In this document: piece by piece, positions 1-64,000 of the stretch
Layout of the letters: every line of letters begins with the position of its first letter
Numbering within the stretch: position 1 is the first letter of the stretch
DNA from: Williamsia sp. 1138
GTDB taxonomy: Bacteria > Actinomycetota > Actinomycetes > Mycobacteriales > Mycobacteriaceae
Assembly: GCF_002095435.2 (NCBI RefSeq)
Contig: NZ_MJEJ02000040.1
Span: 62,001 to 126,000 of the forward strand
Direction: 5' to 3'
DNA length: 64,000 nucleotides
The notes under the pieces: model-generated
The model's database searches: none
What the model saw: only the letters and a program-made list of their open reading frames with translations
Told to the model about the DNA's origin: nothing
Position numbers and translations under genes: made by a program

Positions 1-1
1 C

Positions 2-55
2 TTCTGGGTTGCGGTGTTCTTCCTCTGCACCACGGTGTTCTGGAGCCTGCCCTAG
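2..55 (+). CDS. C-terminal end of a membrane protein (partial)
   Basis: Only the last 17 codons lie in the window. They read in frame to a TAG stop at 53-55 and encode an aromatic, hydrophobic stretch (FWVAVFFLCTTVFWSLP), which looks like the end of a transmembrane segment. The gene begins upstream and its family cannot be judged. It converges on the next gene with only 3 nt between the stop codons. Confidence 0.4.
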   Translation, partial: FWVAVFFLCTTVFWSLP

Positions 56-58
56 CGA

Positions 59-811
59 TCAGAAACCGGTGCGGTCGAGCCAGGTGTCCCAGACCGAACG
101 GTCTCCGATGATCTCGACCCCGGCGTCATCGGTCGGGCGTCGCCGAGTCAGCGCGAGCAGCAGATCGACCGATCGTCCGCGGACGGCCGTCGTCGCCTTG
201 GCGTGAGAGTGCTCGACGCCGAGCGCATCGCCATCGCGACGGATGAACCATTCGCCTGCCGAACCGAGATCCTTCTCGGCCGCGTGCAGGTGCAAAGTGG
301 ACCCGTCGTCGAGTGGGGGAGTCCGTCGGCCGGCGGGCTCTGCTGCGAATATCTCGAACCATTCGGAGATGCAGTCAGCGGACAGTTCCGGCGACAGCGT
401 GTAATCGCGTCCCACCGCGAGCTCTGCGTCTGCGCGATGGACCGTGGTCTCGTGCAGGCGACGGCGGATCCACCAGGAGGCGGGACGGGGTCCTACGAAG
501 GTCCATACCGGAGTGTCGGGACCGGTCGCCCCCACCGCGTCGAGCAGTGTCCGGACGCCACCGTGGTACCACTCGATCGCACCATCGATGTCCGCCGGCG
601 GCTTACCGTCGGGCACCTGCCGAGGGTCTCGAGGGCCGTCGGCCTTCTCGGCGACGATCTGGGCGGCCCAGCGATCACCTCGGCCGATGTGGCGGAAGAG
701 CTGCTGGATCGTCCACTCCGGACACGTCGGTACGGGCGCGCCGTGGTCCGCGCCTCGGAAGACCTCACCGAGTAAGCGGTTCTGTTCGAGGAGAGCAGCT
801 GAGTAGTCCAT
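59..811 (-). CDS. Maleylpyruvate isomerase family mycothiol-dependent enzyme
   Basis: A 250-residue protein of the DinB/MDMPI (TIGR03083-type) family. These are metal-binding proteins thought to use mycothiol as thiol cofactor. The N-terminal helix carries the family signature with CPEWTIQQLFRHIG near residues 30-45; its His is a typical metal ligand. Further conserved features are WWIRRRLHETTVHRADAEL near the middle, with His residues spaced as in the family. The substrate cannot be told from sequence; true maleylpyruvate isomerases are a minority of the family. The ATG at 811 is preceded by a TATCGT -10 box (818-823, minus strand) only 6 nt away and no Shine-Dalgarno, suggesting a leaderless mRNA. 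Confidence 0.8.
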   Translation of the reverse strand: MDYSAALLEQNRLLGEVFRGADHGAPVPTCPEWTIQQLFRHIGRGDRWAAQIVAEKADGPRDPRQVPDGKPPADIDGAIEWYHGGVRTLLDAVGATGPDTPVWTFVGPRPASWWIRRRLHETTVHRADAELAVGRDYTLSPELSADCISEWFEIFAAEPAGRRTPPLDDGSTLHLHAAEKDLGSAGEWFIRRDGDALGVEHSHAKATTAVRGRSVDLLLALTRRRPTDDAGVEIIGDRSVWDTWLDRTGF

Positions 812-867
812 GGCTGAACGATACCGCCCGGGTCTGCCGTGACCGTGCCGGAAATCGCCGACGGAGG

Positions 868-3800
868 TCAGCGGCCGGCCAAGGCCGGCGCTCCGGTACC
901 GGGTGTCGATGGCGGCAGTATCGTGAGCAGCCGTGGGCTCACTGTCGTCGAGGCCGGATCGGGCCGTCCAAGAGCATATTTGCGTACCTCGCCACCCGGG
1001 CCGGCGACCAGCAGGTCAGCGCCCGTGGTGGTGCTCGTGGTCGCGAGCCGGGCACCCGAACCGGGGAAGGCTGCGAACGATGCGATCTGACGGAACGCCA
1101 CCGAGTCGTGGTGATGGGCCGGATTCTGCAGGTACATCTCGGGTCCACCGTCGAGCAGCGATCCACTGGACCAGACGTTCACCACGCCTTCGCCCGAGGC
1201 CATCCCGGTGACGATGCTCTGTGCGCCACCCTCTGCGCCTGCAACCCATCCCGTCGCCAATGACACTCCACCGGTGTAGGTCTCGTCGAAGGCAAGAAAC
1301 TCTGAGGTCTTCGTCGGTTCGCCTATCTTGACCGCGTGTTCGGGGTCCGGTCTGGAACCGGGGCGCTCGTGTCGTGCCGTCGGCTGGTAGAGGTCGTAAC
1401 GGAAGGTCTTGATCAGCGGTGACTCACCGGGCCCCGGCGCCGTCACGATGCTCATCCGGCCGGAAACGGCGTCGACCATCCCCGTCGCGACGGTGACCCC
1501 GCTCGTCGACCCCGGGTAGGGCGTGAAGCGTGAGAACTCATCAGGTGCCGTGCCGGACGGAGGCAGCACGCTCGAATAGATCCGCACCTGCGATTCGGTG
1601 CCGGGTCCTGTACCGACGATGATGTTGTCGGCCAGAGCATTTCCATCGATATCCGCGCCCGCGACGTTCACCCCACCGCGGACGTCGGCAGGGAAAGGTG
1701 CAAAGCGGGTGATCTCCTGCTGGAAGGGTGCACCACCCGCACCGCTGTACGCAACGACCTGCGGCGCGACCCCGGGCCCGGTGCCGGCCAGCAGGTCGAG
1801 CACCATGTCGCCGTCGACGTCTGCCATGGCCACGGTCGGTGTTCCCTCGAACCCGGGAAAGGGAGTGATGTTTGCCAGGGGCCGGTCTCCCGTGCCGTCG
1901 AGGACCTGTACCGCAGCTGCCCTGCCGGGTGAACCAGGCACTGTCACTGCATAACTCGACACCTCGGGGATCACATTGACCGTGGCCATCAACCCGTTGT
2001 CCTCGTGGTTGAGGCGGTGGCAGTGGATCACGTATGTCCCGATGTACTCGGTGAACTCGGACCGCAGGGTGAGAGAGGCCGGAACCAGGGCGTTTTCCTG
2101 GTCGTCGGTCACCGGTGCCGGAACGTTGATGTTGTCGACGCCCCACGGCTGTACGCCGGTGGTGGTCCCGGCGATCGGATCCACCATCTCGGTGACCTGA
2201 AAGTCGTTGACGTGGATGTGCATCGGATGTTCGTCGTTGTTGAGGTTGGTGATCTTCCATTCCTCGACCGAGTTCAGTCGTGGCTGGATCAGAGGGATGT
2301 TGGGGTATGTGCTCGAGTCGAAGGCATACGTGAACGCCTTGGGATCGTTCTCGCTGGCCAACGTGTTCGTGAAACCGCCTGACACGACGAGTTCACGGCT
2401 GACGTCCACGGGCATCGCCGAGGTGTCGACAAAGGACGTGTAGGCGTTCAGTGGCTGCCCGTGGTCGAAGGCGGTGGTCTGTCCCTGCCCCTCGCCCGGT
2501 GTGGCGTGGATGAGCTTCTGGGTGGGAAAGGTGAAGAATCCGTCGGCGTAGCTGATGTGCCGTGGGTCGACGGTGACCGTACCGAGTTCGGCGGGTGGGT
2601 TGTCGGTGCCGTTGTTGGTATAGAGAACACCGGGATTGGAGACCGGCTCGGCACCGGCGAGCGGTGGCATGTCGAGGATGAGATCACCCGTCGCCGGCAT
2701 CGTGACCGCGATGGCGTACCGGGACGCGGGCGGGACGACGAGCCGAGTGCCGTCACCGCCTACGGGGCCCGCGACCTTCGTGTAGGGATTTCCGTCCTGG
2801 CCGACGATGGCGAACGTCGGATGGTTGCCGGTGGCGGTCTCCGTGAGCCGCAGTGGCATGTAGGCGAAGTCGCTGATGTTCGCGAGCACCCAGATCTCGG
2901 TCTGGCCCGGTTCGAGTTCGAGCTTCGGCTGGAACAGTCCGTTGACGGTGAACTGGACATCACGTTCGTTGTCGGGCAGGTCCGGATTCGCTCGGATCGT
3001 GGTCTTCTCGCCGATGAACGTCTGCAGGTTCTGCGGGACCATCTGGTTCTGGCCCCGATGATTGTCGGGGGACAGGGGTCCGGAGTACCAGTTGGTGAAG
3101 TACTGCGACCCCTTCGCCGTCTCGGCAAAGTTCGTCGGCGCCAGGACCGGTCGATAGGTGCCGTCCGCGAGCTGCGCAGGGTCGGGCGGGGTGAGCGTAC
3201 TCAGATACTGCGGCCAGCCCGGATGATTGAGTGTCGCGCCGTCACCGCTGCGGTCGAAGACATAGTTGTACTGCAAGGCCATATCGCGAATCGGTATGTT
3301 CTTCTCCGTGACGATGGGCAGGTTCCCGTCTGGCCGCCCGATCTCCAGCAGGCCCGCCAGACCTGAGTAGGTCTGCGCGGCGGTGAGGGTGTGACGATGG
3401 CTGTGATACCAATACATCCCGTTGGGCATGTCATCCGGAATCGCATAGTCATAGGTGTTGCCCAGGCCCGCGGGAATGTCGAGAAGCACGTTGTCCGCGT
3501 TGCCATCCGGGCTCACATGGAGTCCGTGGGTGTGCAGATTCAGCGGCGATGATTCAAGCGCGGGAGGGTAGATCGGGACCTCACCGCCCTTGGGCGTGAA
3601 CGCCGGGTCGTAGTAGTCCCTGATCGTCAGGCCCTGCAGGTCGTTGTCGTAGTGGACGATCAGTCGCTCGCCGGGGTCGACGCGCAGGGTCGGGGCGGGA
3701 TACAGGTTGTCGCCGGTGGTCTCGCCGTTCGACGCGGTGCCCACGATGACCTCATATCCGAAGATGAGGAAGTCCGACACCGGACGCGACGCGGTGTCGA

Positions 3801-4026
3801 GGGCGACGGTGCCCTGATGGGCGGACAAACGTACCTCGAGTACCCCGTTCACACTCGAGAGCTTGACAGGTTCGGTATATGCCACGGGGCTACCGTCCGG
3901 GCCGTGGTTGGCACCGGCGTAGGCGAGGTCGTCATCGGAACCCCCGGACATGCAGGCGGCGATGACAATCGCCGTCGTGAGGGCGATCGCCATGGCGGAT
4001 GAGAGCTTTGCGCGACTGTCGAACAT
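868..4026 (-). CDS. Multicopper oxidase lipoprotein with C-terminal FG-GAP/VCBS-like repeats
   Basis: 1052 residues. The N terminus is a lipoprotein signal with lipobox I-A-A-C (Cys25), so it is probably anchored outside the cytoplasmic membrane. All four copper-binding signatures are present: HTHG at about 165-168, WYHSH at about 206-210, HPMHIH near 600 and HCHRLNHEDNGLM near 670. The type 1 copper axial ligand is therefore probably Met. After the cupredoxin domains come about 350 residues with repeats of the form DxDGxxxxDxxxGTGPG, like FG-GAP/VCBS calcium-binding beta-propeller blades. Family members oxidise metals, phenols or bilirubin; the substrate here is unknown. A GAGGGA ribosome site precedes the ATG. 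It is far longer than ordinary bacterial multicopper oxidases (about 450-550 residues). It is monocistronic by position. Confidence 0.87.
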   Translation of the reverse strand: MFDSRAKLSSAMAIALTTAIVIAACMSGGSDDDLAYAGANHGPDGSPVAYTEPVKLSSVNGVLEVRLSAHQGTVALDTASRPVSDFLIFGYEVIVGTASNGETTGDNLYPAPTLRVDPGERLIVHYDNDLQGLTIRDYYDPAFTPKGGEVPIYPPALESSPLNLHTHGLHVSPDGNADNVLLDIPAGLGNTYDYAIPDDMPNGMYWYHSHRHTLTAAQTYSGLAGLLEIGRPDGNLPIVTEKNIPIRDMALQYNYVFDRSGDGATLNHPGWPQYLSTLTPPDPAQLADGTYRPVLAPTNFAETAKGSQYFTNWYSGPLSPDNHRGQNQMVPQNLQTFIGEKTTIRANPDLPDNERDVQFTVNGLFQPKLELEPGQTEIWVLANISDFAYMPLRLTETATGNHPTFAIVGQDGNPYTKVAGPVGGDGTRLVVPPASRYAIAVTMPATGDLILDMPPLAGAEPVSNPGVLYTNNGTDNPPAELGTVTVDPRHISYADGFFTFPTQKLIHATPGEGQGQTTAFDHGQPLNAYTSFVDTSAMPVDVSRELVVSGGFTNTLASENDPKAFTYAFDSSTYPNIPLIQPRLNSVEEWKITNLNNDEHPMHIHVNDFQVTEMVDPIAGTTTGVQPWGVDNINVPAPVTDDQENALVPASLTLRSEFTEYIGTYVIHCHRLNHEDNGLMATVNVIPEVSSYAVTVPGSPGRAAAVQVLDGTGDRPLANITPFPGFEGTPTVAMADVDGDMVLDLLAGTGPGVAPQVVAYSGAGGAPFQQEITRFAPFPADVRGGVNVAGADIDGNALADNIIVGTGPGTESQVRIYSSVLPPSGTAPDEFSRFTPYPGSTSGVTVATGMVDAVSGRMSIVTAPGPGESPLIKTFRYDLYQPTARHERPGSRPDPEHAVKIGEPTKTSEFLAFDETYTGGVSLATGWVAGAEGGAQSIVTGMASGEGVVNVWSSGSLLDGGPEMYLQNPAHHHDSVAFRQIASFAAFPGSGARLATTSTTTGADLLVAGPGGEVRKYALGRPDPASTTVSPRLLTILPPSTPGTGAPALAGR

Positions 4027-4191
4027 GCTCTGCGTCCCTCACATCGATGCCGGACATCGATATAGGTCGAGCTCCGCCTCCGGCTGCGTCTCCGCGTGAG
4101 CCGCCCCGGTGGAGTCGCTGCAGCGAATGCGAGAACCATAGCCGGAAGAGGGGCCCAGATCAGCGTGAATGCCCGAACGCCCGACCGCTGA

Positions 4192-5697
4192 TCAGATCGC
4201 GCGGCGCATCATCGAATAGGTGTGGAGCAGGACTGCGACGGCTTGTTCTTCGGCAGCGGACCCCCCGAGCAGGCCGGCTTCGTGGACGCGGCGGAGCCGG
4301 TTGTCGAGTTCCGCGGCCATCGCGCCACGTTCGGCGCCGACGGGCAGACCGATCCGGCCGGCGATCCCGGACCCGACCAGCACCTGCCTGAGTTCGCCGA
4401 CCCATGGCGATTCCGGATCGGTGCGGGTCAGCGAATGCATGGCCTTGAACTCTTCCATCGTGTGCGCCTGGGGGGTCTGCCGAACCTTCCGCAGTATCGA
4501 CCTGATCCGGCCGCCGGCCGGATGCGTCAGCGCCAGATGTTCGATCTGCGTGCAGGTCGAGACCGCCCGGGTGATCAACACCGATCGGGTCAGGTTGACG
4601 TCGATGTTGTCCCGCAGTTCATCGACGCCGGAACGCTGTTGGAGCCAGGCGTTCACCGCGTGCGCACCCTGCGGCGCGACCGCGCGTGCGTGGCGGAGGC
4701 CGTACTCGCCGAGCAGGTCGAGAAGTCGATCACGCCCCGCGTGGGTACCCGGTGACGGCGTTTCGGCCTCGAGCCAGAGCTCGAGTTGCATGTCGGACAG
4801 CCCGGCCAGGGCGGAGAGGGCGTCGGCGTCGGCCTCGGTGAATTGTCCGGTCTGGGCGGTCTGCGCCAGCAAACCGGCGACCGGCTGGACGGTCAGCAGT
4901 GCCGCCGACATCGACCGGGCGATCTTCTCGGACTGCGCGCGCGCCGTGGCGATCGGGTCCTCGTCGCCGAATGCGCCCTCTCCGATGGTGTCGGCCTTGG
5001 CCAGGGCACCAATGGTGTTGACCGCGGAGAAGCCGAGATCATGAAGGAACGCCACCTCGTCGGCCCTGGGGGTGGCGTCGAACAGGAAGATCGCCGCGTC
5101 GGCGCCCACAGACGCATCGCGGGTCTGTCCGTACCCGTCGATGAGCGCGCGCCGCGTCGCCTGTTCGTTGCCCGTGGTGATGGTGGCCAGACCAGGGGTG
5201 TCGATGAGAACCATGCTTCGCAGCAGCCGACTGGGCAGAAAGCGGTCGAGGTAGGCGACTTCGTCTGTGGGGCAGTTGAGCTCGGTGGGGCGGCCGTCGG
5301 TCAGCCGGACACTGTGCCTGGCGCCGCCGACCTTGACGACCTCGGCCCGCGACGGTGCGCCGTCTTGATACACCGCAACGACTTTGGTGCACTCGGTGGC
5401 GGCAGTGTCGGCAACCCTGTCCCCGATGAGAGCATTGACCAGCGTCGACTTACCGGCCTTGACGCGGCCGACCACCACGACGCGGGGCGGGGCCCAGAGG
5501 GCGTCGCGGATCTGGGCGGTGGAGCGGGCCAGTGGGCGGTCGATCCGGGCGATCTCGGCGAGCGCGGCGGTGAGCTGATCCCGTAGGGCGTGGGGTCGGG
5601 TGCGCCGGGTGGGTTGGTGGACGGTGGGCTGATTCGGGGTGGGTCGTTGAGGGGTGGGCTGATTCCGGGTGGGTCGTTGCGGGTTGGGCTGATTCAC
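4192..5697 (-). CDS. Dynamin-like GTPase, IniC-like
   Basis: 501 residues from a GTG at 5697, which overlaps the TGA of the upstream GTPase in a GTGA junction; this coupling decides the start. Residues 2-31 are three 10-residue repeats (NQPNPQRPTR-type). The G domain follows: P-loop GRVKAGKS at about 77-84, a G3 motif DTPG and a G4-like AKAD. Unlike its partner, no hydrophobic membrane-insertion segment is visible. The order (630-residue GTPase then about 500-residue GTPase) and sizes match M. tuberculosis IniA (640) and IniC (493), whose genes are adjacent. IniA-type proteins remodel membranes in a GTP-dependent manner. The identification as IniC rests on architecture and context, not on alignment. 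Confidence 0.75.
   Translation of the reverse strand: MNQPNPQRPTRNQPTPQRPTPNQPTVHQPTRRTRPHALRDQLTAALAEIARIDRPLARSTAQIRDALWAPPRVVVVGRVKAGKSTLVNALIGDRVADTAATECTKVVAVYQDGAPSRAEVVKVGGARHSVRLTDGRPTELNCPTDEVAYLDRFLPSRLLRSMVLIDTPGLATITTGNEQATRRALIDGYGQTRDASVGADAAIFLFDATPRADEVAFLHDLGFSAVNTIGALAKADTIGEGAFGDEDPIATARAQSEKIARSMSAALLTVQPVAGLLAQTAQTGQFTEADADALSALAGLSDMQLELWLEAETPSPGTHAGRDRLLDLLGEYGLRHARAVAPQGAHAVNAWLQQRSGVDELRDNIDVNLTRSVLITRAVSTCTQIEHLALTHPAGGRIRSILRKVRQTPQAHTMEEFKAMHSLTRTDPESPWVGELRQVLVGSGIAGRIGLPVGAERGAMAAELDNRLRRVHEAGLLGGSAAEEQAVAVLLHTYSMMRRAI
5605..5694 (-). repeat. Three 30-bp tandem repeats coding Pro/Gln decapeptides
   Basis: Immediately after the GTG of the IniC-like gene the DNA repeats about every 30 bp. 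It encodes NQPNPQRPTR, NQPTPQRPTP and NQPTVHQPTR. The third copy is the most diverged. The repeat makes a flexible, Pro/Gln-rich N-terminal tail and is a plausible site of copy-number variation between strains. Confidence 0.75.
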
Positions 5698-7586
5698 TGC
5701 GCGGTCTCCACGTCGGCGTCCAGGACGGGGTCCTTGCCCAACGCGACGGGGCCCTTGGTCCGGGCCTCCGCCTTGAGACCGTCGATCGCGGCGTCGAGTT
5801 GTTCGATGAGAGAGACGATCTCGGCCAGTCGCCGGCTCAGGCCCCGAACCCTCTTGTCGCGGGTCGCCTTGTCTTCCTTCGCGGCCTCGGCGCCGGCGTT
5901 GATCTGATCGGTGATCACGTCGGTCTGGGCCCGGAGGTGACGGCGATACGCCACGACGATCTCGGGTCGCGCCGTGGCGACGGTGCGATCGATGACACGC
6001 AACGTCGATTTGTTGGCCAGCGACAATGTCTCGCGCAACCAGGTGATCAGGTGCTGCCTGCCGTTGCGCATCGCTCGATACCCGAGGTTGACCGACAGCC
6101 AGACCCCGCCGGCGACGAGTCCGATCGGCAGCACGGCCGCCATTGCCAGGCTCCCGAAGATGGCCCCGCCGACCATGCCCCCGGTGAGCAGATTGGCGCC
6201 CATGAACCCCATCATCAGAGCGCTGGGATCCACCACATCCTTCCATTTGCGTTGGACCTCAGGAGAATTGATGTCCTCGGCGACCATGGCCCCGGCCACC
6301 GCATCCATGATGTCCTCCCAGTGCTCGTCGTCACCGAAGAGCGACGAGACGATCTGGTGCAGGGACTCGGAGAAGTTCTCGAACGCGCGTGCCGTCGCCG
6401 CCTGGAGGTCGGACATGATCGCGGCGGTGAACACCTGCGGCTGCTTGCGCAGGATCCGCCAGCCCTCACCGTTGATCCGTTCGCTCCAGCCCTCCTTGAT
6501 CTTGTTCAGATCGGAGTCGAGCAACCCTACGGCGCGTTGGCGAGCGAGGGTGATGTCCCGGGAGAGGTGTTGATCCCATTCGGTGCCGTGCTCACGCAGT
6601 GCCTTGAGTGCGGCCTTCTTCTCGGCCAGATCATCGAGCGCCGACGAATCGCCCTGCACGACAGCGATCTCGGTGTCCAGGCGGACTTTCATGCGGTGCA
6701 TGCCGCTGCGGCACACCTGGAGGCCGTCGAGCATCGGGGCGATCTCCGCGTCTTCCAACAGCGTGTCGATGGCGGCGCGGAGGGCGGGAATCCCTGAGGC
6801 TGCCAGAATCTCGTCGCGCGTGTCCGCCGGTTGCTCGAGCGCGGTCAGCGCCCGGACACCCGACACCCCGATCACCTCGACCGTGCGGCCCAGCCGACTT
6901 CGCACGATGGACCGGTTCTCCTCGGCGATCGTGCGCCAGTTGCGCCTGTTCTTGTCGATTTTCGTCATGGCCACGACCACCGACCCCGACGTCTCGGTCG
7001 CGGTCCGCAGGAACTCGATCTCGGGCGCTGTCAGCGGGGCGGCGCTGTCGCACACCATCACGATCGCGCCCGCCCTGCGTGCCGCGGTCAACGCGAGCCG
7101 GGCATGGCGGGGATCGAGCCCACCGGCCCCGGGGGTGTCCACCAGGGTGAGACCGGGCAGATGGAGGGCATCGACTGCGACGACCGCCTCGGTCGGCAGC
7201 GCCTCGACGGTCTGATCCTGCACGTGCCGTCCGTCCATCGTGACCCAGTCGGGTAGCTCGGCCGCGTCGATCACCCGCGTCGAATCCGCGAACACCAGGC
7301 GCGCGGAGCCTGCGAGCAGGGTGTCGTCAGGTGGTGCGAACCAGACGCTGGCGCTGGTGGTGATGTCGACACCCACCGGTGCCAGATCCGGGTGGCCGAT
7401 GAGTGCGTTGACCAACGTGCTCTTGCCGCGCTTCACCTCTCCGACGAACACGATGGCACCGGCGGTGTCGGCGGCATGGAAGCGCGCGTGCGCGAGCTCG
7501 GCCGCGCGTCCCTGTCCGAACTTGCGGAGGGTTGCGGACGCGGTGGCGAGCGCATCGGCCGCCTCGGCCGTGGCACCTGCGGTCAC
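5694..7586 (-). CDS. Dynamin-like GTPase, IniA-like
   Basis: 630 residues from GTG 7586, preceded by GGGAG with 5 nt spacing. Longer readings in this frame run antisense through the sigma factor gene and are not credible. The G domain has P-loop GEVKRGKS at about 49-56, DTPGAGG (G3) and MTKIDKN (G4). After the long helical stalk come two hydrophobic stretches around residues 430-475 (MMGFMGANLLTGGM and an Ala/Val/Leu-rich run), matching the lipid-interacting tip of bacterial dynamin-like proteins such as IniA. The C terminus is charged and helical. First gene of a two-gene operon with the IniC-like GTPase, divergent from the ECF sigma gene. Probable role: GTP-driven membrane remodelling or envelope stress tolerance, by analogy. 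Confidence 0.8.
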   Translation of the reverse strand: MTAGATAEAADALATASATLRKFGQGRAAELAHARFHAADTAGAIVFVGEVKRGKSTLVNALIGHPDLAPVGVDITTSASVWFAPPDDTLLAGSARLVFADSTRVIDAAELPDWVTMDGRHVQDQTVEALPTEAVVAVDALHLPGLTLVDTPGAGGLDPRHARLALTAARRAGAIVMVCDSAAPLTAPEIEFLRTATETSGSVVVAMTKIDKNRRNWRTIAEENRSIVRSRLGRTVEVIGVSGVRALTALEQPADTRDEILAASGIPALRAAIDTLLEDAEIAPMLDGLQVCRSGMHRMKVRLDTEIAVVQGDSSALDDLAEKKAALKALREHGTEWDQHLSRDITLARQRAVGLLDSDLNKIKEGWSERINGEGWRILRKQPQVFTAAIMSDLQAATARAFENFSESLHQIVSSLFGDDEHWEDIMDAVAGAMVAEDINSPEVQRKWKDVVDPSALMMGFMGANLLTGGMVGGAIFGSLAMAAVLPIGLVAGGVWLSVNLGYRAMRNGRQHLITWLRETLSLANKSTLRVIDRTVATARPEIVVAYRRHLRAQTDVITDQINAGAEAAKEDKATRDKRVRGLSRRLAEIVSLIEQLDAAIDGLKAEARTKGPVALGKDPVLDADVETAQ

Positions 7587-7676
7587 AATGACTCCCGGGT
7601 CAGTCGTTGGAACGGTTTCACTGCCGATTACTCTGCCGCATCCGCAGCCATCTGCGACATTTATCAAGTGACTGAC

Positions 7677-8192
7677 ATGAGCGAGCGGGAACTCGTACTG
7701 CGGAGCCAGGACGGCGACCAGGCGGCATTCGGAGAGCTCGTCACCCGCAACCGCGATCAGATCTGGGCCATCTGTCTGCGGATCACGGCCAACAAGTACG
7801 ACGCAGAGGACGCGTTGCAAGACGCACTGATCGCCGGTTGGCAGAACATCGGCAAGTTCCGGGGCGACTCGAAGTTCACCAGTTGGATGTACCGCATCGC
7901 CTCCAACGCCGCGCTCGCCGTCATCCGCAAGCGACTGGACACCTCGGCCGACGGACCGCCCGAGTTCGAGTCGAACGCGCCGCGAATCGATTCCCAGGTC
8001 ACCGATGTGGCCCGGGTCCGGGCCGCGCTGAGCGCGTTGCCGATCGAGTTCCGGGAAGCAATCGTGTTGCGCGAGTTCGGCGATCTCTCGTATCAGGAAA
8101 TCGCAGACCAGCAGGGGGTGGGCGTGCAGACTGTGAAGAGCCGGATCAACCGGGCCCGCGCCAAACTGCTGGAGATTCTGCACGATGCCTGA
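7677..8192 (+). CDS. RNA polymerase ECF-type sigma factor
   Basis: 171 residues. Region 2 is seen as DAEDALQDALIAGWQNI followed by FTSWMYRIASNAALAVIRKR (-10 recognition and melting). Region 4 is LPIEFREAIVLREFGDLSY followed by a helix-turn-helix, EIADQQGVGVQTVKSRINRAR (-35 recognition). The size is usual for an ECF sigma with no extra domain. ATG 7677 is taken; an in-frame GTG at 7668 is possible, and neither has a good ribosome site. No anti-sigma factor gene is adjacent. Instead a SnoaL-fold gene overlaps the 3' end by 8 nt. A GGAAC at 7609-7613 could be an ECF -35 element for autoregulation, but I see no convincing -10 partner. Confidence 0.9.
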   Translation: MSERELVLRSQDGDQAAFGELVTRNRDQIWAICLRITANKYDAEDALQDALIAGWQNIGKFRGDSKFTSWMYRIASNAALAVIRKRLDTSADGPPEFESNAPRIDSQVTDVARVRAALSALPIEFREAIVLREFGDLSYQEIADQQGVGVQTVKSRINRARAKLLEILHDA

Positions 8193-8676
8193 CGCAATCC
8201 CCGCCCCGCTCGATGTCATCCCCGTCTCCACCGACCCCACCGACGCGCTGATCCGCTTCGCCTTCGGGCTGGATGCCGGCGACAAGGAGATCCTCGAATC
8301 GGCCTTCACCGAGGACGTCGTATTCGACGTCAGCCAGGTGGGGGACGAGCGCAGCGGCTTTCCCGCGATCGAGGGCCGCGACTCGGTCGTCGAGATGCTG
8401 CTGATGTCGATGGGCCCGCTCGACACGATGCACGCGTTGTCCAACTTCCGCGTCCACGTCGGCGGCGACGTCGCCCGCCTCAACTGTTACGCCATGGCGC
8501 AGCATTACCGGCCCGGTGAAGGACGTCCCAGAGACAAGACCGATCAGGTGATGATGGGCAACAAGTACGACGCCGAGCTCGTCCGTGACGGCGCCGGCTG
8601 GCGGATCAGACGCCTGACCATCGTCACCGTCTGGTCGCAGGGCAACCCCGATGTCTTGATCGACCACCTCCGCTGA
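8185..8676 (+). CDS. SnoaL-like (NTF2-fold) protein
   Basis: 163 residues resembling the SnoaL_4 branch of the NTF2 superfamily: an N-terminal helix, FTEDVVFDV, GRDSVVEML, MHALSNFRVHVGGDVARLNCYAMAQH and a C-terminal GWRIRRLTIVTVW strand. Its ATG lies inside the sigma factor gene (8-nt overlap), so the two are translationally coupled. In ECF41/ECF56-type sigma factors a SnoaL-like domain is fused to the sigma C terminus and controls its activity. Here a separate but coupled chain may do the same. That is an inference; it could equally be a small enzyme. Confidence 0.75.
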   Translation: MPDAIPAPLDVIPVSTDPTDALIRFAFGLDAGDKEILESAFTEDVVFDVSQVGDERSGFPAIEGRDSVVEMLLMSMGPLDTMHALSNFRVHVGGDVARLNCYAMAQHYRPGEGRPRDKTDQVMMGNKYDAELVRDGAGWRIRRLTIVTVWSQGNPDVLIDHLR

Positions 8677-8743
8677 CCCGATCTTGGTGGGTTCTGGCGA
8701 CCAAAAGCCCAGGTCAGGCTCACCATAACCCACCAAAATCGGG
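8677..8743. terminator. Hairpin terminator, member of a dispersed repeat
   Basis: A 17-bp inverted repeat with one mismatch begins at the SnoaL stop codon. The left arm is 8677-8693 (contains TTGGTGGGTT) and the right arm is 8727-8743 (contains AACCCACCAA), with a 33-nt loop. It lies between convergent genes and can serve both. Part of the left arm and its flank recur at 63971-64000. Confidence 0.6.
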
Positions 8744-8754
8744 GGGTGGGGGAG

Positions 8755-9081
8755 TCAGATGTCGAGGTCGTCGGCGGGTGCGTAGTCGTCGCCGGTGTGG
8801 TCGGTGAAGTCGGTGGTGTCCGACTCGTCGGTCTCTGTGTCGCCGCCGTCGATGTCCCCGGAGGTGTCGAAGGCGTCCTCGAAATCACCGCCGAGAAGGT
8901 CATCTCCGTCACCATCGGTGTCGGTGACATCGTCGGTCTCATCCGGGATCAACTCGTCGAGTCCGCTGCCTGCGTGGTCGAATGCGGCTTCGAGGCTCTG
9001 ATCGAAGACCGCCGGATCGACCTGGTCCTCGGCGCCGATCTGCGAAAAGATCGAGTCGAGCTGGTCATCTGGGCTGGTCAC
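8755..9081 (-). CDS. Very acidic hypothetical protein
   Basis: 108 residues from GTG 9081, chosen because GAGGAGA sits just upstream on the minus strand; an ORF start at 9114 lacks such a site. From about residue 47 the protein is almost entirely Asp, Thr, Gly and Ser (DETDDVTDTDGDGDD and similar). The first 45 residues look like an amphipathic helix pair (QLDSIFSQIGAEDQ, FDQSLEAAFDHAG). There is no signal peptide or membrane segment. No family is recognised. It is divergent from glf. Confidence 0.55.
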   Translation of the reverse strand: MTSPDDQLDSIFSQIGAEDQVDPAVFDQSLEAAFDHAGSGLDELIPDETDDVTDTDGDGDDLLGGDFEDAFDTSGDIDGGDTETDESDTTDFTDHTGDDYAPADDLDI

Positions 9082-9160
9082 GGTATTTCTCCTCGGGTCG
9101 GGGGACGTCGGCACGCGGGGTACGACGAGGGTTTGTCAGTTATTGGAGTCTCCGGCACCC

Positions 9161-9198
9161 CAGAATGTTCCCTGGTGAGCAGAATGTTCCCTGGTGAG
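9161..9198. repeat. Perfect 19-bp tandem duplication upstream of glf
   Basis: The unit cagaatgttccctggtgag occurs twice without a gap (9161-9179 and 9180-9198). It ends where the -35 region of the proposed glf promoter should begin, so it may be a duplicated regulator-binding site. Confidence 0.8.
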
Positions 9199-9221
9199 TC
9201 GGACCCTGCTCTCGGGTCGGT

Positions 9222-9227
9222 TACCCT
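9222..9227 (+). promoter_or_regulatory. Candidate -10 box of glf (leaderless)
   Basis: TACCCT fits TANNNT and lies 8 nt before the GTG start at 9236. No Shine-Dalgarno is present, so transcription would begin at or next to the start codon. Confidence 0.5.
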
Positions 9228-9229
9228 GA

Positions 9230-12385
<3,156 letters not shown>

Positions 12386-12405
<20 letters not shown>

Positions 12406-12967
12406 GGTCCCCCAGAGTTTCATCGGTCCGCTCAGCGGTGAGGTCAAGATCCTGGTCGGCGTGCAGAAGGCACTGTCCGACCGCCCCGGTGTCCTGGCGT
12501 CGGCCCGTGGGCTGTCGCACTTCGGTGAGCACTCCCTGGGCTGGCTCGGGCTGGCGGCCGCCGGTGGGGCCGCAGCGCAGGTCCGGGGCGACAAGGCGAA
12601 CCGCAACCAGTGGATCGCTGCCGGTGTCGGCGCGTTCGGAGCGCACGCCGCATCTGTGGTCATCAAACGGATCGTGCGCCGCCGCCGACCCCACGACCCC
12701 CGGATCGCGATCGGGGTGGGCACGCCCAGCAAGCTGAGCTTCCCCTCCAGTCACGCGACCTCCACCACCGCTGCGGCGATTCTCATCGGTCGCGCTGCGG
12801 GATTACCGTCCGGGGCGCTGCCTGCGGCACTGGTGCCGCCGATGTTGCTGTCCCGGCTCGTGCTGGGTGTGCACTACCCGTCCGACGTGATCGGTGGCGC
12901 CCTGATCGGAGCCACCTGTGCAGCCGCGGTCACTGCGGGTGAAAGACTGACGAGAACTGAGAACTGA
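12386..12967 (+). CDS. PAP2 phosphatase, decaprenyl-phosphoribose 5-phosphate phosphatase candidate
   Basis: 193 residues with four or five hydrophobic segments and the three PAP2 motifs: KRIVRRRRP, PSSHAT and SRLVLGVHYPSDVIGG. It corresponds in place and size to Rv3807c. That protein is assigned as the phosphatase converting decaprenyl-phosphoryl-5-phosphoribose to decaprenyl-phosphoribose, the DprE1 substrate. The start is GTG 12386, inside the end of glfT2. The ubiA gene, which makes its presumed substrate, follows after 9 nt. The specific substrate is taken from synteny. Confidence 0.85.
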
Positions 12968-12976
12968 GGGAGTGCA

Positions 12977-13903
12977 GTGAGCGAGGAGCCGATCGAGCAC
13001 GAGGTCGTGCGCGGCCCGCCCAAGAATCTGGCAACGGGTTTGGTCAAGGCGGTCAGGCCCCGGCAGTGGGTCAAGAACCTGTTGGTGCTGGCGGCACCCC
13101 TGGCAGCGGGTGCTGTCGACGAGCCGGATGTGCTCTGGCGTACCGGCGTCGCCTTTGTGGCGTTCTGCCTGATCGCGTCCTGCATCTACCTGGTCAACGA
13201 TGCGCTCGACGTCGAGGCCGACCGTAACCACCCGACCAAGCGGTTCCGTCCGATCGCCGCGGGTGTGGTCCCCAGGTCGCTGGCGTTCGTGCTGGCGGCG
13301 GTCCTCGGGATCACGTCCCTCGGTATCTCGTTCCTGGCGAACTGGCAGCTGGCCGTCGTCATCGCGGTCTACCTGGCCATCCAGCTCGGATACTGCTTCG
13401 GTCTCAAGCACGAGCCCGTGATCGACATCTGCATCGTCTCGTCCGGGTTCTTGCTGCGTGCCATTGCCGGCGGCGTGGCGGCCGAGTTGCCCGACGGGCT
13501 CTCGAAGTGGTTCCTGCTGGTGATGACCTTCGGATCCCTGTTCATGGCGGCGGGTAAGCGCTACGCGGAGCTACAGCTCGCCGAACGCACCGGCGCCAAG
13601 ATCCGCAAGAGCCTCGAGTACTACACGACGACCTACCTGCGTTTCGTCTGGACGCTGTCGGCAACAGCCGTCGTGCTCTGTTACGGGATGTGGGCATTCG
13701 ACACAGACGGTGGACACAACGAGAACGTCTGGTACGCCCTGTCGATGGTGCCGTTCACCATCGCAATCCTTCGTTACGCCGTCGACGTCGACGGTGGTCA
13801 GGCGGGCGAACCCGAAGAAATCGCGCTCGGTGACCGTGTTCTCCAGCTGCTCGCCATCGCCTGGTTAGTATGCGTTGGTGTCGCGGTCTATGCCATCAGC
13901 TGA
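12977..13903 (+). CDS. ubiA: Decaprenyl-phosphate phosphoribosyltransferase (DPPR synthase)
   Basis: 308 residues of the UbiA prenyltransferase superfamily with about nine membrane helices. It transfers 5-phosphoribose from PRPP to decaprenyl phosphate, the first step to the arabinose donor DPA. The first Asp-rich motif is NDALDVEADRNHPTKRFRP near residues 74-92. The second polar motif is KRYAELQLAERTGAKIRKSLEYYT around 195-218. Length agrees with M. tuberculosis Rv3806c (302). The start is GTG 12977. The gene overlaps aftB at its 3' end. Confidence 0.95.
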   Translation: MSEEPIEHEVVRGPPKNLATGLVKAVRPRQWVKNLLVLAAPLAAGAVDEPDVLWRTGVAFVAFCLIASCIYLVNDALDVEADRNHPTKRFRPIAAGVVPRSLAFVLAAVLGITSLGISFLANWQLAVVIAVYLAIQLGYCFGLKHEPVIDICIVSSGFLLRAIAGGVAAELPDGLSKWFLLVMTFGSLFMAAGKRYAELQLAERTGAKIRKSLEYYTTTYLRFVWTLSATAVVLCYGMWAFDTDGGHNENVWYALSMVPFTIAILRYAVDVDGGQAGEPEEIALGDRVLQLLAIAWLVCVGVAVYAIS

Positions 13904-15932
13904 GAAGGGCCGGCCATCAGCTGATCCGGGGGTTCGTACAGCGCAACCACGGGTGTTCGGCCGCACGATCAATCCGGCCACCATCTCGCTGTGGATCAGC
14001 GCCGTCGTCGTCGGCGTCATCTTCGGATACGGCGCCTGGCAGCGTCGCTGGATCGCCGACGACGGTCTGATCGTTCTCCGCACGGTCCGAAACCTGTTGG
14101 CCGGCAACGGTCCGGTGTTCAACAAGGGCGAGCGCGTCGAGGCGAACACCTCGACGCTCTGGACCTATCTGATCTGGTTCTGGAGTTGGGTGACCGATGC
14201 CCAGACCGAGTACGTGGTGCTCTGGATCGCACTGGTGCTGTCGATAGCGGCCGTCCCGCTGGCCATGTACGGCACCGGCCGGCTCTACCGCATCGGCAGG
14301 GGACAGGGCCCGATGAACCCGGGCTGGATGCTCCTGCTCCCGCTCGGCGCACTCGTCTACATCGCTCTGCCGCCCGCGCGGGACTTTGCGACCAGTGGCC
14401 TCGAGACGTCGCTCTGTATCTTCTGGGCCGCGCTGCTGTGGTGTCAGCTGATCGCGTGGAGTCAGCGCTCGCCCGATCCGGCCGCCTGGGGGCGCAAGCA
14501 GGTCGTGACGACGCTGTTGCTCGGTTTTACCGCCGGGCTGTCGCCGCTGATCCGCCCTGAGCTGACGCTGGTCGGCGGCCTGGCCCTGCTCTTGGTCTTC
14601 TGTAGCCCGATGAGCTGGAAGATGCGGATCGCCTTCGCCGGCGTCGCGGCGGTTCTTCCCGTCGGCTACCAGATCTTCCGCATGGGTTACTACGCCCTGT
14701 TGGTACCGAACACGGCCGTCGCCAAAGACGCCTCCGGGTCGAAGTTCGATCAGGGGCTGACGTACCTGGGCAACATGTTCAGCCCCTACTTCCTGATCCT
14801 TCCGCTGGTCATCGCCGTGATCGCTGCCGGACTCACCTGGTACCTGCGTCGCAGTGCAGTGGATACCTCTGCTGAGCGTCCCGTTGATCTCGTCAAGCAC
14901 GAGGACGACGCTCCGGTGAGCTGGCGTACACGCGCGGGTTCGATCAGTCGCAGGTTGCAGAGTCCCGCCGCGGTGGTGACGCTGATCTTCGTCTGCGGCT
15001 TCCTCGAGTCGTTCTATTGGGTACGTCAGGGCGGCGACTTCATGCACGCCCGGGTCCTGTTGGTCCCGCTGTTCCTCCTGATGCTGCCGGTGATGGTGAT
15101 CCCGGTTGCTCTTCCCGCCGGGTTCGGGCTGCGCCGGAGTGACACCGATGGTTCGCGGAGTGTGCGTCCACAGGTGGTCGGCTGGGCCGGGACGGTGGTC
15201 ATGGCTGGGTTGTGGATCACGACCGTCGTGTGGGCGATCTCGACCTCACATGTGGCAGGCATGAAGAACGGCACCGAGATCGGTCGCGGTGGCATCGTCG
15301 ACGAGCGGCGCTACTACATCCAGAACATCGGTGTCGAGCACCCGATCACCGCTGAGGACTACCTGAGCTACCCGCGGATCCGGGCGATGGTCGCGTCGAT
15401 CAACAAACACCAGGACACCGGTGGGGTGCTGCTGCCCTCCCCGAACTACGACGAGTGGTATTTCGATCCGCTGCCGGTTCCTCCTCCGCCGGGCGTGGAC
15501 AAACAGATCACCGTCTTCTATCTGAACCTCGGGATGACGAGCATGAATGCCTCGCTCGATGTGCGCGTCATCGACCAGATGGGGCTGGCATATCCGATCG
15601 CGGCGCACTCGGATCGGCTTCCGGACGGCCGCATCGGTCACGACAAAGACCTCGACGCCGAATGGGTGGTCGCGGAATCGGGTGCCTACCCCCGATACCC
15701 GGTGCTCCCGCCCTTCGTCAGCGCCGACGGGGTGCGCCAGGCGCAGGTGGCCCTGACCTGTAAGCCGACGGAGGACCTGATCGCGTCGTATTCGGCACCC
15801 TGGACGTTCGCGCGCTTCAAACACAACCTGCGGCAGGCGGCGGGATTCACGTCCTACCGCATCAATCGCGTGCCCGAGTACGAGTTGGAGCGGTGCAAAC
15901 TACCCATCCCGGCTCCGGTCTATCCGAACTAG
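13890..15932 (+). CDS. aftB: Terminal beta-(1,2)-arabinofuranosyltransferase AftB
   Basis: 680 residues from ATG 13890; TTG 13875 and GTG 13878 are in frame just upstream and cannot be excluded. It is a GT-C glycosyltransferase that adds the terminal beta-1,2-Araf to arabinan from DPA on the outer face of the membrane. The first extracytoplasmic loop has RRWIADDGLIVLRTVRNLL with the Asp pair expected for GT-C catalysis, then NGPVFNKGERVEANTSTLW. About ten membrane segments precede a soluble C-terminal domain of about 230 residues (ERRYYIQNIGVEHPIT onward). M. tuberculosis AftB is about 627 residues; the surplus is a polar N-terminal tail and a longer periplasmic linker. It overlaps ubiA. Confidence 0.93.
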   Translation: MPSAEKGRPSADPGVRTAQPRVFGRTINPATISLWISAVVVGVIFGYGAWQRRWIADDGLIVLRTVRNLLAGNGPVFNKGERVEANTSTLWTYLIWFWSWVTDAQTEYVVLWIALVLSIAAVPLAMYGTGRLYRIGRGQGPMNPGWMLLLPLGALVYIALPPARDFATSGLETSLCIFWAALLWCQLIAWSQRSPDPAAWGRKQVVTTLLLGFTAGLSPLIRPELTLVGGLALLLVFCSPMSWKMRIAFAGVAAVLPVGYQIFRMGYYALLVPNTAVAKDASGSKFDQGLTYLGNMFSPYFLILPLVIAVIAAGLTWYLRRSAVDTSAERPVDLVKHEDDAPVSWRTRAGSISRRLQSPAAVVTLIFVCGFLESFYWVRQGGDFMHARVLLVPLFLLMLPVMVIPVALPAGFGLRRSDTDGSRSVRPQVVGWAGTVVMAGLWITTVVWAISTSHVAGMKNGTEIGRGGIVDERRYYIQNIGVEHPITAEDYLSYPRIRAMVASINKHQDTGGVLLPSPNYDEWYFDPLPVPPPPGVDKQITVFYLNLGMTSMNASLDVRVIDQMGLAYPIAAHSDRLPDGRIGHDKDLDAEWVVAESGAYPRYPVLPPFVSADGVRQAQVALTCKPTEDLIASYSAPWTFARFKHNLRQAAGFTSYRINRVPEYELERCKLPIPAPVYPN

Positions 15933-16351
15933 GCACCTGTAGCGTGACGAATGAACCGGCGTGAGCGTCACGCTCAGTTACCTGAGCACACGCGCATGGT
16001 TTCCTGAGAAAAAGCTGATAACTTGAGGTCTCGCACCTGGTCGCCGCAACCCTGCGCCGGGCCGGCAACACGCAAGGTCTCGAATGTGTAACGCGGCGTT
16101 TTGCAGGTGCGATACGTATGGGGAAGAACGATTTGGGCAGGTCACGAGGTCGTCTAATCCGACAGTGTGACCGATCACAGGGTTTGTCAGACCGGAAGCT
16201 ATCTAATAGGCTCCGGTCGTTGCCAAAGGGCGGCACGCTGCGTTCGTGAAGCTGTGTGACACCTGAGGATCTTGGTGTCCTCGTGGCCAGAGTTATTTTG
16301 CTGAACTGCAGTCCGGGCCGTTGCCGCTGGATAGAGAGAGAGTTGTATTCG
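15933..16351. other. 419-bp intergenic region with dyads, upstream of the first mycolyltransferase
   Basis: No credible coding sequence. A small hairpin lies at 15962-15976 (TGAGCG, tca, CGCTCA) just after aftB. A 9-bp inverted repeat pairs TCGCACCTG (16031-16039) with CAGGTGCGA (16104-16112). A direct repeat AGGTCTCG occurs at 16026-16033 and 16075-16082. A palindrome TGTGA-ccga-TCACA lies at 16166-16179, two bases short of CRP spacing. This looks like a regulated promoter plus structured leader for the secreted mycolyltransferase. Confidence 0.5.
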
Positions 16352-17323
16352 ATGCGCGTACGCACACCGTTTGGGCGAGTGGGGTTCGGTAAGCGACTCG
16401 TCGCTTCCGTCGCCGCACTGGCGACCATTGCCGGCATCGGCGTTGTTGCCGGTACAGGCACCGCCAGCGCCTGGGGCACCGGAACCGGGTTCCAGCAGTT
16501 CCGCGTGGACGGCTGCGGGATGCCGGGTGGGGTCAAGGTCCGCTCGTGGAGCAAGCCCGGCAACTACAAGACCGTCGTCATGCTCGACGGCCTGCGTGCG
16601 ACGAACGACGTCAGCGGCTGGGAGCACGAGACCAATGTGCAGAACATGGTCGATCGCGGCGTCAATGTCGTGATGCCCGTCGGTGGTGCCGCGAGCTTCT
16701 ACAGCGACTGGAATGCTCCGAGCAACTTCAACGGACAGACCTACACCTACAAGTGGAACTGCGTCATCGCGAACACGCTTCCGCAGGCGCTGTACGCCAA
16801 GAACATGGTTCCCGGCGGCAAGCTCGCGATCGCCGGCATCTCGATGGGTGGCAACGCTGCGCTCGTGGTGGCCGCGAACAACAAGCGCTACTACTCACAC
16901 GCCTTCTCGATGTCGGGCTACCTGAACCTCTCGGCTCCGGGCATGAAGTCGGCCATCCGCGTCGCTCTGCTCGACGCCGACGGCGGCCCGTGGAACTCTG
17001 ACAGCATGTGGGGCCCGCCGTGGAGCACCCGCTGGTACGACAACGATCCGTTCGTGCAGATCACCAAGATGCACGACCTGAAGGTTCGCGTCGCATCGGG
17101 CAGCGGTATCCCCGGTGGCTACAACCAGAACGACAACGCCGTCAGCATCGTCCAGGGCGTGCCGCTCGAGATGCTGTCGCTGGCACAGACCCGCGCGTTC
17201 GAGGTGCAGGCCTTCGTCAACCGCGTCCAGCTGACCACCGACTACCCGTTCGCCGGTACTCACAAGTGGGGCTACTGGCAGGACATGATGTGGCGCGCAC
17301 TCCAGCAGGGCTGGTTCCGCTGA
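16352..17323 (+). CDS. Secreted mycolyltransferase (antigen 85 family)
   Basis: 323 residues from ATG 16352, preceded by a GAGAGAG ribosome site; the ORF is open further upstream without a comparable site. A signal peptide ends near ATASA at about residue 40. The alpha/beta hydrolase fold shows MLDGLRATNDVSGWEHETN and VMPVGGAASFYSDW, matching antigen 85. The nucleophile is Ser164 in GISMGG and the His is His304 in GTHKWGYW. The acid is probably the Glu of VPLEML. It moves mycolates between trehalose monomycolate and arabinogalactan or another trehalose monomycolate. It is followed by a perfect terminator, so it may be a single-gene transcript. Confidence 0.93.
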   Translation: MRVRTPFGRVGFGKRLVASVAALATIAGIGVVAGTGTASAWGTGTGFQQFRVDGCGMPGGVKVRSWSKPGNYKTVVMLDGLRATNDVSGWEHETNVQNMVDRGVNVVMPVGGAASFYSDWNAPSNFNGQTYTYKWNCVIANTLPQALYAKNMVPGGKLAIAGISMGGNAALVVAANNKRYYSHAFSMSGYLNLSAPGMKSAIRVALLDADGGPWNSDSMWGPPWSTRWYDNDPFVQITKMHDLKVRVASGSGIPGGYNQNDNAVSIVQGVPLEMLSLAQTRAFEVQAFVNRVQLTTDYPFAGTHKWGYWQDMMWRALQQGWFR

Positions 17324-17382
17324 TCTGTCTCCCGTGACCCACTAGTCACAAAATTCACACCTGTCACAGGTGTGGCAACCTC

Positions 17383-17430
17383 AAAACAGAACGCTCTACG
17401 TGTAGACAACACGTAGAGCGTTCTGTTTTT
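17383..17430 (+). terminator. Rho-independent terminator, perfect 21-bp stem
   Basis: Arms 17383-17403 and 17409-17429 are perfectly complementary over 21 bp with a 5-nt loop, and the 3' arm ends in a run of T. A smaller hairpin (CACACCTG, tca, CAGGTGTG; 17356-17374) precedes it. Together they separate the two mycolyltransferase genes. Confidence 0.9.
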
Positions 17431-17480
17431 GGTTCGGTCCCAGAGAGTCGGCTGGGTGTGACTTGGAGGAGTAGATCTAC

Positions 17481-19334
17481 ATGCGGAAGCAATTTGTGCG
17501 CGGTGCGCTCGGACTGATGGCCGGCGCGATATCGGTGTGCACGGTGCTCGGCGTGACGACGCCCGCCATGGCCGCGCCGGTGGTTCCCGCCCCGCAGGCC
17601 CCCGCCGTCAGCGCTCCGGTCGCCGTGCCGGGGGTCAAGATCACCAACACCTTCTGGTATTCCGACCGACGGGTCGCGATGTGGGTCTACTCGCCCGCGA
17701 TGGGAACCAACATCCAGGTGCAGGTGCTCCTGGCCCGCGATTGGAACTACCGCCCGGCGAACAAGTTCCCGCAGATGTACATGCTCGACGGGCTACGAGC
17801 CCAGGACGACCAGAACGGCTGGATCCTCAACACCAACATCGAGGACTTCTACAAGGACAAGAACGTCAACGTCGTCCTGCCCGTCGGCGGAGAGTCCAGC
17901 TTCTACACCGACTGGGCCGAACCCGACAACGGCAAGAACTATCAGTGGGAGACGTTCCTGACCAAGGAACTGCCGCCCCTGATGGAGAGCCAGTGGCGAT
18001 CGACCGACGTCCGCGGCGTCGAAGGACTGTCGATGGGCGGCAGCGCAGCGATGATGCTCGCAGCCCGCAATCCCGGTTTCTTCAAGTTCGCCGCGTCCTT
18101 CTCGGGCATCCTGCAGCTGAGCTCGTTCGGGATGCCGCAGGCGATCCAGTTCGCGCAGAACGACGCGGGCGGTTATGACTCGGCGAAGATGTTCGGTCCG
18201 CCGACCGCACCGGCGTGGAAAGAACACGATCCCTACGTCCTCGCAGACAAGCTGCGCGGGACGAGTCTCTACGTGTCCTCGGGCAACGGCCTGGTGGGTC
18301 AGTACGACACCGCATCCACCATCCCGGGTCTGGCCACCAACTACGCGGGCGTCGGCCTCGAGGTCCTCTCGCGGGTGACGTCGCAGCAGTTCGCGAGCAG
18401 GCTGAACCAACTCGGGGTGCGGGCGCAGGCCGTCTATCGCGCCTCGGGGACGCACACGTGGCCCTACTGGCAGTTCGAGATGGAGCAGGCGTGGCCGCAG
18501 GCGGCCGGAGCCCTGGGGCTCGCGGCAGACAAGCCGGCCTGTGCCACCGGCGGCGCCATCGCGCCCGTCTACAAGGCGAACAAGTCGCTCGGCGAGTGCC
18601 TCACCCCGGAGTACGACGTACCCGGTGGGCGCGCACAGGACTTCCGCAACGGACGCATCATCTGGTCGGCCAAGACCGGAGCACAGGTGGTCGGTGGCGG
18701 CATCGGCGGCGCGTACGTCGCCGCGGGTGGTCCCGGCGGTTGGCTCGGATTCCCGACCAGCGGTGAGCTCGCCACCCCCGACAAGGTCGGCCGCTTCAAC
18801 CGGTTCCAGAACGGCAACATCTACTGGACCCGGACGACGGGGGCGCACCCGGTCGGTGGCGCGATCTTCGCGGATTGGGGCAAGAGCGGCTACGAACGTG
18901 GCCCGCTGAAGTACCCGACCGGCGACGAGCACAACACTCCCGGCGACAAGGGACGCGTGCAGGACTTCCAGGTCGGCTCGTACTACTGGAATCCGACGAA
19001 CGGCGCACATTCGGTGCAGGGCAAGATCTTCGAGAAGTACGCGGCCCTCGGATACGAGGGTGGCTGGCTCGGATTCCCGAAGACCAACGAGATCGGCCTG
19101 GCCCGGGGCGGCAAGCTCACGGCCTTCGACGGCGGCAACATCTACTGGACCGCCACGAAGGGTGCCTACGCCATCGCACCCGGCCCGATCTTCGACGCCT
19201 GGGGCAAGGCCGGGTACGAGAACGGCAAGCTGGGTTACCCGATCAGCGATGCGCAGGAGATCACCGGCGGAACGCGGGTCCTGTTCGAACGCGGCGTGAT
19301 CGAGGTCGTGAACGGCGTCGCCGTCGTCAAGTAA
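17481..19334 (+). CDS. Secreted mycolyltransferase with C-terminal LGFP repeats
   Basis: 617 residues. A signal peptide ends near AMAAP (about residue 32). The antigen 85-type esterase domain covers about 50-350: MLDGLRAQDDQNGWILNTN, VLPVGGESSFYTDW, nucleophile Ser184 in GLSMGG and His325 in GTHTWPYW. Residues from about 360 to the end hold several LGFP repeats (GWLGFP, GPLKYP, GWLGFP, GKLGYP spaced about 55 residues, each with an F-xxGxIYW partner). LGFP modules are thought to bind the cell wall. The same fusion occurs in corynebacterial Cop1 and in Rhodococcus/Gordonia enzymes but not in M. tuberculosis FbpA-D. AGGAG lies near the ATG at 17481. Confidence 0.93.
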   Translation: MRKQFVRGALGLMAGAISVCTVLGVTTPAMAAPVVPAPQAPAVSAPVAVPGVKITNTFWYSDRRVAMWVYSPAMGTNIQVQVLLARDWNYRPANKFPQMYMLDGLRAQDDQNGWILNTNIEDFYKDKNVNVVLPVGGESSFYTDWAEPDNGKNYQWETFLTKELPPLMESQWRSTDVRGVEGLSMGGSAAMMLAARNPGFFKFAASFSGILQLSSFGMPQAIQFAQNDAGGYDSAKMFGPPTAPAWKEHDPYVLADKLRGTSLYVSSGNGLVGQYDTASTIPGLATNYAGVGLEVLSRVTSQQFASRLNQLGVRAQAVYRASGTHTWPYWQFEMEQAWPQAAGALGLAADKPACATGGAIAPVYKANKSLGECLTPEYDVPGGRAQDFRNGRIIWSAKTGAQVVGGGIGGAYVAAGGPGGWLGFPTSGELATPDKVGRFNRFQNGNIYWTRTTGAHPVGGAIFADWGKSGYERGPLKYPTGDEHNTPGDKGRVQDFQVGSYYWNPTNGAHSVQGKIFEKYAALGYEGGWLGFPKTNEIGLARGGKLTAFDGGNIYWTATKGAYAIAPGPIFDAWGKAGYENGKLGYPISDAQEITGGTRVLFERGVIEVVNGVAVVK

Positions 19335-19443
19335 ATCCTCAGGTCGCTTCGGTAGCCTTGCTGGCATTCGAGAACGGCGGGTTCGGAGCCGGGCGGCTCC
19401 GCCCTGCCGACCTTCTCCTGATGACGTGAGAAAAGGACGTGAC

Positions 19444-19974
19444 ATGACAGGCTCCACCATCCGGGTTCTCACCGCCGGGGCCGCGCTGCTGATGACCGCG
19501 GCGCTGGCCACCGGTTGCGGTGACGACTCGACGGCATCTGCGCCGACCGATGTGGTCAGCTCCACCACCAGTGCGCCGAGCAGCACGAGCGCCACGAGCA
19601 GCAAAGCCGCACCGTCCAGCAGTGCCGCGACCTCGACCGAGGCCAGCAGCGACGGTCAGCCCGACGACACCGAGGGCCTGCCCGCAACAGGGCCCGCACC
19701 GGCCGACGTACCCGAGGGCGTCGAGTCGGACAACAAGACCGAGGCCTATCTCGCGGAGCTGAAGAAGCAGGGTGTGAGCGTTCCCAACGACCCCGACAAC
19801 GCGCTCGCGCTGAGTGCCGCCCAGGCCGTCTGCAACGGCAAGGAGCAGGGCACGAGCATCGACGACATCAAGATCTTCGTGGTGCCGCTGGTGGGATCGG
19901 GAACCACCGATGAGGCCAAAGCCAACGCCGACGCCGACAAGGTGATCAAGGCCGCCGAGTCGAAGTACTGCTGA
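19444..19974 (+). CDS. Lipoprotein with C-terminal DUF732-like domain
   Basis: 176 residues from ATG 19444, with AAAGGA upstream. The lipobox is L-A-T-G-C with Cys near residue 24. A Ser/Thr/Ala-rich linker of about 40 residues (SSTTSAPSSTSATSS and similar) follows. The C-terminal 70 residues (YLAELKKQGVSVPNDPDNALALSAAQAVCNG, ending in KYC) resemble DUF732, a small secreted mycobacterial helical domain with two conserved Cys. Function is unknown. It lies between a mycolyltransferase and the Culp6-type lipase, 10 nt before the latter, so it is probably co-transcribed with it. Confidence 0.75.
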   Translation: MTGSTIRVLTAGAALLMTAALATGCGDDSTASAPTDVVSSTTSAPSSTSATSSKAAPSSSAATSTEASSDGQPDDTEGLPATGPAPADVPEGVESDNKTEAYLAELKKQGVSVPNDPDNALALSAAQAVCNGKEQGTSIDDIKIFVVPLVGSGTTDEAKANADADKVIKAAESKYC

Positions 19975-19984
19975 CGCCCCCGAG

Positions 19985-20959
19985 ATGAGCGCCAAAAAGA
20001 GAAGTAAGGGCCGGTTGCTGCTGCTGGCGATCCTCGGTCTGGGGATCCTGAGCATCATCGCGATCATCCTCGTGGTGATCTTGATCATCAATCTGTTCAA
20101 GCCGGAACCGTCCGGCCCCACCGGTCCGAGCGGCTCTCCGTCGAGCTCGGCCCCGCGGCCGACCGCCCAGCCGGCGGACTGCCCCGACGTGCAGGTGATC
20201 GTGGTACCGGGAACGTGGGAGTCGGCAAGCGACGACGACCCCTACAACCCGACGTCGAACCCGAACTCGTTGATGCTCAAGGTGTCCGCGCCGCTGGCGA
20301 ACGAGTTCGACAGCTCTCGTGCCGACGTCTACACGGTCCCGTATGTGGCGCAGTTCAAGAACCCGACCAACTTGGCCGACCGGCAGGTGGACTACAACAC
20401 CTCGCGCGCCGAGGGAACCAACGCGACGCGGGCGAAGATCGCCGAGGTCAATCAGAAGTGCCCGCTGACCAGTTTCGTCCTGACAGGGTTCTCGCAGGGT
20501 GCGGTCATCGCCGGCGACATCGCAGGTGAGATCGGTAACGGCCGGGGCCCGGTGTCGCAGGATCTGGTCGTCGGGGTCGGGTTGATCGCCGACGGTCGCC
20601 GCCAGCCGAATCAGGTCGGTAACGCCGGACCGAACCCGCCGGGGGTCGGGGCGGAAATCGCCCTCGACATCCTGCCGATCCCGGGAATCGACCTCACGGG
20701 GCCACGGCCGGGTGGATTCGGCGAACTCACCGACCGTAGCTATTCACTGTGTGCGCCCGGCGATTTGATCTGCGATGCACCGACGATCGCGAATCCGGTC
20801 GAAGGTCTGACGAAGCTCATGGGCGCGATCAACAACCCGGTGCACGCGATGTACAACACCACGCGTTACTGGAGCGACAACGGACAGCCGGCCACCGTCT
20901 GGATGACCGACTGGGCGCGAGGTGTCATCGACAAGGCGCCGTTCCCGAAGCACGAGTGA
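19985..20959 (+). CDS. Culp6-type cutinase-family phospholipase/thioesterase
   Basis: 324 residues with a basic start, one N-terminal membrane anchor (about residues 10-37) and a Pro/Ser linker. The cutinase fold begins at CPDVQVIVVPGTWES. The nucleophile is Ser170 in GFSQG, the acid is in CAPGDLICD and the His is in NNPVHAMY. The gene is placed like M. tuberculosis Rv3802c (culp6), next to fadD32-pks13-accD4. Rv3802c is an essential membrane-anchored enzyme with phospholipase A/thioesterase activity, linked to mycolate metabolism. The same role is inferred here from synteny. Confidence 0.9.
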   Translation: MSAKKRSKGRLLLLAILGLGILSIIAIILVVILIINLFKPEPSGPTGPSGSPSSSAPRPTAQPADCPDVQVIVVPGTWESASDDDPYNPTSNPNSLMLKVSAPLANEFDSSRADVYTVPYVAQFKNPTNLADRQVDYNTSRAEGTNATRAKIAEVNQKCPLTSFVLTGFSQGAVIAGDIAGEIGNGRGPVSQDLVVGVGLIADGRRQPNQVGNAGPNPPGVGAEIALDILPIPGIDLTGPRPGGFGELTDRSYSLCAPGDLICDAPTIANPVEGLTKLMGAINNPVHAMYNTTRYWSDNGQPATVWMTDWARGVIDKAPFPKHE

Positions 20960-21094
20960 TCGCATTTTGCCGGGCTCGGGTCCGGAAGTAACGTTGTCCC
21001 GGCCAACCCCTGGCTGACCGGGATATCGGGCGGACTGGGCCCCGGTCCGGCCTGCGATGGTGCCGGGTGACTTTTGTGAAACAGGAGACCTGAG

Positions 21095-22090
21095 ATGACG
21101 TCAGCGAATGCCGAGTCGGGCCTGCGCAAGTTCCGGTTCGGGGCGGGTGGCGAGGGCAACCGTGACGAAGGTGGTGCCCGCAAGTTCGTCAAACTCGCGC
21201 AGACCGCCGAGGAATACGGATTCGACACCTTCGCTGTGCCCGACCACCTCGGCAACCAGGTCGGCCCGCTCGCCGCGCTCGGCGCGCTGAGCCAGGCCAC
21301 GGACAAGATCCGGCTGGCCACCTCGGTCCTCGCGAACGGATATCGCCATCCGGCTCTGCTGGCGAAAGAGGCCACGACCATCGATGTGCTGTCCAAGGGC
21401 CGTCTCGAACTGGGCATCGGCGCGGGCTGGATGAAAGAGGAGTTCGACAAGGCCGGGATCGAGTTCGAGTCCCCGGGTGCCCGGATCCGCCGCCTCGACG
21501 AGTCGCTGACGATCCTCGATGGCCTACTGCGCGGCGAAGAAGTCAATTTCGACGGCGAGTTCTACACCATCAAGGGCCTCGTCGGCAGCCCGCGACCGCG
21601 GCAGGGACCTCGGCCGCCGATCGCGGTGGGTGGCGGCGGACCCAAGATGCTGGCGCTGGCCGCAAAGCACGCCGACATCATCTCTGTGGCCACGGGCACC
21701 ACTGCCGAGGGCAAGCTGCGGTTGTCGGACATGACGATGGAGAAGACCATCGAGCGCGTCGATCGCATCCGGCAGGCCGCCGGTGACCGGTTCGCCGAGA
21801 TCGAGCTGAACTGGACGATCGCGACCATCGTGGTCACCGACGACCGGGAGGCGACCGCCGAGATGGCACTGGCCGCTCTCGATCAGGGGTACCCCCCGAA
21901 CATCGCGATGGACGTCAAGCTCTCCGTCGAGGACATCCTGCAGTCGCCGTACCTGGCGTTCGGGTCATTCGAGCAGATCGCCGAGCAGATCCGTGAGGTC
22001 CGGCGCAGGACCACGATGTCGTACGTCGGAATCTTCCCGACCCAGATGGATGCGTTCGCACCGGTCATCCCGCTGCTCAAGGGCGAGTAG
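21095..22090 (+). CDS. LLM-class F420-dependent oxidoreductase
   Basis: 331 residues, TIM-barrel bacterial luciferase-like fold. Typical blocks are FDTFAVPDHLG, IRLATSVLANGYRHPALLAKEATTIDVLSKGRLELGIGAGW, PPIAVGGGGPKMLALAAKHADI and a C-terminal FGSFEQIAEQIREV. It resembles the TIGR03621 group of probable F420-dependent enzymes in mycolic actinomycetes. The substrate is unknown. AGGAGACC lies just before the ATG at 21095. It sits between culp6 and fadD32, which are adjacent in M. tuberculosis, so it is an insertion in the mycolate cluster. Confidence 0.85.
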   Translation: MTSANAESGLRKFRFGAGGEGNRDEGGARKFVKLAQTAEEYGFDTFAVPDHLGNQVGPLAALGALSQATDKIRLATSVLANGYRHPALLAKEATTIDVLSKGRLELGIGAGWMKEEFDKAGIEFESPGARIRRLDESLTILDGLLRGEEVNFDGEFYTIKGLVGSPRPRQGPRPPIAVGGGGPKMLALAAKHADIISVATGTTAEGKLRLSDMTMEKTIERVDRIRQAAGDRFAEIELNWTIATIVVTDDREATAEMALAALDQGYPPNIAMDVKLSVEDILQSPYLAFGSFEQIAEQIREVRRRTTMSYVGIFPTQMDAFAPVIPLLKGE

Positions 22091-22332
22091 CCCATGATCT
22101 TTGCCATGGTGGCGTAGGTTGACCCTCGGCGCTATCCCCTCCGGGGTGACCACCTGGCAAAAGGAGAGTTACTGACCGGTAGTATGTTGGCGATTTGGCT
22201 CGGGCCTGAACGCGGCTGCGAGTCTTGTTTGGCTTGATAAGAAGAATAAGGAACGCTGAGAGGTCGAGGCGTCTACAGAACCGGTGACCACACGTATTTC
22301 GGCAGGTGTCGGAGTCGCTATCAGGAGTGCGA

Positions 22333-24231
22333 ATGAACAACGAGTTTGACCAGTTTTTGGATGAGGACGGCAATCTGTTCTTCACCGAAGACGCAACCCT
22401 GGTCGACTACGTCGAGCGCAACGTCGCGGAGCAGGCCGACACCCTGGCTTACCGGTTCATGGACTACAGCCGCGAACGTGACGGCGAGGCCATCGACCTG
22501 ACGTGGTCCCAGTTCGGCAAGCGGTTGCGTGCCATCGCCGCCCGTCTGCAGCAGGTCACCGAACCGGGCGACCGCGTGGCGATCCTGGCCCCACAGTCGC
22601 TCGAATACGTCATCGGTTTCTTCGCCTCGCTGTATGCGGGCAACATCGCCGTACCGCTGTTCTCCCCGGACGAACCCGGCCACACCGACCGGCTGACCGC
22701 AGTGCTCGCCGACTGCAAGCCCAGCGCGATCCTGACGTCGACCAAGTCGGCCGAGGCCGTGCGCGACTTCTTCAAGCCGCTGCCCGCCAAGGAACGCCCT
22801 CGCGTCATCGCCGTCGACGCCGTCCCGGATTCGGTCGGCGAGACCTGGGTCCGCCCGACGCCGAAGCTCCACGACACCGCGTACCTGCAGTACACCTCGG
22901 GTTCGACTCGCGTCCCGGCCGGCGTGATCATCACCTTCGAGTCGGTGGCGGCCAATGCGCTGCAGATGATCGACGCGATCGAGTTCGACCACAATTCGCG
23001 CGGGGTGACCTGGCTGCCGATGTTCCATGACATGGGACTGCTGACCGTCATCCTGCCCGCACTCGGTGGCAAATACATCACCATCATGAGTCCACAGGCC
23101 TTCGTACGCAGGCCCGGCCGATGGATCAAGGAACTCGCGGCGCAGGCCGACGGGACCGAAACGTTCGCCGCAGCACCGAACTTCGCCTTCGAACACGCGG
23201 CCGTGCGCGGCCTCCCGAAGGAAGGTGAGGACCTCGACCTGAGCAACGTCATCGGTCTGATCAACGGCAGCGAGCCGGTCACGGTCAGCTCGATGAAGAA
23301 GTTCAACGATGCGTTCGGTCCCTACGGTCTGCCGAAGACGTCGATCAAACCGTCCTACGGCATGGCCGAGGCGACGCTGTTCGTCTCGTCCACCAAACGC
23401 GACAACGAGGCCAAGATTGTCTACGTCGACCGCGAGGAGCTCAACGCGGGCACGTTCAAGATCGTCGACCAGGACGCACCCGGTGCGGTCGCGCAGGTAT
23501 CGTGTGGTCAGGTCTCGGTGAGCCAGTGGGCGGTCATCGCGGACTCCGAGACCGGTGCGGAGCGCCCCGACGGCCGCGTCGGGGAGATCTGGCTGAACGG
23601 TATGAACATCGGACACGGCTACTGGGGACGTCCGGAAGAGACCGAGGAGACGTTCAACAACACTCTCGTCACCCCGCTCGACGAGGGCAGCCACAGTGTC
23701 GGCGCACCGAAGAACAGCAAGTGGATGAAGACCGGCGACTACGGCGTCTGGCTCGATGGTGAGCTCTACATCACCGGCCGCGTCAAGGATCTGGTGATCG
23801 TCGACGGCCGCAACCACTACCCACAAGATCTGGAGTTCTCCGCGCAGGAGGCCAGCCCCGCCCTGCGCCCGGGCTTCGTCGCCGCGTTCGCGGTCCCGGC
23901 GAACGAGCTCCCTGAGGTCGTGTTCGAGAACTCGGCCAGCGGCCTGAAGTTCGATGCCGACGACGCGTCGGAGCAGTTGGTGATCGTGGCCGAACGTGGA
24001 CCCGGCAAGAAGGTGGATCCGCAGGAGGTCGCCGACACGGTGCGCGCGTCGGTGGCGCAGCGACATGGCGTGATGGCACGCGACGTACTGATGGTCCCAG
24101 CCGGATCGATCCCGCGTACCTCCAGCGGCAAGATCGCCCGACGGGCGTGCAAGGCGGCGTACATCGACGGAACCCTGCGTGGTGGCTACCAGCAGACCGC
24201 GTTCCCCGATGCGCCGAACGAGAATCAATAG
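22333..24231 (+). CDS. fadD32: Long-chain fatty acid-AMP ligase FadD32
   Basis: 632 residues (M. tuberculosis: 637). It activates the meromycolic acid as acyl-adenylate and loads it onto the N-terminal ACP of Pks13. The adenylate-forming signature is YLQYTSGSTRVPAGV near residue 190. Other blocks are WLPMFHDMGLL, KPSYGMAEATLFVSS, KTGDYGVWLDGELYITGRVKDLVIV and the C-terminal SGKIARRACK. These are FAAL-type rather than CoA-ligase sequences. ATG 22333 is chosen for AGGAG seven nt upstream; the 242-bp gap before it suggests a promoter. Only 12 nt separate it from pks13. Confidence 0.97.
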   Translation: MNNEFDQFLDEDGNLFFTEDATLVDYVERNVAEQADTLAYRFMDYSRERDGEAIDLTWSQFGKRLRAIAARLQQVTEPGDRVAILAPQSLEYVIGFFASLYAGNIAVPLFSPDEPGHTDRLTAVLADCKPSAILTSTKSAEAVRDFFKPLPAKERPRVIAVDAVPDSVGETWVRPTPKLHDTAYLQYTSGSTRVPAGVIITFESVAANALQMIDAIEFDHNSRGVTWLPMFHDMGLLTVILPALGGKYITIMSPQAFVRRPGRWIKELAAQADGTETFAAAPNFAFEHAAVRGLPKEGEDLDLSNVIGLINGSEPVTVSSMKKFNDAFGPYGLPKTSIKPSYGMAEATLFVSSTKRDNEAKIVYVDREELNAGTFKIVDQDAPGAVAQVSCGQVSVSQWAVIADSETGAERPDGRVGEIWLNGMNIGHGYWGRPEETEETFNNTLVTPLDEGSHSVGAPKNSKWMKTGDYGVWLDGELYITGRVKDLVIVDGRNHYPQDLEFSAQEASPALRPGFVAAFAVPANELPEVVFENSASGLKFDADDASEQLVIVAERGPGKKVDPQEVADTVRASVAQRHGVMARDVLMVPAGSIPRTSSGKIARRACKAAYIDGTLRGGYQQTAFPDAPNENQ

Positions 24232-24243
24232 TCTGGACTGGCG

Positions 24244-27200
24244 ATGCCTGAACTGAACAGCTCGAGCGAGAAGAACCTGAACTCGGACGACAAGTTGCCG
24301 GGCTCGACGTTCGGTCCCGGGACTGACGACGATGGCGTCGACGTGACGCCCGTCGGTACACCACTTGCATCGGAGCACGGTTCCGACGGTGAGACCGCCG
24401 GGGACATGACCGTCACCGAGTTGCGGGAGTGGCTGCGGCAGTGGGTCTCCGACACCACCGGCCTACCGGTCGACCAGGTCTCCGATGACCGCCCCCTCGA
24501 GGAGTTCGGGCTGTCCTCACGCGACGCCGTGGCGATGTCCGGCGACATCGAGGACAAGACCGGGGTGATCCTCACCGCCACCGTCGCCTATCAGCATCCG
24601 ACCATCGCGTCCCTGGCCAAACGCATCATCGAGGGCGATCCCGACGAAGGTCGCGACGACGACGAGGACTCCGCCCGCTATCAGCGCGTACGCGGCGACG
24701 ACGATGACATCGCGATCGTCGGTGTGGCCACCCGGTTCCCGAAAGCGGGCCACACCCCGGAGTCGACCTGGGACCTGCTGATCAACGGGCGTGACGGCAT
24801 CAGCGATCTGCCGGAGGACCGCTGGACCGAGTTCAAGGCCGAACCGCGTATCGCCAAGGTGCTTGCCGATGCCAATCTGCACGGCGGTTACCTCGACGAC
24901 GTCAAGGGATTCGACGCCGACTTCTTCCAGATGTCGCCGCGCGAGGTCGAGATGGTCGACCCGCAGCAGCGTCTTGCGCTCGAATTGACCTGGGAAGCCC
25001 TCGAACACGCGCACATCCCCGCCAGTGACCTCAAGGGCGGTCAGGTCGGTGTCTTCATCGGTAGCTCGACCAACGACTACCAGATGCTCGCGGTCTCCGA
25101 TCCCGAAGGGGCCGGCGAAACCGCCGCATACGCCCTCACCGGCACGTCCACATCCATCGTCGCGGGCCGGGTGTCGTATTACTTCGACTTTCGCGGTCCC
25201 TCGGTCGCCCTCGACACCGCCTGCTCGTCATCGCTGGTCGCGGTCCATCAGGCCGTGCGCAGCCTGCGCTCCGGGGAGTCCGATGTCGCCCTTGCCGGCG
25301 GCGTCAACATGCTCATCACGCCGGCGGCGACGCTCGGCTTCGACTCGGTGGGCGTGCAGTCGAAAGACGGACGCATCAAAGCTTTCTCGTCCGACGCCGA
25401 TGGCATGATCCGTGCCGAAGGCGGCGGACTCGTCGTGCTCAAGCGCCTGTCCGACGCACGACGTGACGGCGACAAGGTGCTCGCGGTGGTGGCAGGTTCG
25501 GCGGTCAACTCCGACGGCCGGTCCAACGGACTGCCTGCGCCCAATCCCGAAGCGCAGGTGCAGGTGCTGCGGTCGGCGTACACCGACGCCGCGATCGATC
25601 CGCGGGACGTCGACTACATCGAGGCGCACGGCACCGGCACCATCCTGGGTGACCCGATCGAGGCCGACGCCCTGGGACGCGTGCTGGGCAAGGGCCGCGA
25701 CGCCGACAAGCCGACCCTGCTCGGATCGGCCAAGACCAACTTCGGTCACCTCGAAGCCGCCGCCGGCGCTGCGGGTCTGATCAAGGTGGTGCTGGCACTG
25801 GGGGAGAACAAGCTCCCGCCGTCGCTGAACTACGCCGGACCCAACCCCTACATCCAGTTCGACGCCCTGCGCCTGCAGGTCATCGGAGAGGCCACGGACT
25901 GGCCGCGCTACTCCGGTCATGCCGTCGCCGGCGTCTCGGGCTTCGGATTCGGTGGCACCAACGCGCACGTGGTGGTGCGCGAGGTCACGCCCGAGGACCT
26001 CGCCGGTCCGGTCGCCCAGGACCCGGCCCCGGCGGCCCAGGCCACGGTGGAGGCATTCATCGATGACGATGACGACGACGAATACCTGACCGACGCCGAG
26101 CGCGCCGCGCTCGGGCAACTCGCCACCGCCACCTCCGCTGCCGACGAGCCTGCAGCGGAGATCGATCCGACTGAGGGCTTCGCGCCGTGTAAGGCGCAGG
26201 GTTCGGTTGTCCCGCTGGTGGTCTCGGGATTCCTGCCCTCGCGGCGACGTAAGTCGGCCGCCGATCTCGCTGACTGGTTCGAGACGGACGAGGCGAAGGC
26301 GACACCGCTCGTCGACATCGGCCGCACCCTGGCCCACCGCAACCATGGCCGTACCCGCTCAGTGGTGATGGCCCGCACCCACGACGAGGCACTCAAAGGC
26401 CTGCGCGCGGTGGCGGACAACAAGAACAGTCCGATCGTCTACACCTGTGACTCACCGGATTCGGCGTCCGCGGTGTGGTTGCTGTCGGGCTTCGGTTCGC
26501 AACACCGCAAGATGGCCAAGCAGCTCTACACCGAGAACCCCGTGTTCGCCGCCGCGGTCGACAAGGTCGACGCGCTGGTCCGAAGCGAGCTCGGATACTC
26601 CATGGTCGAGATAATCCTCGACGATTCGATCACCTACGAGATCGAGACCTCACAGGTCGGCATCTTCACCATCCAGATCGGGCTCGCGGAGTTGTTGCGC
26701 CATCACGGCGCGGATGCCGGTGTGGTGGTCGGACATTCGATGGGTGAAGCCGCAGGTGCGTACATCACCGGTGGGCTCTCGCTCGAGGACGCCGTCCGGG
26801 TCATCTGCCAGCGGTCCCGCCTGATGGGTGAGGCCGAGGCGACGCTGACCGGCGACGACATCCGGCTCATGGCGTTGGTCGAGTACAGCGCCGATGACAT
26901 CACCGATGTCCTCGTCGACTATCCCGACCTCGAGATCTGTGTCTACGCCGCGCCGACCCACACAGTGATCGGCGGACCCGAACCGCAGGTCGACGCCATC
27001 GTGGCGCGCGCCGAGAGCGAGGGCAAACTCGGCCGGAAGCTTGCGACGAAGGGTGCGAGCCACACGTCGCAGACCGATCCGCTGCTCGGTGAACTCGCTT
27101 ACGAGCTCACCGGGATCGAGCCGTTGTCGCCGAAGATCGGCTTCTACAGCTCGGTCGACCGCGAGGCGTTCTACCGTCCGGGCCATGCACCGGTGCACGC

Positions 27201-29538
27201 GGTGGAGTACTGGACCAAGGGCCTGCGACACAGTGTCTGGTTCTCCCAGGCGGTGTCGAAGTCCGTGGAGAACGGGCACACCACGTTCCTGGAACTCTCT
27301 CCCAACCCGGCCGTGCTGATCTCCGTTGCCGCGGTGACGTTCTCGGCCGGTATCCACGACGCCGAACTCATCGAGACACTTCGCCGCAAGGAAGACGAGA
27401 GCTACGGCGTGATCAATGCGCTGATGAAGCTCTACGTCCACGGGCATGCCGTCGATGTCGGATCGCTCTTCGGGCAGGGCGATTTCGCCCACGTCCCGCG
27501 AACCCGCTTCGAGCGCAAGCCCTACTGGCTCACCGCGTCGATCTCGGGTGGTTCCGGCGAGGGCCGGATCCCAGGATCACATGTGTCACTGCCCGACGGC
27601 CGCCACGTATGGCAGGTCGCGGCGTCCGCGGCCACCGATCTGACCGAGCTGGTGAAAGCCGCGGCAGGGCAGGTGCTGTCCGACGTGCAGGTCACCGCGG
27701 TCCAGCCGCACGGCGAGGCACTCGGAGCCACGACCTTGACAACAACCCTCGCACCCCACCCCGGCGGCGGTGCCCTGCAGGTGCATGCCGCCCGCGGTGA
27801 TTCGTTCCAGCTGTTGCTCGACGCCGTCGTCACCTCCGGTGCGGCAGTGGCGGCTCCGGCTGTTCCCGACTCCGCTGCGGCCCCGGTCAGTGCGGAGAAG
27901 TCTGGTTTCGTCGACAACTCCGTGACGACCGATCCCGAGGTGTCCGATGAGATCGGTGCCCGCTGGGATCCGAAATCGGGCGAGAGCGTCGATGATCGGC
28001 TGGCCAACATCGTCGCCGAGTCGATGGGTTACGAACCCGAGGACCTGCCCCGCGAGATCCCGTTGATCGAGCTGGGCCTCGACTCTCTGATGGCGATGCG
28101 TATCAAGAACCGTGCCGAGTGGGAGTTCGACATCCCGCAGCTGCAGCTCCAGGCGATGCGAGATGCGAACCTGCAGGACGTCGTCAAGTTCGTCACCTAC
28201 GCCGTGGAACATCGCGACGAGGTGCAGGCCCTCGCCGCCGAGGCCGAGGGCAAGGGCGAACTCGATACCGCCGCGCTGGCCCAACTGATCGAGGCCGGTG
28301 ACACCAACGACGCGGGAGAGCCCGAAGCACAGGCACAGGCGATCGCCGAGGCCGAGACGGCAGCGGCTACCGAAGCCCCTGCCGAGCCTGCGGTGACCAC
28401 CGAAACCGTTGTCGCTCCTGCGAACCTGCAGAATCAGGCAGCAGTCGCCGCCGCGGCCGGCGCTGATGTGCCTCCGCGCGACGCCGCCGAGCGCCTCACC
28501 TTCGGGGTGTGGGCAGTGGTGACCGGCAAGTCGGCGGGTGGGATCTTCAATCCCCTTCCGGTACTCGACGACGAGATGGCCGAGAAGCTGACCGCCAGGC
28601 TCTCCGAGCGTGCGGGTGGCGAACTCGACATCGAGGACGTCATCGACGCCGACAACATCGAGACGATGTCGAACTACGTGCGCGAGCACCTCGAGGGCGG
28701 TCTCGTCGATGGGTTCGTCCGCTACCTCCGGACACCGGAGAACTCCGATCGGACACCGGTATTGGTGTTCCACCCCGCCGGTGGTTCGACCGCTGCGTAC
28801 GAAGCTCTGCTCAAACGGCTTCCGGCCGACGTGCCCGTCATCGGGTTCGACCGTGTCGAAGGCACCATCGAAGAACGCGTCAAGCAGTACTACCCGAAAC
28901 TCAAAGAGGTGCAGCCGGAAGGGCCGTACATCCTGGTCGGATGGTCGCTCGGCGGCGCACTCGCGTACGGCGCCGCGCAGTTGCTCACCGAGGCGGGCGA
29001 CGAGGTGTCGTTCGTGGGCCTCATCGATGTGGTCAGGCCTCGCGAGCCCATCGTCGACACCCCGGAGGCCAAGCGGGCCCGGCTCGAGCGCTACTACGAG
29101 TTCGCAAAGCGCACCTACGGTCTCGACGATGCGCCGCTGCCGATGGAACGTCTGGTGAACGCCGATGACGAGGGACAGTTCCGGATCATCATGGAAATGC
29201 TCGCGATGAGCGACGCCAAGATCCCCGGCGGGATCATCGAGCACCAGCGCACCAGCTTCCTCGACAACCGGGCCCTGACCACCGTCGAGCCGACCAGGTA
29301 CGACGGCAAGGTGATCCTCTATCGCGCCGAGAAGATGCACGAGGGCGCCATCGAGTTGGAGCCCCAATGGGCCGTGATCGATGAAGACGGTCGATGGGGT
29401 GAAGTCGTCGACGATCTCGAGATCGTCCACGTCGGAGGCGATCACCTGGGCATCGTCGACGAGCCCTACATCGGAATCATTGGTGCCGATCTGACCGCAC
29501 GGCTCGACGAACTCGCAGGGAAAGTGACCAAAGATTGA
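24244..29538 (+). CDS. pks13: Polyketide synthase Pks13 (mycolic acid condensase)
   Basis: 1764 residues (M. tuberculosis: 1733). It condenses the meroacyl chain with a carboxylated alpha-chain to form the mycolic beta-ketoester. Domains in order: N-terminal ACP with phosphopantetheine Ser in GLSSRDA (about 90); ketosynthase with active Cys in DTACSSSLV (about 327), EAHGTGT and [10 protein letters not shown]; acyltransferase with [11 protein letters not shown] (about 829); second ACP with LGLDSLMAM (about 1280); an Ala/Glu/Pro-rich linker; and thioesterase with [10 protein letters not shown] (about 1567) and a C-terminal GDHLGIV. The order ACP-KS-AT-ACP-TE is diagnostic. Its TGA overlaps the accD4 TTG start. 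Confidence 0.98.
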
Positions 29539-31085
29539 CTGACACGACCGCCGGGAAGCTCAAAGAGCTCCGCGAAAAGCTCGAGTCCGCAAAAGAACCC
29601 GGTGGCGACAAGGCCATCGCGAAGCGCGCTGCCAAGGGCATCGGGTCGCCGCGTGATCGCCTGAACATGCTGTTCGATCCCGGTACCTTCGTCGAGATCG
29701 GGCAGCTGGCCAAGATGCCCGGGGCCGCCGACACCGGGTATGGCGACGGCGTGGTCACCGGCCACGGCTTGGTGAACGGCCGTCCCGTGGCGGCGTTCTC
29801 GCACGATCAGGCGGTCTTCGGCGGCACGGTCGGTGAGATGTTCGGTCGCAAGGTCGCGGCCATCATGGAGTGGGCGGGCAAGGTGGGTTGCCCGGTGGTC
29901 GGTATCAACGACTCGGCGGGCGCCCGCATCCAGGACGCCGTCACCTCGTTGGCCTGGTACGCCGAGATGGGGCGCCGTAGCGACCTGATCTCAGGGCTGG
30001 CTCCGCAGGTGTCGGTGATCCTCGGGAAGTGCGCGGGCGGAGCGGTGTACGGCCCGGCCAACACCGATGTCCTGGTCGGCGTCAAAGACCAGAGCTTCAT
30101 GTTCGTGACCGGGCCCGATGTGCTCAAACAGGTGACCGGCGAGGACGTCACCCCCGAGGAGCTGGGTGGTTCGTTCAATCAGGCGCGCTGGGGCAACCTG
30201 CACCACCTCGCCGATGACGAGCAGGCTGCGTTCAACTGGGTTCGCGACTATCTCGAGTACATGCCGTCGACCGTTCACGAGCGGCCGCCGATCGTCAACC
30301 CCGGGCTCGAACCCGAGATCACCGAGACCGATCTCTCGCTCAACACCTTCATGCCCGACAACGACAACGCCGGCTACGACATGCGCGACATCATCGTCCG
30401 CATCTTCGACGACGGATCGTTCCACGAGATCGGCGAGCTCTACGCGTCCAACATCCTGACCGGATTCTCCCGGATCGACGGGGCGTCGGTCGGGATCGTG
30501 GCCAACCAGCCGAATGTCATGTCCGGTGTGCTGGACACGGATTCGTCGGAGAAGGCCAGCCGATTCGTCCGGCTGTGCAACGCCTACAACATCCCGCTCA
30601 TCTTCTTGGTGGACACCCCGGGCATCCTCCCCGGACTGGAGGAGGAGCGGAAGGGCACGATCAGGCGTTCCGGTCGTTTCCTCTACGCGTACGTCGAGGC
30701 CGATGTCCCGAAGATCACGGTGGTGCTGCGCAAGGCGTACGGCGGCGCGTATGCGGTGATGGGCAGCAAGCAACTCGGCGCCGACCTGAACTTCGCGTGG
30801 CCGACGGCCAAGATCGCGGTGATGGGAGCCGAATCCGCAGCGGCCGTGCTGACCCGGCGACAGACCGAGAACGCGACGCCCGAGGAAGCCGACAGGATCC
30901 GCCAAGATTTCATCGACTTCTACAACACGGCGATGGCCACCCCGTACCTCGCGGCCGAGCGCGGCTACATCGATGCGGTGATCGAACCGTCCGAGACCCG
31001 TCTGGCACTCCGGAAGGCGTTGGCGCAGCTGAAGGACAAGCACGTGATCAGGTCGCCCCGTAAGCACCTGTTGATGCCGATCTAG
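29535..31085 (+). CDS. accD4: Acyl-CoA carboxylase beta subunit AccD4
   Basis: 516 residues (M. tuberculosis AccD4: 522). Carboxyltransferase subunit that, with AccA3 and AccD5/AccE elsewhere, carboxylates the long alpha-chain acyl-CoA used by Pks13. Two crotonase-like halves are present. The N half has [22 protein letters not shown] and [15 protein letters not shown]. The C half has [44 protein letters not shown] and a closing [11 protein letters not shown] 29535 overlaps the pks13 stop by 4 nt (TTGA), which fixes the start. Last gene of the plus-strand operon, followed by a nested hairpin. Confidence 0.96.
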
Positions 31086-31097
31086 CAGCACCCACCC

Positions 31098-31168
31098 ACA
31101 AACCCACCCGTTGCAGACAAATCCAGGGGTTCGAGAGCCCTGGGTTTGACCAGAACGGGTGGGTTTGT
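31098..31168. terminator. Nested bidirectional hairpin terminator
   Basis: The outer stem pairs 31098-31112 with 31154-31168 (15 bp, perfect). An inner stem pairs 31118-31128 with 31138-31148 (11 bp, one G-T). The element lies between accD4 and the convergent membrane protein gene and can end transcription from both sides. Confidence 0.75.
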
Positions 31169-31179
31169 TGTCACCAGGC

Positions 31180-31683
31180 TCAGCTCGACTCGAGTTCTGC
31201 GTCCTCATCGGGATGGCGGATGTTGCCCGCGAACATCACGCCGATCGCGAAACCCATGATCGGGAACAGGTAGGCCCAGGTGAAGCCGATGTCGGGTAGG
31301 TAGCCGTCGTCGCCGTCGACGAGTTCGGCGTTGTGCGGCACCAGCCACACGGTGGCCAGCACCGCGGCGCCACCCAGCGTGCATCCGGCGACGGTCATGA
31401 TGCTGAGGAACTCGCTGCGGGTGGCGGGATCGAGGTGCTCGGTGAACCGCAGGGTCGCCCATCCGAAAACCCCGCCGCACAGCGCGAAGATCGGTGGGGT
31501 CAGCCAGATCAGCAATGGCACCTTGAGGTTCAGGTCCTGACCTCGCGGCACGTGGATGGTCGATTCGAGCCCGTCCACGTCCGGTGCGATGAAATACCAG
31601 GCGACGACGGCGATGATGCCGATGCCGAACCCCACCAGCGCTGCCTGTAGCCAGACGGCCCTCCACAGCCGTGTGACCATCAC
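31180..31683 (-). CDS. Small integral membrane protein, unknown
   Basis: 167 residues from GTG 31683, with GGGAGG just upstream. Four hydrophobic segments are visible: about 10-30, 57-77, 95-117 and 138-155. A conserved-looking periplasmic loop runs HVPRGQDLNLK. The C terminus is acidic (HPDEDAELESS). No family is recognised. It lies 91 nt downstream of embB on the same strand and might be transcribed with it. Confidence 0.65.
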   Translation of the reverse strand: MMVTRLWRAVWLQAALVGFGIGIIAVVAWYFIAPDVDGLESTIHVPRGQDLNLKVPLLIWLTPPIFALCGGVFGWATLRFTEHLDPATRSEFLSIMTVAGCTLGGAAVLATVWLVPHNAELVDGDDGYLPDIGFTWAYLFPIMGFAIGVMFAGNIRHPDEDAELESS

Positions 31684-31774
31684 CCGTCCTCCCGCATCGT
31701 CTTCCCGGTCAGTTACCCAGCCTCAGTGTTCCATGTCTGGGCAGCGGAAACGGCGATTAGACGGGGTCGAGCTG

Positions 31775-34700
31775 TCAGTAGCCGACAGCCCGCATCGGCG
31801 CCGGTGACCACAATCCCGAATGCGTGCTCGAACCCAGTTCGATCTGCGCGGGCTTCGCGGTTGCGATCTCGGTGAACTGCTGCAGAGAACCCCAGTCCCG
31901 TCCCCAGTCGTTCCGTAGATAGGAGGGGATGATCGTGGGCCGCAGCATGGCCTGGGTGATCCCGAGTGGACCACCCGCATCACCGGACATCCAGGTCTGG
32001 CTGTTCTGCCTCGTGGCCTGGGCGTCCGGCAGGATGCGCCACTTGGGAACCTCTGTGACGCCGTACTTGACGGCCATGGGCTGCTGACATGGGAAGACCA
32101 TGGCGGGCAACCAGTCGACGAGCACCGGATCATTGGTGCCCACAAGGTCATTGAGGGTGCGCAAGGTGGTGATGCGCGGAGGCGTCACCGCCAGCCACTG
32201 ATCTGGTGCAAGCGAGGTGTCCTTGGCGATGATCCGCACGACCGATGCGCCCGCGGGGGCGTCGGAGAGCGGGAACCTGAGATTTCGCCAGATCGGCGGG
32301 TCCCCGATGTCGATGGGTGTCATCTGGCCCATCGGTATCACGGTGTTCCCGGGTCCCGGACGGCCGAACTCGGCGATCAGTTCTTGTCCCGGCTGCACCA
32401 CGCCTTCGCCGTCGACCGCGGTGACCCGTCCGGCCGCTGACAGGGTCATCAGCGGAGCATTCGGATTGGACTCGGGCATCTGGTACCAGGAGGACGTCAG
32501 GTTGCCACCGGTCGAGCCGAAGCTGCCGAGAACCGGTGTGTCGGCGGGGTCGAGACCGAACGGCAACCGCACGGTCGAGCCGTTGACGCCGAGCGAGCCC
32601 TGCCCGCCACCGGTTCCGGCCTCGTCGGCGTCGGTCGAGTCGTCATCGGAACCGGCGCCGGTCTGGGCGGTGTTCTGCGCCGCAGCGGTGTCGCTGGACT
32701 CCGTCGCGTCGACCGAGAGGTCATTCGGCACGCCGTTGGGGGTGAACCCGGTCATGTCGGCACCTGCCAGTGCCTCACCCGGGGACAGGTCGGTCTGCCC
32801 CGCGACCGTTGCCGGTTGCAGCAAGCCCGTGTTCGGATCTGGTTCCACGAGAACGTCATTGGCGAGCGCGCAGATGTTACCGCGCAGGGCGTCGACATTG
32901 GAGTTCAGCCATGACCAGCTGTCCTTCTGCACGTACGCGGCCTTCGCGAACGATGCCATCATGAACAGCACCATCAGGCCCGACAGCACCGGCATGGGGG
33001 AGAACGCCAAGCGGTGCAGGCGCTTTGAACCCTCGGTGCGTTGATCGGCATCGACGTAGTCGTCGCGGAAGTGTTGCCACAGACCGACCAGGGTGGTGGC
33101 CACGGCGATCACCAGCACGATCCATGTGACCCGGATGCCCGCGATCTGTGGCGGCTGGTCCCACCACGGGATGCCGTAGCTGGCGACGAACCACCAGCCG
33201 TTGGTGCCTGCGAAGGACAGCGCCACGACATAGAGGACGGCGGCGGCGAAGAAGGTGCGATTACGCCTGCGTCGCAACAGGGCCGGGGCCATCATCGCAC
33301 CGGCGGCCGCCGCCAGCGCGGCGCCGATGCCGGCGTAGACACCGAGGTGGTGCGTCCACTTGGTGGGGGTGAAGGCCAGGAAGAACATGAACCCGAACAC
33401 GCCGGCGACCAGACGCCAGGTGGGTCCCTTGGCGATACCCATGGGCTTGCGGCGGCGCAGCAACATGAGCAGCACGACCATCAGGCACAAGAACGCCATG
33501 AGGATGCCGAAGCGCCTGGACAAGGTGCCATCGGCGGTCGGCAACATGAGGTAGTAGTAGCGAACCGGTTCCTGCCACCACTCGAGTGTCGGCCCGACCT
33601 CGGACGCGACCTGCGACGACGTGAGGATGGTCGAGAGTGTCTGGTCGGCGAAGATGTTGTACAACACCGCGGTTCCGGCGGCCAGGATCGGCGTCAGCAA
33701 CGGCAGCAGGCCATCTCGATGCCTACGGGCCATGATCCGGCGGAGCAGGGGACGGATGCCGGCGAGGAGCAGGGCGACAGCCATGAGGCCGCCGGGTGCC
33801 AGTGCCAGGGTGAACGCCGCGATGGTGGTCGCGAGAGCGAGCGGCAACAATCGTCCGGTGGCGATCGAGCGGTCCACCGAGACCCACGTGAGCAGGGCAC
33901 CGACCGCCAGGGCGGGCTCGGGTCGCAAACCGTTGTTGTAGGGCATCCAGATGGCCAGGAAGACGAAAGCGGCCGACCACAGCGCGGGGGTGGAATGTCG
34001 GACGGTCCGGCCGAGACGTGGGATGACCTCGCGAGAGATGAGCCACCACCCGAGCAGGCCGAGCAAGAACGCAGGCAATCGCATCCACGGGGCAGACAGG
34101 CTGACGTTCGCCATGGCCGAGATCACCTGGTAGTGCCAGCCGAAGGGATCTTGTGGGACACCGAAGTAGCGGTAATAGTTGTCGACGTATCCGGCCTCGC
34201 CCGCGATGCGGCCGACCGTGAAGTTGTAGCCGTCGTCGGAGGTGTTGGAACCCATCAACCACCAGAACGCGAGCACCCCGAAGACCACGACGTCGGAGAC
34301 GCGGATGGTCCACCACCGTGCGGGCAGGAATCGGTGGTGGCCGCGTCCGTCGCGCGCGTCGAGCAGGGCGAGAGCCACCAGCGACAGCACCGTCATCGCG
34401 ATCCCGATGACCATGGACAAGAACTTCAGGGTCGTCGGGGTGGTGACGAAGCGGGTGTCGATGGTGGCGTTGAACTCGAGTCCCGCGGGTGAGGTGTTCT
34501 CGGGCAGTTCGGTGAAGACACCCACGATCTGAGGCCGCAGGTTGGGGTCGGGTACGTCGAAGGAGAGCTGACCTTCGGAGCCACCGTCCACGATCTCGCC
34601 GGAGGCACCGTCGCCGTCGGCGTTGAAGATGATGCGGCAGTTCGGATTCGACTGCGCGCTCGCGCGATCGGCGGTGAGCAGCACGACGTCACGACCGGTG

Positions 34701-35071
34701 ACGGTGATGCTGTCGGCGGTGGCCCGGATGAACAACCCGCGTGAGGTGGCCTCGGCGCCGCCGGTGGGCAGGGTCGAGAGCAACACGCCCCCGCCGGCGG
34801 GCAGATCGGCCGCGGTTGCACACGGCACCGACACCCGCAGGTCGGTGGGCACGAACGACACCAGCGGCGCGGCGACGTTGGTGACCGAATTGTCTTGCGG
34901 CCAATTGAGTTCTGCCGTGGTCTGTTTCACCGGCATCAGCGGGCTGAGGCAGGCCAGGAGAAATCCGATGAGACCGGCGACGACCGCGACGATCTTCACG
35001 TTTCGGTAGCCGGAACCGGCGAATCCGCGGACGGATCGGTTTGTGCTGATGGTGCTTGCCTTTTCACTCAT
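31775..35071 (-). CDS. embB: Arabinosyltransferase, EmbB position
   Basis: 1098 residues. It is a GT-C enzyme that transfers Araf from DPA to build arabinan on the outer membrane face; Emb proteins are ethambutol targets. The DDX motif is TSDDGYNFTVGRIA with Asp279/Asp280. The proline motif FTPTKWTHHLG lies mid-protein. About 13 membrane segments precede a large C-terminal carbohydrate-binding region ending near the stop. By position this is the third gene of the embC-embA-embB order. The residue that aligns with M. tuberculosis EmbB Met306 is Val286 here. Its ATG overlaps the embA stop by 8 nt. Naming is by order, not by phylogeny. Confidence 0.92.
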   Translation of the reverse strand: MSEKASTISTNRSVRGFAGSGYRNVKIVAVVAGLIGFLLACLSPLMPVKQTTAELNWPQDNSVTNVAAPLVSFVPTDLRVSVPCATAADLPAGGGVLLSTLPTGGAEATSRGLFIRATADSITVTGRDVVLLTADRASAQSNPNCRIIFNADGDGASGEIVDGGSEGQLSFDVPDPNLRPQIVGVFTELPENTSPAGLEFNATIDTRFVTTPTTLKFLSMVIGIAMTVLSLVALALLDARDGRGHHRFLPARWWTIRVSDVVVFGVLAFWWLMGSNTSDDGYNFTVGRIAGEAGYVDNYYRYFGVPQDPFGWHYQVISAMANVSLSAPWMRLPAFLLGLLGWWLISREVIPRLGRTVRHSTPALWSAAFVFLAIWMPYNNGLRPEPALAVGALLTWVSVDRSIATGRLLPLALATTIAAFTLALAPGGLMAVALLLAGIRPLLRRIMARRHRDGLLPLLTPILAAGTAVLYNIFADQTLSTILTSSQVASEVGPTLEWWQEPVRYYYLMLPTADGTLSRRFGILMAFLCLMVVLLMLLRRRKPMGIAKGPTWRLVAGVFGFMFFLAFTPTKWTHHLGVYAGIGAALAAAAGAMMAPALLRRRRNRTFFAAAVLYVVALSFAGTNGWWFVASYGIPWWDQPPQIAGIRVTWIVLVIAVATTLVGLWQHFRDDYVDADQRTEGSKRLHRLAFSPMPVLSGLMVLFMMASFAKAAYVQKDSWSWLNSNVDALRGNICALANDVLVEPDPNTGLLQPATVAGQTDLSPGEALAGADMTGFTPNGVPNDLSVDATESSDTAAAQNTAQTGAGSDDDSTDADEAGTGGGQGSLGVNGSTVRLPFGLDPADTPVLGSFGSTGGNLTSSWYQMPESNPNAPLMTLSAAGRVTAVDGEGVVQPGQELIAEFGRPGPGNTVIPMGQMTPIDIGDPPIWRNLRFPLSDAPAGASVVRIIAKDTSLAPDQWLAVTPPRITTLRTLNDLVGTNDPVLVDWLPAMVFPCQQPMAVKYGVTEVPKWRILPDAQATRQNSQTWMSGDAGGPLGITQAMLRPTIIPSYLRNDWGRDWGSLQQFTEIATAKPAQIELGSSTHSGLWSPAPMRAVGY

Positions 35072-38000
35072 TGCTCTGCGGCACCACTCTCAGGGAGCCG
35101 GTACGGGCCCATCCCCATTTGCTCTCGGTGCCGGTGGTGATCGTCGCGGATGGTGCGTCGGGCACCAGCGGGGTCAGTCGTTCGAGTGAGCCCCAGTCCC
35201 TGAACCAGTCGTCCTTCAGGTAGGTGGCGACAGTGTTCGCGCTGGTCACCGATTCGCTCACAGCGAGCACGCCGCCGTCCTCGGCTGCTTGCCAGGTCTT
35301 GGACTGCGATGCCGCGGTGGTGCGGTCCGGCAGGATCCGCCACTGCGGGATCTCGGCGACACCATCGGTGATCGCGAACGGGCGCTGACAAGGGAATTGG
35401 CTCCCGACGCTGAGGTCGATGAGGGTCGGTGCCTGCGATCCGACGACCTCCTGCAACGTCTGGAGTTGTGGCGCCCGCGGTGGGGTGATCGCCAGCCACT
35501 GCTTCGGGTTGACGTTGTTGTCCTTGGCGATGATCCGCATGGCGGTGGCGCCGGCGGGGACCTGATCCATCGGGACCCGCAGGTTGCGCCACGGCCGGTT
35601 CGGCTTGTCCGGACCCGGGTCGATCGGCCGGATCAACGGTCCGAGCTCGGTGAAGGAGCCGTCCGGTCCGTTCGCGCCGAACTGCACCTGGAGCTGTTGA
35701 CCGAACGTCGACACCCCTTCGTCGTTGAGGGTGAAGACCGGCCCGGCGACACTGAACACCAGGAGCGGTGAGGCGTCGCGGGCAGGCAGCTCGTACCAGC
35801 CGGTCTCGAGGTTCGCCTCACCGCTGTCGTAGCCGTAGCTGCCCAGCACCGGGGTGGTCTCGGGATCCAGACCGAAGGGCAATGCGACCGTGGACCCGTT
35901 GACGGTTTCGGGGCCGGTGCCCCCGGTGATGCCAGCGCCCGCACCGGAAACCACGAACGGCTTGTTGAAGCTGGCCGAGACGTTCATCTGGCCCGGCCGG
36001 GCCGATCCGGCCTCGGGAGTCAGATCCGGTGCGACGCCGTCGGGGGTGAACCCGACCGGGTCGTCGCCCGCGAGGGCCTGCGACGCGGTGGCCCCACCCG
36101 CAGGGGTCAGCGTGCCCTGGTTCGGATCCGGTTCCACGAGAACGGCATCGGCCATTGCGCAGCTGTTGCCGCGGAGGGTGTCGAGGTTGGCACCCAGCAC
36201 GGTGTACGCCGGGTAGCGGGCCAGCGCGGCCTTGGCGAAGACCGCGAGCATGCAGATCACCATGAAGCCTGCGATCAACGCGATCGGCGAGGACGCGACG
36301 AACAGACGCCGCCGATCGGAGCGGGCGGCGCGGTCCGAGCCGCCGCCGGTCCCGGCGTCTGTGTCCGGGCCGGAGTCGCTGCGGCTGTGTGTGAGTCCCT
36401 TGTTCTCGACGTAGTCCAGACGCAGGTGCTGCCACACCGCGACAGCGCCGGCGATCACAGCGAGGATGAGGAAGAGCGTCGACACCTCCCGTCCCGCGAT
36501 CACCGGAGCCTTGTCGAACCAGGAGATCCCGAAGTCGAATGCCCAGGGCCAGGCGTTCTCTCCGGCCATGGCGGCGGCGAGGGCGAACATCAGGCCCGCC
36601 ACGAACACCGAGAGGTTCCGCGTGGAACGGGCCGCCGACTGGGCGACTGCGATGGTCGCCGTGGCTGCGAGTGCGGCAGCGAATCCGGCGAAGATGCCGA
36701 AGTGGATGGTCCACTTGGTGGGGGTGAACATCAGCAGCAGCAGCGTGATCAGAGTGGCGCCGAGCACTCGCCACACCGGACCCGGATCGATCGCGCGGAT
36801 CTTGCTGCGCCGCAACATGACGGCGAGGGTCACGAACACCGAGGCGAGGAGCAGCAGAACCGGGACGCGCCGGGTCAGGGCGCCGTCGTCGGTGGTGACG
36901 GTGAGGAAGTAGTACCGCAGGTACTCCTGCCACCACGAGATGGTCGGTCCGACGATGTAGCGGGTGCGCACGGCGTCGAACACGGTGGAGAGGGTCTGGT
37001 CGCGGAAGACGACCAAAACGACGAGGGACGCGGCAGCCACCGAGGGCGCCATCAGGGACGCGAGCCGGAAGTAGCGGACGCGGGGTTCGGTGGTGGGGGA
37101 GGGGTCTCCGTGGCGATCCTCGCGACTGCGTTCGAGAAGAATTCTGAGCATCGGCCGGGCGCCGACGATCAGCACCGCGAGGGCGATGACGCCTTGGGGG
37201 GCGAGCGCGAGTGTGAATCCGGCCACGAGCGCGGCCAGTGCCGCAGGCAGTAGTCGTCGTGTCGCGATGGCGTGCTCGACGGCCCACCAGGTCAGGAGCG
37301 ATCCCAGGATGATGATCGATTCGCTGCGCAGCCCGCTGGCGAACGGGATCCAGAAGGCCGTGAACACGGCGGCGGCGGCCCAGACGGACCAGGCGCTGCG
37401 CCGGACACCGGCGCCGAGCCGCGGCAGCAGCACCCGCGAGAGGATGAACCAGGACGCGAGGCCGGCGAGCAGGGACGGGATGTGCATCCAGAGCCCCGAC
37501 GCGGACACCTTCGACCACGCGGCCAGGAAGGAGTAGTACCAGTCGAACGGTGCTTCGGCGATGCCGTAGAAGCGGTAGTAGTTCGCCAGATAGCCTGCGC
37601 CGTCAGAGGCACGGCCCATGTTGAGGATGTACCCGTCGTCGGGCGATGCGGCACCGAGGAAGTGCCAGATCAGCAGGACGGCGGTGACAGCGAGGTCGGT
37701 GATGCGTGGTCGCAGGATCTGCTTCCAGGAGCGTTTACCGACGAGCCGGTGGTACCCACCGATCCGGTCGAGGAGGGCAAGGCTCACCAAGGACGTGAGC
37801 ACCGCGATGACGCCCACGATCATGGCGAGGAGTTTCACGACGGACGGCGAGTTCGCGAACCTGGTGTCGACGACGGTGGTCACCGAGAGTCCCTGCTGCG
37901 CAGCAGCATCGACCTCGGCGGGTGACAGCGAGGTGAAGATTCCGTCGAACTGCGGGCGCTGATCGATGCCGAGCGTGCTCGCCGGTCCCAGTCCGACGAA

Positions 38001-38459
38001 TTCGGCACCGACACCGCCGGGGCCTGACCAGATGTGGAGCTCGCGGCACTGCGGCGATCCCACCTCGGCCCGTGGCGCACTGACGGCGAGTTCGTTGCGG
38101 AAGATCACCGAGACCGCGGACGGGGAGGCACCCACGACCAGAGCGTTCTGGTTGAAGCCCTGAGCTGCCTGCGGCATGGTCGCCAGGACCAGCCCGCCTT
38201 CGTCGCCGAGGGTGTCTATCAGCGCGCAGGGAATTCTTGCATCGAACGTCCGGGGGGTCTGGGCGATGAGCGGCGCGGTGACCGATGCGGTGTCACCAGA
38301 GAGGGCTTGCCCCTGCGGCCAGTTGATCGTGGAGGTCGACTGGGTGACGGGCAACAACGGGGTGATCGCACACAAGACGATTCCCACCAGACCCGCGATA
38401 ATTGCGGCCCAACGGACAGTCCCCGCACGGGGGATGTGAGAGGACACAGGCACGAGCAA
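35064..38459 (-). CDS. embA: Arabinosyltransferase, EmbA position
   Basis: 1131 residues, second of three Emb paralogues. The DDX motif is SPDDGYILNMGRAS, and FTPTKWTIHFG is the proline motif. An extra polar, Asp/Arg-rich insertion (around SGPDTDAGTGGGSDRAARSDRRR) precedes the last membrane helix. The C-terminal carbohydrate-binding domain has VNGSTVALPFGLDP, as in the other two. In mycobacteria EmbA works with EmbB as a heterodimer on the 3,5-branched hexa-arabinofuranosyl motif of arabinogalactan. TTG 38459 is the first start in frame; GTG 38453 is an alternative and neither has a clear ribosome site. The gap to embC is 100 bp. Confidence 0.92.
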   Translation of the reverse strand: MLVPVSSHIPRAGTVRWAAIIAGLVGIVLCAITPLLPVTQSTSTINWPQGQALSGDTASVTAPLIAQTPRTFDARIPCALIDTLGDEGGLVLATMPQAAQGFNQNALVVGASPSAVSVIFRNELAVSAPRAEVGSPQCRELHIWSGPGGVGAEFVGLGPASTLGIDQRPQFDGIFTSLSPAEVDAAAQQGLSVTTVVDTRFANSPSVVKLLAMIVGVIAVLTSLVSLALLDRIGGYHRLVGKRSWKQILRPRITDLAVTAVLLIWHFLGAASPDDGYILNMGRASDGAGYLANYYRFYGIAEAPFDWYYSFLAAWSKVSASGLWMHIPSLLAGLASWFILSRVLLPRLGAGVRRSAWSVWAAAAVFTAFWIPFASGLRSESIIILGSLLTWWAVEHAIATRRLLPAALAALVAGFTLALAPQGVIALAVLIVGARPMLRILLERSREDRHGDPSPTTEPRVRYFRLASLMAPSVAAASLVVLVVFRDQTLSTVFDAVRTRYIVGPTISWWQEYLRYYFLTVTTDDGALTRRVPVLLLLASVFVTLAVMLRRSKIRAIDPGPVWRVLGATLITLLLLMFTPTKWTIHFGIFAGFAAALAATATIAVAQSAARSTRNLSVFVAGLMFALAAAMAGENAWPWAFDFGISWFDKAPVIAGREVSTLFLILAVIAGAVAVWQHLRLDYVENKGLTHSRSDSGPDTDAGTGGGSDRAARSDRRRLFVASSPIALIAGFMVICMLAVFAKAALARYPAYTVLGANLDTLRGNSCAMADAVLVEPDPNQGTLTPAGGATASQALAGDDPVGFTPDGVAPDLTPEAGSARPGQMNVSASFNKPFVVSGAGAGITGGTGPETVNGSTVALPFGLDPETTPVLGSYGYDSGEANLETGWYELPARDASPLLVFSVAGPVFTLNDEGVSTFGQQLQVQFGANGPDGSFTELGPLIRPIDPGPDKPNRPWRNLRVPMDQVPAGATAMRIIAKDNNVNPKQWLAITPPRAPQLQTLQEVVGSQAPTLIDLSVGSQFPCQRPFAITDGVAEIPQWRILPDRTTAASQSKTWQAAEDGGVLAVSESVTSANTVATYLKDDWFRDWGSLERLTPLVPDAPSATITTGTESKWGWARTGSLRVVPQSNE

Positions 38460-38559
38460 CGATGGTATTGCACCGACCTGAGAGTTCTTACCTGCCCCGA
38501 GCGTGCGAGGAGATCGCGTGCTCTGCTCACGTCGCGGGCCAGGTGAGCGGCGCCTGGAC

Positions 38560-41500
38560 TCAGTACCGGATCGGTGCCGGACTCCACAGACCGGAACGGG
38601 TGGCCTTGCCGAGGTCGAGCTCCGCGACCTCCGCGGGCTCGCCGTAGGGCTCGTAGCTCACCAGTGAGCCCCAGTCCCGGCCGATGTCACCTTCCAGATA
38701 AGAGGGCACGGTCGTCTTCTCGAGGGCCACCTCGATCCAGCCGAGTGGCCCACCACCGAAGGCGTCCTGCCAGGCACCGACGGCCGCAGACAGGTCCGCA
38801 CCGGGCGCGATGCGCCATTGCGGGATCTCTGCGACCCCGTTGAGGTGGTCGAACGGTCGCTGGCACGGGAATGCCAGACCACTGGTCCAGTCGATCTGGA
38901 CCGGGTCGGTGCTGCCGACCATGGTCTGCAGGGTCTGCAGTCGCGGCGACCGGGGCGGGGTGAGGCCGATGAAACTGTCCTGGGCGAGGTTCTCGTCCTT
39001 GGCGACGATGCGGATCGCGGTGGTGTCGGCGGGGAACGAGCTGCGGTAGGTCCGCAGGTCGCGCCACGACGGGCGCGGGCCCGGGTCGATCATGTCGACC
39101 TCGCCGGCCACCTGGAAGTCCTCGTTCGTCGATCCCGAACCGGTCGAGTACTCCATCGTGACGTTCTCGATGTCGAACTGACCGGCCACGGCCATCGTCA
39201 CCAACGGGGTGTCCGCGGCCTTCGGCGGCAGGCGGTACCAGGACGAGGTCAGGTAGGCGGGGAACTGGTTGTCCTGGGAGTAACTACCGAGTACGGGGGT
39301 CAGTGCGGGATCGAGGCCGAAGGGGAGCTTCGCGGTGCTGCCGTTGATCCCGGCCTGATCGGTCTCGCCGCCGCCGGTGCCGCCCGCGTTGGAGTTGAGG
39401 ACGTCGGGTGAGATCGCGACATTGCCGCCGAGCACACCGAGACTGCCGGCACTGGCCGTCGAATCGAGGGTCAGCGGCAGGCCGTTCGGAGTGAAACCGG
39501 AGGTGGGCGTGGCGTCAGCGCCCGGATCGGCCGGTCCGATGAGGCCACCGACGATGTTGCCGTCGACAGGGGTGAGGATGTCGGCGGAGGGGTCGGGCTC
39601 GACCAGGACCTTCTCGGCCATCCCGCAGGTGTCGCCCTGCAGAGCGGCGACGTTGGAGGTGGGAATCGAGAAGGATCCACTCTGTTGCACTCCGGCACCG
39701 ACGGCGGTGCCGATCTGGAACACGACGAGGAACGCGCCCGCGACAGCCAGGGGTGCGGTGGCGAGGGTGCTGAACCAGCGGCGCCGCGAGGTGGTGCCCG
39801 GTTCGGCGGGGGTATCGGGCTTGAAGGGTTCTCGGAAGTGGAACCAGAAGGCCACGAGCAGCGCGGCCACACAGAGGTAGAGCAGGGCGCTGCCGAGGGC
39901 GACCCCGAAGCGAACCGGTAGGGCACCCCACGGCATGCCCCAGTTGGAGTAGTAGAAGAAGGCGTTCGGTGCGGTGAAGGCGAGACCGGTGATGAACAGC
40001 ACCAGCGCGATGAACAGCATCCGGTTGCGCCGGGCGTGCATCGCCTCCGCGCTCACCGCGATCGCCGCGATGGCCGCCAGCGCTGCGGCGAGGCCCGCGA
40101 AGACACCGAACTGGTGGGTCCACTTGGTCGGGGTGAACATCATGAAGATCAGTGACGCGAACGTGATGCCGACGATGCGCCGGGACGGGCCGAGGGCGGT
40201 TCCGGGGATGCGACTCTTGCGGATCAGCATCGCGCCCGAGACGACCAGGCCCACCAGCATCGCGAGGACGGCGAATCGCCGCGAGACCGATCCGTTGGCG
40301 GAGAACTCGAAAAGAGCTGAGTAACGGTCGATCTCGTTGTACCAGTGCAGCGAGGGTCCGAGCGCGGACTTCATACGCGTCGACTGGGTGAAGGCGGCGA
40401 GGGTCAGGTCGGAGAACACGACGAAGATCACGAAGGTGCCGGCAGCAAGGACCGGCGCGAGCATCGCCAGGTAGCTCTTCGCGTCGGCGCCGATGGCTCT
40501 GGCCCGTTTGATCAGCGCCATCACCATCGGCCGGGCACCGGCGATGAGCGCCGCGACGGCCATCAGGCCGGTGGGGCCGGCAGCCAGGCTGAAAGCGCCG
40601 ATGGTGCAGGCCACCGCGGCAGGCAAGGTTCTGCCGGTGGCGATCGCCCGCTCCACAGAGCACCACGTCAGCAGCGCGCCGAGGCAGATGATCGGCTCAG
40701 GACGCAGGCCGTTGTTGAACGGGAACCAGGAGGCCAGGAACACGAACGCGGCCGTCCAGGGCACGATGCGGTTGACGGTGGCGGCTCGGCCGAGCCGGGG
40801 CAGTACCTCGTGGGAGATGATGAGCCACACCAGGATTCCGCAGGCCAGAGCGGGCAGTCGCATCCACGGGCTTGCCGTGGTGACGTGTGCGAGCCAGCCG
40901 AACACCTGGTAGTACCAGCCGAAGGGCGCCTCGGGGGCGCCGTACCAGCGGTAGTAGTTGGCCGTGTAATCGGCGTGCTCGGCCACCCGCGACATCGTCA
41001 GGATGTAGCCGTCGTCGGACGTGTTCGGGCCGACGATGTGCCAGATCAGCAGGGCGCCGATGACGACGGCGTCGCGGGCGTTGAACTTCCACCAGCGCGC
41101 CGGCAGGAAGCGGCGGTGCTTGCGACCGTCCGTACCGTCGAGGACCGCGAGCGCACCCAGCGAGATGATGGTGCACACCACTCCGACGGCGATGGCCAGC
41201 CACTTCAGCACGGTCGGGGCGGTGCTGTATCGGTCGTCGATCGTGGCGTGGGCTTCCAGACCCGGAATGGATGCGGCATCTCCGGTCAGATCTGTGTAGA
41301 TCCCGGTGAGTTGGGGGCGCTGGTCACCGTCGGTGATCTCGCCGACAACGGGTTCGCCCTCGGAATTGGTCAGGCCCACGAACTCGGCGCGCACCGACGT
41401 CGCGGTGGCCGTGACGACGATTTCCTGGCAGTCCTGGTCCTCCATCTGCGCGAGGGTGGCCATGGCGACCGGGGTGTTGCGGACCACGACCTCCACGGAC

Positions 41501-41910
41501 TGTCGGTCGAGCGCATCGGTCGCCTGGCCGGATTTACGAACGAACAAGCCGCGGGCGACCGCCTTTTCGGCTTCCTTCGGCAGGGTCGAGACCAGCACTG
41601 TCTGTCCCGGCGCCGTCAACTGCCTGACCGCCGAACAGGGCACAGAGATCTCGAGGTCCACGGGCACATAGGAGACGAGTGGCGAGAGGACCGACTGCAG
41701 CTTGTCCTGCTGCGGCCAGTTCAGCTCGGCGGTGGTCTGATTGACGGGCAGCAGCGGTGTCGCCAAGGCGAGGAAGAGGCCGATCAGGCCGGTGACGATC
41801 GCGGCGATCTTCGCAAATCGGACCCGGTCCCCGCCGGAGGGCGGCTGGTTGGATCCGCTGGATCGCGGCCGAGTCGTTCCAGTCGCGTTGTCAACGGCGT
41901 CAGCAGGCAC
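38560..41910 (-). CDS. embC: Arabinosyltransferase, EmbC position
   Basis: 1116 residues, first Emb gene of the minus-strand operon. The DDX motif TSDDGYILTMSRVA places Asp299/Asp300 and Met306 at the same numbers as in M. tuberculosis EmbB. The proline motif is FTPTKWTHQFG. The C-terminal domain carries NGSTAKLPFGLDP and an Asn/Gly-rich loop. In mycobacteria EmbC extends the arabinan of lipoarabinomannan; the assignment here is by gene order. The start is GTG 41910, with a TAGCAT -10 box 8 nt upstream (41919-41924, minus strand), so a leaderless mRNA is likely. It is divergent from aroQ. Confidence 0.92.
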   Translation of the reverse strand: MPADAVDNATGTTRPRSSGSNQPPSGGDRVRFAKIAAIVTGLIGLFLALATPLLPVNQTTAELNWPQQDKLQSVLSPLVSYVPVDLEISVPCSAVRQLTAPGQTVLVSTLPKEAEKAVARGLFVRKSGQATDALDRQSVEVVVRNTPVAMATLAQMEDQDCQEIVVTATATSVRAEFVGLTNSEGEPVVGEITDGDQRPQLTGIYTDLTGDAASIPGLEAHATIDDRYSTAPTVLKWLAIAVGVVCTIISLGALAVLDGTDGRKHRRFLPARWWKFNARDAVVIGALLIWHIVGPNTSDDGYILTMSRVAEHADYTANYYRWYGAPEAPFGWYYQVFGWLAHVTTASPWMRLPALACGILVWLIISHEVLPRLGRAATVNRIVPWTAAFVFLASWFPFNNGLRPEPIICLGALLTWCSVERAIATGRTLPAAVACTIGAFSLAAGPTGLMAVAALIAGARPMVMALIKRARAIGADAKSYLAMLAPVLAAGTFVIFVVFSDLTLAAFTQSTRMKSALGPSLHWYNEIDRYSALFEFSANGSVSRRFAVLAMLVGLVVSGAMLIRKSRIPGTALGPSRRIVGITFASLIFMMFTPTKWTHQFGVFAGLAAALAAIAAIAVSAEAMHARRNRMLFIALVLFITGLAFTAPNAFFYYSNWGMPWGALPVRFGVALGSALLYLCVAALLVAFWFHFREPFKPDTPAEPGTTSRRRWFSTLATAPLAVAGAFLVVFQIGTAVGAGVQQSGSFSIPTSNVAALQGDTCGMAEKVLVEPDPSADILTPVDGNIVGGLIGPADPGADATPTSGFTPNGLPLTLDSTASAGSLGVLGGNVAISPDVLNSNAGGTGGGETDQAGINGSTAKLPFGLDPALTPVLGSYSQDNQFPAYLTSSWYRLPPKAADTPLVTMAVAGQFDIENVTMEYSTGSGSTNEDFQVAGEVDMIDPGPRPSWRDLRTYRSSFPADTTAIRIVAKDENLAQDSFIGLTPPRSPRLQTLQTMVGSTDPVQIDWTSGLAFPCQRPFDHLNGVAEIPQWRIAPGADLSAAVGAWQDAFGGGPLGWIEVALEKTTVPSYLEGDIGRDWGSLVSYEPYGEPAEVAELDLGKATRSGLWSPAPIRY

Positions 41911-41918
41911 AAGGCAAG

Positions 41919-41924
41919 ATGCTA
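41919..41924 (-). promoter_or_regulatory. Candidate -10 box of embC (leaderless)
   Basis: TAGCAT on the minus strand ends 8 nt before GTG 41910, with no Shine-Dalgarno between. It would drive the embCAB operon. Confidence 0.45.
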
Positions 41925-41969
41925 TCGCTCACCGCGTGTGGCGATGGTCCGCGGTCACGCGCGGCGCCA

Positions 41970-41975
41970 TACAGT
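41970..41975 (+). promoter_or_regulatory. Candidate -10 box of aroQ (leaderless)
   Basis: TACAGT lies 6 nt before ATG 41982. The embC -10 box faces the other way 46 bp off, giving back-to-back promoters in a 71-bp gap. Confidence 0.45.
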
Positions 41976-41981
41976 GGCACG

Positions 41982-42440
41982 ATGACCTCCACGCCGCCCA
42001 TCCTGCTGCTGAACGGACCGAACCTGAACACGCTCGGCGTCCGCCAGCCGGAGGTGTACGGGACAGCCACGCTCGAGGATGCCGTGACACTGGCCACGGA
42101 GGTCGCCGGCGAGCTCGGCTGGACGATCGACGCGAGGCAGACCAATCACGAGGGCGAGATGCTCGAGTGGATCCACGCCGGGCGCGGAACCGTCGCCGGC
42201 ATCGTCATCAATCCAGGGGCGTGGACGCACACCTCGATCGCTCTCCGCGACGCACTGTCGGTCCCGGAGGTCCCCATCATCGAGGTCCACATCAGCAACG
42301 TGCATGCCCGTGAGGAGTTCCGACGGCACTCCTATGTCTCCGGGATAGCGGCGGGAGTGATCGCCGGTTTCGGTATCCGGGGGTACGAGTTCGCGATCCG
42401 CCATCTCGTCGATCTGGTCACTCCGGGACCCGGCGATTAG
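41982..42440 (+). CDS. aroQ: Type II 3-dehydroquinate dehydratase
   Basis: 152 residues, the usual length for type II enzymes. It dehydrates 3-dehydroquinate to 3-dehydroshikimate in the shikimate pathway, as a dodecamer. Signature blocks are LLNGPNLNTLGVRQPEVYG (active-site Tyr follows), RQTNHEGEMLEWIH (catalytic Asn/Glu region), GIVINPGAWTHTSIALRDAL, IEVHISNVHAREEFR with the catalytic His, and SYVSGIAAGVIAGFGIRGY. ATG 41982 is favoured over an upstream in-frame start at 41919. It opens at the domain edge and has a -10 box 6 nt before it. An aroQ gene at this spot is not part of the M. tuberculosis emb locus. Confidence 0.95.
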   Translation: MTSTPPILLLNGPNLNTLGVRQPEVYGTATLEDAVTLATEVAGELGWTIDARQTNHEGEMLEWIHAGRGTVAGIVINPGAWTHTSIALRDALSVPEVPIIEVHISNVHAREEFRRHSYVSGIAAGVIAGFGIRGYEFAIRHLVDLVTPGPGD

Positions 42441-42746
42441 GTCATTCGACGTAACATGTGATCAGCGTCACACATAGTCTCTTCGGTGCAAGTCATACCG
42501 GACTAAACGCCCGCAATCGAGGTGACGTCGGCCCAGTTCACCGGCCCGCTGAGTGAAATGCGGGAAGGGAAACGCGTCGCCCTCGGTTATGCTCCACCAG
42601 AACCAATGCGTCCACTCAGGCGTCGATTGGTGAACGCGATGTGTCGGGGCCGTTATCTGCGCGCGGTAGTTTCGCATTCGATCCCCAAGGCGGATCGGGG
42701 CGTAAGAGTCGGTCAGCAGTTGGAGGGTATATGCGGGAGGTCTTGT
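42441..42746. other. 306-bp intergenic region holding a CRP/GlxR-type site
   Basis: The frame of the next gene stays open from 42522, but the sequence there has no recognisable domain and lacks a ribosome site. The only clear element is the palindrome at 42457-42472. Nothing else is seen. Confidence 0.5.
42457..42472. promoter_or_regulatory. CRP/GlxR-family operator, perfect half-sites
   Basis: The sequence is TGTGA-tcagcg-TCACA, the exact consensus half-sites and 6-nt spacing of CRP-family regulators (GlxR in corynebacteria, Crp/Cmr in mycobacteria). It lies 275 nt before the PAP2_3 gene start and 17 nt after aroQ. Confidence 0.65.
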
Positions 42747-43688
42747 ATGGCGCCCCGTGATAGCCGCCGCACCTTCGCCCCGCCCGAGAGCCCCGCGTCG
42801 CCGCAGGGCCGGGCCGATTCGGGCGAGATCGACCTGGTCGCGCCGGACCTGGACCCCCGAGAACTCGAAGCCTTCGAATCCGAGCTCAAACAAACCGGAT
42901 TCCGTGCGGTGGTCACCCGGGTCAACCGGTATCTGGCCCGGCCGCGCTGGTGGGTCGAAGTGCTGCTCCTCGGAGCCCTCTACGCCGTCTACTCGGTCAT
43001 CCGGAACAGCGTCGGCGAGGTCGCTGACCAGGCCTATCGCAACGCATACGAGATCCTCCGCATCGAAGACGCCTGGCACTTCGCGCTGGAGCGGCCGCTG
43101 AACGAGCTGGTCCACACCACGTCCTGGCTCGCCAACATCGTCGCCCTGCAATATGCGACGCTGCACTTCCTCGTCACGCCTGCCGTCCTCATCTGGCTCC
43201 TGTTCCGACGCAAAGACCATTACCGCAAGGTCAGCGGAACGTTGGTGCTGTGTACCGGGCTCGCCCTGTTCGGTTTCTACTTCATGCCCACCGCACCGCC
43301 ACGGCTGCTGCCGGGCGAAGGATTCGTCGACGTGATGGCGCAGACCTCGTCCTGGGGCTGGTGGCCGGAATCCGGCGCGCCGGGTAGCGATGCGATTTCC
43401 AACCAGTTCGCTGCGATGCCGTCCCTGCACTGCGCCTGGGCGACCTGGTGCGGACTGGTGCTGTTCTTCCTCGCCAAATGGCAATGGCTGCGCATTCTGG
43501 GGCTGATCTACCCCTTCACCACATACTTCGTGGTCATGGGCTCGGGCAACCACTTCATCCTGGATGTCGTCGCCGGAGTGGCGCTGCTCGCCATCGCCGC
43601 CGCGATCGTCTACGCCCCCACCCTCCTGCGGTGGTGGCGAGGCAGATCTGCGGATGCGCCGGCCGGGGCGGGAGTCCCGATCGGATGA
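42747..43688 (+). CDS. PAP2_3 family membrane phosphatase/inositolphosphotransferase-like
   Basis: 313 residues from ATG 42747, chosen for GGGAGG six nt upstream. A polar N terminus of about 70 residues is followed by six membrane segments. The PAP2 motifs have the Aur1/inositol-phosphotransferase form: FMPTAPPRLLPGEGF, FAAMPSLHCAWATW (motif 2 His) and GNHFILDVVAG (motif 3 His and Asp). Such proteins act on polyprenyl- or phosphatidyl-linked phosphates. In this locus a lipid-linked sugar or phosphoinositide substrate is plausible but unproved. The next gene starts inside its stop codon (ATGA), so they are coupled. Confidence 0.85.
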   Translation: MAPRDSRRTFAPPESPASPQGRADSGEIDLVAPDLDPRELEAFESELKQTGFRAVVTRVNRYLARPRWWVEVLLLGALYAVYSVIRNSVGEVADQAYRNAYEILRIEDAWHFALERPLNELVHTTSWLANIVALQYATLHFLVTPAVLIWLLFRRKDHYRKVSGTLVLCTGLALFGFYFMPTAPPRLLPGEGFVDVMAQTSSWGWWPESGAPGSDAISNQFAAMPSLHCAWATWCGLVLFFLAKWQWLRILGLIYPFTTYFVVMGSGNHFILDVVAGVALLAIAAAIVYAPTLLRWWRGRSADAPAGAGVPIG

Positions 43689-45268
43689 GCCTCTCGGTGG
43701 CCCTGCCGGCGAAACGCTGGCGGGGCCTGCTTCCGCTTGGGGTCGCGCTGATCGCCATCGTGGCGCTGTTTCTCGCTCATCCCACCGTCGGAGACCTGCA
43801 GGCAGCGATCGCGCGAGAGGAAGCCGCTCGGTCCGGCGTCGGCCTCGGCTACTGGTTCGGCTGGTACGGCGGTGTCTCGCCGGGTAGTTACTCCCTGATC
43901 GTCCCGGCCCTCTCGACCGTCACCGGCTCGCTGCTGTTGCTGTGCCTGGCGACAGCCGCGATCGCACTATTGGCGTTTCCCCTGTCCAAGGGTGCGGCGT
44001 ACCCCACCGTGCTCGTCTGGGCGATCACCGTCGCCGCGGTGCTGAACATGCTCTCCGGCCGGGTGGCCTTCGCGGTCGGCGGGGCCATTGCATTGGCGGC
44101 CATCGTCGCCTTCAAGAAGGGCTACCGATCGCTGACAGTGATCGGATTGCTCGTCGCAGGGCTGGCGAGCCCGCTCGCGCCCGCGTTCGTCGGACTGGCG
44201 GTGCTCCCTTTCGCGGCCGGACGTGACGACGCGGCACGGCGGGCGTGGTGGGTTCTCGGGGGTGCGGCGCTCGGTGTCGGCGTTCCGTTCCTGATGTTCG
44301 GCAATCCGGGCTCGCAAGGCTTTCCGGCGACGACCCTGTTCTGGGTGGCGGCCATCGCCGTCGGCACCGGATTGGCACTGACAGTTCCACCGGCGCGCTG
44401 GATCGTGCCCCTCGCGAGCGCGGTCGCGATCATCATGTTCCTGGTCCCCACCGGGATCGGGTCCAACCTGAGCCGGTTCTTCGCTCTGGTGCTGCCGTGT
44501 CTGTGCCTCTACTACTCGCCGAAGTCGCTCAAGTTCTTGGCGATCGCGCTGGCGCCCGCGCTCATCTACGCCACGTTTGTCGCCACCGCGGATCAGGTGG
44601 TCGCCTCCGACTCAGGTGAGAGCGATACCTCCTACATCCCACTGCGCTCCCAGCTGATGGCGCAGTCGAACATCGAGAACCATCGCGTGGAACTCGTGGA
44701 CGCCCAAACGCATGCCGGCTCACACAAATTGGGCATGACCATCAATCTGGCCCGCGGATGGGAAAACCAGTCGGACTCGCGATTCAACCCCATCTTCTAT
44801 GACGAGAATGCGCTGACACCCGAGTCGTACCGACTCTGGCTGTCCGAGAACGCGGTGGCCTTCGTCGCGGTGTCGGCCGATCCGCTCCGCCAGATGAAAG
44901 CCGAAGCAGCACTGGTCGAGCAGGGCCTGCCCTATCTGCAACGGGTCTGGGCCAACGACAAGTGGGAGCTCTACAAGGTCGACGATCCGCGGCCGATCGT
45001 GCCTGCACCCCTCACCGTCGTGGAGTCATCGCCCGCGAAGATGGTCCTCGACGTCCCCGATACCAACATCCATCCACTTCAGTTGCGTCACAACAAGTAT
45101 CTGGTCGCCCGCAGTACCATCGACGAGAATCTCTACGCCTGCATCCAGACCACACCGGACGACTGGATCACCGTGCAGGCCCCACTGCCCGGCGAATACG
45201 TCCTGGAGGGACTGCTCTCCGTGCGTGGTGTCGTCGGGGCCCAGCCTCCAGATTGTGCGCCCAGTTAG
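43685..45268 (+). CDS. Multi-spanning membrane protein, GT-C-like layout, unknown
   Basis: 527 residues from ATG 43685, overlapping the PAP2_3 stop by 4 nt. About ten hydrophobic segments fill residues 12-310. A soluble domain of about 210 residues follows, with YIPLRSQLMAQSNIENHRVELVDAQTHAGSHK, ARGWENQSDSRFNPIFYDENALT and YRLWLSENAVAFVAVS. The first outside loop carries AIAREEAARSGVGLGYWFGWYGGVSPGSYS. Helices followed by an exported C-terminal domain is the layout of GT-C enzymes, but no DDX-type motif is convincing. The family is not recognised. The gene ends at a strong terminator shared with aftA. Confidence 0.7.
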   Translation: MSLSVALPAKRWRGLLPLGVALIAIVALFLAHPTVGDLQAAIAREEAARSGVGLGYWFGWYGGVSPGSYSLIVPALSTVTGSLLLLCLATAAIALLAFPLSKGAAYPTVLVWAITVAAVLNMLSGRVAFAVGGAIALAAIVAFKKGYRSLTVIGLLVAGLASPLAPAFVGLAVLPFAAGRDDAARRAWWVLGGAALGVGVPFLMFGNPGSQGFPATTLFWVAAIAVGTGLALTVPPARWIVPLASAVAIIMFLVPTGIGSNLSRFFALVLPCLCLYYSPKSLKFLAIALAPALIYATFVATADQVVASDSGESDTSYIPLRSQLMAQSNIENHRVELVDAQTHAGSHKLGMTINLARGWENQSDSRFNPIFYDENALTPESYRLWLSENAVAFVAVSADPLRQMKAEAALVEQGLPYLQRVWANDKWELYKVDDPRPIVPAPLTVVESSPAKMVLDVPDTNIHPLQLRHNKYLVARSTIDENLYACIQTTPDDWITVQAPLPGEYVLEGLLSVRGVVGAQPPDCAPS

Positions 45269-45282
45269 ACAGAAGCACACGC

Positions 45283-45324
45283 TTGAGTCATAAACACACG
45301 TTGCGACGTGTGTTTTTGACTCAA
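45283..45324. terminator. Bidirectional terminator, 19-bp stem
   Basis: Arms 45283-45301 and 45306-45324 pair over 19 bp with one mismatch around a 4-nt loop (tgcg). The right arm contains a run of five T. It lies between two convergent genes. Confidence 0.85.
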
Positions 45325-45350
45325 CGATGTGCATCTGTGGGGTGGCGGCG

Positions 45351-47237
45351 CTACTTCCTCACGACGAGAACGAAGGGGCCGATCGTGGTGACCGTGAAAC
45401 GCGGATCGTCGAAGACGTTCTGATTGAACGTCACCGTGTAGCGGCGGACGTTGGGGTCGTTCGGGTAGACGTCCTCGGCCAGCCTCAGGTCGTAACCTTC
45501 TGGGCTGTACCGGAACAGGAACACCGTCGGTGGCCGCCAAGGCGCTGTGTCCAGCTGCTCGATGAGGCTGTCTGCGGTTTGTGCCTGCGACCAGGTCTCG
45601 ATGGTCGCAGCCCGTTTGTCGAACTCCGCCAATGGATTCGCGTAATGCGACGTGAGGCCCTGGAAGCCGAGGTAGGGGTAGATCGAGAGGAAACCGTAGT
45701 CTGCGGTCAGCACCACGACGTCGTCCTGGGCGCGGCCACCGGTCTGCTCGTCGATGGTGGCGCTGATCTCGGGAAAGTATGCCTGCGCGCCCGGGGGACG
45801 CTGGTCGGCGCGCACGCCGTAACCGTCGGTGTCTGTGTAGGCGACGATGATCTCGGAGGCGAGATGACCCGGGATGCTCTGCGCCACCGCGATTGCCGCA
45901 CCGGCGGCCAGTACGCCGACGACCGTGCGGACATCGCCGAATCGACGGACGGCGACGGCCGCGAGTTCGGCGAAGCCGTACACGCCCGCGACTCCGAGCA
46001 CCACTGCCAGCACCGGTTCCATCCGGAACGAGAGCAAGGTGGTCCCCATCGCGGTCAGAGCCATCGACAGCAGGCAGAACACGTAGATGGAGAAAACGGT
46101 GACACCGAAGGTCAATGCGACCGTGCGGGTCCGGAATCGGAGCACGATCCAGATCAGCCCGACCATCGTCAGTGCACCGATCAGAGACCAGTGCAGCATC
46201 GGTGTCGGGAGCACGGCCCCCGAGCTCGGTAGGTAGTGTTCGGCGGTGCCGCCGGAGGCCGGCTTGTTCTGTAGTCGCGCCCACAGGTAGGGCGCCCACA
46301 CGATCATCGCCACGAGCCCGGCGACCACTGCCATGGCCGCCAGTCGGGCGCCATGGATCAGGACTACCCGCCATCGCCGCGATCTGACGGTGGACGGGTG
46401 AGTTGTCTTGTTGGAGAGCTCGAACCAGGCTGACGCGGCCAGGTATAGCGCTATCAGCACCGCGGTCAAGGCGTACAGGCCGGTGTACAGCGTGTAGAAG
46501 GTGGCGCTCGACCCCAGAAAGAGCCCCCCGGCAACGATCGCTGGCTTACTTCCCGAACGGAGTCCGTGCAGGATGGTGATCAGCGTCGGGGCGCCGAGGA
46601 TGACCAGGACGGCGGCGTACGGCTCCGGGCTGACGTACATGAGCGTCAGGACCGTGGACGCCAGGCTGACCGCGATCGCCCGATCGGTGCGGATCATGCG
46701 CTGCCACAGCGCCATCGCGATGGCGGCGGCGACCGCGATCGAGATGATCGCCCACGGCTTGAACGCTTCCCAACCGGGTTGACCGGTGAGGCTTGCGTAG
46801 CGGCCGCCCAGCCAGAACCAGCCGGCCGGGTAGTACGGCGGCAGGTCGGCGTACGTCATGTCTGCCAGATGCGGACTGGTGGTGAGCCGGGTCAGGTACT
46901 CGGTCCGGAACTGCTGATCGACGGAGATGCCGAACAGGTACAGCTTGGTCGCGCCGAGCGGCATCGCGAGTGTGACCGCCGCGAACGCCGAGATACCCAC
47001 CCACGACAGCGGTTTGATCGCCCACGCGGCCCTGCCAGCCCGGGAGAGCACCACCGCGACGAGCAGTAGCGCGATGGCCACCACCTGGCCGGTGGTGGTC
47101 AGCGCGGTCTCGACATTGGACGAGTTGAATGCGGGCCACTCGACCCTGGCGATCACTGCCAGGCCGGCTCCTGCGACGACGAGCGCAACCAAGGCCGCGC
47201 CGATCAGGTTTCCGATCGCTGACAGATGTTTCGGCAT
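45351..47237 (-). CDS. aftA: Galactan 5-O-arabinofuranosyltransferase AftA
   Basis: 628 residues (M. tuberculosis AftA: 643). It places the first Araf residue on the galactan, priming arabinan synthesis from DPA. It is a GT-C enzyme with about ten membrane segments. The first large outside loop has GISVDQQFRTEYLTRLTTS and MTYADLPPYYPAGWFWLGGR, typical of AftA, with acidic residues for catalysis. The soluble C-terminal domain of about 180 residues ends with FVLVVRK. Start ATG 47237 is 3 nt after the dprE2 stop, so it is co-transcribed with dprE1-dprE2. In M. tuberculosis aftA continues into embC; here the genes are separated and end-on. Confidence 0.94.
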   Translation of the reverse strand: MPKHLSAIGNLIGAALVALVVAGAGLAVIARVEWPAFNSSNVETALTTTGQVVAIALLLVAVVLSRAGRAAWAIKPLSWVGISAFAAVTLAMPLGATKLYLFGISVDQQFRTEYLTRLTTSPHLADMTYADLPPYYPAGWFWLGGRYASLTGQPGWEAFKPWAIISIAVAAAIAMALWQRMIRTDRAIAVSLASTVLTLMYVSPEPYAAVLVILGAPTLITILHGLRSGSKPAIVAGGLFLGSSATFYTLYTGLYALTAVLIALYLAASAWFELSNKTTHPSTVRSRRWRVVLIHGARLAAMAVVAGLVAMIVWAPYLWARLQNKPASGGTAEHYLPSSGAVLPTPMLHWSLIGALTMVGLIWIVLRFRTRTVALTFGVTVFSIYVFCLLSMALTAMGTTLLSFRMEPVLAVVLGVAGVYGFAELAAVAVRRFGDVRTVVGVLAAGAAIAVAQSIPGHLASEIIVAYTDTDGYGVRADQRPPGAQAYFPEISATIDEQTGGRAQDDVVVLTADYGFLSIYPYLGFQGLTSHYANPLAEFDKRAATIETWSQAQTADSLIEQLDTAPWRPPTVFLFRYSPEGYDLRLAEDVYPNDPNVRRYTVTFNQNVFDDPRFTVTTIGPFVLVVRK

Positions 47238-47240
47238 GGA

Positions 47241-48002
47241 TCAGATGGGCAGTTTGCGGAAGATCGGCCGCGGGATGTGGCGCAGGATGATCATCACGAA
47301 GCGGAAGGGTCCCGGAGCCCAGACGAGCTCTTTGCCCTTGTCCGCCGACGCCACGGCGAGCTTGGCCACGTCTTCCTTGTTGACCGTCAGCGGCGCTTCT
47401 TTCACGTGCGCGGACAACCGGGTGCGGACCATGCCGGGGCGGATGACGAGAACGCGGATGTTGTATTCGCGCAGCGCTTCTCCGAGTCCGAGGTAGAAGC
47501 CGTCGAGGCCGGCCTTGGAGGATCCGTAGACAAAGTTGCTGCGGCGCACACGCTCGCCGGCCACCGAGCTCATCGCGATGATCTGGCCGTGGCCCTGCTC
47601 GCGCATCTTCTCGCCGAGGAGCACACCGACGGAGACCGCGGCGGTGTAGTTGATGTTGGCGGTGAACACGGCTTTGCGCTGGTCCTGCCACACCTCTTCG
47701 TCGACACCCTGGACGCCGAAGGCGACGATCGCGACGTCGATGTCGCCGCCGGCGAATGCCTGCGCGATCACCGCGGGGTGGGTGTCGGGTGCGAGGGCGT
47801 CGAAGTCGATGCGCTCGACCGAGGAGGCACCTGCCGCCTTGATCGTCTCGACCGCGGCATCGCCGGCGGGGTCGCCGGGCACAGTGGCCAGGACCACCCG
47901 CATCGGGCCCTTCTTGAGGTACTCGGAGGTGATCGCGAGCCCGATCTCCGAGCTGCCACCGAGCACGAGGATCGACTTGGGTACGCCTACGGCGTTGATC
48001 AT
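47241..48002 (-). CDS. dprE2: Decaprenylphosphoryl-2-keto-arabinose reductase DprE2
   Basis: 253 residues (M. tuberculosis: 254) from ATG 48002, with AGGAA upstream. Short-chain dehydrogenase fold with a variant nucleotide motif [12 protein letters not shown], strand motif IVAFGVQG, and the catalytic SSVAGERV...[11 protein letters not shown] Ser/Tyr/Lys set. The C terminus is amphipathic, as in the family. It reduces the 2-keto intermediate made by DprE1 to decaprenylphosphoryl-arabinose with NADH. It is 49 nt downstream of dprE1 in the same operon. Confidence 0.96.
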
Positions 48003-48051
48003 GAATGTTCCTGTCGTTGAGATGAAGTCGGGTCGGCAGTCGAGCGCAGGC

Positions 48052-49473
48052 TCAGTCGAGTTCGAGCCGGCGCGCCATGTCGGAGATGAAGACCCCGGTG
48101 GGGTCGATCTTGCGGCGAGTGGCGATCCAGGAGTCGATCTGCGGGTACATCGCGTGGAAGTTCTGCGCGGAGGTGCGGGAATCCTTTGCGGTGTAGAGGC
48201 GTCCACCCATCGCCATCACCCTGCGGTCGAGCTCGTTGAGGTACTCGCCGAGGCCGCGTTTGACGGGGAAGTCGAGACACACGTTCCAGCCACGGAACGG
48301 AAAGCTCAGTGGGGCTTGGTTTCCCTCGCCGAACAGCTTGATGACATTGAGGAAGCTCACGTGGCCGGACGCCTGGACATCGGCGATGATCTTCTTGAAC
48401 TCGTCCTCGTTGCCGGTGGGCACGATGAACTGGTATTGGGTGAAACCACCGGTCCGGCCGTACGCCCGATTCCACTCTCCGAAAATGTCGAGGATGTGGT
48501 AGAACTGCGCCAAATTCTTGACCTGACCGGTCTTGTTCGACCCCATCCGGTAGTACGCCTCACCGACGATCGAGAAGTCGAACTTGTTGGCCAGGCCGTT
48601 GGGGAAGACGTCGGGGAACGTCACGAGTGGCTTGCCGTTGAACTTCAGCGGATCCTTGCGGAGCTTCGCGGGCAATTCGTCGAGACGCGCCAGGTTGCCG
48701 CGGCTGAACGAACCACGGCCGAGCTTCGGCGGCTTGCTGATCGAGTCGAACCACCCCGAGGCGTACTCGTAGCCGTCCTCGAAGCCATCTTCGAGGTGCA
48801 GTGCGATGGTCTCGTCGAGGCTGTTGGTGGTGGCGGTGTCTGCGATGAAGTAGGCGCTCTCGGTCCGCTTCATCTGCACCTTGGCGCGCAGGATGATGCC
48901 GGTGAGACCGATCCCCGCGACGGTCGCCCAGAAAAGCTCGCCCGCGGGGTCGTCGGAGCTGCCACCGGGGGTGAGGGTCAGGATGCGGCCGTCGGCCACC
49001 AGCAGCGTGATCTCGAGCACATGCTGGCCGAACGTGCCCGCGCTGTGGTGATTCTTGCCGTGGATGTCGTGGGCGATGGCACCGCCGATGGTGACCTGCC
49101 GGGTGCCCGGGAGCACCGGTACCCATAGTCCGAAGGGCAGGGCGACGGCCATGAGCTCGTCGAGGGAGACCCCGGCGTCCAGATCCACGACCCCGGTGGC
49201 GTCATCGATCGAGTGGATCCGTTTGAGCATCGTCATGTCGATGGTCAAACCGCCGATGTTCTGCGCGGACTCGTTGTAGGAGCGTCCCAGTCCGCGGGCG
49301 ATGACGCCTCGGCGGAGGTAGGACGGCTTGTCGGCGTTTGCGTCCGCGACCTGCGCGAGCGCCTTGGCGATCACCTCGACATCGGGTGTCGCCAGCACGT
49401 GACCCTCGATCGGCGTCGTTCGGCTCCAGCCGACGAGCTTGCGGGTTTCAATGGGCAATTCAGCGGTAGACAT
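48052..49473 (-). CDS. dprE1: Decaprenylphosphoryl-ribose 2-oxidase DprE1
   Basis: 473 residues from ATG 49473 (M. tuberculosis: 461). FAD-dependent oxidase that converts decaprenylphosphoryl-ribose to the 2-keto form. The FAD-binding domain shows [35 protein letters not shown] and [12 protein letters not shown]. The substrate domain has [18 protein letters not shown], and NQAPLSFPF before WNVC. Cys399 matches the benzothiazinone-reactive Cys387 of M. tuberculosis, and Lys430 (RLYTAKDSR) matches Lys418. An upstream extension to 49641 lacks support. A TAGGCT -10 box (49482-49487, minus strand) lies 8 nt before the ATG. Confidence 0.96.
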
Positions 49474-49481
49474 CGCAGCAG

Positions 49482-49487
49482 AGCCTA
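49482..49487 (-). promoter_or_regulatory. Candidate -10 box of dprE1-dprE2-aftA (leaderless)
   Basis: TAGGCT on the minus strand ends 8 nt before ATG 49473 with no ribosome site between. Confidence 0.45.
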
Positions 49488-49564
49488 CCGCTCCGGAGAC
49501 GAAGCGAAGCGGAGCTCGACTTGGGTGCTCGCGATATGACAACGAGCGGTGTAAGAATCCCCGT

Positions 49565-50362
49565 ATGACCTCACGATCTGTGTTCATCACCGGAGCGGCC
49601 GCCGGGATCGGCCGCCACACTGCCCTGACCTTCGCGCGCAAGGGCTACTCCATCGGCGCCTACGACATCGACGAGGCGGGGCTGGCCACCCTGGCCGAGG
49701 AGGTGAAGGGTCTGGGTGCCCAGATCGTCACCGGCCATCTCGACGTCACCGATGCCGAGGAGTTCACCACCCGTCTGGACGAGTTCGCCGCGGCGGGTGG
49801 CGGCCGGCTCGACGTGTTGATCAACAACGCGGGCATCCTGCTGGCCGGCGCCTTCGAAGAGATCCCGCTGGCGACCCAGCACAAACAGATCGACATCAAC
49901 ATCAAGGGCGTCACGAATGGCTGCCACAGCGCGTACCGCCACCTGAAAGCAACGCCGGGCTCGGTGGTCGTCAACATCGCGTCTGCCTCGGCGATCTACG
50001 GGCAGGCAGAGCTGGCCAGTTACAGCGCCACCAAGTTCTACGTGCGCGGGCTCACCGAGGCACTCGACATCGAGTGGGGCCCGCAGGGGATCCGGGTCGT
50101 GGCGATGTGGCCGCTGTTCGTCCAGACGGCGATGACGGCGAACGTCTCCACCGGCACCACCAATTCACTCGGCATCAAGCTCGGGCCGCAGGATGTGGCC
50201 GACGCGATCGTGGCCGCGGTCGAGGAGAGCAAGGTCGACAAGCTCATCCACCGGGTCCACTACGCCGTCGGTAATCAGACGCGGGCGATGTCGCTGGGAG
50301 CGCGGTTCTCGCCTGCGTGGCTGACCAGGGTGGTCAACAAGAAGCTCGCACAGCCGCACTGA
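49565..50362 (+). CDS. Short-chain dehydrogenase/reductase
   Basis: 265 residues from ATG 49565. Classical SDR: cofactor motif TGAAAGIG near residues 9-16, LDVTD, NNAG at about 88-91, and active-site [21 protein letters not shown] (Ser, Tyr, Lys). The Asp in AYDIDEAG after beta-2 suggests NAD(H) preference. Substrate unknown. It is divergent from dprE1 with a 91-bp gap. A TAAGAA box at 49552-49557 sits 7 nt before the ATG and no Shine-Dalgarno is present. It converges on the next gene with only 7 nt between stops. Confidence 0.9.
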
Positions 50363-50369
50363 CAGGCAA

Positions 50370-51914
50370 TCACTCCGCGAGCACGGCCGATGCGGCGTTG
50401 TGGCCAGGGATGCCGCTGACCCCGCCGCCTCGCCGTGCTCCGGCGCCCGCGATCAGCAGCCTCGGATGCCGGGTCTCGACACCCCAGGTGCCGACCTCGG
50501 CCGCGGTCTCTGCCCAGGGCCACTGGAGCGGCCGGTGGAAGATGTTCCCGCCGGGCAGTCCCACGGAGTCCTGGAGTTCGAGCGGTGATTTCGCCTCGAT
50601 GCAGGGGGCGCCCGTCGAATCGGTCGCGATGACATCCGAGATGGGTTCGGCAAGCACGGAATCGAGCGCTGCGAGGGTCGCTGCGACTGCTTCGTCCTTG
50701 GCTCCTGGCCGGCTGAAGACGCCGGGCGGCATGTGCAGGCCGAAAAGGGTGAGGGTGTGCATGCCGGTGAGTTCTGGGCCGAGAATGCTGGGGTCGGAGA
50801 GGGTGTGGCAGTAGATCTCGCTGGGTGGCAGCGACGGGATCTGCCCGCGTGCGGCGTCCTGATACGCCTGCGCGAGTGCCCCGAAGCCCTCGTGGATGTG
50901 GAACGTGCCCGAGAATGCGACCTCCCGCGGCGTCGCCGTGTCGCGTAGTCGGGGGAGCCTGCGCAGCAACAGGTTGATCTTGAGCTGCGCTCCTTCGGGC
51001 GCGGGGCCGGTGCCGAGCGGCTCCTCGAGGAGTTCATCGAGAACGGCTGGGGCGCAAGCGCCCAGAATGTAGTCGGCGGCTGCGGCCCCGCCCCGCCACG
51101 CGACGCGGCCCGTTTCGGGGTCGATGTCCGTGACCTCGACCCCGGTGCGGATCTCGGCGCCTGCCGCCACTGCCGCGGCTGCGAGAGCCCCGGACACCGC
51201 GCCCATCCCGCCGACCGGTACGTCCCAGTCCCCGGTGCCGCCCCCGATCAGGTGGTAGAGCAGGCAGATGTTCTGGCGCAGCGACGTCTCGTGCATGTCC
51301 GCGAAGGTCCCGATCAAGCCGTCGGTGGCCACGATTCCGCGCACGGTGTCGTCGGCGAAGGTGTCGGCGATGATCTCTCCTGCCGGCCTCGTCGTCAGCT
51401 GCTTCCACAGATCCATGGCGCCGTCATCACCTCCGGCGATGGACGCCATCTCCTCGGCACCGAGAAGTGGCTCCAGCATGGTCGGGAAGACGCCTTCGGC
51501 GATCGTCGTCATGGAAGCGTAGAACCTCTGCCAGGCAGTGAAGTCCGAATCAGATCCTGTCGCGGCGTGAAAAGACGCCGCGGTCGCGGAGTCATCGGCG
51601 GTGTCGACGAGCAGCCCGCGCGTGGGATCTCCCGGGAGTGGGGTGTACGAGGAATACCGGCGCCGGATCAGGGTGATGTCGAGGCCGAGATCGGTGATGA
51701 TCTGACGTGGCATCAGGGATACGAGGTACGAGTACCGCGACAGGCGGGCGTCCATGCCGGGAAACGGCCTCGCCGACACCGTCGCGCCCCCGAGATGATC
51801 GGACCGCTCCAGCACCAGCACCCTGCGACCTGCTTGTGCCAGATAGGCCGCGGCGGTCAGCCCGTTGTGGCCCGCGCCGATCACGATGTCGTCATAGGAC
51901 TGCATGGTGATCAT
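50370..51914 (-). CDS. Phytoene-desaturase-like FAD oxidoreductase
   Basis: 514 residues from ATG 51914; ATG 51905 is an alternative start. The FAD Rossmann motif IVIGAGHNGLTAAAYLAQAGRRVLVLER lies in the first 35 residues, followed by HLGGATVS. A C-terminal block LLIAGAGARRGGGVSGIPGHNAA binds FAD in CrtI-type enzymes. The PVGGMGAVSGALAAAAVAAGAEIRTG segment is typical of the carotenoid desaturase/ketolase superfamily. Many actinobacterial members are not carotenoid enzymes, and no other carotenoid gene is near. The substrate is therefore open. Confidence 0.85.
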   Translation of the reverse strand: MITMQSYDDIVIGAGHNGLTAAAYLAQAGRRVLVLERSDHLGGATVSARPFPGMDARLSRYSYLVSLMPRQIITDLGLDITLIRRRYSSYTPLPGDPTRGLLVDTADDSATAASFHAATGSDSDFTAWQRFYASMTTIAEGVFPTMLEPLLGAEEMASIAGGDDGAMDLWKQLTTRPAGEIIADTFADDTVRGIVATDGLIGTFADMHETSLRQNICLLYHLIGGGTGDWDVPVGGMGAVSGALAAAAVAAGAEIRTGVEVTDIDPETGRVAWRGGAAAADYILGACAPAVLDELLEEPLGTGPAPEGAQLKINLLLRRLPRLRDTATPREVAFSGTFHIHEGFGALAQAYQDAARGQIPSLPPSEIYCHTLSDPSILGPELTGMHTLTLFGLHMPPGVFSRPGAKDEAVAATLAALDSVLAEPISDVIATDSTGAPCIEAKSPLELQDSVGLPGGNIFHRPLQWPWAETAAEVGTWGVETRHPRLLIAGAGARRGGGVSGIPGHNAASAVLAE

Positions 51915-52002
51915 GATGCCGTCAACGGTGGCTCGATGGATCGGGTCCTGGCGGCAACGGCGATGTGGGGGCTCCGATGTCGCGATGTTCATTCTTATTC
52001 TG

Positions 52003-52026
52003 GTGACGTTTATTTACGAACGTCAC
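52003..52026. promoter_or_regulatory. Dyad operator candidate in a divergent promoter
   Basis: Perfect 8-bp inverted repeat GTGACGTT (52003-52010) and AACGTCAC (52019-52026) with an 8-nt AT-rich spacer. It lies in an unusually AT-rich 176-bp gap between the phytoene-desaturase-like gene and the DUF4259 gene. Confidence 0.5.
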
Positions 52027-52090
52027 GTTCATTTATTGCGGTGGCGTATCGTATTCATGAATGCATTGTGTCGATAAGGAGGATTGCCGA

Positions 52091-52528
52091 ATGAGTACCT
52101 GGGGATTCGGGGCCTTCGACAACGATGACGCTGCCCGATGGGCCGCAGAGTTCGACGCATCCTCTTCTGCCGAGCGCGCGAACGTGGTGCGGGCGGCACT
52201 GCACACCGTCGTGGAGCATGATCGCACCGCCGACCAATTCGCGGCCATCGCGGCGGCGACGACGGTGGCGTCCAGTCTGCCGGGTGGGCCCCTGCTGGCC
52301 CCCGGCTATGGTCCGAATCCGCAGCTGATCGAGAACATGCACGTGGCCGATGACCTGCCTGAGCTGGCAGTTCGCGCACTGAACCGGGTCAGGGTCGCGG
52401 AGTCGGGGTGGTCGGGTCTGTGGGATCGGGCAGGGGCACTCGACGACGCGATCGCGGTGATCGATGCCATCGTCGACGAACTCGAGCTGCGGACGACACT
52501 GCCGGAGTACGCCGCGCTCAGTGCGTGA
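52091..52528 (+). CDS. DUF4259 domain protein
   Basis: 145 residues from ATG 52091, with AAGGAGG upstream; an in-frame start at 52061 precedes that site. It opens with MSTWGFGAFDNDDAARWAAEF, the hallmark of DUF4259, and continues with a mostly helical sequence and PELAVRALNRV near residue 93. No catalytic motif, signal peptide or membrane segment is seen. Function of the family is unknown. It is convergent with the following gene. Confidence 0.85.
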   Translation: MSTWGFGAFDNDDAARWAAEFDASSSAERANVVRAALHTVVEHDRTADQFAAIAAATTVASSLPGGPLLAPGYGPNPQLIENMHVADDLPELAVRALNRVRVAESGWSGLWDRAGALDDAIAVIDAIVDELELRTTLPEYAALSA

Positions 52529-52625
52529 CCGCGCACGCGGAAGATCGACGTCTCGGACTTTGTGGATCAGTGCGTGAGATAGTTTCGTGATATGCGGCGC
52601 GGCAGCCCCGAATGCGTAGCCTGGG

Positions 52626-53588
52626 TCACAGAGCGCGCAATTTATCAAGTAGCGGTTCGGCGGCCTTGGCCAGGAATTCTTCCTGACTGTCGCCGCCGAT
52701 TTGAACCAGCGCGACGTCGGTGAAGCCGGCATCGAGAAAAGGCCGCACGTTCTCGGCCAGTTCGTCGAGGTCGGGTCCGCAGGCGATCGACGACTCCACG
52801 TCTTCTGGGCGGACGAACTGCGTAGCCCCGGCGAATGATGCCGTCGTCGGCAGGTCCGCGTTGACCGACCAGCCCCCGGCGAACCAGCGGAACTGATCGT
52901 GCGCGCGAGCGACCGCCGTCTTCTTGTCGGTGTCCCAGCAGATCGGGATCTGGCCGATCTTTCGCGAGGGACCCTCGTGATGGTCATCCCAGAGTGAGAC
53001 CAGTGAACCCTTCGGATCGGTGGCGATCAGATGATCGGCCAACGGTGCGAGTTGCTTGACGGACTTGTCGCCCGACACCGCGATACCGATCGGGACCCCT
53101 CCGTCCGGCAGGTCCCAGATGCGAGATGAGTCGACGCGAAAGTGGTTGCCGCTGTACGTGACCAGATCCCCCGAGTGCAGAGCCCGGATGATCTCGACCG
53201 CCTCGACGAACATGTCGTGGCGTTCGTCCACCGAGGGCCACCCCTGACCGACGGTGTGCTCGTTCAGGTTTTCTCCCGACCCGAGGCCGAGGATGAAGCG
53301 GCCGTCCGCGAGGAGTTGTACGGTCGCTGCCTTCTGGGCGACCACCGCGGGGTGGTACCGGATGGTCGGTGCGGTCACATATGTCGCGAGTTCGACCCGC
53401 TCGGTGGCATGGGCAACCGCGCCGAGCACACTCCAGGCGTACGGGGCGTGGCCTTGGGACACCAGCCACGGCGAGTAGTGGTCACTCATCACCTCGAAAT
53501 CGAAGCCGGACTTCTCGGCGGCCGTGGCGTAACGGACCAGATCCTTGGGCCCGCTCTGTTCCGTCATCAATGTGTATCCGAAGCGCAT
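52626..53588 (-). CDS. F420-dependent LLM-class oxidoreductase, FGD-like
   Basis: 320 residues from ATG 53588. Luciferase-like TIM barrel of the TIGR03557 (F420-dependent, glucose-6-phosphate dehydrogenase-related) type. Typical blocks are FDFEVMSDHYSPW (F420 pocket), ELATYVTAPTIRYHPAVVAQKAATVQLLADGRFILGLGSGENLNEH and PDGGVPIGIAVSGDKSVKQ. The C terminus has ACGPDLDELAENVRPFLDAGFTDVALVQIGGD. True Fgd1 substrate specificity is not implied. It is divergent from the WS/DGAT gene with a 146-bp promoter region. Confidence 0.88.
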   Translation of the reverse strand: MRFGYTLMTEQSGPKDLVRYATAAEKSGFDFEVMSDHYSPWLVSQGHAPYAWSVLGAVAHATERVELATYVTAPTIRYHPAVVAQKAATVQLLADGRFILGLGSGENLNEHTVGQGWPSVDERHDMFVEAVEIIRALHSGDLVTYSGNHFRVDSSRIWDLPDGGVPIGIAVSGDKSVKQLAPLADHLIATDPKGSLVSLWDDHHEGPSRKIGQIPICWDTDKKTAVARAHDQFRWFAGGWSVNADLPTTASFAGATQFVRPEDVESSIACGPDLDELAENVRPFLDAGFTDVALVQIGGDSQEEFLAKAAEPLLDKLRAL

Positions 53589-53664
53589 GTCCGGTGGAGT
53601 TCCCCGTCGGTGCCCACCCAAACCATCCGAATCCGAGGCCACCCGGCCACCGCGGGGCAAAGCT

Positions 53665-53680
53665 TGTAACGTGTGTCACA
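53665..53680. promoter_or_regulatory. Near-consensus CRP/GlxR-type site
   Basis: TGTAA-cgtgtg-TCACA matches CRP-family half-sites at 9 of 10 positions with the correct 6-nt spacing. It lies in the divergent promoter, 55 nt before the WS/DGAT start and 77 nt before the F420 enzyme start. Confidence 0.45.
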
Positions 53681-53734
53681 TTGCTTCGAGACACGGGCAT
53701 CCCTGCACCGACCGAGAACCCCACAGGAGTGCGC

Positions 53735-55117
53735 ATGCCGTATATGCCGATCACCGAATCGATGTTCTTGCTGGCTGAATCGCGTGAGCATCCGATGCAT
53801 GTCGGGGGACTCCAACTGTTCGAGCCGGCGGAGGGCTCGGACGATCTCGGTGAGCAGATGTTCGAGGCGTTCCAGGCACAGACCGATGTGCACAAGCTCT
53901 TCCGGAAACGACCCGCGTCGCCCGTGGGGTTGATGGGCACCGTGCGGTGGAGTTACGACTCCGACGTCGACTTCGAGTACCACGTGCGACGTACGGTGCT
54001 GCCGCGACCCGGCCGGGTCAGGGAACTGCTCCGCTATGTCTCCGCGAACCACGGCGCGATGCTGGACCGGCATCGACCCATGTGGGAGCTCCACCTCATC
54101 GAGGGGCTGGCCGACGGTCGCATCGCGCTGTACACGAAGATCCACCACTCGCTGGTTGACGGGGTGTCTGCGCTGAAGCTGCTCGAGAAGACCCTGTCCC
54201 CGGACGCTGCGGCGCGATCCGGCCGCGCCCCTTGGGATCCCGAGCTGTTCATCAGGCGCCCCAGGCTGGAGTCCGAAGCCGACGAGGTGTCGCGGAGCAT
54301 CCTCTCCGAGGGCTGGAAGATCGCCGGCGAGCTTGCCGGTTTTGCTCCCGCCACCGCCCGGGTCGGGATCCGGGCCGTGCGTGACCACAATCTGAAACTG
54401 CCGCTGCAAGCGCCACGCACCATGTTCAACGTGCCGATCGGCGGGGCCCGCCGCTTTGCCGCGGAGCAGTGGTCGGTGACGCGATTGAAGGCGGTCGCCG
54501 CAGGACTCGACATCACGATGAACGACGTGGTGATGGCGATGTGCGCGGGTGCGCTGCGGTCTTACCTCATCGATCAGAATGCGCTGCCGGAGCAGCCGTT
54601 GATCGCGATGATGCCGGTGTCGATGCACGCCAAGGACAGCGATTCGTCCGAGGGCAACGCAGTGACCGCGATCCTGGCGAATCTGGCCACAGATCAGCCA
54701 GACCCCGAACGCAGACTGGCAACGCTCGTCGATTCGACGCGATCGAGTAAACAGGTCATCCGCGAACTCAGCCCGTTGCAGGCGCTCGGCTTCGGTGCCA
54801 TGGTCGCGGCACCGCTGGCGCTGTCGACGGTGCCGGGGTTCGTCCGCTACACCCCACCACCGTTCAACGTCATCATCTCCAATGTTCCTGGCCCGCAGAA
54901 AGACATGTACTGGAACGGCGCCAAACTCGACGGCGTGTATCCCGCATCGATCGCGTTGGACGGTCAGGCGCTGAACATCACTGTCGCCACCAACGGAGAC
55001 ATGGTGAACTTCGGGCTCACCGGTGCTCGTGCCGAGGTGCCGAGCCTGCAGCGACTGCTGACCCACCTCGACACCGCCCTCGAGGAGCTCGAAAAGCTTT
55101 GCGACATCGGGGCCTAA
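53735..55117 (+). CDS. Wax ester synthase/diacylglycerol acyltransferase (WS/DGAT)
   Basis: 460 residues from ATG 53735, with AGGAG five nt upstream. The active-site motif HHSLVDG lies near residues 141-147. Other family blocks are MFLLAESREHPMHVGGLQLF at the start, RPMWELHLIEGL, TMNDVVMAMCAGALRSYL, MMPVSMHAKD, NVIISNVPGPQKDMYWNGA and DGQALNITVATNGDMVNFGL. The enzyme uses acyl-CoA to esterify diacylglycerol or fatty alcohol into storage lipid at the inner membrane surface. Typical length. The gene is preceded by a near-consensus CRP-type site. Confidence 0.95.
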   Translation: MPYMPITESMFLLAESREHPMHVGGLQLFEPAEGSDDLGEQMFEAFQAQTDVHKLFRKRPASPVGLMGTVRWSYDSDVDFEYHVRRTVLPRPGRVRELLRYVSANHGAMLDRHRPMWELHLIEGLADGRIALYTKIHHSLVDGVSALKLLEKTLSPDAAARSGRAPWDPELFIRRPRLESEADEVSRSILSEGWKIAGELAGFAPATARVGIRAVRDHNLKLPLQAPRTMFNVPIGGARRFAAEQWSVTRLKAVAAGLDITMNDVVMAMCAGALRSYLIDQNALPEQPLIAMMPVSMHAKDSDSSEGNAVTAILANLATDQPDPERRLATLVDSTRSSKQVIRELSPLQALGFGAMVAAPLALSTVPGFVRYTPPPFNVIISNVPGPQKDMYWNGAKLDGVYPASIALDGQALNITVATNGDMVNFGLTGARAEVPSLQRLLTHLDTALEELEKLCDIGA

Positions 55118-55180
55118 CCGGACGCTGTCTGACTCGAACGTGCACGATGGGGGACGTTCGAGTACCAACGAGAGGACTTC

Positions 55181-55999
55181 ATGGCCACCCCGACCATCTC
55201 CGCTTTCCTCGACGCCCTGAGTTCAGGTGATCTCGAGGTCATCGACCTGACCACCCCGCTCAGTGCCGACACCCCGGCGTTGCGGTTGCCCGAGCCCTTC
55301 GTCAACCTCATCGACTTCAGCCTGGAAGAGGTGAGCGCCTACAACGAACCCGGTCCGTTCTGGCGCCACAACAACATCCACACCGGCGAGCACATCGGCA
55401 CCCACATCGACGCACCGGTCCACTGGATCACGGGCCGCGACGGCGACGACGTCTCGCAGATCCCCGTCTCGCGGCTCATCGGCCCGGCGGCAGTCCTCGA
55501 CCTCACCGAGAAGGTGGCCGCCGACCCCGACTACCTCCTCACCGTTGCCGACGTCGAGGAATGGGAGAACAGTTTCGGACCTCTCGCCGTCGGCGCCTGG
55601 CTGCTGCTGCGAACCGGATGGGAATCGCGCGGCCATTCGCAGGACGCGTTCCTGGGCATCGACGACACCGGCTCGCACACCCCCGGCGTCGCCGTCGAGT
55701 GCGCCGAGTGGCTGGCAGGCCGACGCGAGGTCACCGGCCTCGGCGTCGAGACCGTCGGCGTCGATGCGGGATTGGCGGGTGGTTTCGACCCCGCCTTTCC
55801 GGTGCACAACTACTTCCTCGGCAACGACAAGTACGGGCTCACCTCACTGCGCAATCTCGGCCGACTGCCTGCCACCGGCGCGATGATCGTGGTGAGCCCG
55901 CTCCCCATCGTCGGCGGCACAGGAAGTCCGTCGCGGGTGCTCGCGATCGTCGACAGCGCGCCGCCCGAAGAGATCGGCGCCGACCAGGCCGGGGTGTGA
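55181..55999 (+). CDS. Cyclase-family metal hydrolase (kynurenine-formamidase-like)
   Basis: 272 residues with AGAGGA before ATG 55181. It belongs to the cyclase family (PF04199) that includes kynurenine formamidase and isatin hydrolase. The metal/catalytic signature GEHIGTHIDAPVHW (HxGTHxDxPxH form) is near residues 67-80. Other blocks are LLLRTGWESRG, PGVAVECAEWLAGR and VETVGVDAG. These enzymes hydrolyse C-N or C-C bonds of cyclic or acyl-aryl compounds using a divalent metal. The stop overlaps the next gene in a GTGA, so a shared pathway is likely. Confidence 0.88.
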   Translation: MATPTISAFLDALSSGDLEVIDLTTPLSADTPALRLPEPFVNLIDFSLEEVSAYNEPGPFWRHNNIHTGEHIGTHIDAPVHWITGRDGDDVSQIPVSRLIGPAAVLDLTEKVAADPDYLLTVADVEEWENSFGPLAVGAWLLLRTGWESRGHSQDAFLGIDDTGSHTPGVAVECAEWLAGRREVTGLGVETVGVDAGLAGGFDPAFPVHNYFLGNDKYGLTSLRNLGRLPATGAMIVVSPLPIVGGTGSPSRVLAIVDSAPPEEIGADQAGV

Positions 56000-57663
56000 G
56001 CACCTACGGACCCACTGTCGCCGACGTCGTCGGTCGAGTCCTCGCGGATCTCGGCGCGGGCCACTGCTTCGGCGTGGTCGGCAGCGGCAACTTCGTCATG
56101 ACCAATGCCCTGCGCGCGGGCGGGGTCCCGTTCACCGCCGCCCGCCACGAGGGCGGCGCCGCGACCATGGCCGATGCCTACTCGCGGATGTCGGCGCGCG
56201 TGGGGGTGGTGTCCCTGCACCAGGGCTGCGGACTCACCAACGCGATGACCGGGATCACCGAGGCCGCCAAGAGCCGCACTCCGATGGTGGTGCTCACCGC
56301 CGACAGCCCCGCCGCCGCGCTGCGCTCCAACTTCCGTATCGACCAGGACATGCTCGCGCATGGTGTCGGCGCCGTCAGTGACCGGGTCTTCTCGCCCGAC
56401 ACGGTGGTCGCCGACGTCACCCGCGCCTACCGCACCGCAATCACCGGGCGGCGCACCGTGGTCCTCAACGTGTCCATCGACGTGGCTGCGATGCCGGCGT
56501 CGGTGGAGGGACCCATCGTGGCGTCCTTCGAACATCCGCGGGTGCGCCCATCTGCACCGGCGGTCGACGAACTCGCCACCGCGATCACCGCGGCTCGGCG
56601 ACCCGTCTTCATCGCCGGGCGGGGTGCCCGTGACGCGCGCTCGGTTCTCGTCGAACTCGCCGAGGCCGCAGGCGCTTTGGTGGCGACCTCGGCGGTGGCG
56701 AACGGACTGTTCGTCGGCGATCCGTTCAACCTCGGCATATCGGGTGGCTTCTCGTCGCCGACGACCGCGGAGCTGATCTCCGACGCCGACCTCATCGTCG
56801 GCTGGGGATGCGCGCTCAATCAGTGGACGATGCGCCACGGCCGGTTGATCGGTTCGGACACCTGCGTGGTGCAGGTCGACGACGAGGTGGATGCGATCGG
56901 CGCGCACCGGCCGGTGTCGCTCGGGGTGGTGGGTGACTGCGCGTCGACCGCGGCTGACGTACTCGCCGAGATCCGGAACCGCGGATCGGGGGATCAGGCT
57001 CGGTACCGCACCGACGAGGTGCGCGCTCGAATAGCGGAAACATCACGCTGGCAGGATGTTCCGGTCGACGACATCTCGACCGGCCGGCGCATCGACCCAC
57101 GTGCGTTGTCGATCGAGCTCGACGCAATCCTGCCTGCCGACCGCGTGGTGTCGATCGACTCCGGCAATTTCATGGGCTATCCGTCGACCCACCTGGCGGT
57201 GCCCGACGAAAACGGGTTCTGCTTCACCCAGGCTTACCAATCGATCGGCCTCGGCTTGTACACCGCCATCGGAGCGGGGATTGCTCAACCGGACCGGCTC
57301 CCGGTGCTCGGGACGGGCGACGGGGGGTTCCTGATGAGCATCTCCGAACTCGACACCGCGGTGCGCCTGGGTCTGCCGTTGGTGGTGATCGTCTACAACG
57401 ACTCCGCCTACGGCGCGGAGGTCCATCACTTCGTCGAGGGTGATCACGACACCGTCACCTTCCCGGACACGGACATCGCCGCCGTCGCAAGAGGATTCGG
57501 TGCCGTCGGCGTCACTGTTCGCACCATGGCAGATCTGGAGGCGGTACGCGGGTGGATCGACGACCATGGCCGGTCCGGTGCTGCGCGGCCGTTGGTGATC
57601 GACGCGAAGATTGCCGACGACGGTGGCTCCTGGTGGTTGGCGGAGGCGTTCGCCGGTCACTGA
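55996..57663 (+). CDS. Thiamine-diphosphate enzyme, acetolactate-synthase-like
   Basis: 555 residues from GTG 55996. The three POX/ILV domains are visible. The N-terminal PYR domain has GVVGSGNFVMTNAL and the catalytic Glu in ARHEGGAATMADAYSR. The middle FAD-like fold has RPVFIAGRGARDA. The C-terminal PP domain has the ThDP motif GTGDGGFLMSISEL closing at VYNDSAYGAE (GDG to N about 28 residues). Residues for FAD use are not obvious. The family covers acetolactate synthase, oxalyl-CoA decarboxylase, 2-keto-acid decarboxylases and cyclohexane-1,2-dione hydrolase. It is coupled to a cyclase-family hydrolase, so catabolism of a cyclic diketone or keto acid fits better than amino acid synthesis. 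Confidence 0.88.
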   Translation: MSTYGPTVADVVGRVLADLGAGHCFGVVGSGNFVMTNALRAGGVPFTAARHEGGAATMADAYSRMSARVGVVSLHQGCGLTNAMTGITEAAKSRTPMVVLTADSPAAALRSNFRIDQDMLAHGVGAVSDRVFSPDTVVADVTRAYRTAITGRRTVVLNVSIDVAAMPASVEGPIVASFEHPRVRPSAPAVDELATAITAARRPVFIAGRGARDARSVLVELAEAAGALVATSAVANGLFVGDPFNLGISGGFSSPTTAELISDADLIVGWGCALNQWTMRHGRLIGSDTCVVQVDDEVDAIGAHRPVSLGVVGDCASTAADVLAEIRNRGSGDQARYRTDEVRARIAETSRWQDVPVDDISTGRRIDPRALSIELDAILPADRVVSIDSGNFMGYPSTHLAVPDENGFCFTQAYQSIGLGLYTAIGAGIAQPDRLPVLGTGDGGFLMSISELDTAVRLGLPLVVIVYNDSAYGAEVHHFVEGDHDTVTFPDTDIAAVARGFGAVGVTVRTMADLEAVRGWIDDHGRSGAARPLVIDAKIADDGGSWWLAEAFAGH

Positions 57664-57736
57664 TCCATGACGGGCGGCGCCTGATCCGACCCCGAGCTGG
57701 CAAGATGGCCACCAACCCGTCGAGGAGGGGAATCAG

Positions 57737-58087
57737 ATGGCAGGACATCGGATCTTCAGCACCAGCTTGGCCAGTATCTACCCGCACTACGTGGCCAAGG
57801 CCGAGCGCAAAGACCACACGAGGGACGAAGTCGACCAGGTCGTCTGTTGGCTGACCGGCTACGACGCCGACGGGATACAGCAGGCGATCGACGAAGAGAT
57901 CGATCTGCAGACCTTCTTCGCGCAAGCACCTGCTTTCAACCCCAGCGCAGAACTCATCAGGGGTGTGATCTGCGGACACCGCGTCGAGGACATCGAGGAC
58001 CCGCTGATGCAGAAGATCCGCTACATGGACAAACTCGTCGACGACGTCGCCAGGGGCAAGAAGATGAGCTCGATCCTGCGGGGCTGA
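57737..58087 (+). CDS. DUF2200 family protein
   Basis: 116 residues; GAGGAGGGG lies just before ATG 57737. It starts with HRIFSTSLASIYPHYVAKAERKDHTRDEVDQVVCWLTGY, the DUF2200 signature, and ends with DPLMQKIRYMDKLVDDVARGKKMSSIL. It covers the full family length. It is a small helical protein, no function known, and it is sporadic across bacteria. It is convergent with the N-hydroxylase gene. Confidence 0.9.
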   Translation: MAGHRIFSTSLASIYPHYVAKAERKDHTRDEVDQVVCWLTGYDADGIQQAIDEEIDLQTFFAQAPAFNPSAELIRGVICGHRVEDIEDPLMQKIRYMDKLVDDVARGKKMSSILRG

Positions 58088-58131
58088 CGTCGGCGCGGCT
58101 GCGGGACCGATGTCACCGAACGCCGCGTCGG

Positions 58132-59409
58132 TCAGTCCTGTGGAGCCCCGACGATCGAATCGACGATGTCGGCAGATCGGATCGCCAGGTTCGACAGCAG
58201 TGTCGCGGTGAGTCCGTGCGAATGTTCCACACCGCCGTTCAGGTACACGTTGCCCTCGTGGGCGGTGGGTCGCCGGATGCGATAGTCCCGCGCGACCTGG
58301 GGCAGTCCTGAGTCGTCGAAGCAGTATTCCTTCTCGGGTTCGGCCAGTAGGTCACGCAGGTCGATCGAACGAAAGCCCGTGGCGTACACCACCGCATCCG
58401 CGGTGAGGGTCTGGGTGGTGGTCGTCGGAAGGTGATTGATCGTGACCCGGACGCCGTCGCTGGTCTCTTCGGTTTTCTCCGAATCCAGACGCGAGGCACC
58501 GTGGACGAACAACCGGCGGTTGCCCTGAACCTTCTCCTGGTATTCGCGGGCATACAACTCGGCGATGACCTCGGAGTCGACGGCGGAGTAGTTGGTGCTC
58601 CGGTGGTAGTCCAGCAACCGCTGGCGGACCTCGATGGGGGCCTCGTGGAAGTCGTCGACCGCCTCAGGGTCGAACACCCGGTTCGCGTAGGGGCTGTCGT
58701 CGGCGGGCGTGTACCCGTATTTACCGAAGACCGCATGCACCTGTGCGTCGGGGTAGGCGTCGTGCAGGTACGTGGTGATCTCCGCGGCGCTCTGCCCAGC
58801 ACCGACGACCACGAATCGATGATGGGTCAGTTCGGGGAGCTCCTCGAGCTTTCCGAGCAGACCATGGCTGTGCCACTGCCGAACCGATGGTGAGACCTGT
58901 TCGGGTAGCACGGCACTGATGCCCCCACCCACCACCACGTTGCGCGCACGGACGGTGCTCTCGGATCCCGACTGGTCTCTGGTGTGGACGAGGAACTCGT
59001 CGCCGACGGCTTCGACCTGCGTCACCGAGGTGTCGTAGGTGACCTTGTCCTCGACCTGCCCGGCCGCCCAGCCCAGATAGTCCGAGAACTCGGCCCGCGA
59101 TGGGAAGAACGTCTGGTGGTTGATGAAGTCGACCAGTCGGCCCCGCGTGCACAGGTAGTTGATGAAGGTGAAACGACTCTGCGGGTTTCGCAGGGTGACA
59201 AGATCTTTGAGGAAGGAAACCTGCATCTGGGCACCCGGGAGCAGCATGTCAGGATGCCACGCGAATGAGTCCTTGTTGTCGTAGAAGTGTGCGCGGAGTG
59301 GTTCCGCGGGGTGCGTCTCGTTGTGCTCGGCGACTGTGATGGCCAGGGCGAGATTGCTGGGGCCGAAACCGATCCCGAGGAGGTCTACGGGTGAAGTGTC
59401 GAGCGACAT
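58132..59409 (-). CDS. N-hydroxylating flavin monooxygenase (ornithine/lysine type)
   Basis: 425 residues. Class B flavoprotein that N-hydroxylates the side-chain amine of ornithine, lysine or a diamine, the first step to hydroxamate siderophores. The FAD motif is LGIGFGPSNLALAI near residues 11-24. MQVSFLKDLVTLRNPQSRFTF is the substrate-binding block. The NADPH motif is VVGAGQSAAEITTYLH near 203-218. The DAVVYATGFRS motif and the C-terminal HGLTATLLSN are typical. It resembles ornithine hydroxylases such as GorA of Gordonia and MbtG. It is last of a three-gene operon with an N-acyltransferase and an MFS exporter. No siderophore NRPS or NIS synthetase is in the window. Confidence 0.92.
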   Translation of the reverse strand: MSLDTSPVDLLGIGFGPSNLALAITVAEHNETHPAEPLRAHFYDNKDSFAWHPDMLLPGAQMQVSFLKDLVTLRNPQSRFTFINYLCTRGRLVDFINHQTFFPSRAEFSDYLGWAAGQVEDKVTYDTSVTQVEAVGDEFLVHTRDQSGSESTVRARNVVVGGGISAVLPEQVSPSVRQWHSHGLLGKLEELPELTHHRFVVVGAGQSAAEITTYLHDAYPDAQVHAVFGKYGYTPADDSPYANRVFDPEAVDDFHEAPIEVRQRLLDYHRSTNYSAVDSEVIAELYAREYQEKVQGNRRLFVHGASRLDSEKTEETSDGVRVTINHLPTTTTQTLTADAVVYATGFRSIDLRDLLAEPEKEYCFDDSGLPQVARDYRIRRPTAHEGNVYLNGGVEHSHGLTATLLSNLAIRSADIVDSIVGAPQD

Positions 59410-59461
59410 GCTGTTCAGCCCTTCGGAGAAAGAACGAGTGGGGAGTGCGCTGATGTGTCGG

Positions 59462-60268
59462 TCAGCGTGCGAGCGCGGCCTCGGTCATCCGCTGCAGATA
59501 GCGGTGATTGAGCCTGGCCCTCGAGATGAGCACCACGAAGTCAGCCATGTCGAAGTCCGAGTCGTAGGACGGTGGACCGCACACAGCAGCCCCGATGCGC
59601 ATGCAGCCCTGCACCATCGGGGGGATCTTCACGCGACCTGGATCGGCGATGTCATCGAGCCCTCGACCATCGACGCTGACGGGGTTCTTCGGAGTCATGC
59701 GCAGGTCGGGATCGGAAAGGTTGAGGCCGTAGGCAAAGTCCCGGACCCTGCGGACCAGTGAGCCGCGGGGCCCGCCGTCCTCCATACGGACCGAGGCACA
59801 TCCGATGGCGTGCTCATGACCGGTGAGCTCCTGGTACTTCAGGACTCCGGCCCAGAGCAAACCCATCACCGCTCCGCTGCGGTGTTCGGAATGGACGGCG
59901 GCGCGGCCCAACTCGACGAGGTTGGGCCTCATGGCGTCGAAACCCTCACTGAACTCGAAGATCGTATCGGTGAAGTAACCACCCGCTGCCACGGCGCCGT
60001 GCGGAGGCAGGAGCCGGAAGGTGCCGACCACCTCCCCCGAGGACTCCGCGCGGGCCACCATGTGGTCGCAGTGACTGTCGAATTGGTCGATGTCGATCAT
60101 CTCGCCGGTGTGTTCGCCGCGCACCGCGTTGGGCAGGGTGGCCCCCATCTCGTCGGCAAACAGTTTGTAGCGCAGACGTTCTGCGTGTTCGATGTCGACG
60201 GGGTCGGTGGTCAGGCTGATGGAATACCCGTTTTCAGTGGCTGCGGGAATGAGCGGGGTGATCGTCAT
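59462..60268 (-). CDS. GNAT-fold N-acyltransferase (OlsB/autoinducer-synthase-like)
   Basis: 268 residues from ATG 60268; GAAGGAG lies 9 nt upstream, so the longer open frame to 60406 is rejected. The N-terminal pattern AERLRYKLFADEMGA, then VARAESSGEVVGTFRLLPP and LVELGRAAVHSEHRSGAVMGLLWAGV, resembles the Acetyltransf_5 group. That group holds ornithine-lipid OlsB enzymes and is related to acyl-homoserine-lactone synthases. It probably moves an acyl group from ACP or CoA to an amine. Beside an amine hydroxylase it may acylate a hydroxylamine to a hydroxamate. Its first 35 nt overlap the end of the MFS gene. Confidence 0.8.
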   Translation of the reverse strand: MTITPLIPAATENGYSISLTTDPVDIEHAERLRYKLFADEMGATLPNAVRGEHTGEMIDIDQFDSHCDHMVARAESSGEVVGTFRLLPPHGAVAAGGYFTDTIFEFSEGFDAMRPNLVELGRAAVHSEHRSGAVMGLLWAGVLKYQELTGHEHAIGCASVRMEDGGPRGSLVRRVRDFAYGLNLSDPDLRMTPKNPVSVDGRGLDDIADPGRVKIPPMVQGCMRIGAAVCGPPSYDSDFDMADFVVLISRARLNHRYLQRMTEAALAR

Positions 60269-61886
60269 GGATGTGCACTCCTTCGGGGGCTGTGGCTGCG
60301 GATCGTTGGCGATCGGCACGGATGAGGCCGTAGACGGCGAACGTGAACACGGTCGCGGCAGCGGCTGCCGCGAGCAGAGCCGCCTGCAATCCCGCCGCGG
60401 ACGCATCGCGGACCAGTCGGGTGATCTCGGACAGTGCGGCGTTGTACTGGTCCGGGATGAACGAGAGGATCTGGAGGCCGGCGCCGGAACCCAGACCGTC
60501 GGTGATGGCGGCAGACTCCGCGGGCGGGACGTCGACGGGAACGCCCCCGACCGTCAGTGAGGCCAGATCATCCTTGGCGCTCGACGTGGCGAAGTGGGTG
60601 AACAAGGCTCCCATGCCCGCTATCCCGATGACGGTGCCGATCTGCCTCGCGGTACTGACGACGCCGGTCGCCATCCCGGCGTCGGCTTCGCGGACGAACG
60701 TCAGGGCCGCGTCCGAGGCGATGGCGCTCATCATTCCGACTCCCAGGCCGGCGACGACCATCCCCGTGATGAAGTGTGTCCACCCGGTGTCGGCGGAGAT
60801 TCCCGTCATGGCCCAGAGTCCCGCCGCGATGAGCGCGGTCGAGAGCGGCACCACCTGATGCATCGGTAGCTTGCGTGTGACGATCATCCCCACCGGCGCA
60901 CCGACCACACATGCGATCGTCAGCGGCAGCGCCCGGACCCCGGCCTCGAACGGGGTGAACTCCAACGTGTTCATGAAGTACAGGGCCAGGTAATTGGTTG
61001 CGGCGATGAGGGTGCCGGAGGTGATGAATGCCGCGAGCGAGACGCCCGCGAATCCCGGCCTGCGCACCACCGACAGGTCCATCAGCGGATCACTCACGCG
61101 CAGTTCCCACAGCACGAATGCAACGGCAAACAACGCGGCGAGGGCGAACAACCCGAGGATCAGCGGCGAGGTCCAGCCTTTGGCGTTTCCTTCGATGATT
61201 GCGTACACCGCGGTCACCAAGGTGATGCTGAGGGTGACGGTACCCAGGACGTCCACCCGGCGGGTCGTGTCGCCCAGTGATTCCTCGACCCGCACGAGCG
61301 CGACCACCAGTGCAACCGCGCCGATCGGGATGTTCACGAAGAAGATCGATGGCCAGCCGAACGCGTCCACGAGTGCGCCGCCGAGGAGTGGCCCGGCGGC
61401 GCTGCCTGCGCCCATCACGGCTCCGTAGACGGCGATCGCGGTGGAGCGTCCCTTGCCCACGGGGTAGACGGCCGCGATCATCGGCAGCGAGACACCCAGC
61501 ATGATGGCACCGCCGAGGCCCTGCACCACGCGCACCGCGTCGAGGGTGGTGATGTTGCCCGCCATTGCACAACCGATCGAGGCGGCCACGAAGAGTGCGA
61601 GACCACTGACGTACATTCGCTTGCGGCCCAAGCGATCTCCGAGAGTCGCCGCGGTGAGCAGGAACGCGGCCATGGGTAGGGCGTAGCCGTCGACCACCCA
61701 CTGCAGACCGCTGAGGTCCGCCGACAGGTCGGACTGGATGTCGGCGAGCGCCGCCGAGACGATGGTCATGTCGAGGAGCAACATGAAGACGCCGAGGCAC
61801 ACCACGGTCAGGGTGGTGCGGGCGTGTGGAGCGCGGGCGCCCAGCGTGGTTGCCGACGTGGTCTGTTCCGGGGCGCGGTGACTCAC
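60234..61886 (-). CDS. MFS multidrug/siderophore exporter, DHA2 (14-TM) type
   Basis: 550 residues from GTG 61886. It has fourteen predicted membrane helices. Motif A is DRLGRKRMYVSGLALFV between helices 2 and 3, and the motif C region GAVMGAGSAAGPLLGGALVDAFGWPSIFFVNIPIGA is typical of DHA2 drug:H+ antiporters. An outside loop (TVGGVPVDVPPAESAAITDGL) precedes the last helix, as in EmrB-like proteins. It lies first in the operon with the acyltransferase and N-hydroxylase and overlaps the acyltransferase by 35 nt. Export of the product of those two enzymes is therefore likely. Confidence 0.92.
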   Translation of the reverse strand: MSHRAPEQTTSATTLGARAPHARTTLTVVCLGVFMLLLDMTIVSAALADIQSDLSADLSGLQWVVDGYALPMAAFLLTAATLGDRLGRKRMYVSGLALFVAASIGCAMAGNITTLDAVRVVQGLGGAIMLGVSLPMIAAVYPVGKGRSTAIAVYGAVMGAGSAAGPLLGGALVDAFGWPSIFFVNIPIGAVALVVALVRVEESLGDTTRRVDVLGTVTLSITLVTAVYAIIEGNAKGWTSPLILGLFALAALFAVAFVLWELRVSDPLMDLSVVRRPGFAGVSLAAFITSGTLIAATNYLALYFMNTLEFTPFEAGVRALPLTIACVVGAPVGMIVTRKLPMHQVVPLSTALIAAGLWAMTGISADTGWTHFITGMVVAGLGVGMMSAIASDAALTFVREADAGMATGVVSTARQIGTVIGIAGMGALFTHFATSSAKDDLASLTVGGVPVDVPPAESAAITDGLGSGAGLQILSFIPDQYNAALSEITRLVRDASAAGLQAALLAAAAAATVFTFAVYGLIRADRQRSAATAPEGVHIHDDHPAHSRSH

Positions 61887-62213
61887 CGGCCGCTCGTTCC
61901 CGCGGCTACCGCCCGGTCATCAAGCGTCGGGTCGTAGATCTCGAAGAAATCGGTCAATTCGGCCACCCCCCACTTGAATTGGCGTCGGTCGCACGGTGCG
62001 TACTTCGTGGTGCTAGGAATATCCGGTCCTGAGGCATTCGAAACCCTGGAGATATCAGATGGGTCGGCAGCGGAAGTTGCCGTGAATTACTTACCGGTCA
62101 TCCGTACGAGTGCGTCGTGCACCGGCGTGAACTGCGAAGATGGCGAACGGCTTCCGTGCGAGGAGTTTTCCGAACTCGCGAAATAGAGGTCGATTTTTCG
62201 CATTTTCCGGAAA
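61887..62213. other. 327-bp intergenic region, AT-richer, with a doubtful small ORF
   Basis: This should hold the promoter of the MFS operon. GC is visibly lower than in the flanks. A plus-strand frame (61974-62186, or GTG 62082-62186) encodes a Cys-containing peptide (RTSASCTGVNC) with only a faint likeness to DUF397. I do not call it a gene. No canonical IdeR/DmdR iron box was found by eye. Confidence 0.35.
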
Positions 62214-63407
62214 CTAACGCATGATCCTGTTCATGAACCTGGTGGCGTCGTCGACAGATGTCGCCATCGTCGTGAAGTGGTCGTCTTCCGGATAGACGTG
62301 GACTTCCACCGGTTCGCGGTTGGCCACCATTTCGGAGACCAACGAGGCGGGGAACGGGATCGGCACATCGATGTCTTGCAGCCCGTGCCCCAGGAACACC
62401 GGCCGGTCGTAGCCGCTTGCGGGCGTCTCCATGTGCCGGCGCAGGACGCCGTAGGCATCGGGCAGCGATGACACCGGCTTCATGAACGCCGCCCGCAGGT
62501 CGCGGCCGTCCATGAGGTTCTTGAACGAGGTAAGGCACATCGTCTCCGCGGTATCGACGAGCTGGCGGCCGAGCGGGGTGAGCAGACCGTCCACATCCAG
62601 ATCTCGCCGCGCGTCGCGTAGGCCGGCCACGATGTACATCGCGTAGGTGGTCAGACCGGCGGGGAGGATCACCGGCGGAAACCCGGGTCCGCCGAACTGC
62701 ACGAGCCACTCGATGTTCGCGGGGGTCCCTGTTCCTACGACGCCGCGGTAGTCGAGTCCCGATCCGGCATCGAGTTCGGTGGCGCGCCTGCCCGCGTTCA
62801 GCGCCGCTCCGGCACCCTGGGACTGACCGGTGATGGCATATTTCGGTGACAGGGGCAGCCCCATCTGATGGGCGGCCTTGACCGAGTCGATGACCGAACT
62901 CGCCTGCACCCGTGAGTTCAGGTAACTCATCAGCCCGGGTGTGCCCTGGCCCGCGTAGTCGGTGCCCACGATGGCGTATCCCTGGGCGAGCCAGTGCTCG
63001 AGCAACGCCAACACTCGCGGTCCGAGTCGGTTCGCGGACGGCGTGCAGTCGTCGCCCAGTCCGACGGTGCCGTGGGCCCACGCGATGACCGGCCAGCCCC
63101 CTGGCGGCGCCTGACCCCGGGGGACATAGACGAAAGCGGTGCTGGTCGCCCGATCGGTGTGCTGGTTGGGCGTGGAGTAGAGGATTCGGAAAGCGTCCCC
63201 GACCGGTGCCTGCACCAACTCTGGATCCAGAGGCACCGATCGGATCAGGGTGCCGGGCACATCGGGGATCGGGCCGTCGTACTGTCGGGCGTCGAGTCCG
63301 GACCACCGTGGCTGATCGTCGACAACGGGTGCGGGCGCGGCCAGAGCGGTGACAGGCACCGTCAGCAGTAACAGCGCCAGTGCGAGAACGAGAGCCCGGG
63401 CACCCAC
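62214..63407 (-). CDS. Secreted lipase (LIP family)
   Basis: 397 residues from GTG 63407. A signal peptide ends near ALAAP (about residue 24). Alpha/beta hydrolase of the secretory lipase family (PF03583): WAHGTVGLGDDCTPS oxyanion region, GTDYAGQGTPG, nucleophile Ser in GQSQGAGAA (about 195), Asp in GLQDIDVP and His in PEDDHFT near the C terminus. Mycolic actinomycetes have several such extracellular triacylglycerol lipases. A TAACGT -10 box (63414-63419, minus strand) lies 6 nt before the start. It is divergent from gtrA and probably monocistronic. Confidence 0.92.
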   Translation of the reverse strand: MGARALVLALALLLLTVPVTALAAPAPVVDDQPRWSGLDARQYDGPIPDVPGTLIRSVPLDPELVQAPVGDAFRILYSTPNQHTDRATSTAFVYVPRGQAPPGGWPVIAWAHGTVGLGDDCTPSANRLGPRVLALLEHWLAQGYAIVGTDYAGQGTPGLMSYLNSRVQASSVIDSVKAAHQMGLPLSPKYAITGQSQGAGAALNAGRRATELDAGSGLDYRGVVGTGTPANIEWLVQFGGPGFPPVILPAGLTTYAMYIVAGLRDARRDLDVDGLLTPLGRQLVDTAETMCLTSFKNLMDGRDLRAAFMKPVSSLPDAYGVLRRHMETPASGYDRPVFLGHGLQDIDVPIPFPASLVSEMVANREPVEVHVYPEDDHFTTMATSVDDATRFMNRIMR

Positions 63408-63461
63408 ATCTCGACGTTAGGCGATCGAAGCACCGTACGTAAGGCCTCCGAGTGCAGAAGC

Positions 63462-63467
63462 TAGGGT
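63462..63467 (+). promoter_or_regulatory. Candidate -10 box of the GtrA gene (leaderless)
   Basis: TAGGGT ends 6 nt before GTG 63474. The lipase -10 box faces the other way at 63414-63419, giving compact divergent promoters in a 66-bp gap. Confidence 0.45.
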
Positions 63468-63473
63468 GTCGGG

Positions 63474-63968
63474 GTGTCAGATGAGCCGGCGGAGGAACGC
63501 CGAACGCATGAGCAGTTCGGGTCGGCCCATGCGCCGATGCCGATCGAACTGCCGCTCGACGATCAAGAGGCCTCCACCGACGTCGACTTGAAGACCCAGC
63601 TCATCCGGTTCGTCATCACCGGAGCCGGTTCGGGCATTCTCGACTTCGGGCTGACGCTGCTGCTGCAATACGTCTTCGGCGCCCCTGAATGGGCAGCCAA
63701 GGCGGTTGGTTTCGTCTGCGGAACGACGATGGCCTACCTCATCAATCGGCGCTGGACGTTCCGTGCGGAGCCGAGCGCCGCACGTTTCTTCGCTGTCGCA
63801 CTGCTCTATCTGGTGACGTTTGCGGTGCAGGTCGGCATCTACACGGGCCTGTCGCGGCTCTGGGATGAGCAGATCCACTGGAGCCTGCTCGCCTTTGTGA
63901 TCGCTCAGGGTACTGCGACGGTCATCAATTTCGTGGTCCAGCGAGCGGTCATCTTCAAGATCCGGTAG
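63474..63968 (+). CDS. GtrA family membrane protein (Rv3789-like)
   Basis: 164 residues from GTG 63474. A polar N-terminal tail of about 40 residues is followed by four membrane helices typical of GtrA: IRFVITGAGSGILDFGLTLLL, AAKAVGFVCGTTMAYLINRRWTF, FFAVALLYLVTFAVQ and LLAFVIAQGTATVINFVVQRAVIF. The NRRWTF motif is a GtrA hallmark. M. tuberculosis Rv3789 lies next to dprE1 and has been linked to arabinan synthesis, either in decaprenyl-phospho-arabinose translocation or as an AftA partner. Here it is about 14 kb from dprE1. Confidence 0.88.
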   Translation: MSDEPAEERRTHEQFGSAHAPMPIELPLDDQEASTDVDLKTQLIRFVITGAGSGILDFGLTLLLQYVFGAPEWAAKAVGFVCGTTMAYLINRRWTFRAEPSAARFFAVALLYLVTFAVQVGIYTGLSRLWDEQIHWSLLAFVIAQGTATVINFVVQRAVIFKIR

Positions 63969-63970
63969 TC

Positions 63971-64000
63971 CGGTCTTGGTGGGTTCTGGTGAGGGCGACC
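63971..64000. repeat. Second copy of the dispersed hairpin element (truncated)
   Basis: The sequence right after the GtrA stop shares TCTTGGTGGGTTCTGG and a nearby CGACC with the hairpin at 8677-8743. The window ends before a right arm could appear. Confidence 0.5.

Follow-up and report, generated by a model that had tools for sequence, protein, structure and literature searches.

A three-gene cassette of Williamsia sp. 1138 may encode a complete pathway to an exported lipo-hydroxamate that needs neither NRPS nor NIS enzymes: ornithine would be hydroxylated at N5 and N-acylated with a long chain, and the product exported. This reading of the genes is tentative and is held with not quite even confidence. 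The cassette lies in a window of 64,000 nucleotides, the whole stretch of DNA that was analyzed. Its three open reading frames were confirmed, all on the minus strand, and are preceded by a possible leader:

58132..59409, minus strand: NMO, a flavin-dependent N-monooxygenase of the L-ornithine N5-hydroxylase type (P0001, 425 aa; PF13434, PDB matches, motifs)
59462..60268, minus strand: GNAT, an OlsB-sister N-acyltransferase (P0002, 268 aa)
60234..61886, minus strand: MFS, a DHA2/EmrB-type exporter (P0003, 550 aa, GTG start; PF07690, TIGR00711)
61883..61966, minus strand: possible 27-codon leader open reading frame that starts with GTG and whose TGA stop overlaps the start codon of MFS

The operon described in a previous sequence-only reading was borne out in its frames, order and overlap. 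The 3' end of the MFS gene and the GNAT gene overlap by exactly 35 nt, the GNAT and NMO genes are separated by 52 nt, and RBS-like sequences are located 5' of GNAT (AAGGAG) and of NMO (GAAGGG). The frame and the overlapping stop of the leader are retained in all four Williamsia cassettes, with one whole-codon length difference. An Rfam search of positions 57700-64000 returned 0 matches, and a scan of 57700-62300 for consensus promoters and terminators likewise found none.

The conserved co-occurrence that had been expected of the trio was found. All 22 related loci, 3 from Williamsia and 19 from mycobacteria, keep the order MFS-GNAT-NMO; they were retrieved with peptides of the GNAT, a selection that favours close relatives. 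The dN/dS values of all three genes are low (about 0.08-0.15 for the window copy against three other Williamsia copies) and, together with the shared genes and order, indicate that the cassette is not a chance arrangement. Its nearest relatives are found in Williamsia, not in Gordonia. The spread across the genomes searched is patchy, with the cassette present in 4 of 9 Williamsia genomes and, across the order, in 4 of 397 genomes (E up to 1e-70). No empty site could be defined in Williamsia, because the flanking lipase matches only weakly in cassette-free genomes (38% in four of the five, 51% in the fifth, G001). In Tsukamurella, related enzymes form a single tight run NMO-GNAT-MMPL, an MMPL exporter replacing the MFS protein; this arrangement also occurs in two further relatives (2/397 genomes). 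An acyltransferase-3 gene precedes MFS in 18 of the 19 mycobacterial cassette loci and was considered as a fourth pathway gene, a role rejected as not core given its presence in 115 of the 118 mycobacterial genomes searched. Behind the best-scoring 30 of these 115 acyltransferase-3 loci, a sample biased to relatives of the query, stand MFS (5), a TetR-type gene (19) or neither within 1.5 kb (6). The gene families flanking the Williamsia cassettes do not include it.

The monooxygenase matches PF13434 with 349 bits, and its best PDB matches are 9nns (442 bits), KtzI (340) and PvdA (240). Its FAD motif GIGFGPSN and NADPH motif GAGQSAAE follow the GXGXXN and GXGQSA patterns that, with PF13434, mark L-ornithine N5-monooxygenases. 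The earlier assignment to an ornithine/lysine type could be narrowed to the ornithine type by the signature K68, N243, the NYS loop at 273-275 and S406. FLKD, GQSAAE, NYS and LLSN occur in 33 of 33 cassette NMO rows, near-copies included, and N243 in 32 of 33, those whose motif was printed. One study ties K74, N250 and S412 of TheA to binding the substrate by its amino acid end and NYS to ornithine NMOs (PMC12498188, section 2.1). The same text describes the FAD and NADPH motifs of the MbtG/MbsG/NbtG clade as non-canonical, and P0001, whose motifs are canonical, differs from the clade as described there (PMC12498188). PDB entry 9nns is named MbtG, yet its motifs are canonical; lysine as NMO substrate, suggested by this name, was set aside in view of the other motifs described for that clade. 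Ornithine is the likely amine, given the ornithine-type NMO and a GNAT that is sister to actinobacterial OlsB. The NMO likely acts before the GNAT, since its conserved residues bind a free alpha-amino acid end.

Cassette NMOs cluster with a Rhizobium NMO that adjoins genes for MbtH, salicylate synthase and an AMP-binding protein, which makes an NRPS ancestry likely. In the NMO tree, the enzyme of Tsukamurella lies apart from the cassette group, and it has NYA/NYG in place of NYS, so that the NMO-GNAT pairing may have arisen twice.

The acyltransferase matches PF13444 with 96 bits and remains below two NCBIfam OlsB equivalogs (102.5 and 100.8 bits against cut-offs of 320 and 350), models that may miss actinobacterial OlsB as well. 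Sequence comparison places it as the sister of actinobacterial OlsB. In a tree of 24 NMO-partnered and 15 OlsB-type rows, the NMO-partnered clade has a support of 100/99.9. Placing the Tsukamurella GNAT, a long branch with 39% identity to P0002, with the OlsB type is disfavoured by an AU test at p 0.036, only just below 0.05. The genomic partners differ: among 23 OlsB-type loci, 22 have a PlsC/OlsA-like gene as neighbour and none has an NMO, whereas a PlsC-like match was found in 0 of 22 cassette loci.

On the proposed pathway, the NMO would use O2 and NADPH to hydroxylate free L-ornithine at its side-chain nitrogen, as the residues of the enzyme suggest. The GNAT, judged by kinship and fold, would then move a fatty acyl chain carried by ACP or CoA onto N5-hydroxyornithine. 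Most likely the hydroxylamine is acylated, giving N5-acyl-N5-hydroxyornithine, a single-chain bidentate amphiphile; OlsB itself acylates the alpha amine, and a switch from that site is assumed. The earlier claim that a long acyl chain is put on a hydroxylamine keeps its long-chain part as plausible, by kinship only. The MFS protein, or MMPL in Tsukamurella, would finally export the product. Regiochemistry, chain length and role of the predicted lipo-hydroxamate are all deduced rather than observed. If the OlsB regiochemistry were kept, the product would be N-alpha-acyl-N5-hydroxyornithine, a lyso-ornithine lipid whose hydroxylamine stays free and which would be exported to act as a surfactant or antioxidant lipid. 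This is rather unlikely, even though the sister relationship to OlsB and the conserved core that P0002 shares with OlsB-type rows speak for it. A free hydroxylamine is chemically labile, and six positions of the NMO-partnered GNATs (I58, F99, E163, R168, S234 and M241) are fixed (42-44 of 44 rows, counting near-copies) and recur in no more than 1 of 15 OlsB-type rows, hinting at a changed specificity.

The OlsB- or autoinducer-synthase-like character noted before was upheld by the structural match list, in which an AHL/N-acyl amino acid synthase fold of the OlsB/LuxI/FeeM type is among the best matches of P0002. This comparison was taken from a VIA-align list, where absence of a family is not exclusion. 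With PF21926 over its cut-off in addition to the fold, P0002 agrees with FeeM-type N-acyl amino acid synthases, at a low identity of 12% to FeeM. FeeM is tyrosine-specific and is not known to be associated with an NMO. A GNAT that makes a LuxI-like acyl signal, tailored by the NMO, would fit the closest folds, which include LasI, BjaI, RpaI and TofI, but FeeM and plain acetyltransferases (SACOL1063) score equally. The autoinducer synthase profile PF00765 reaches 15.1 bits on P0002, under its 24-bit cut-off, and no LuxR-type protein was found among the 7 neighbours scanned. The signalling role that had been suggested is thus not supported, and a LuxI-like signal tailored by the NMO is very improbable.

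The exporter matches PF07690 (156 bits) and passes the DHA2/EmrB model TIGR00711 (239.9 against a cut-off of 230.2). It also resembles the drug-efflux models TcmA (224 bits) and LfrA (166 bits), far under their cut-offs of 999 and 825. This resemblance and the patchy distribution would suit a detoxification or resistance cassette, in which the two enzymes would alter a toxic amine for expulsion by the DHA2 pump. That is distinctly unlikely, as both enzymes resemble those of ornithine biosynthetic routes and the related pair in Tsukamurella is accompanied by an MMPL exporter.

The absence of a synthetase nearby held for NRPS and NIS enzymes. Four condensation-domain proteins of the own genome, used as queries (E up to 1e-10), detected no NRPS in any of the 22 cassette loci or in locus L098, and no IucA/IucC (NIS) was found in the own genome. 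The NRPS queries gave a single weak match (61 bits), to an AMP-binding protein encoded at 22.5-23.8 kb of the window. The claim did not hold for a Pks13-like synthase, which lies in the window about 29 kb from the cassette, presumably in an ordinary mycolate locus. With no NRPS or NIS found beside the cassette, the minimal self-contained pathway remains the best reading. Building blocks can be supplied in trans for an NRPS siderophore, as is reported of rhodochelin, and the cassette could serve a siderophore encoded elsewhere in this way. In the own genome, 48 condensation-domain matches are spread over several contigs, and the two other NMOs found are confined to one of these, C45. Those NMOs adjoin NRPS genes of their own, however, so that no siderophore cluster using the trio emerged as far as tested. 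NMOs number two in Williamsia genomes even without the cassette (5/5) and three in those with it (4/4), and both NMOs of cassette-free G001 group with one type in the NMO tree. Given also the exporter gene in all 22 cassettes and the lack of NRPS matches in their neighbourhoods, supply in trans is unlikely.

Iron control, which would suit such supply, may still exist, as the IdeR scan had no positive control in the genus. The best IdeR-like site upstream of the window cassette has 10/19 mismatches. The scan is a weak test, because it likewise failed to detect a box with at most 5 mismatches in L016 and L017, the NRPS/NMO stretches of the own genome. In three mycobacterial loci (L033, L036, L037), a box with 2-4 mismatches and then a SIP gene follow the NMO. 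An iron link by this route was rejected: SIP also stands behind the acyltransferase-3 gene in cassette-free loci (L076, L078, L080, L082, L083, L084), three of which (L076, L082, L084) have a box of 4 or fewer mismatches, so that SIP belongs to the locus and not to the cassette. In four M. asiaticum loci, a site with 6 mismatches precedes GNAT, no better than expected by chance. The iron regulation and siderophore role considered earlier are not supported, no IdeR-like box preceding the cassette in this weak test.

The predicted self-contained pathway resembles several known systems. The step of mycobactin synthesis by MbtG and MbtK, which yields N6-acyl-N6-hydroxylysine, shares its logic of side-chain N-hydroxylation and long-chain acylation, but MbtK is another type of acyltransferase than the GNAT. 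Unlike this pair, the cassette has no NRPS scaffold and P0001 has canonical FAD and NADPH motifs, the clade being taken as described in the available part of PMC12498188. The siderophore L-ornithine N5-monooxygenases KtzI, PvdA, SidA and TheA are alike in family, cofactor motifs and ornithine-binding residues; unlike them, the cassette NMO has no detected NRPS beside it and an OlsB-type GNAT as partner. Streptomyces OlsB and OlsA (SCO0921/SCO0920) were shown experimentally to yield lyso-ornithine and ornithine lipid, according to the available text (PMC7937720). The cassette shares with this operon the GNAT family, as a sister clade, and the expected N-acylation of ornithine, but has NMO and exporter in place of the PlsC-like O-acyltransferase OlsA, and its product is expected to be secreted and N-hydroxylated. 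Mycobacteria have short N-acyl amino acid pathways, among them the tyzACB/trzAS N-acyl oxazolone clusters, which likewise combine an amino acid N-acyltransferase with a redox enzyme in mycolic-acid bacteria; these use tyrosine or tryptophan, a ThiF-like cyclase and a flavin oxidase, and the available part of the report mentions no NMO or exporter gene (PMC12856293).

Among literature titles and abstract openings, nothing was found on the gene trio or an N-acyl-N-hydroxyornithine lipid, and the product type seems not to have been described before. The cassette might accordingly represent a two-enzyme, synthetase-free route to a secreted long-chain N-acyl-N-hydroxyornithine, an undescribed product class, in which an OlsB paralogue swapped OlsA for an ornithine N-hydroxylase and MFS and MMPL exporters are interchangeable; this wider proposal is held with somewhat less than even confidence. 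If true, hydroxamate lipids would be made without a synthetase scaffold and missed by genome-mining rules based on NRPS or NIS genes. The genes occur in several mycobacteria, and 75-90% of the lipid features detected in M. tuberculosis are without a database match, as stated in the introduction of PMC12856293. A membrane-lipid enzyme would then have been recruited for a secreted metabolite by the change of one partner gene.

The three cassette genes lie consecutively on one strand of the window, with a 35-nt overlap between the first two and a gap of 52 nt between the last two. The sequence-only reading had placed all three open reading frames exactly at these positions on the minus strand, overlap included.

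61886-60234, minus strand: MFS exporter (PF07690 by Pfam, TIGR00711 by NCBIfam)
60268-59462, minus strand: GNAT N-acyltransferase (PF13444 by Pfam)
59409-58132, minus strand: flavin N-monooxygenase, NMO (PF13434 by Pfam)
61883-61966: possible leader open reading frame of 27 codons, its stop overlapping the MFS start

The frame of the leader is kept in all four Williamsia cassettes and may serve translational coupling to the MFS gene. Convergent with the NMO gene is a gene for a DUF2200 protein (57737-58087; Pfam, 171 bits), a family absent among the gene families clustered in the mycobacterial cassette neighbourhoods.

A scan of a collection of 84,980 species genomes with the GNAT protein retrieved 22 loci, 3 from Williamsia and 19 from mycobacteria. 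Among named genomes those of Williamsia come nearest (W. soli, 90% GNAT identity), which makes the host Williamsia-like. MFS, GNAT and NMO share order and strand in all 22; having been retrieved by GNAT peptides, these loci are close relatives by selection, and the presence of MFS and NMO was not selected for. The three-gene neighbourhood that the sequence-only reading proposed to look for in relatives is conserved in these loci. In mycobacteria, 17 of the 19 loci have GNAT and NMO frames that overlap by 14 nt, and in the other two the computed NMO start gives overlaps of 35 and 65 nt. Comparing the window with three further Williamsia copies yields a dN/dS of 0.08-0.15 for each gene of the trio. 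Distribution is patchy, with the cassette in four of nine Williamsia genomes. A draw of 397 genomes from the order (E up to 1e-70) gave six matches: four cassette copies, from the own genome and three mycobacteria and all next to MFS and NMO genes, and two OlsB-type genes adjoining a PlsC-like gene. Among nine matches in a draw of 396 genomes from the phylum (E up to 1e-66), only the own genome and one other (G051) hold a cassette copy, both together with an OlsB-type paralogue; divergent copies such as that of Tsukamurella fall below both thresholds.

In 18 of the 19 mycobacterial loci the cassette stands directly behind a DEAD-box helicase gene, named by its motifs alone, and an acyltransferase-3 gene (Pfam). 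Of the 19 loci, 18 have a cytochrome P450 gene downstream and 15 a TetR-type gene; these flanking genes resemble M. tuberculosis Rv1253, Rv1254, Rv1256c and Rv1255c. The acyltransferase-3 gene is present in 115 of 118 mycobacterial genomes, and behind it, in the best 30 of the 115 loci, stand the MFS gene in 5, a TetR-type gene within 1.5 kb in 19 and neither in 6. By this pattern, a single site either has the cassette or lacks it, depending on the genome. One mycobacterial cassette (L041) lies elsewhere.

A related arrangement with another exporter occurs in Tsukamurella tyrosinosolvens (NZ_LR134457.1).

4661-8945 of locus L098: NMO-GNAT-MMPL run with 4-nt overlaps (MMPL confirmed by Pfam, 253 bits)

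Two further genomes of one genus carry the same run, with GNAT similarities of 96% and 72%. The Tsukamurella GNAT and NMO are 39% and 43% identical to the window proteins. The enzyme pair is thus kept and the exporter family differs, MMPL replacing MFS. MMPL proteins are exporters of lipids and siderophores in mycobacteria. The Tsukamurella record is labelled a plasmid, but since dapB and a gene for thymidylate synthase are on it, the replicon is perhaps chromosomal.

A second GNAT gene lies beside a gene for a PlsC-like acyltransferase in the own genome (contig C48, locus L014, 8839-10472) and in 21 further OlsB-type loci. The own-genome pair also adjoins electron-transfer flavoprotein, cysteine desulfurase and mnmA-like genes. 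This GNAT and PlsC-like combination is a likely ornithine lipid pair, OlsB-OlsA, of mycolic-acid bacteria, and we take it to resemble Rv3027c-Rv3026c.

The sequence-only reading had seen no NRPS or NIS synthetase nearby, and this held on a wider view: four own-genome query proteins gave no NRPS match in any of the 22 cassette loci, and no IucA/IucC was found in the own genome. Two further NMOs of this genome are both on contig C45, with NRPS condensation domains at distances of about 1 and 6 kb. The cassette NMO is an extra enzyme, since the four cassette-positive Williamsia genomes have three NMOs each and the five cassette-free ones two; in one of the latter (G001) both NMOs group with one of two NMO types in the tree. 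At E up to 1e-60, a threshold at which distant mbtG is invisible, seven cassette-bearing mycobacteria show the cassette NMO only and two cassette-free ones no NMO. Contig C17 of the own genome encodes a giant NRPS rich in condensation domains (about 7.6-41 kb), whose open frame is 11,298 codons long.

No IdeR-like box stands before the window cassette, where the best match has 10 mismatches; the own-genome NRPS/NMO stretches likewise gave none with 5 or fewer, which leaves the scan without a positive control. In three scanned mycobacterial loci, IdeR-like boxes behind the NMO gene precede a SIP gene. As an iron link of the cassette these were rejected, because SIP stands at the site without the cassette too; box and gene occur in several mycobacteria, with or without it. 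Where SIP stands behind the acyltransferase-3 gene, the IdeR-like box ahead of it lies at:

L033, 11999-12017
L076, 2657
L082, 2658
L084, 2669

The NMO has canonical FAD and NADPH motifs together with K68, N243, the NYS loop and S406. According to PMC12498188, the TheA residues matching K68, N243 and S406 bind ornithine at its amino acid end, NYS is common to other ornithine NMOs, and the MbtG/MbsG/NbtG clade departs from the motifs. The K, N and S residues are also conserved among lysine NMOs (same paper), so by themselves they would fit lysine as substrate too; the two classes are distinguishable by sequence, according to PMC7347517. Tsukamurella NMOs have NYA or NYG in place of NYS. The best PDB match, 9nns, is named MbtG, yet its motifs are canonical and it groups with KtzI (94/89), so the entry name may mislead. 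In this NMO tree, of 37 rows picked from a collection of 65 plus three PDB chains, the cassette NMOs of Williamsia and mycobacteria fall together with an enzyme from Rhizobium (96/92), whose gene adjoins MbtH and salicylate synthase genes, and Tsukamurella falls outside.

NMO and GNAT point to ornithine independently of each other. Hydroxylation before acylation is the more probable order, since the conserved NMO residues would grip the free alpha-amino acid. The likeliest candidate for the product is N5-acyl-N5-hydroxyornithine; the main rival places the acyl chain on the other nitrogen, as N-alpha-acyl-N5-hydroxyornithine.

Elsewhere in the window, genes for an AMP-binding protein, a ketoacyl-synthase/acyltransferase/thioesterase protein (Pks13-like synthase), a carboxyltransferase and EmbC-type arabinosyltransferases form a cell-envelope locus, which by gene names we take to be the ordinary fadD32-pks13-accD4-emb locus.

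22306-41910: cell-envelope locus, separated from the cassette by about 16-36 kb

The MFS-GNAT-NMO trio was not found described in the literature searched, judged on titles and abstract openings. Of what is known, ornithine lipids, hydroxamate building blocks and the short mycobacterial pathways to N-acyl amino acids (PMC12856293) come closest. We read the cassette as a conserved, self-contained pathway with its own exporter, and for N5-acyl-N5-hydroxyornithine as its most likely product, metal binding, surfactant action and membrane activity would all fit.
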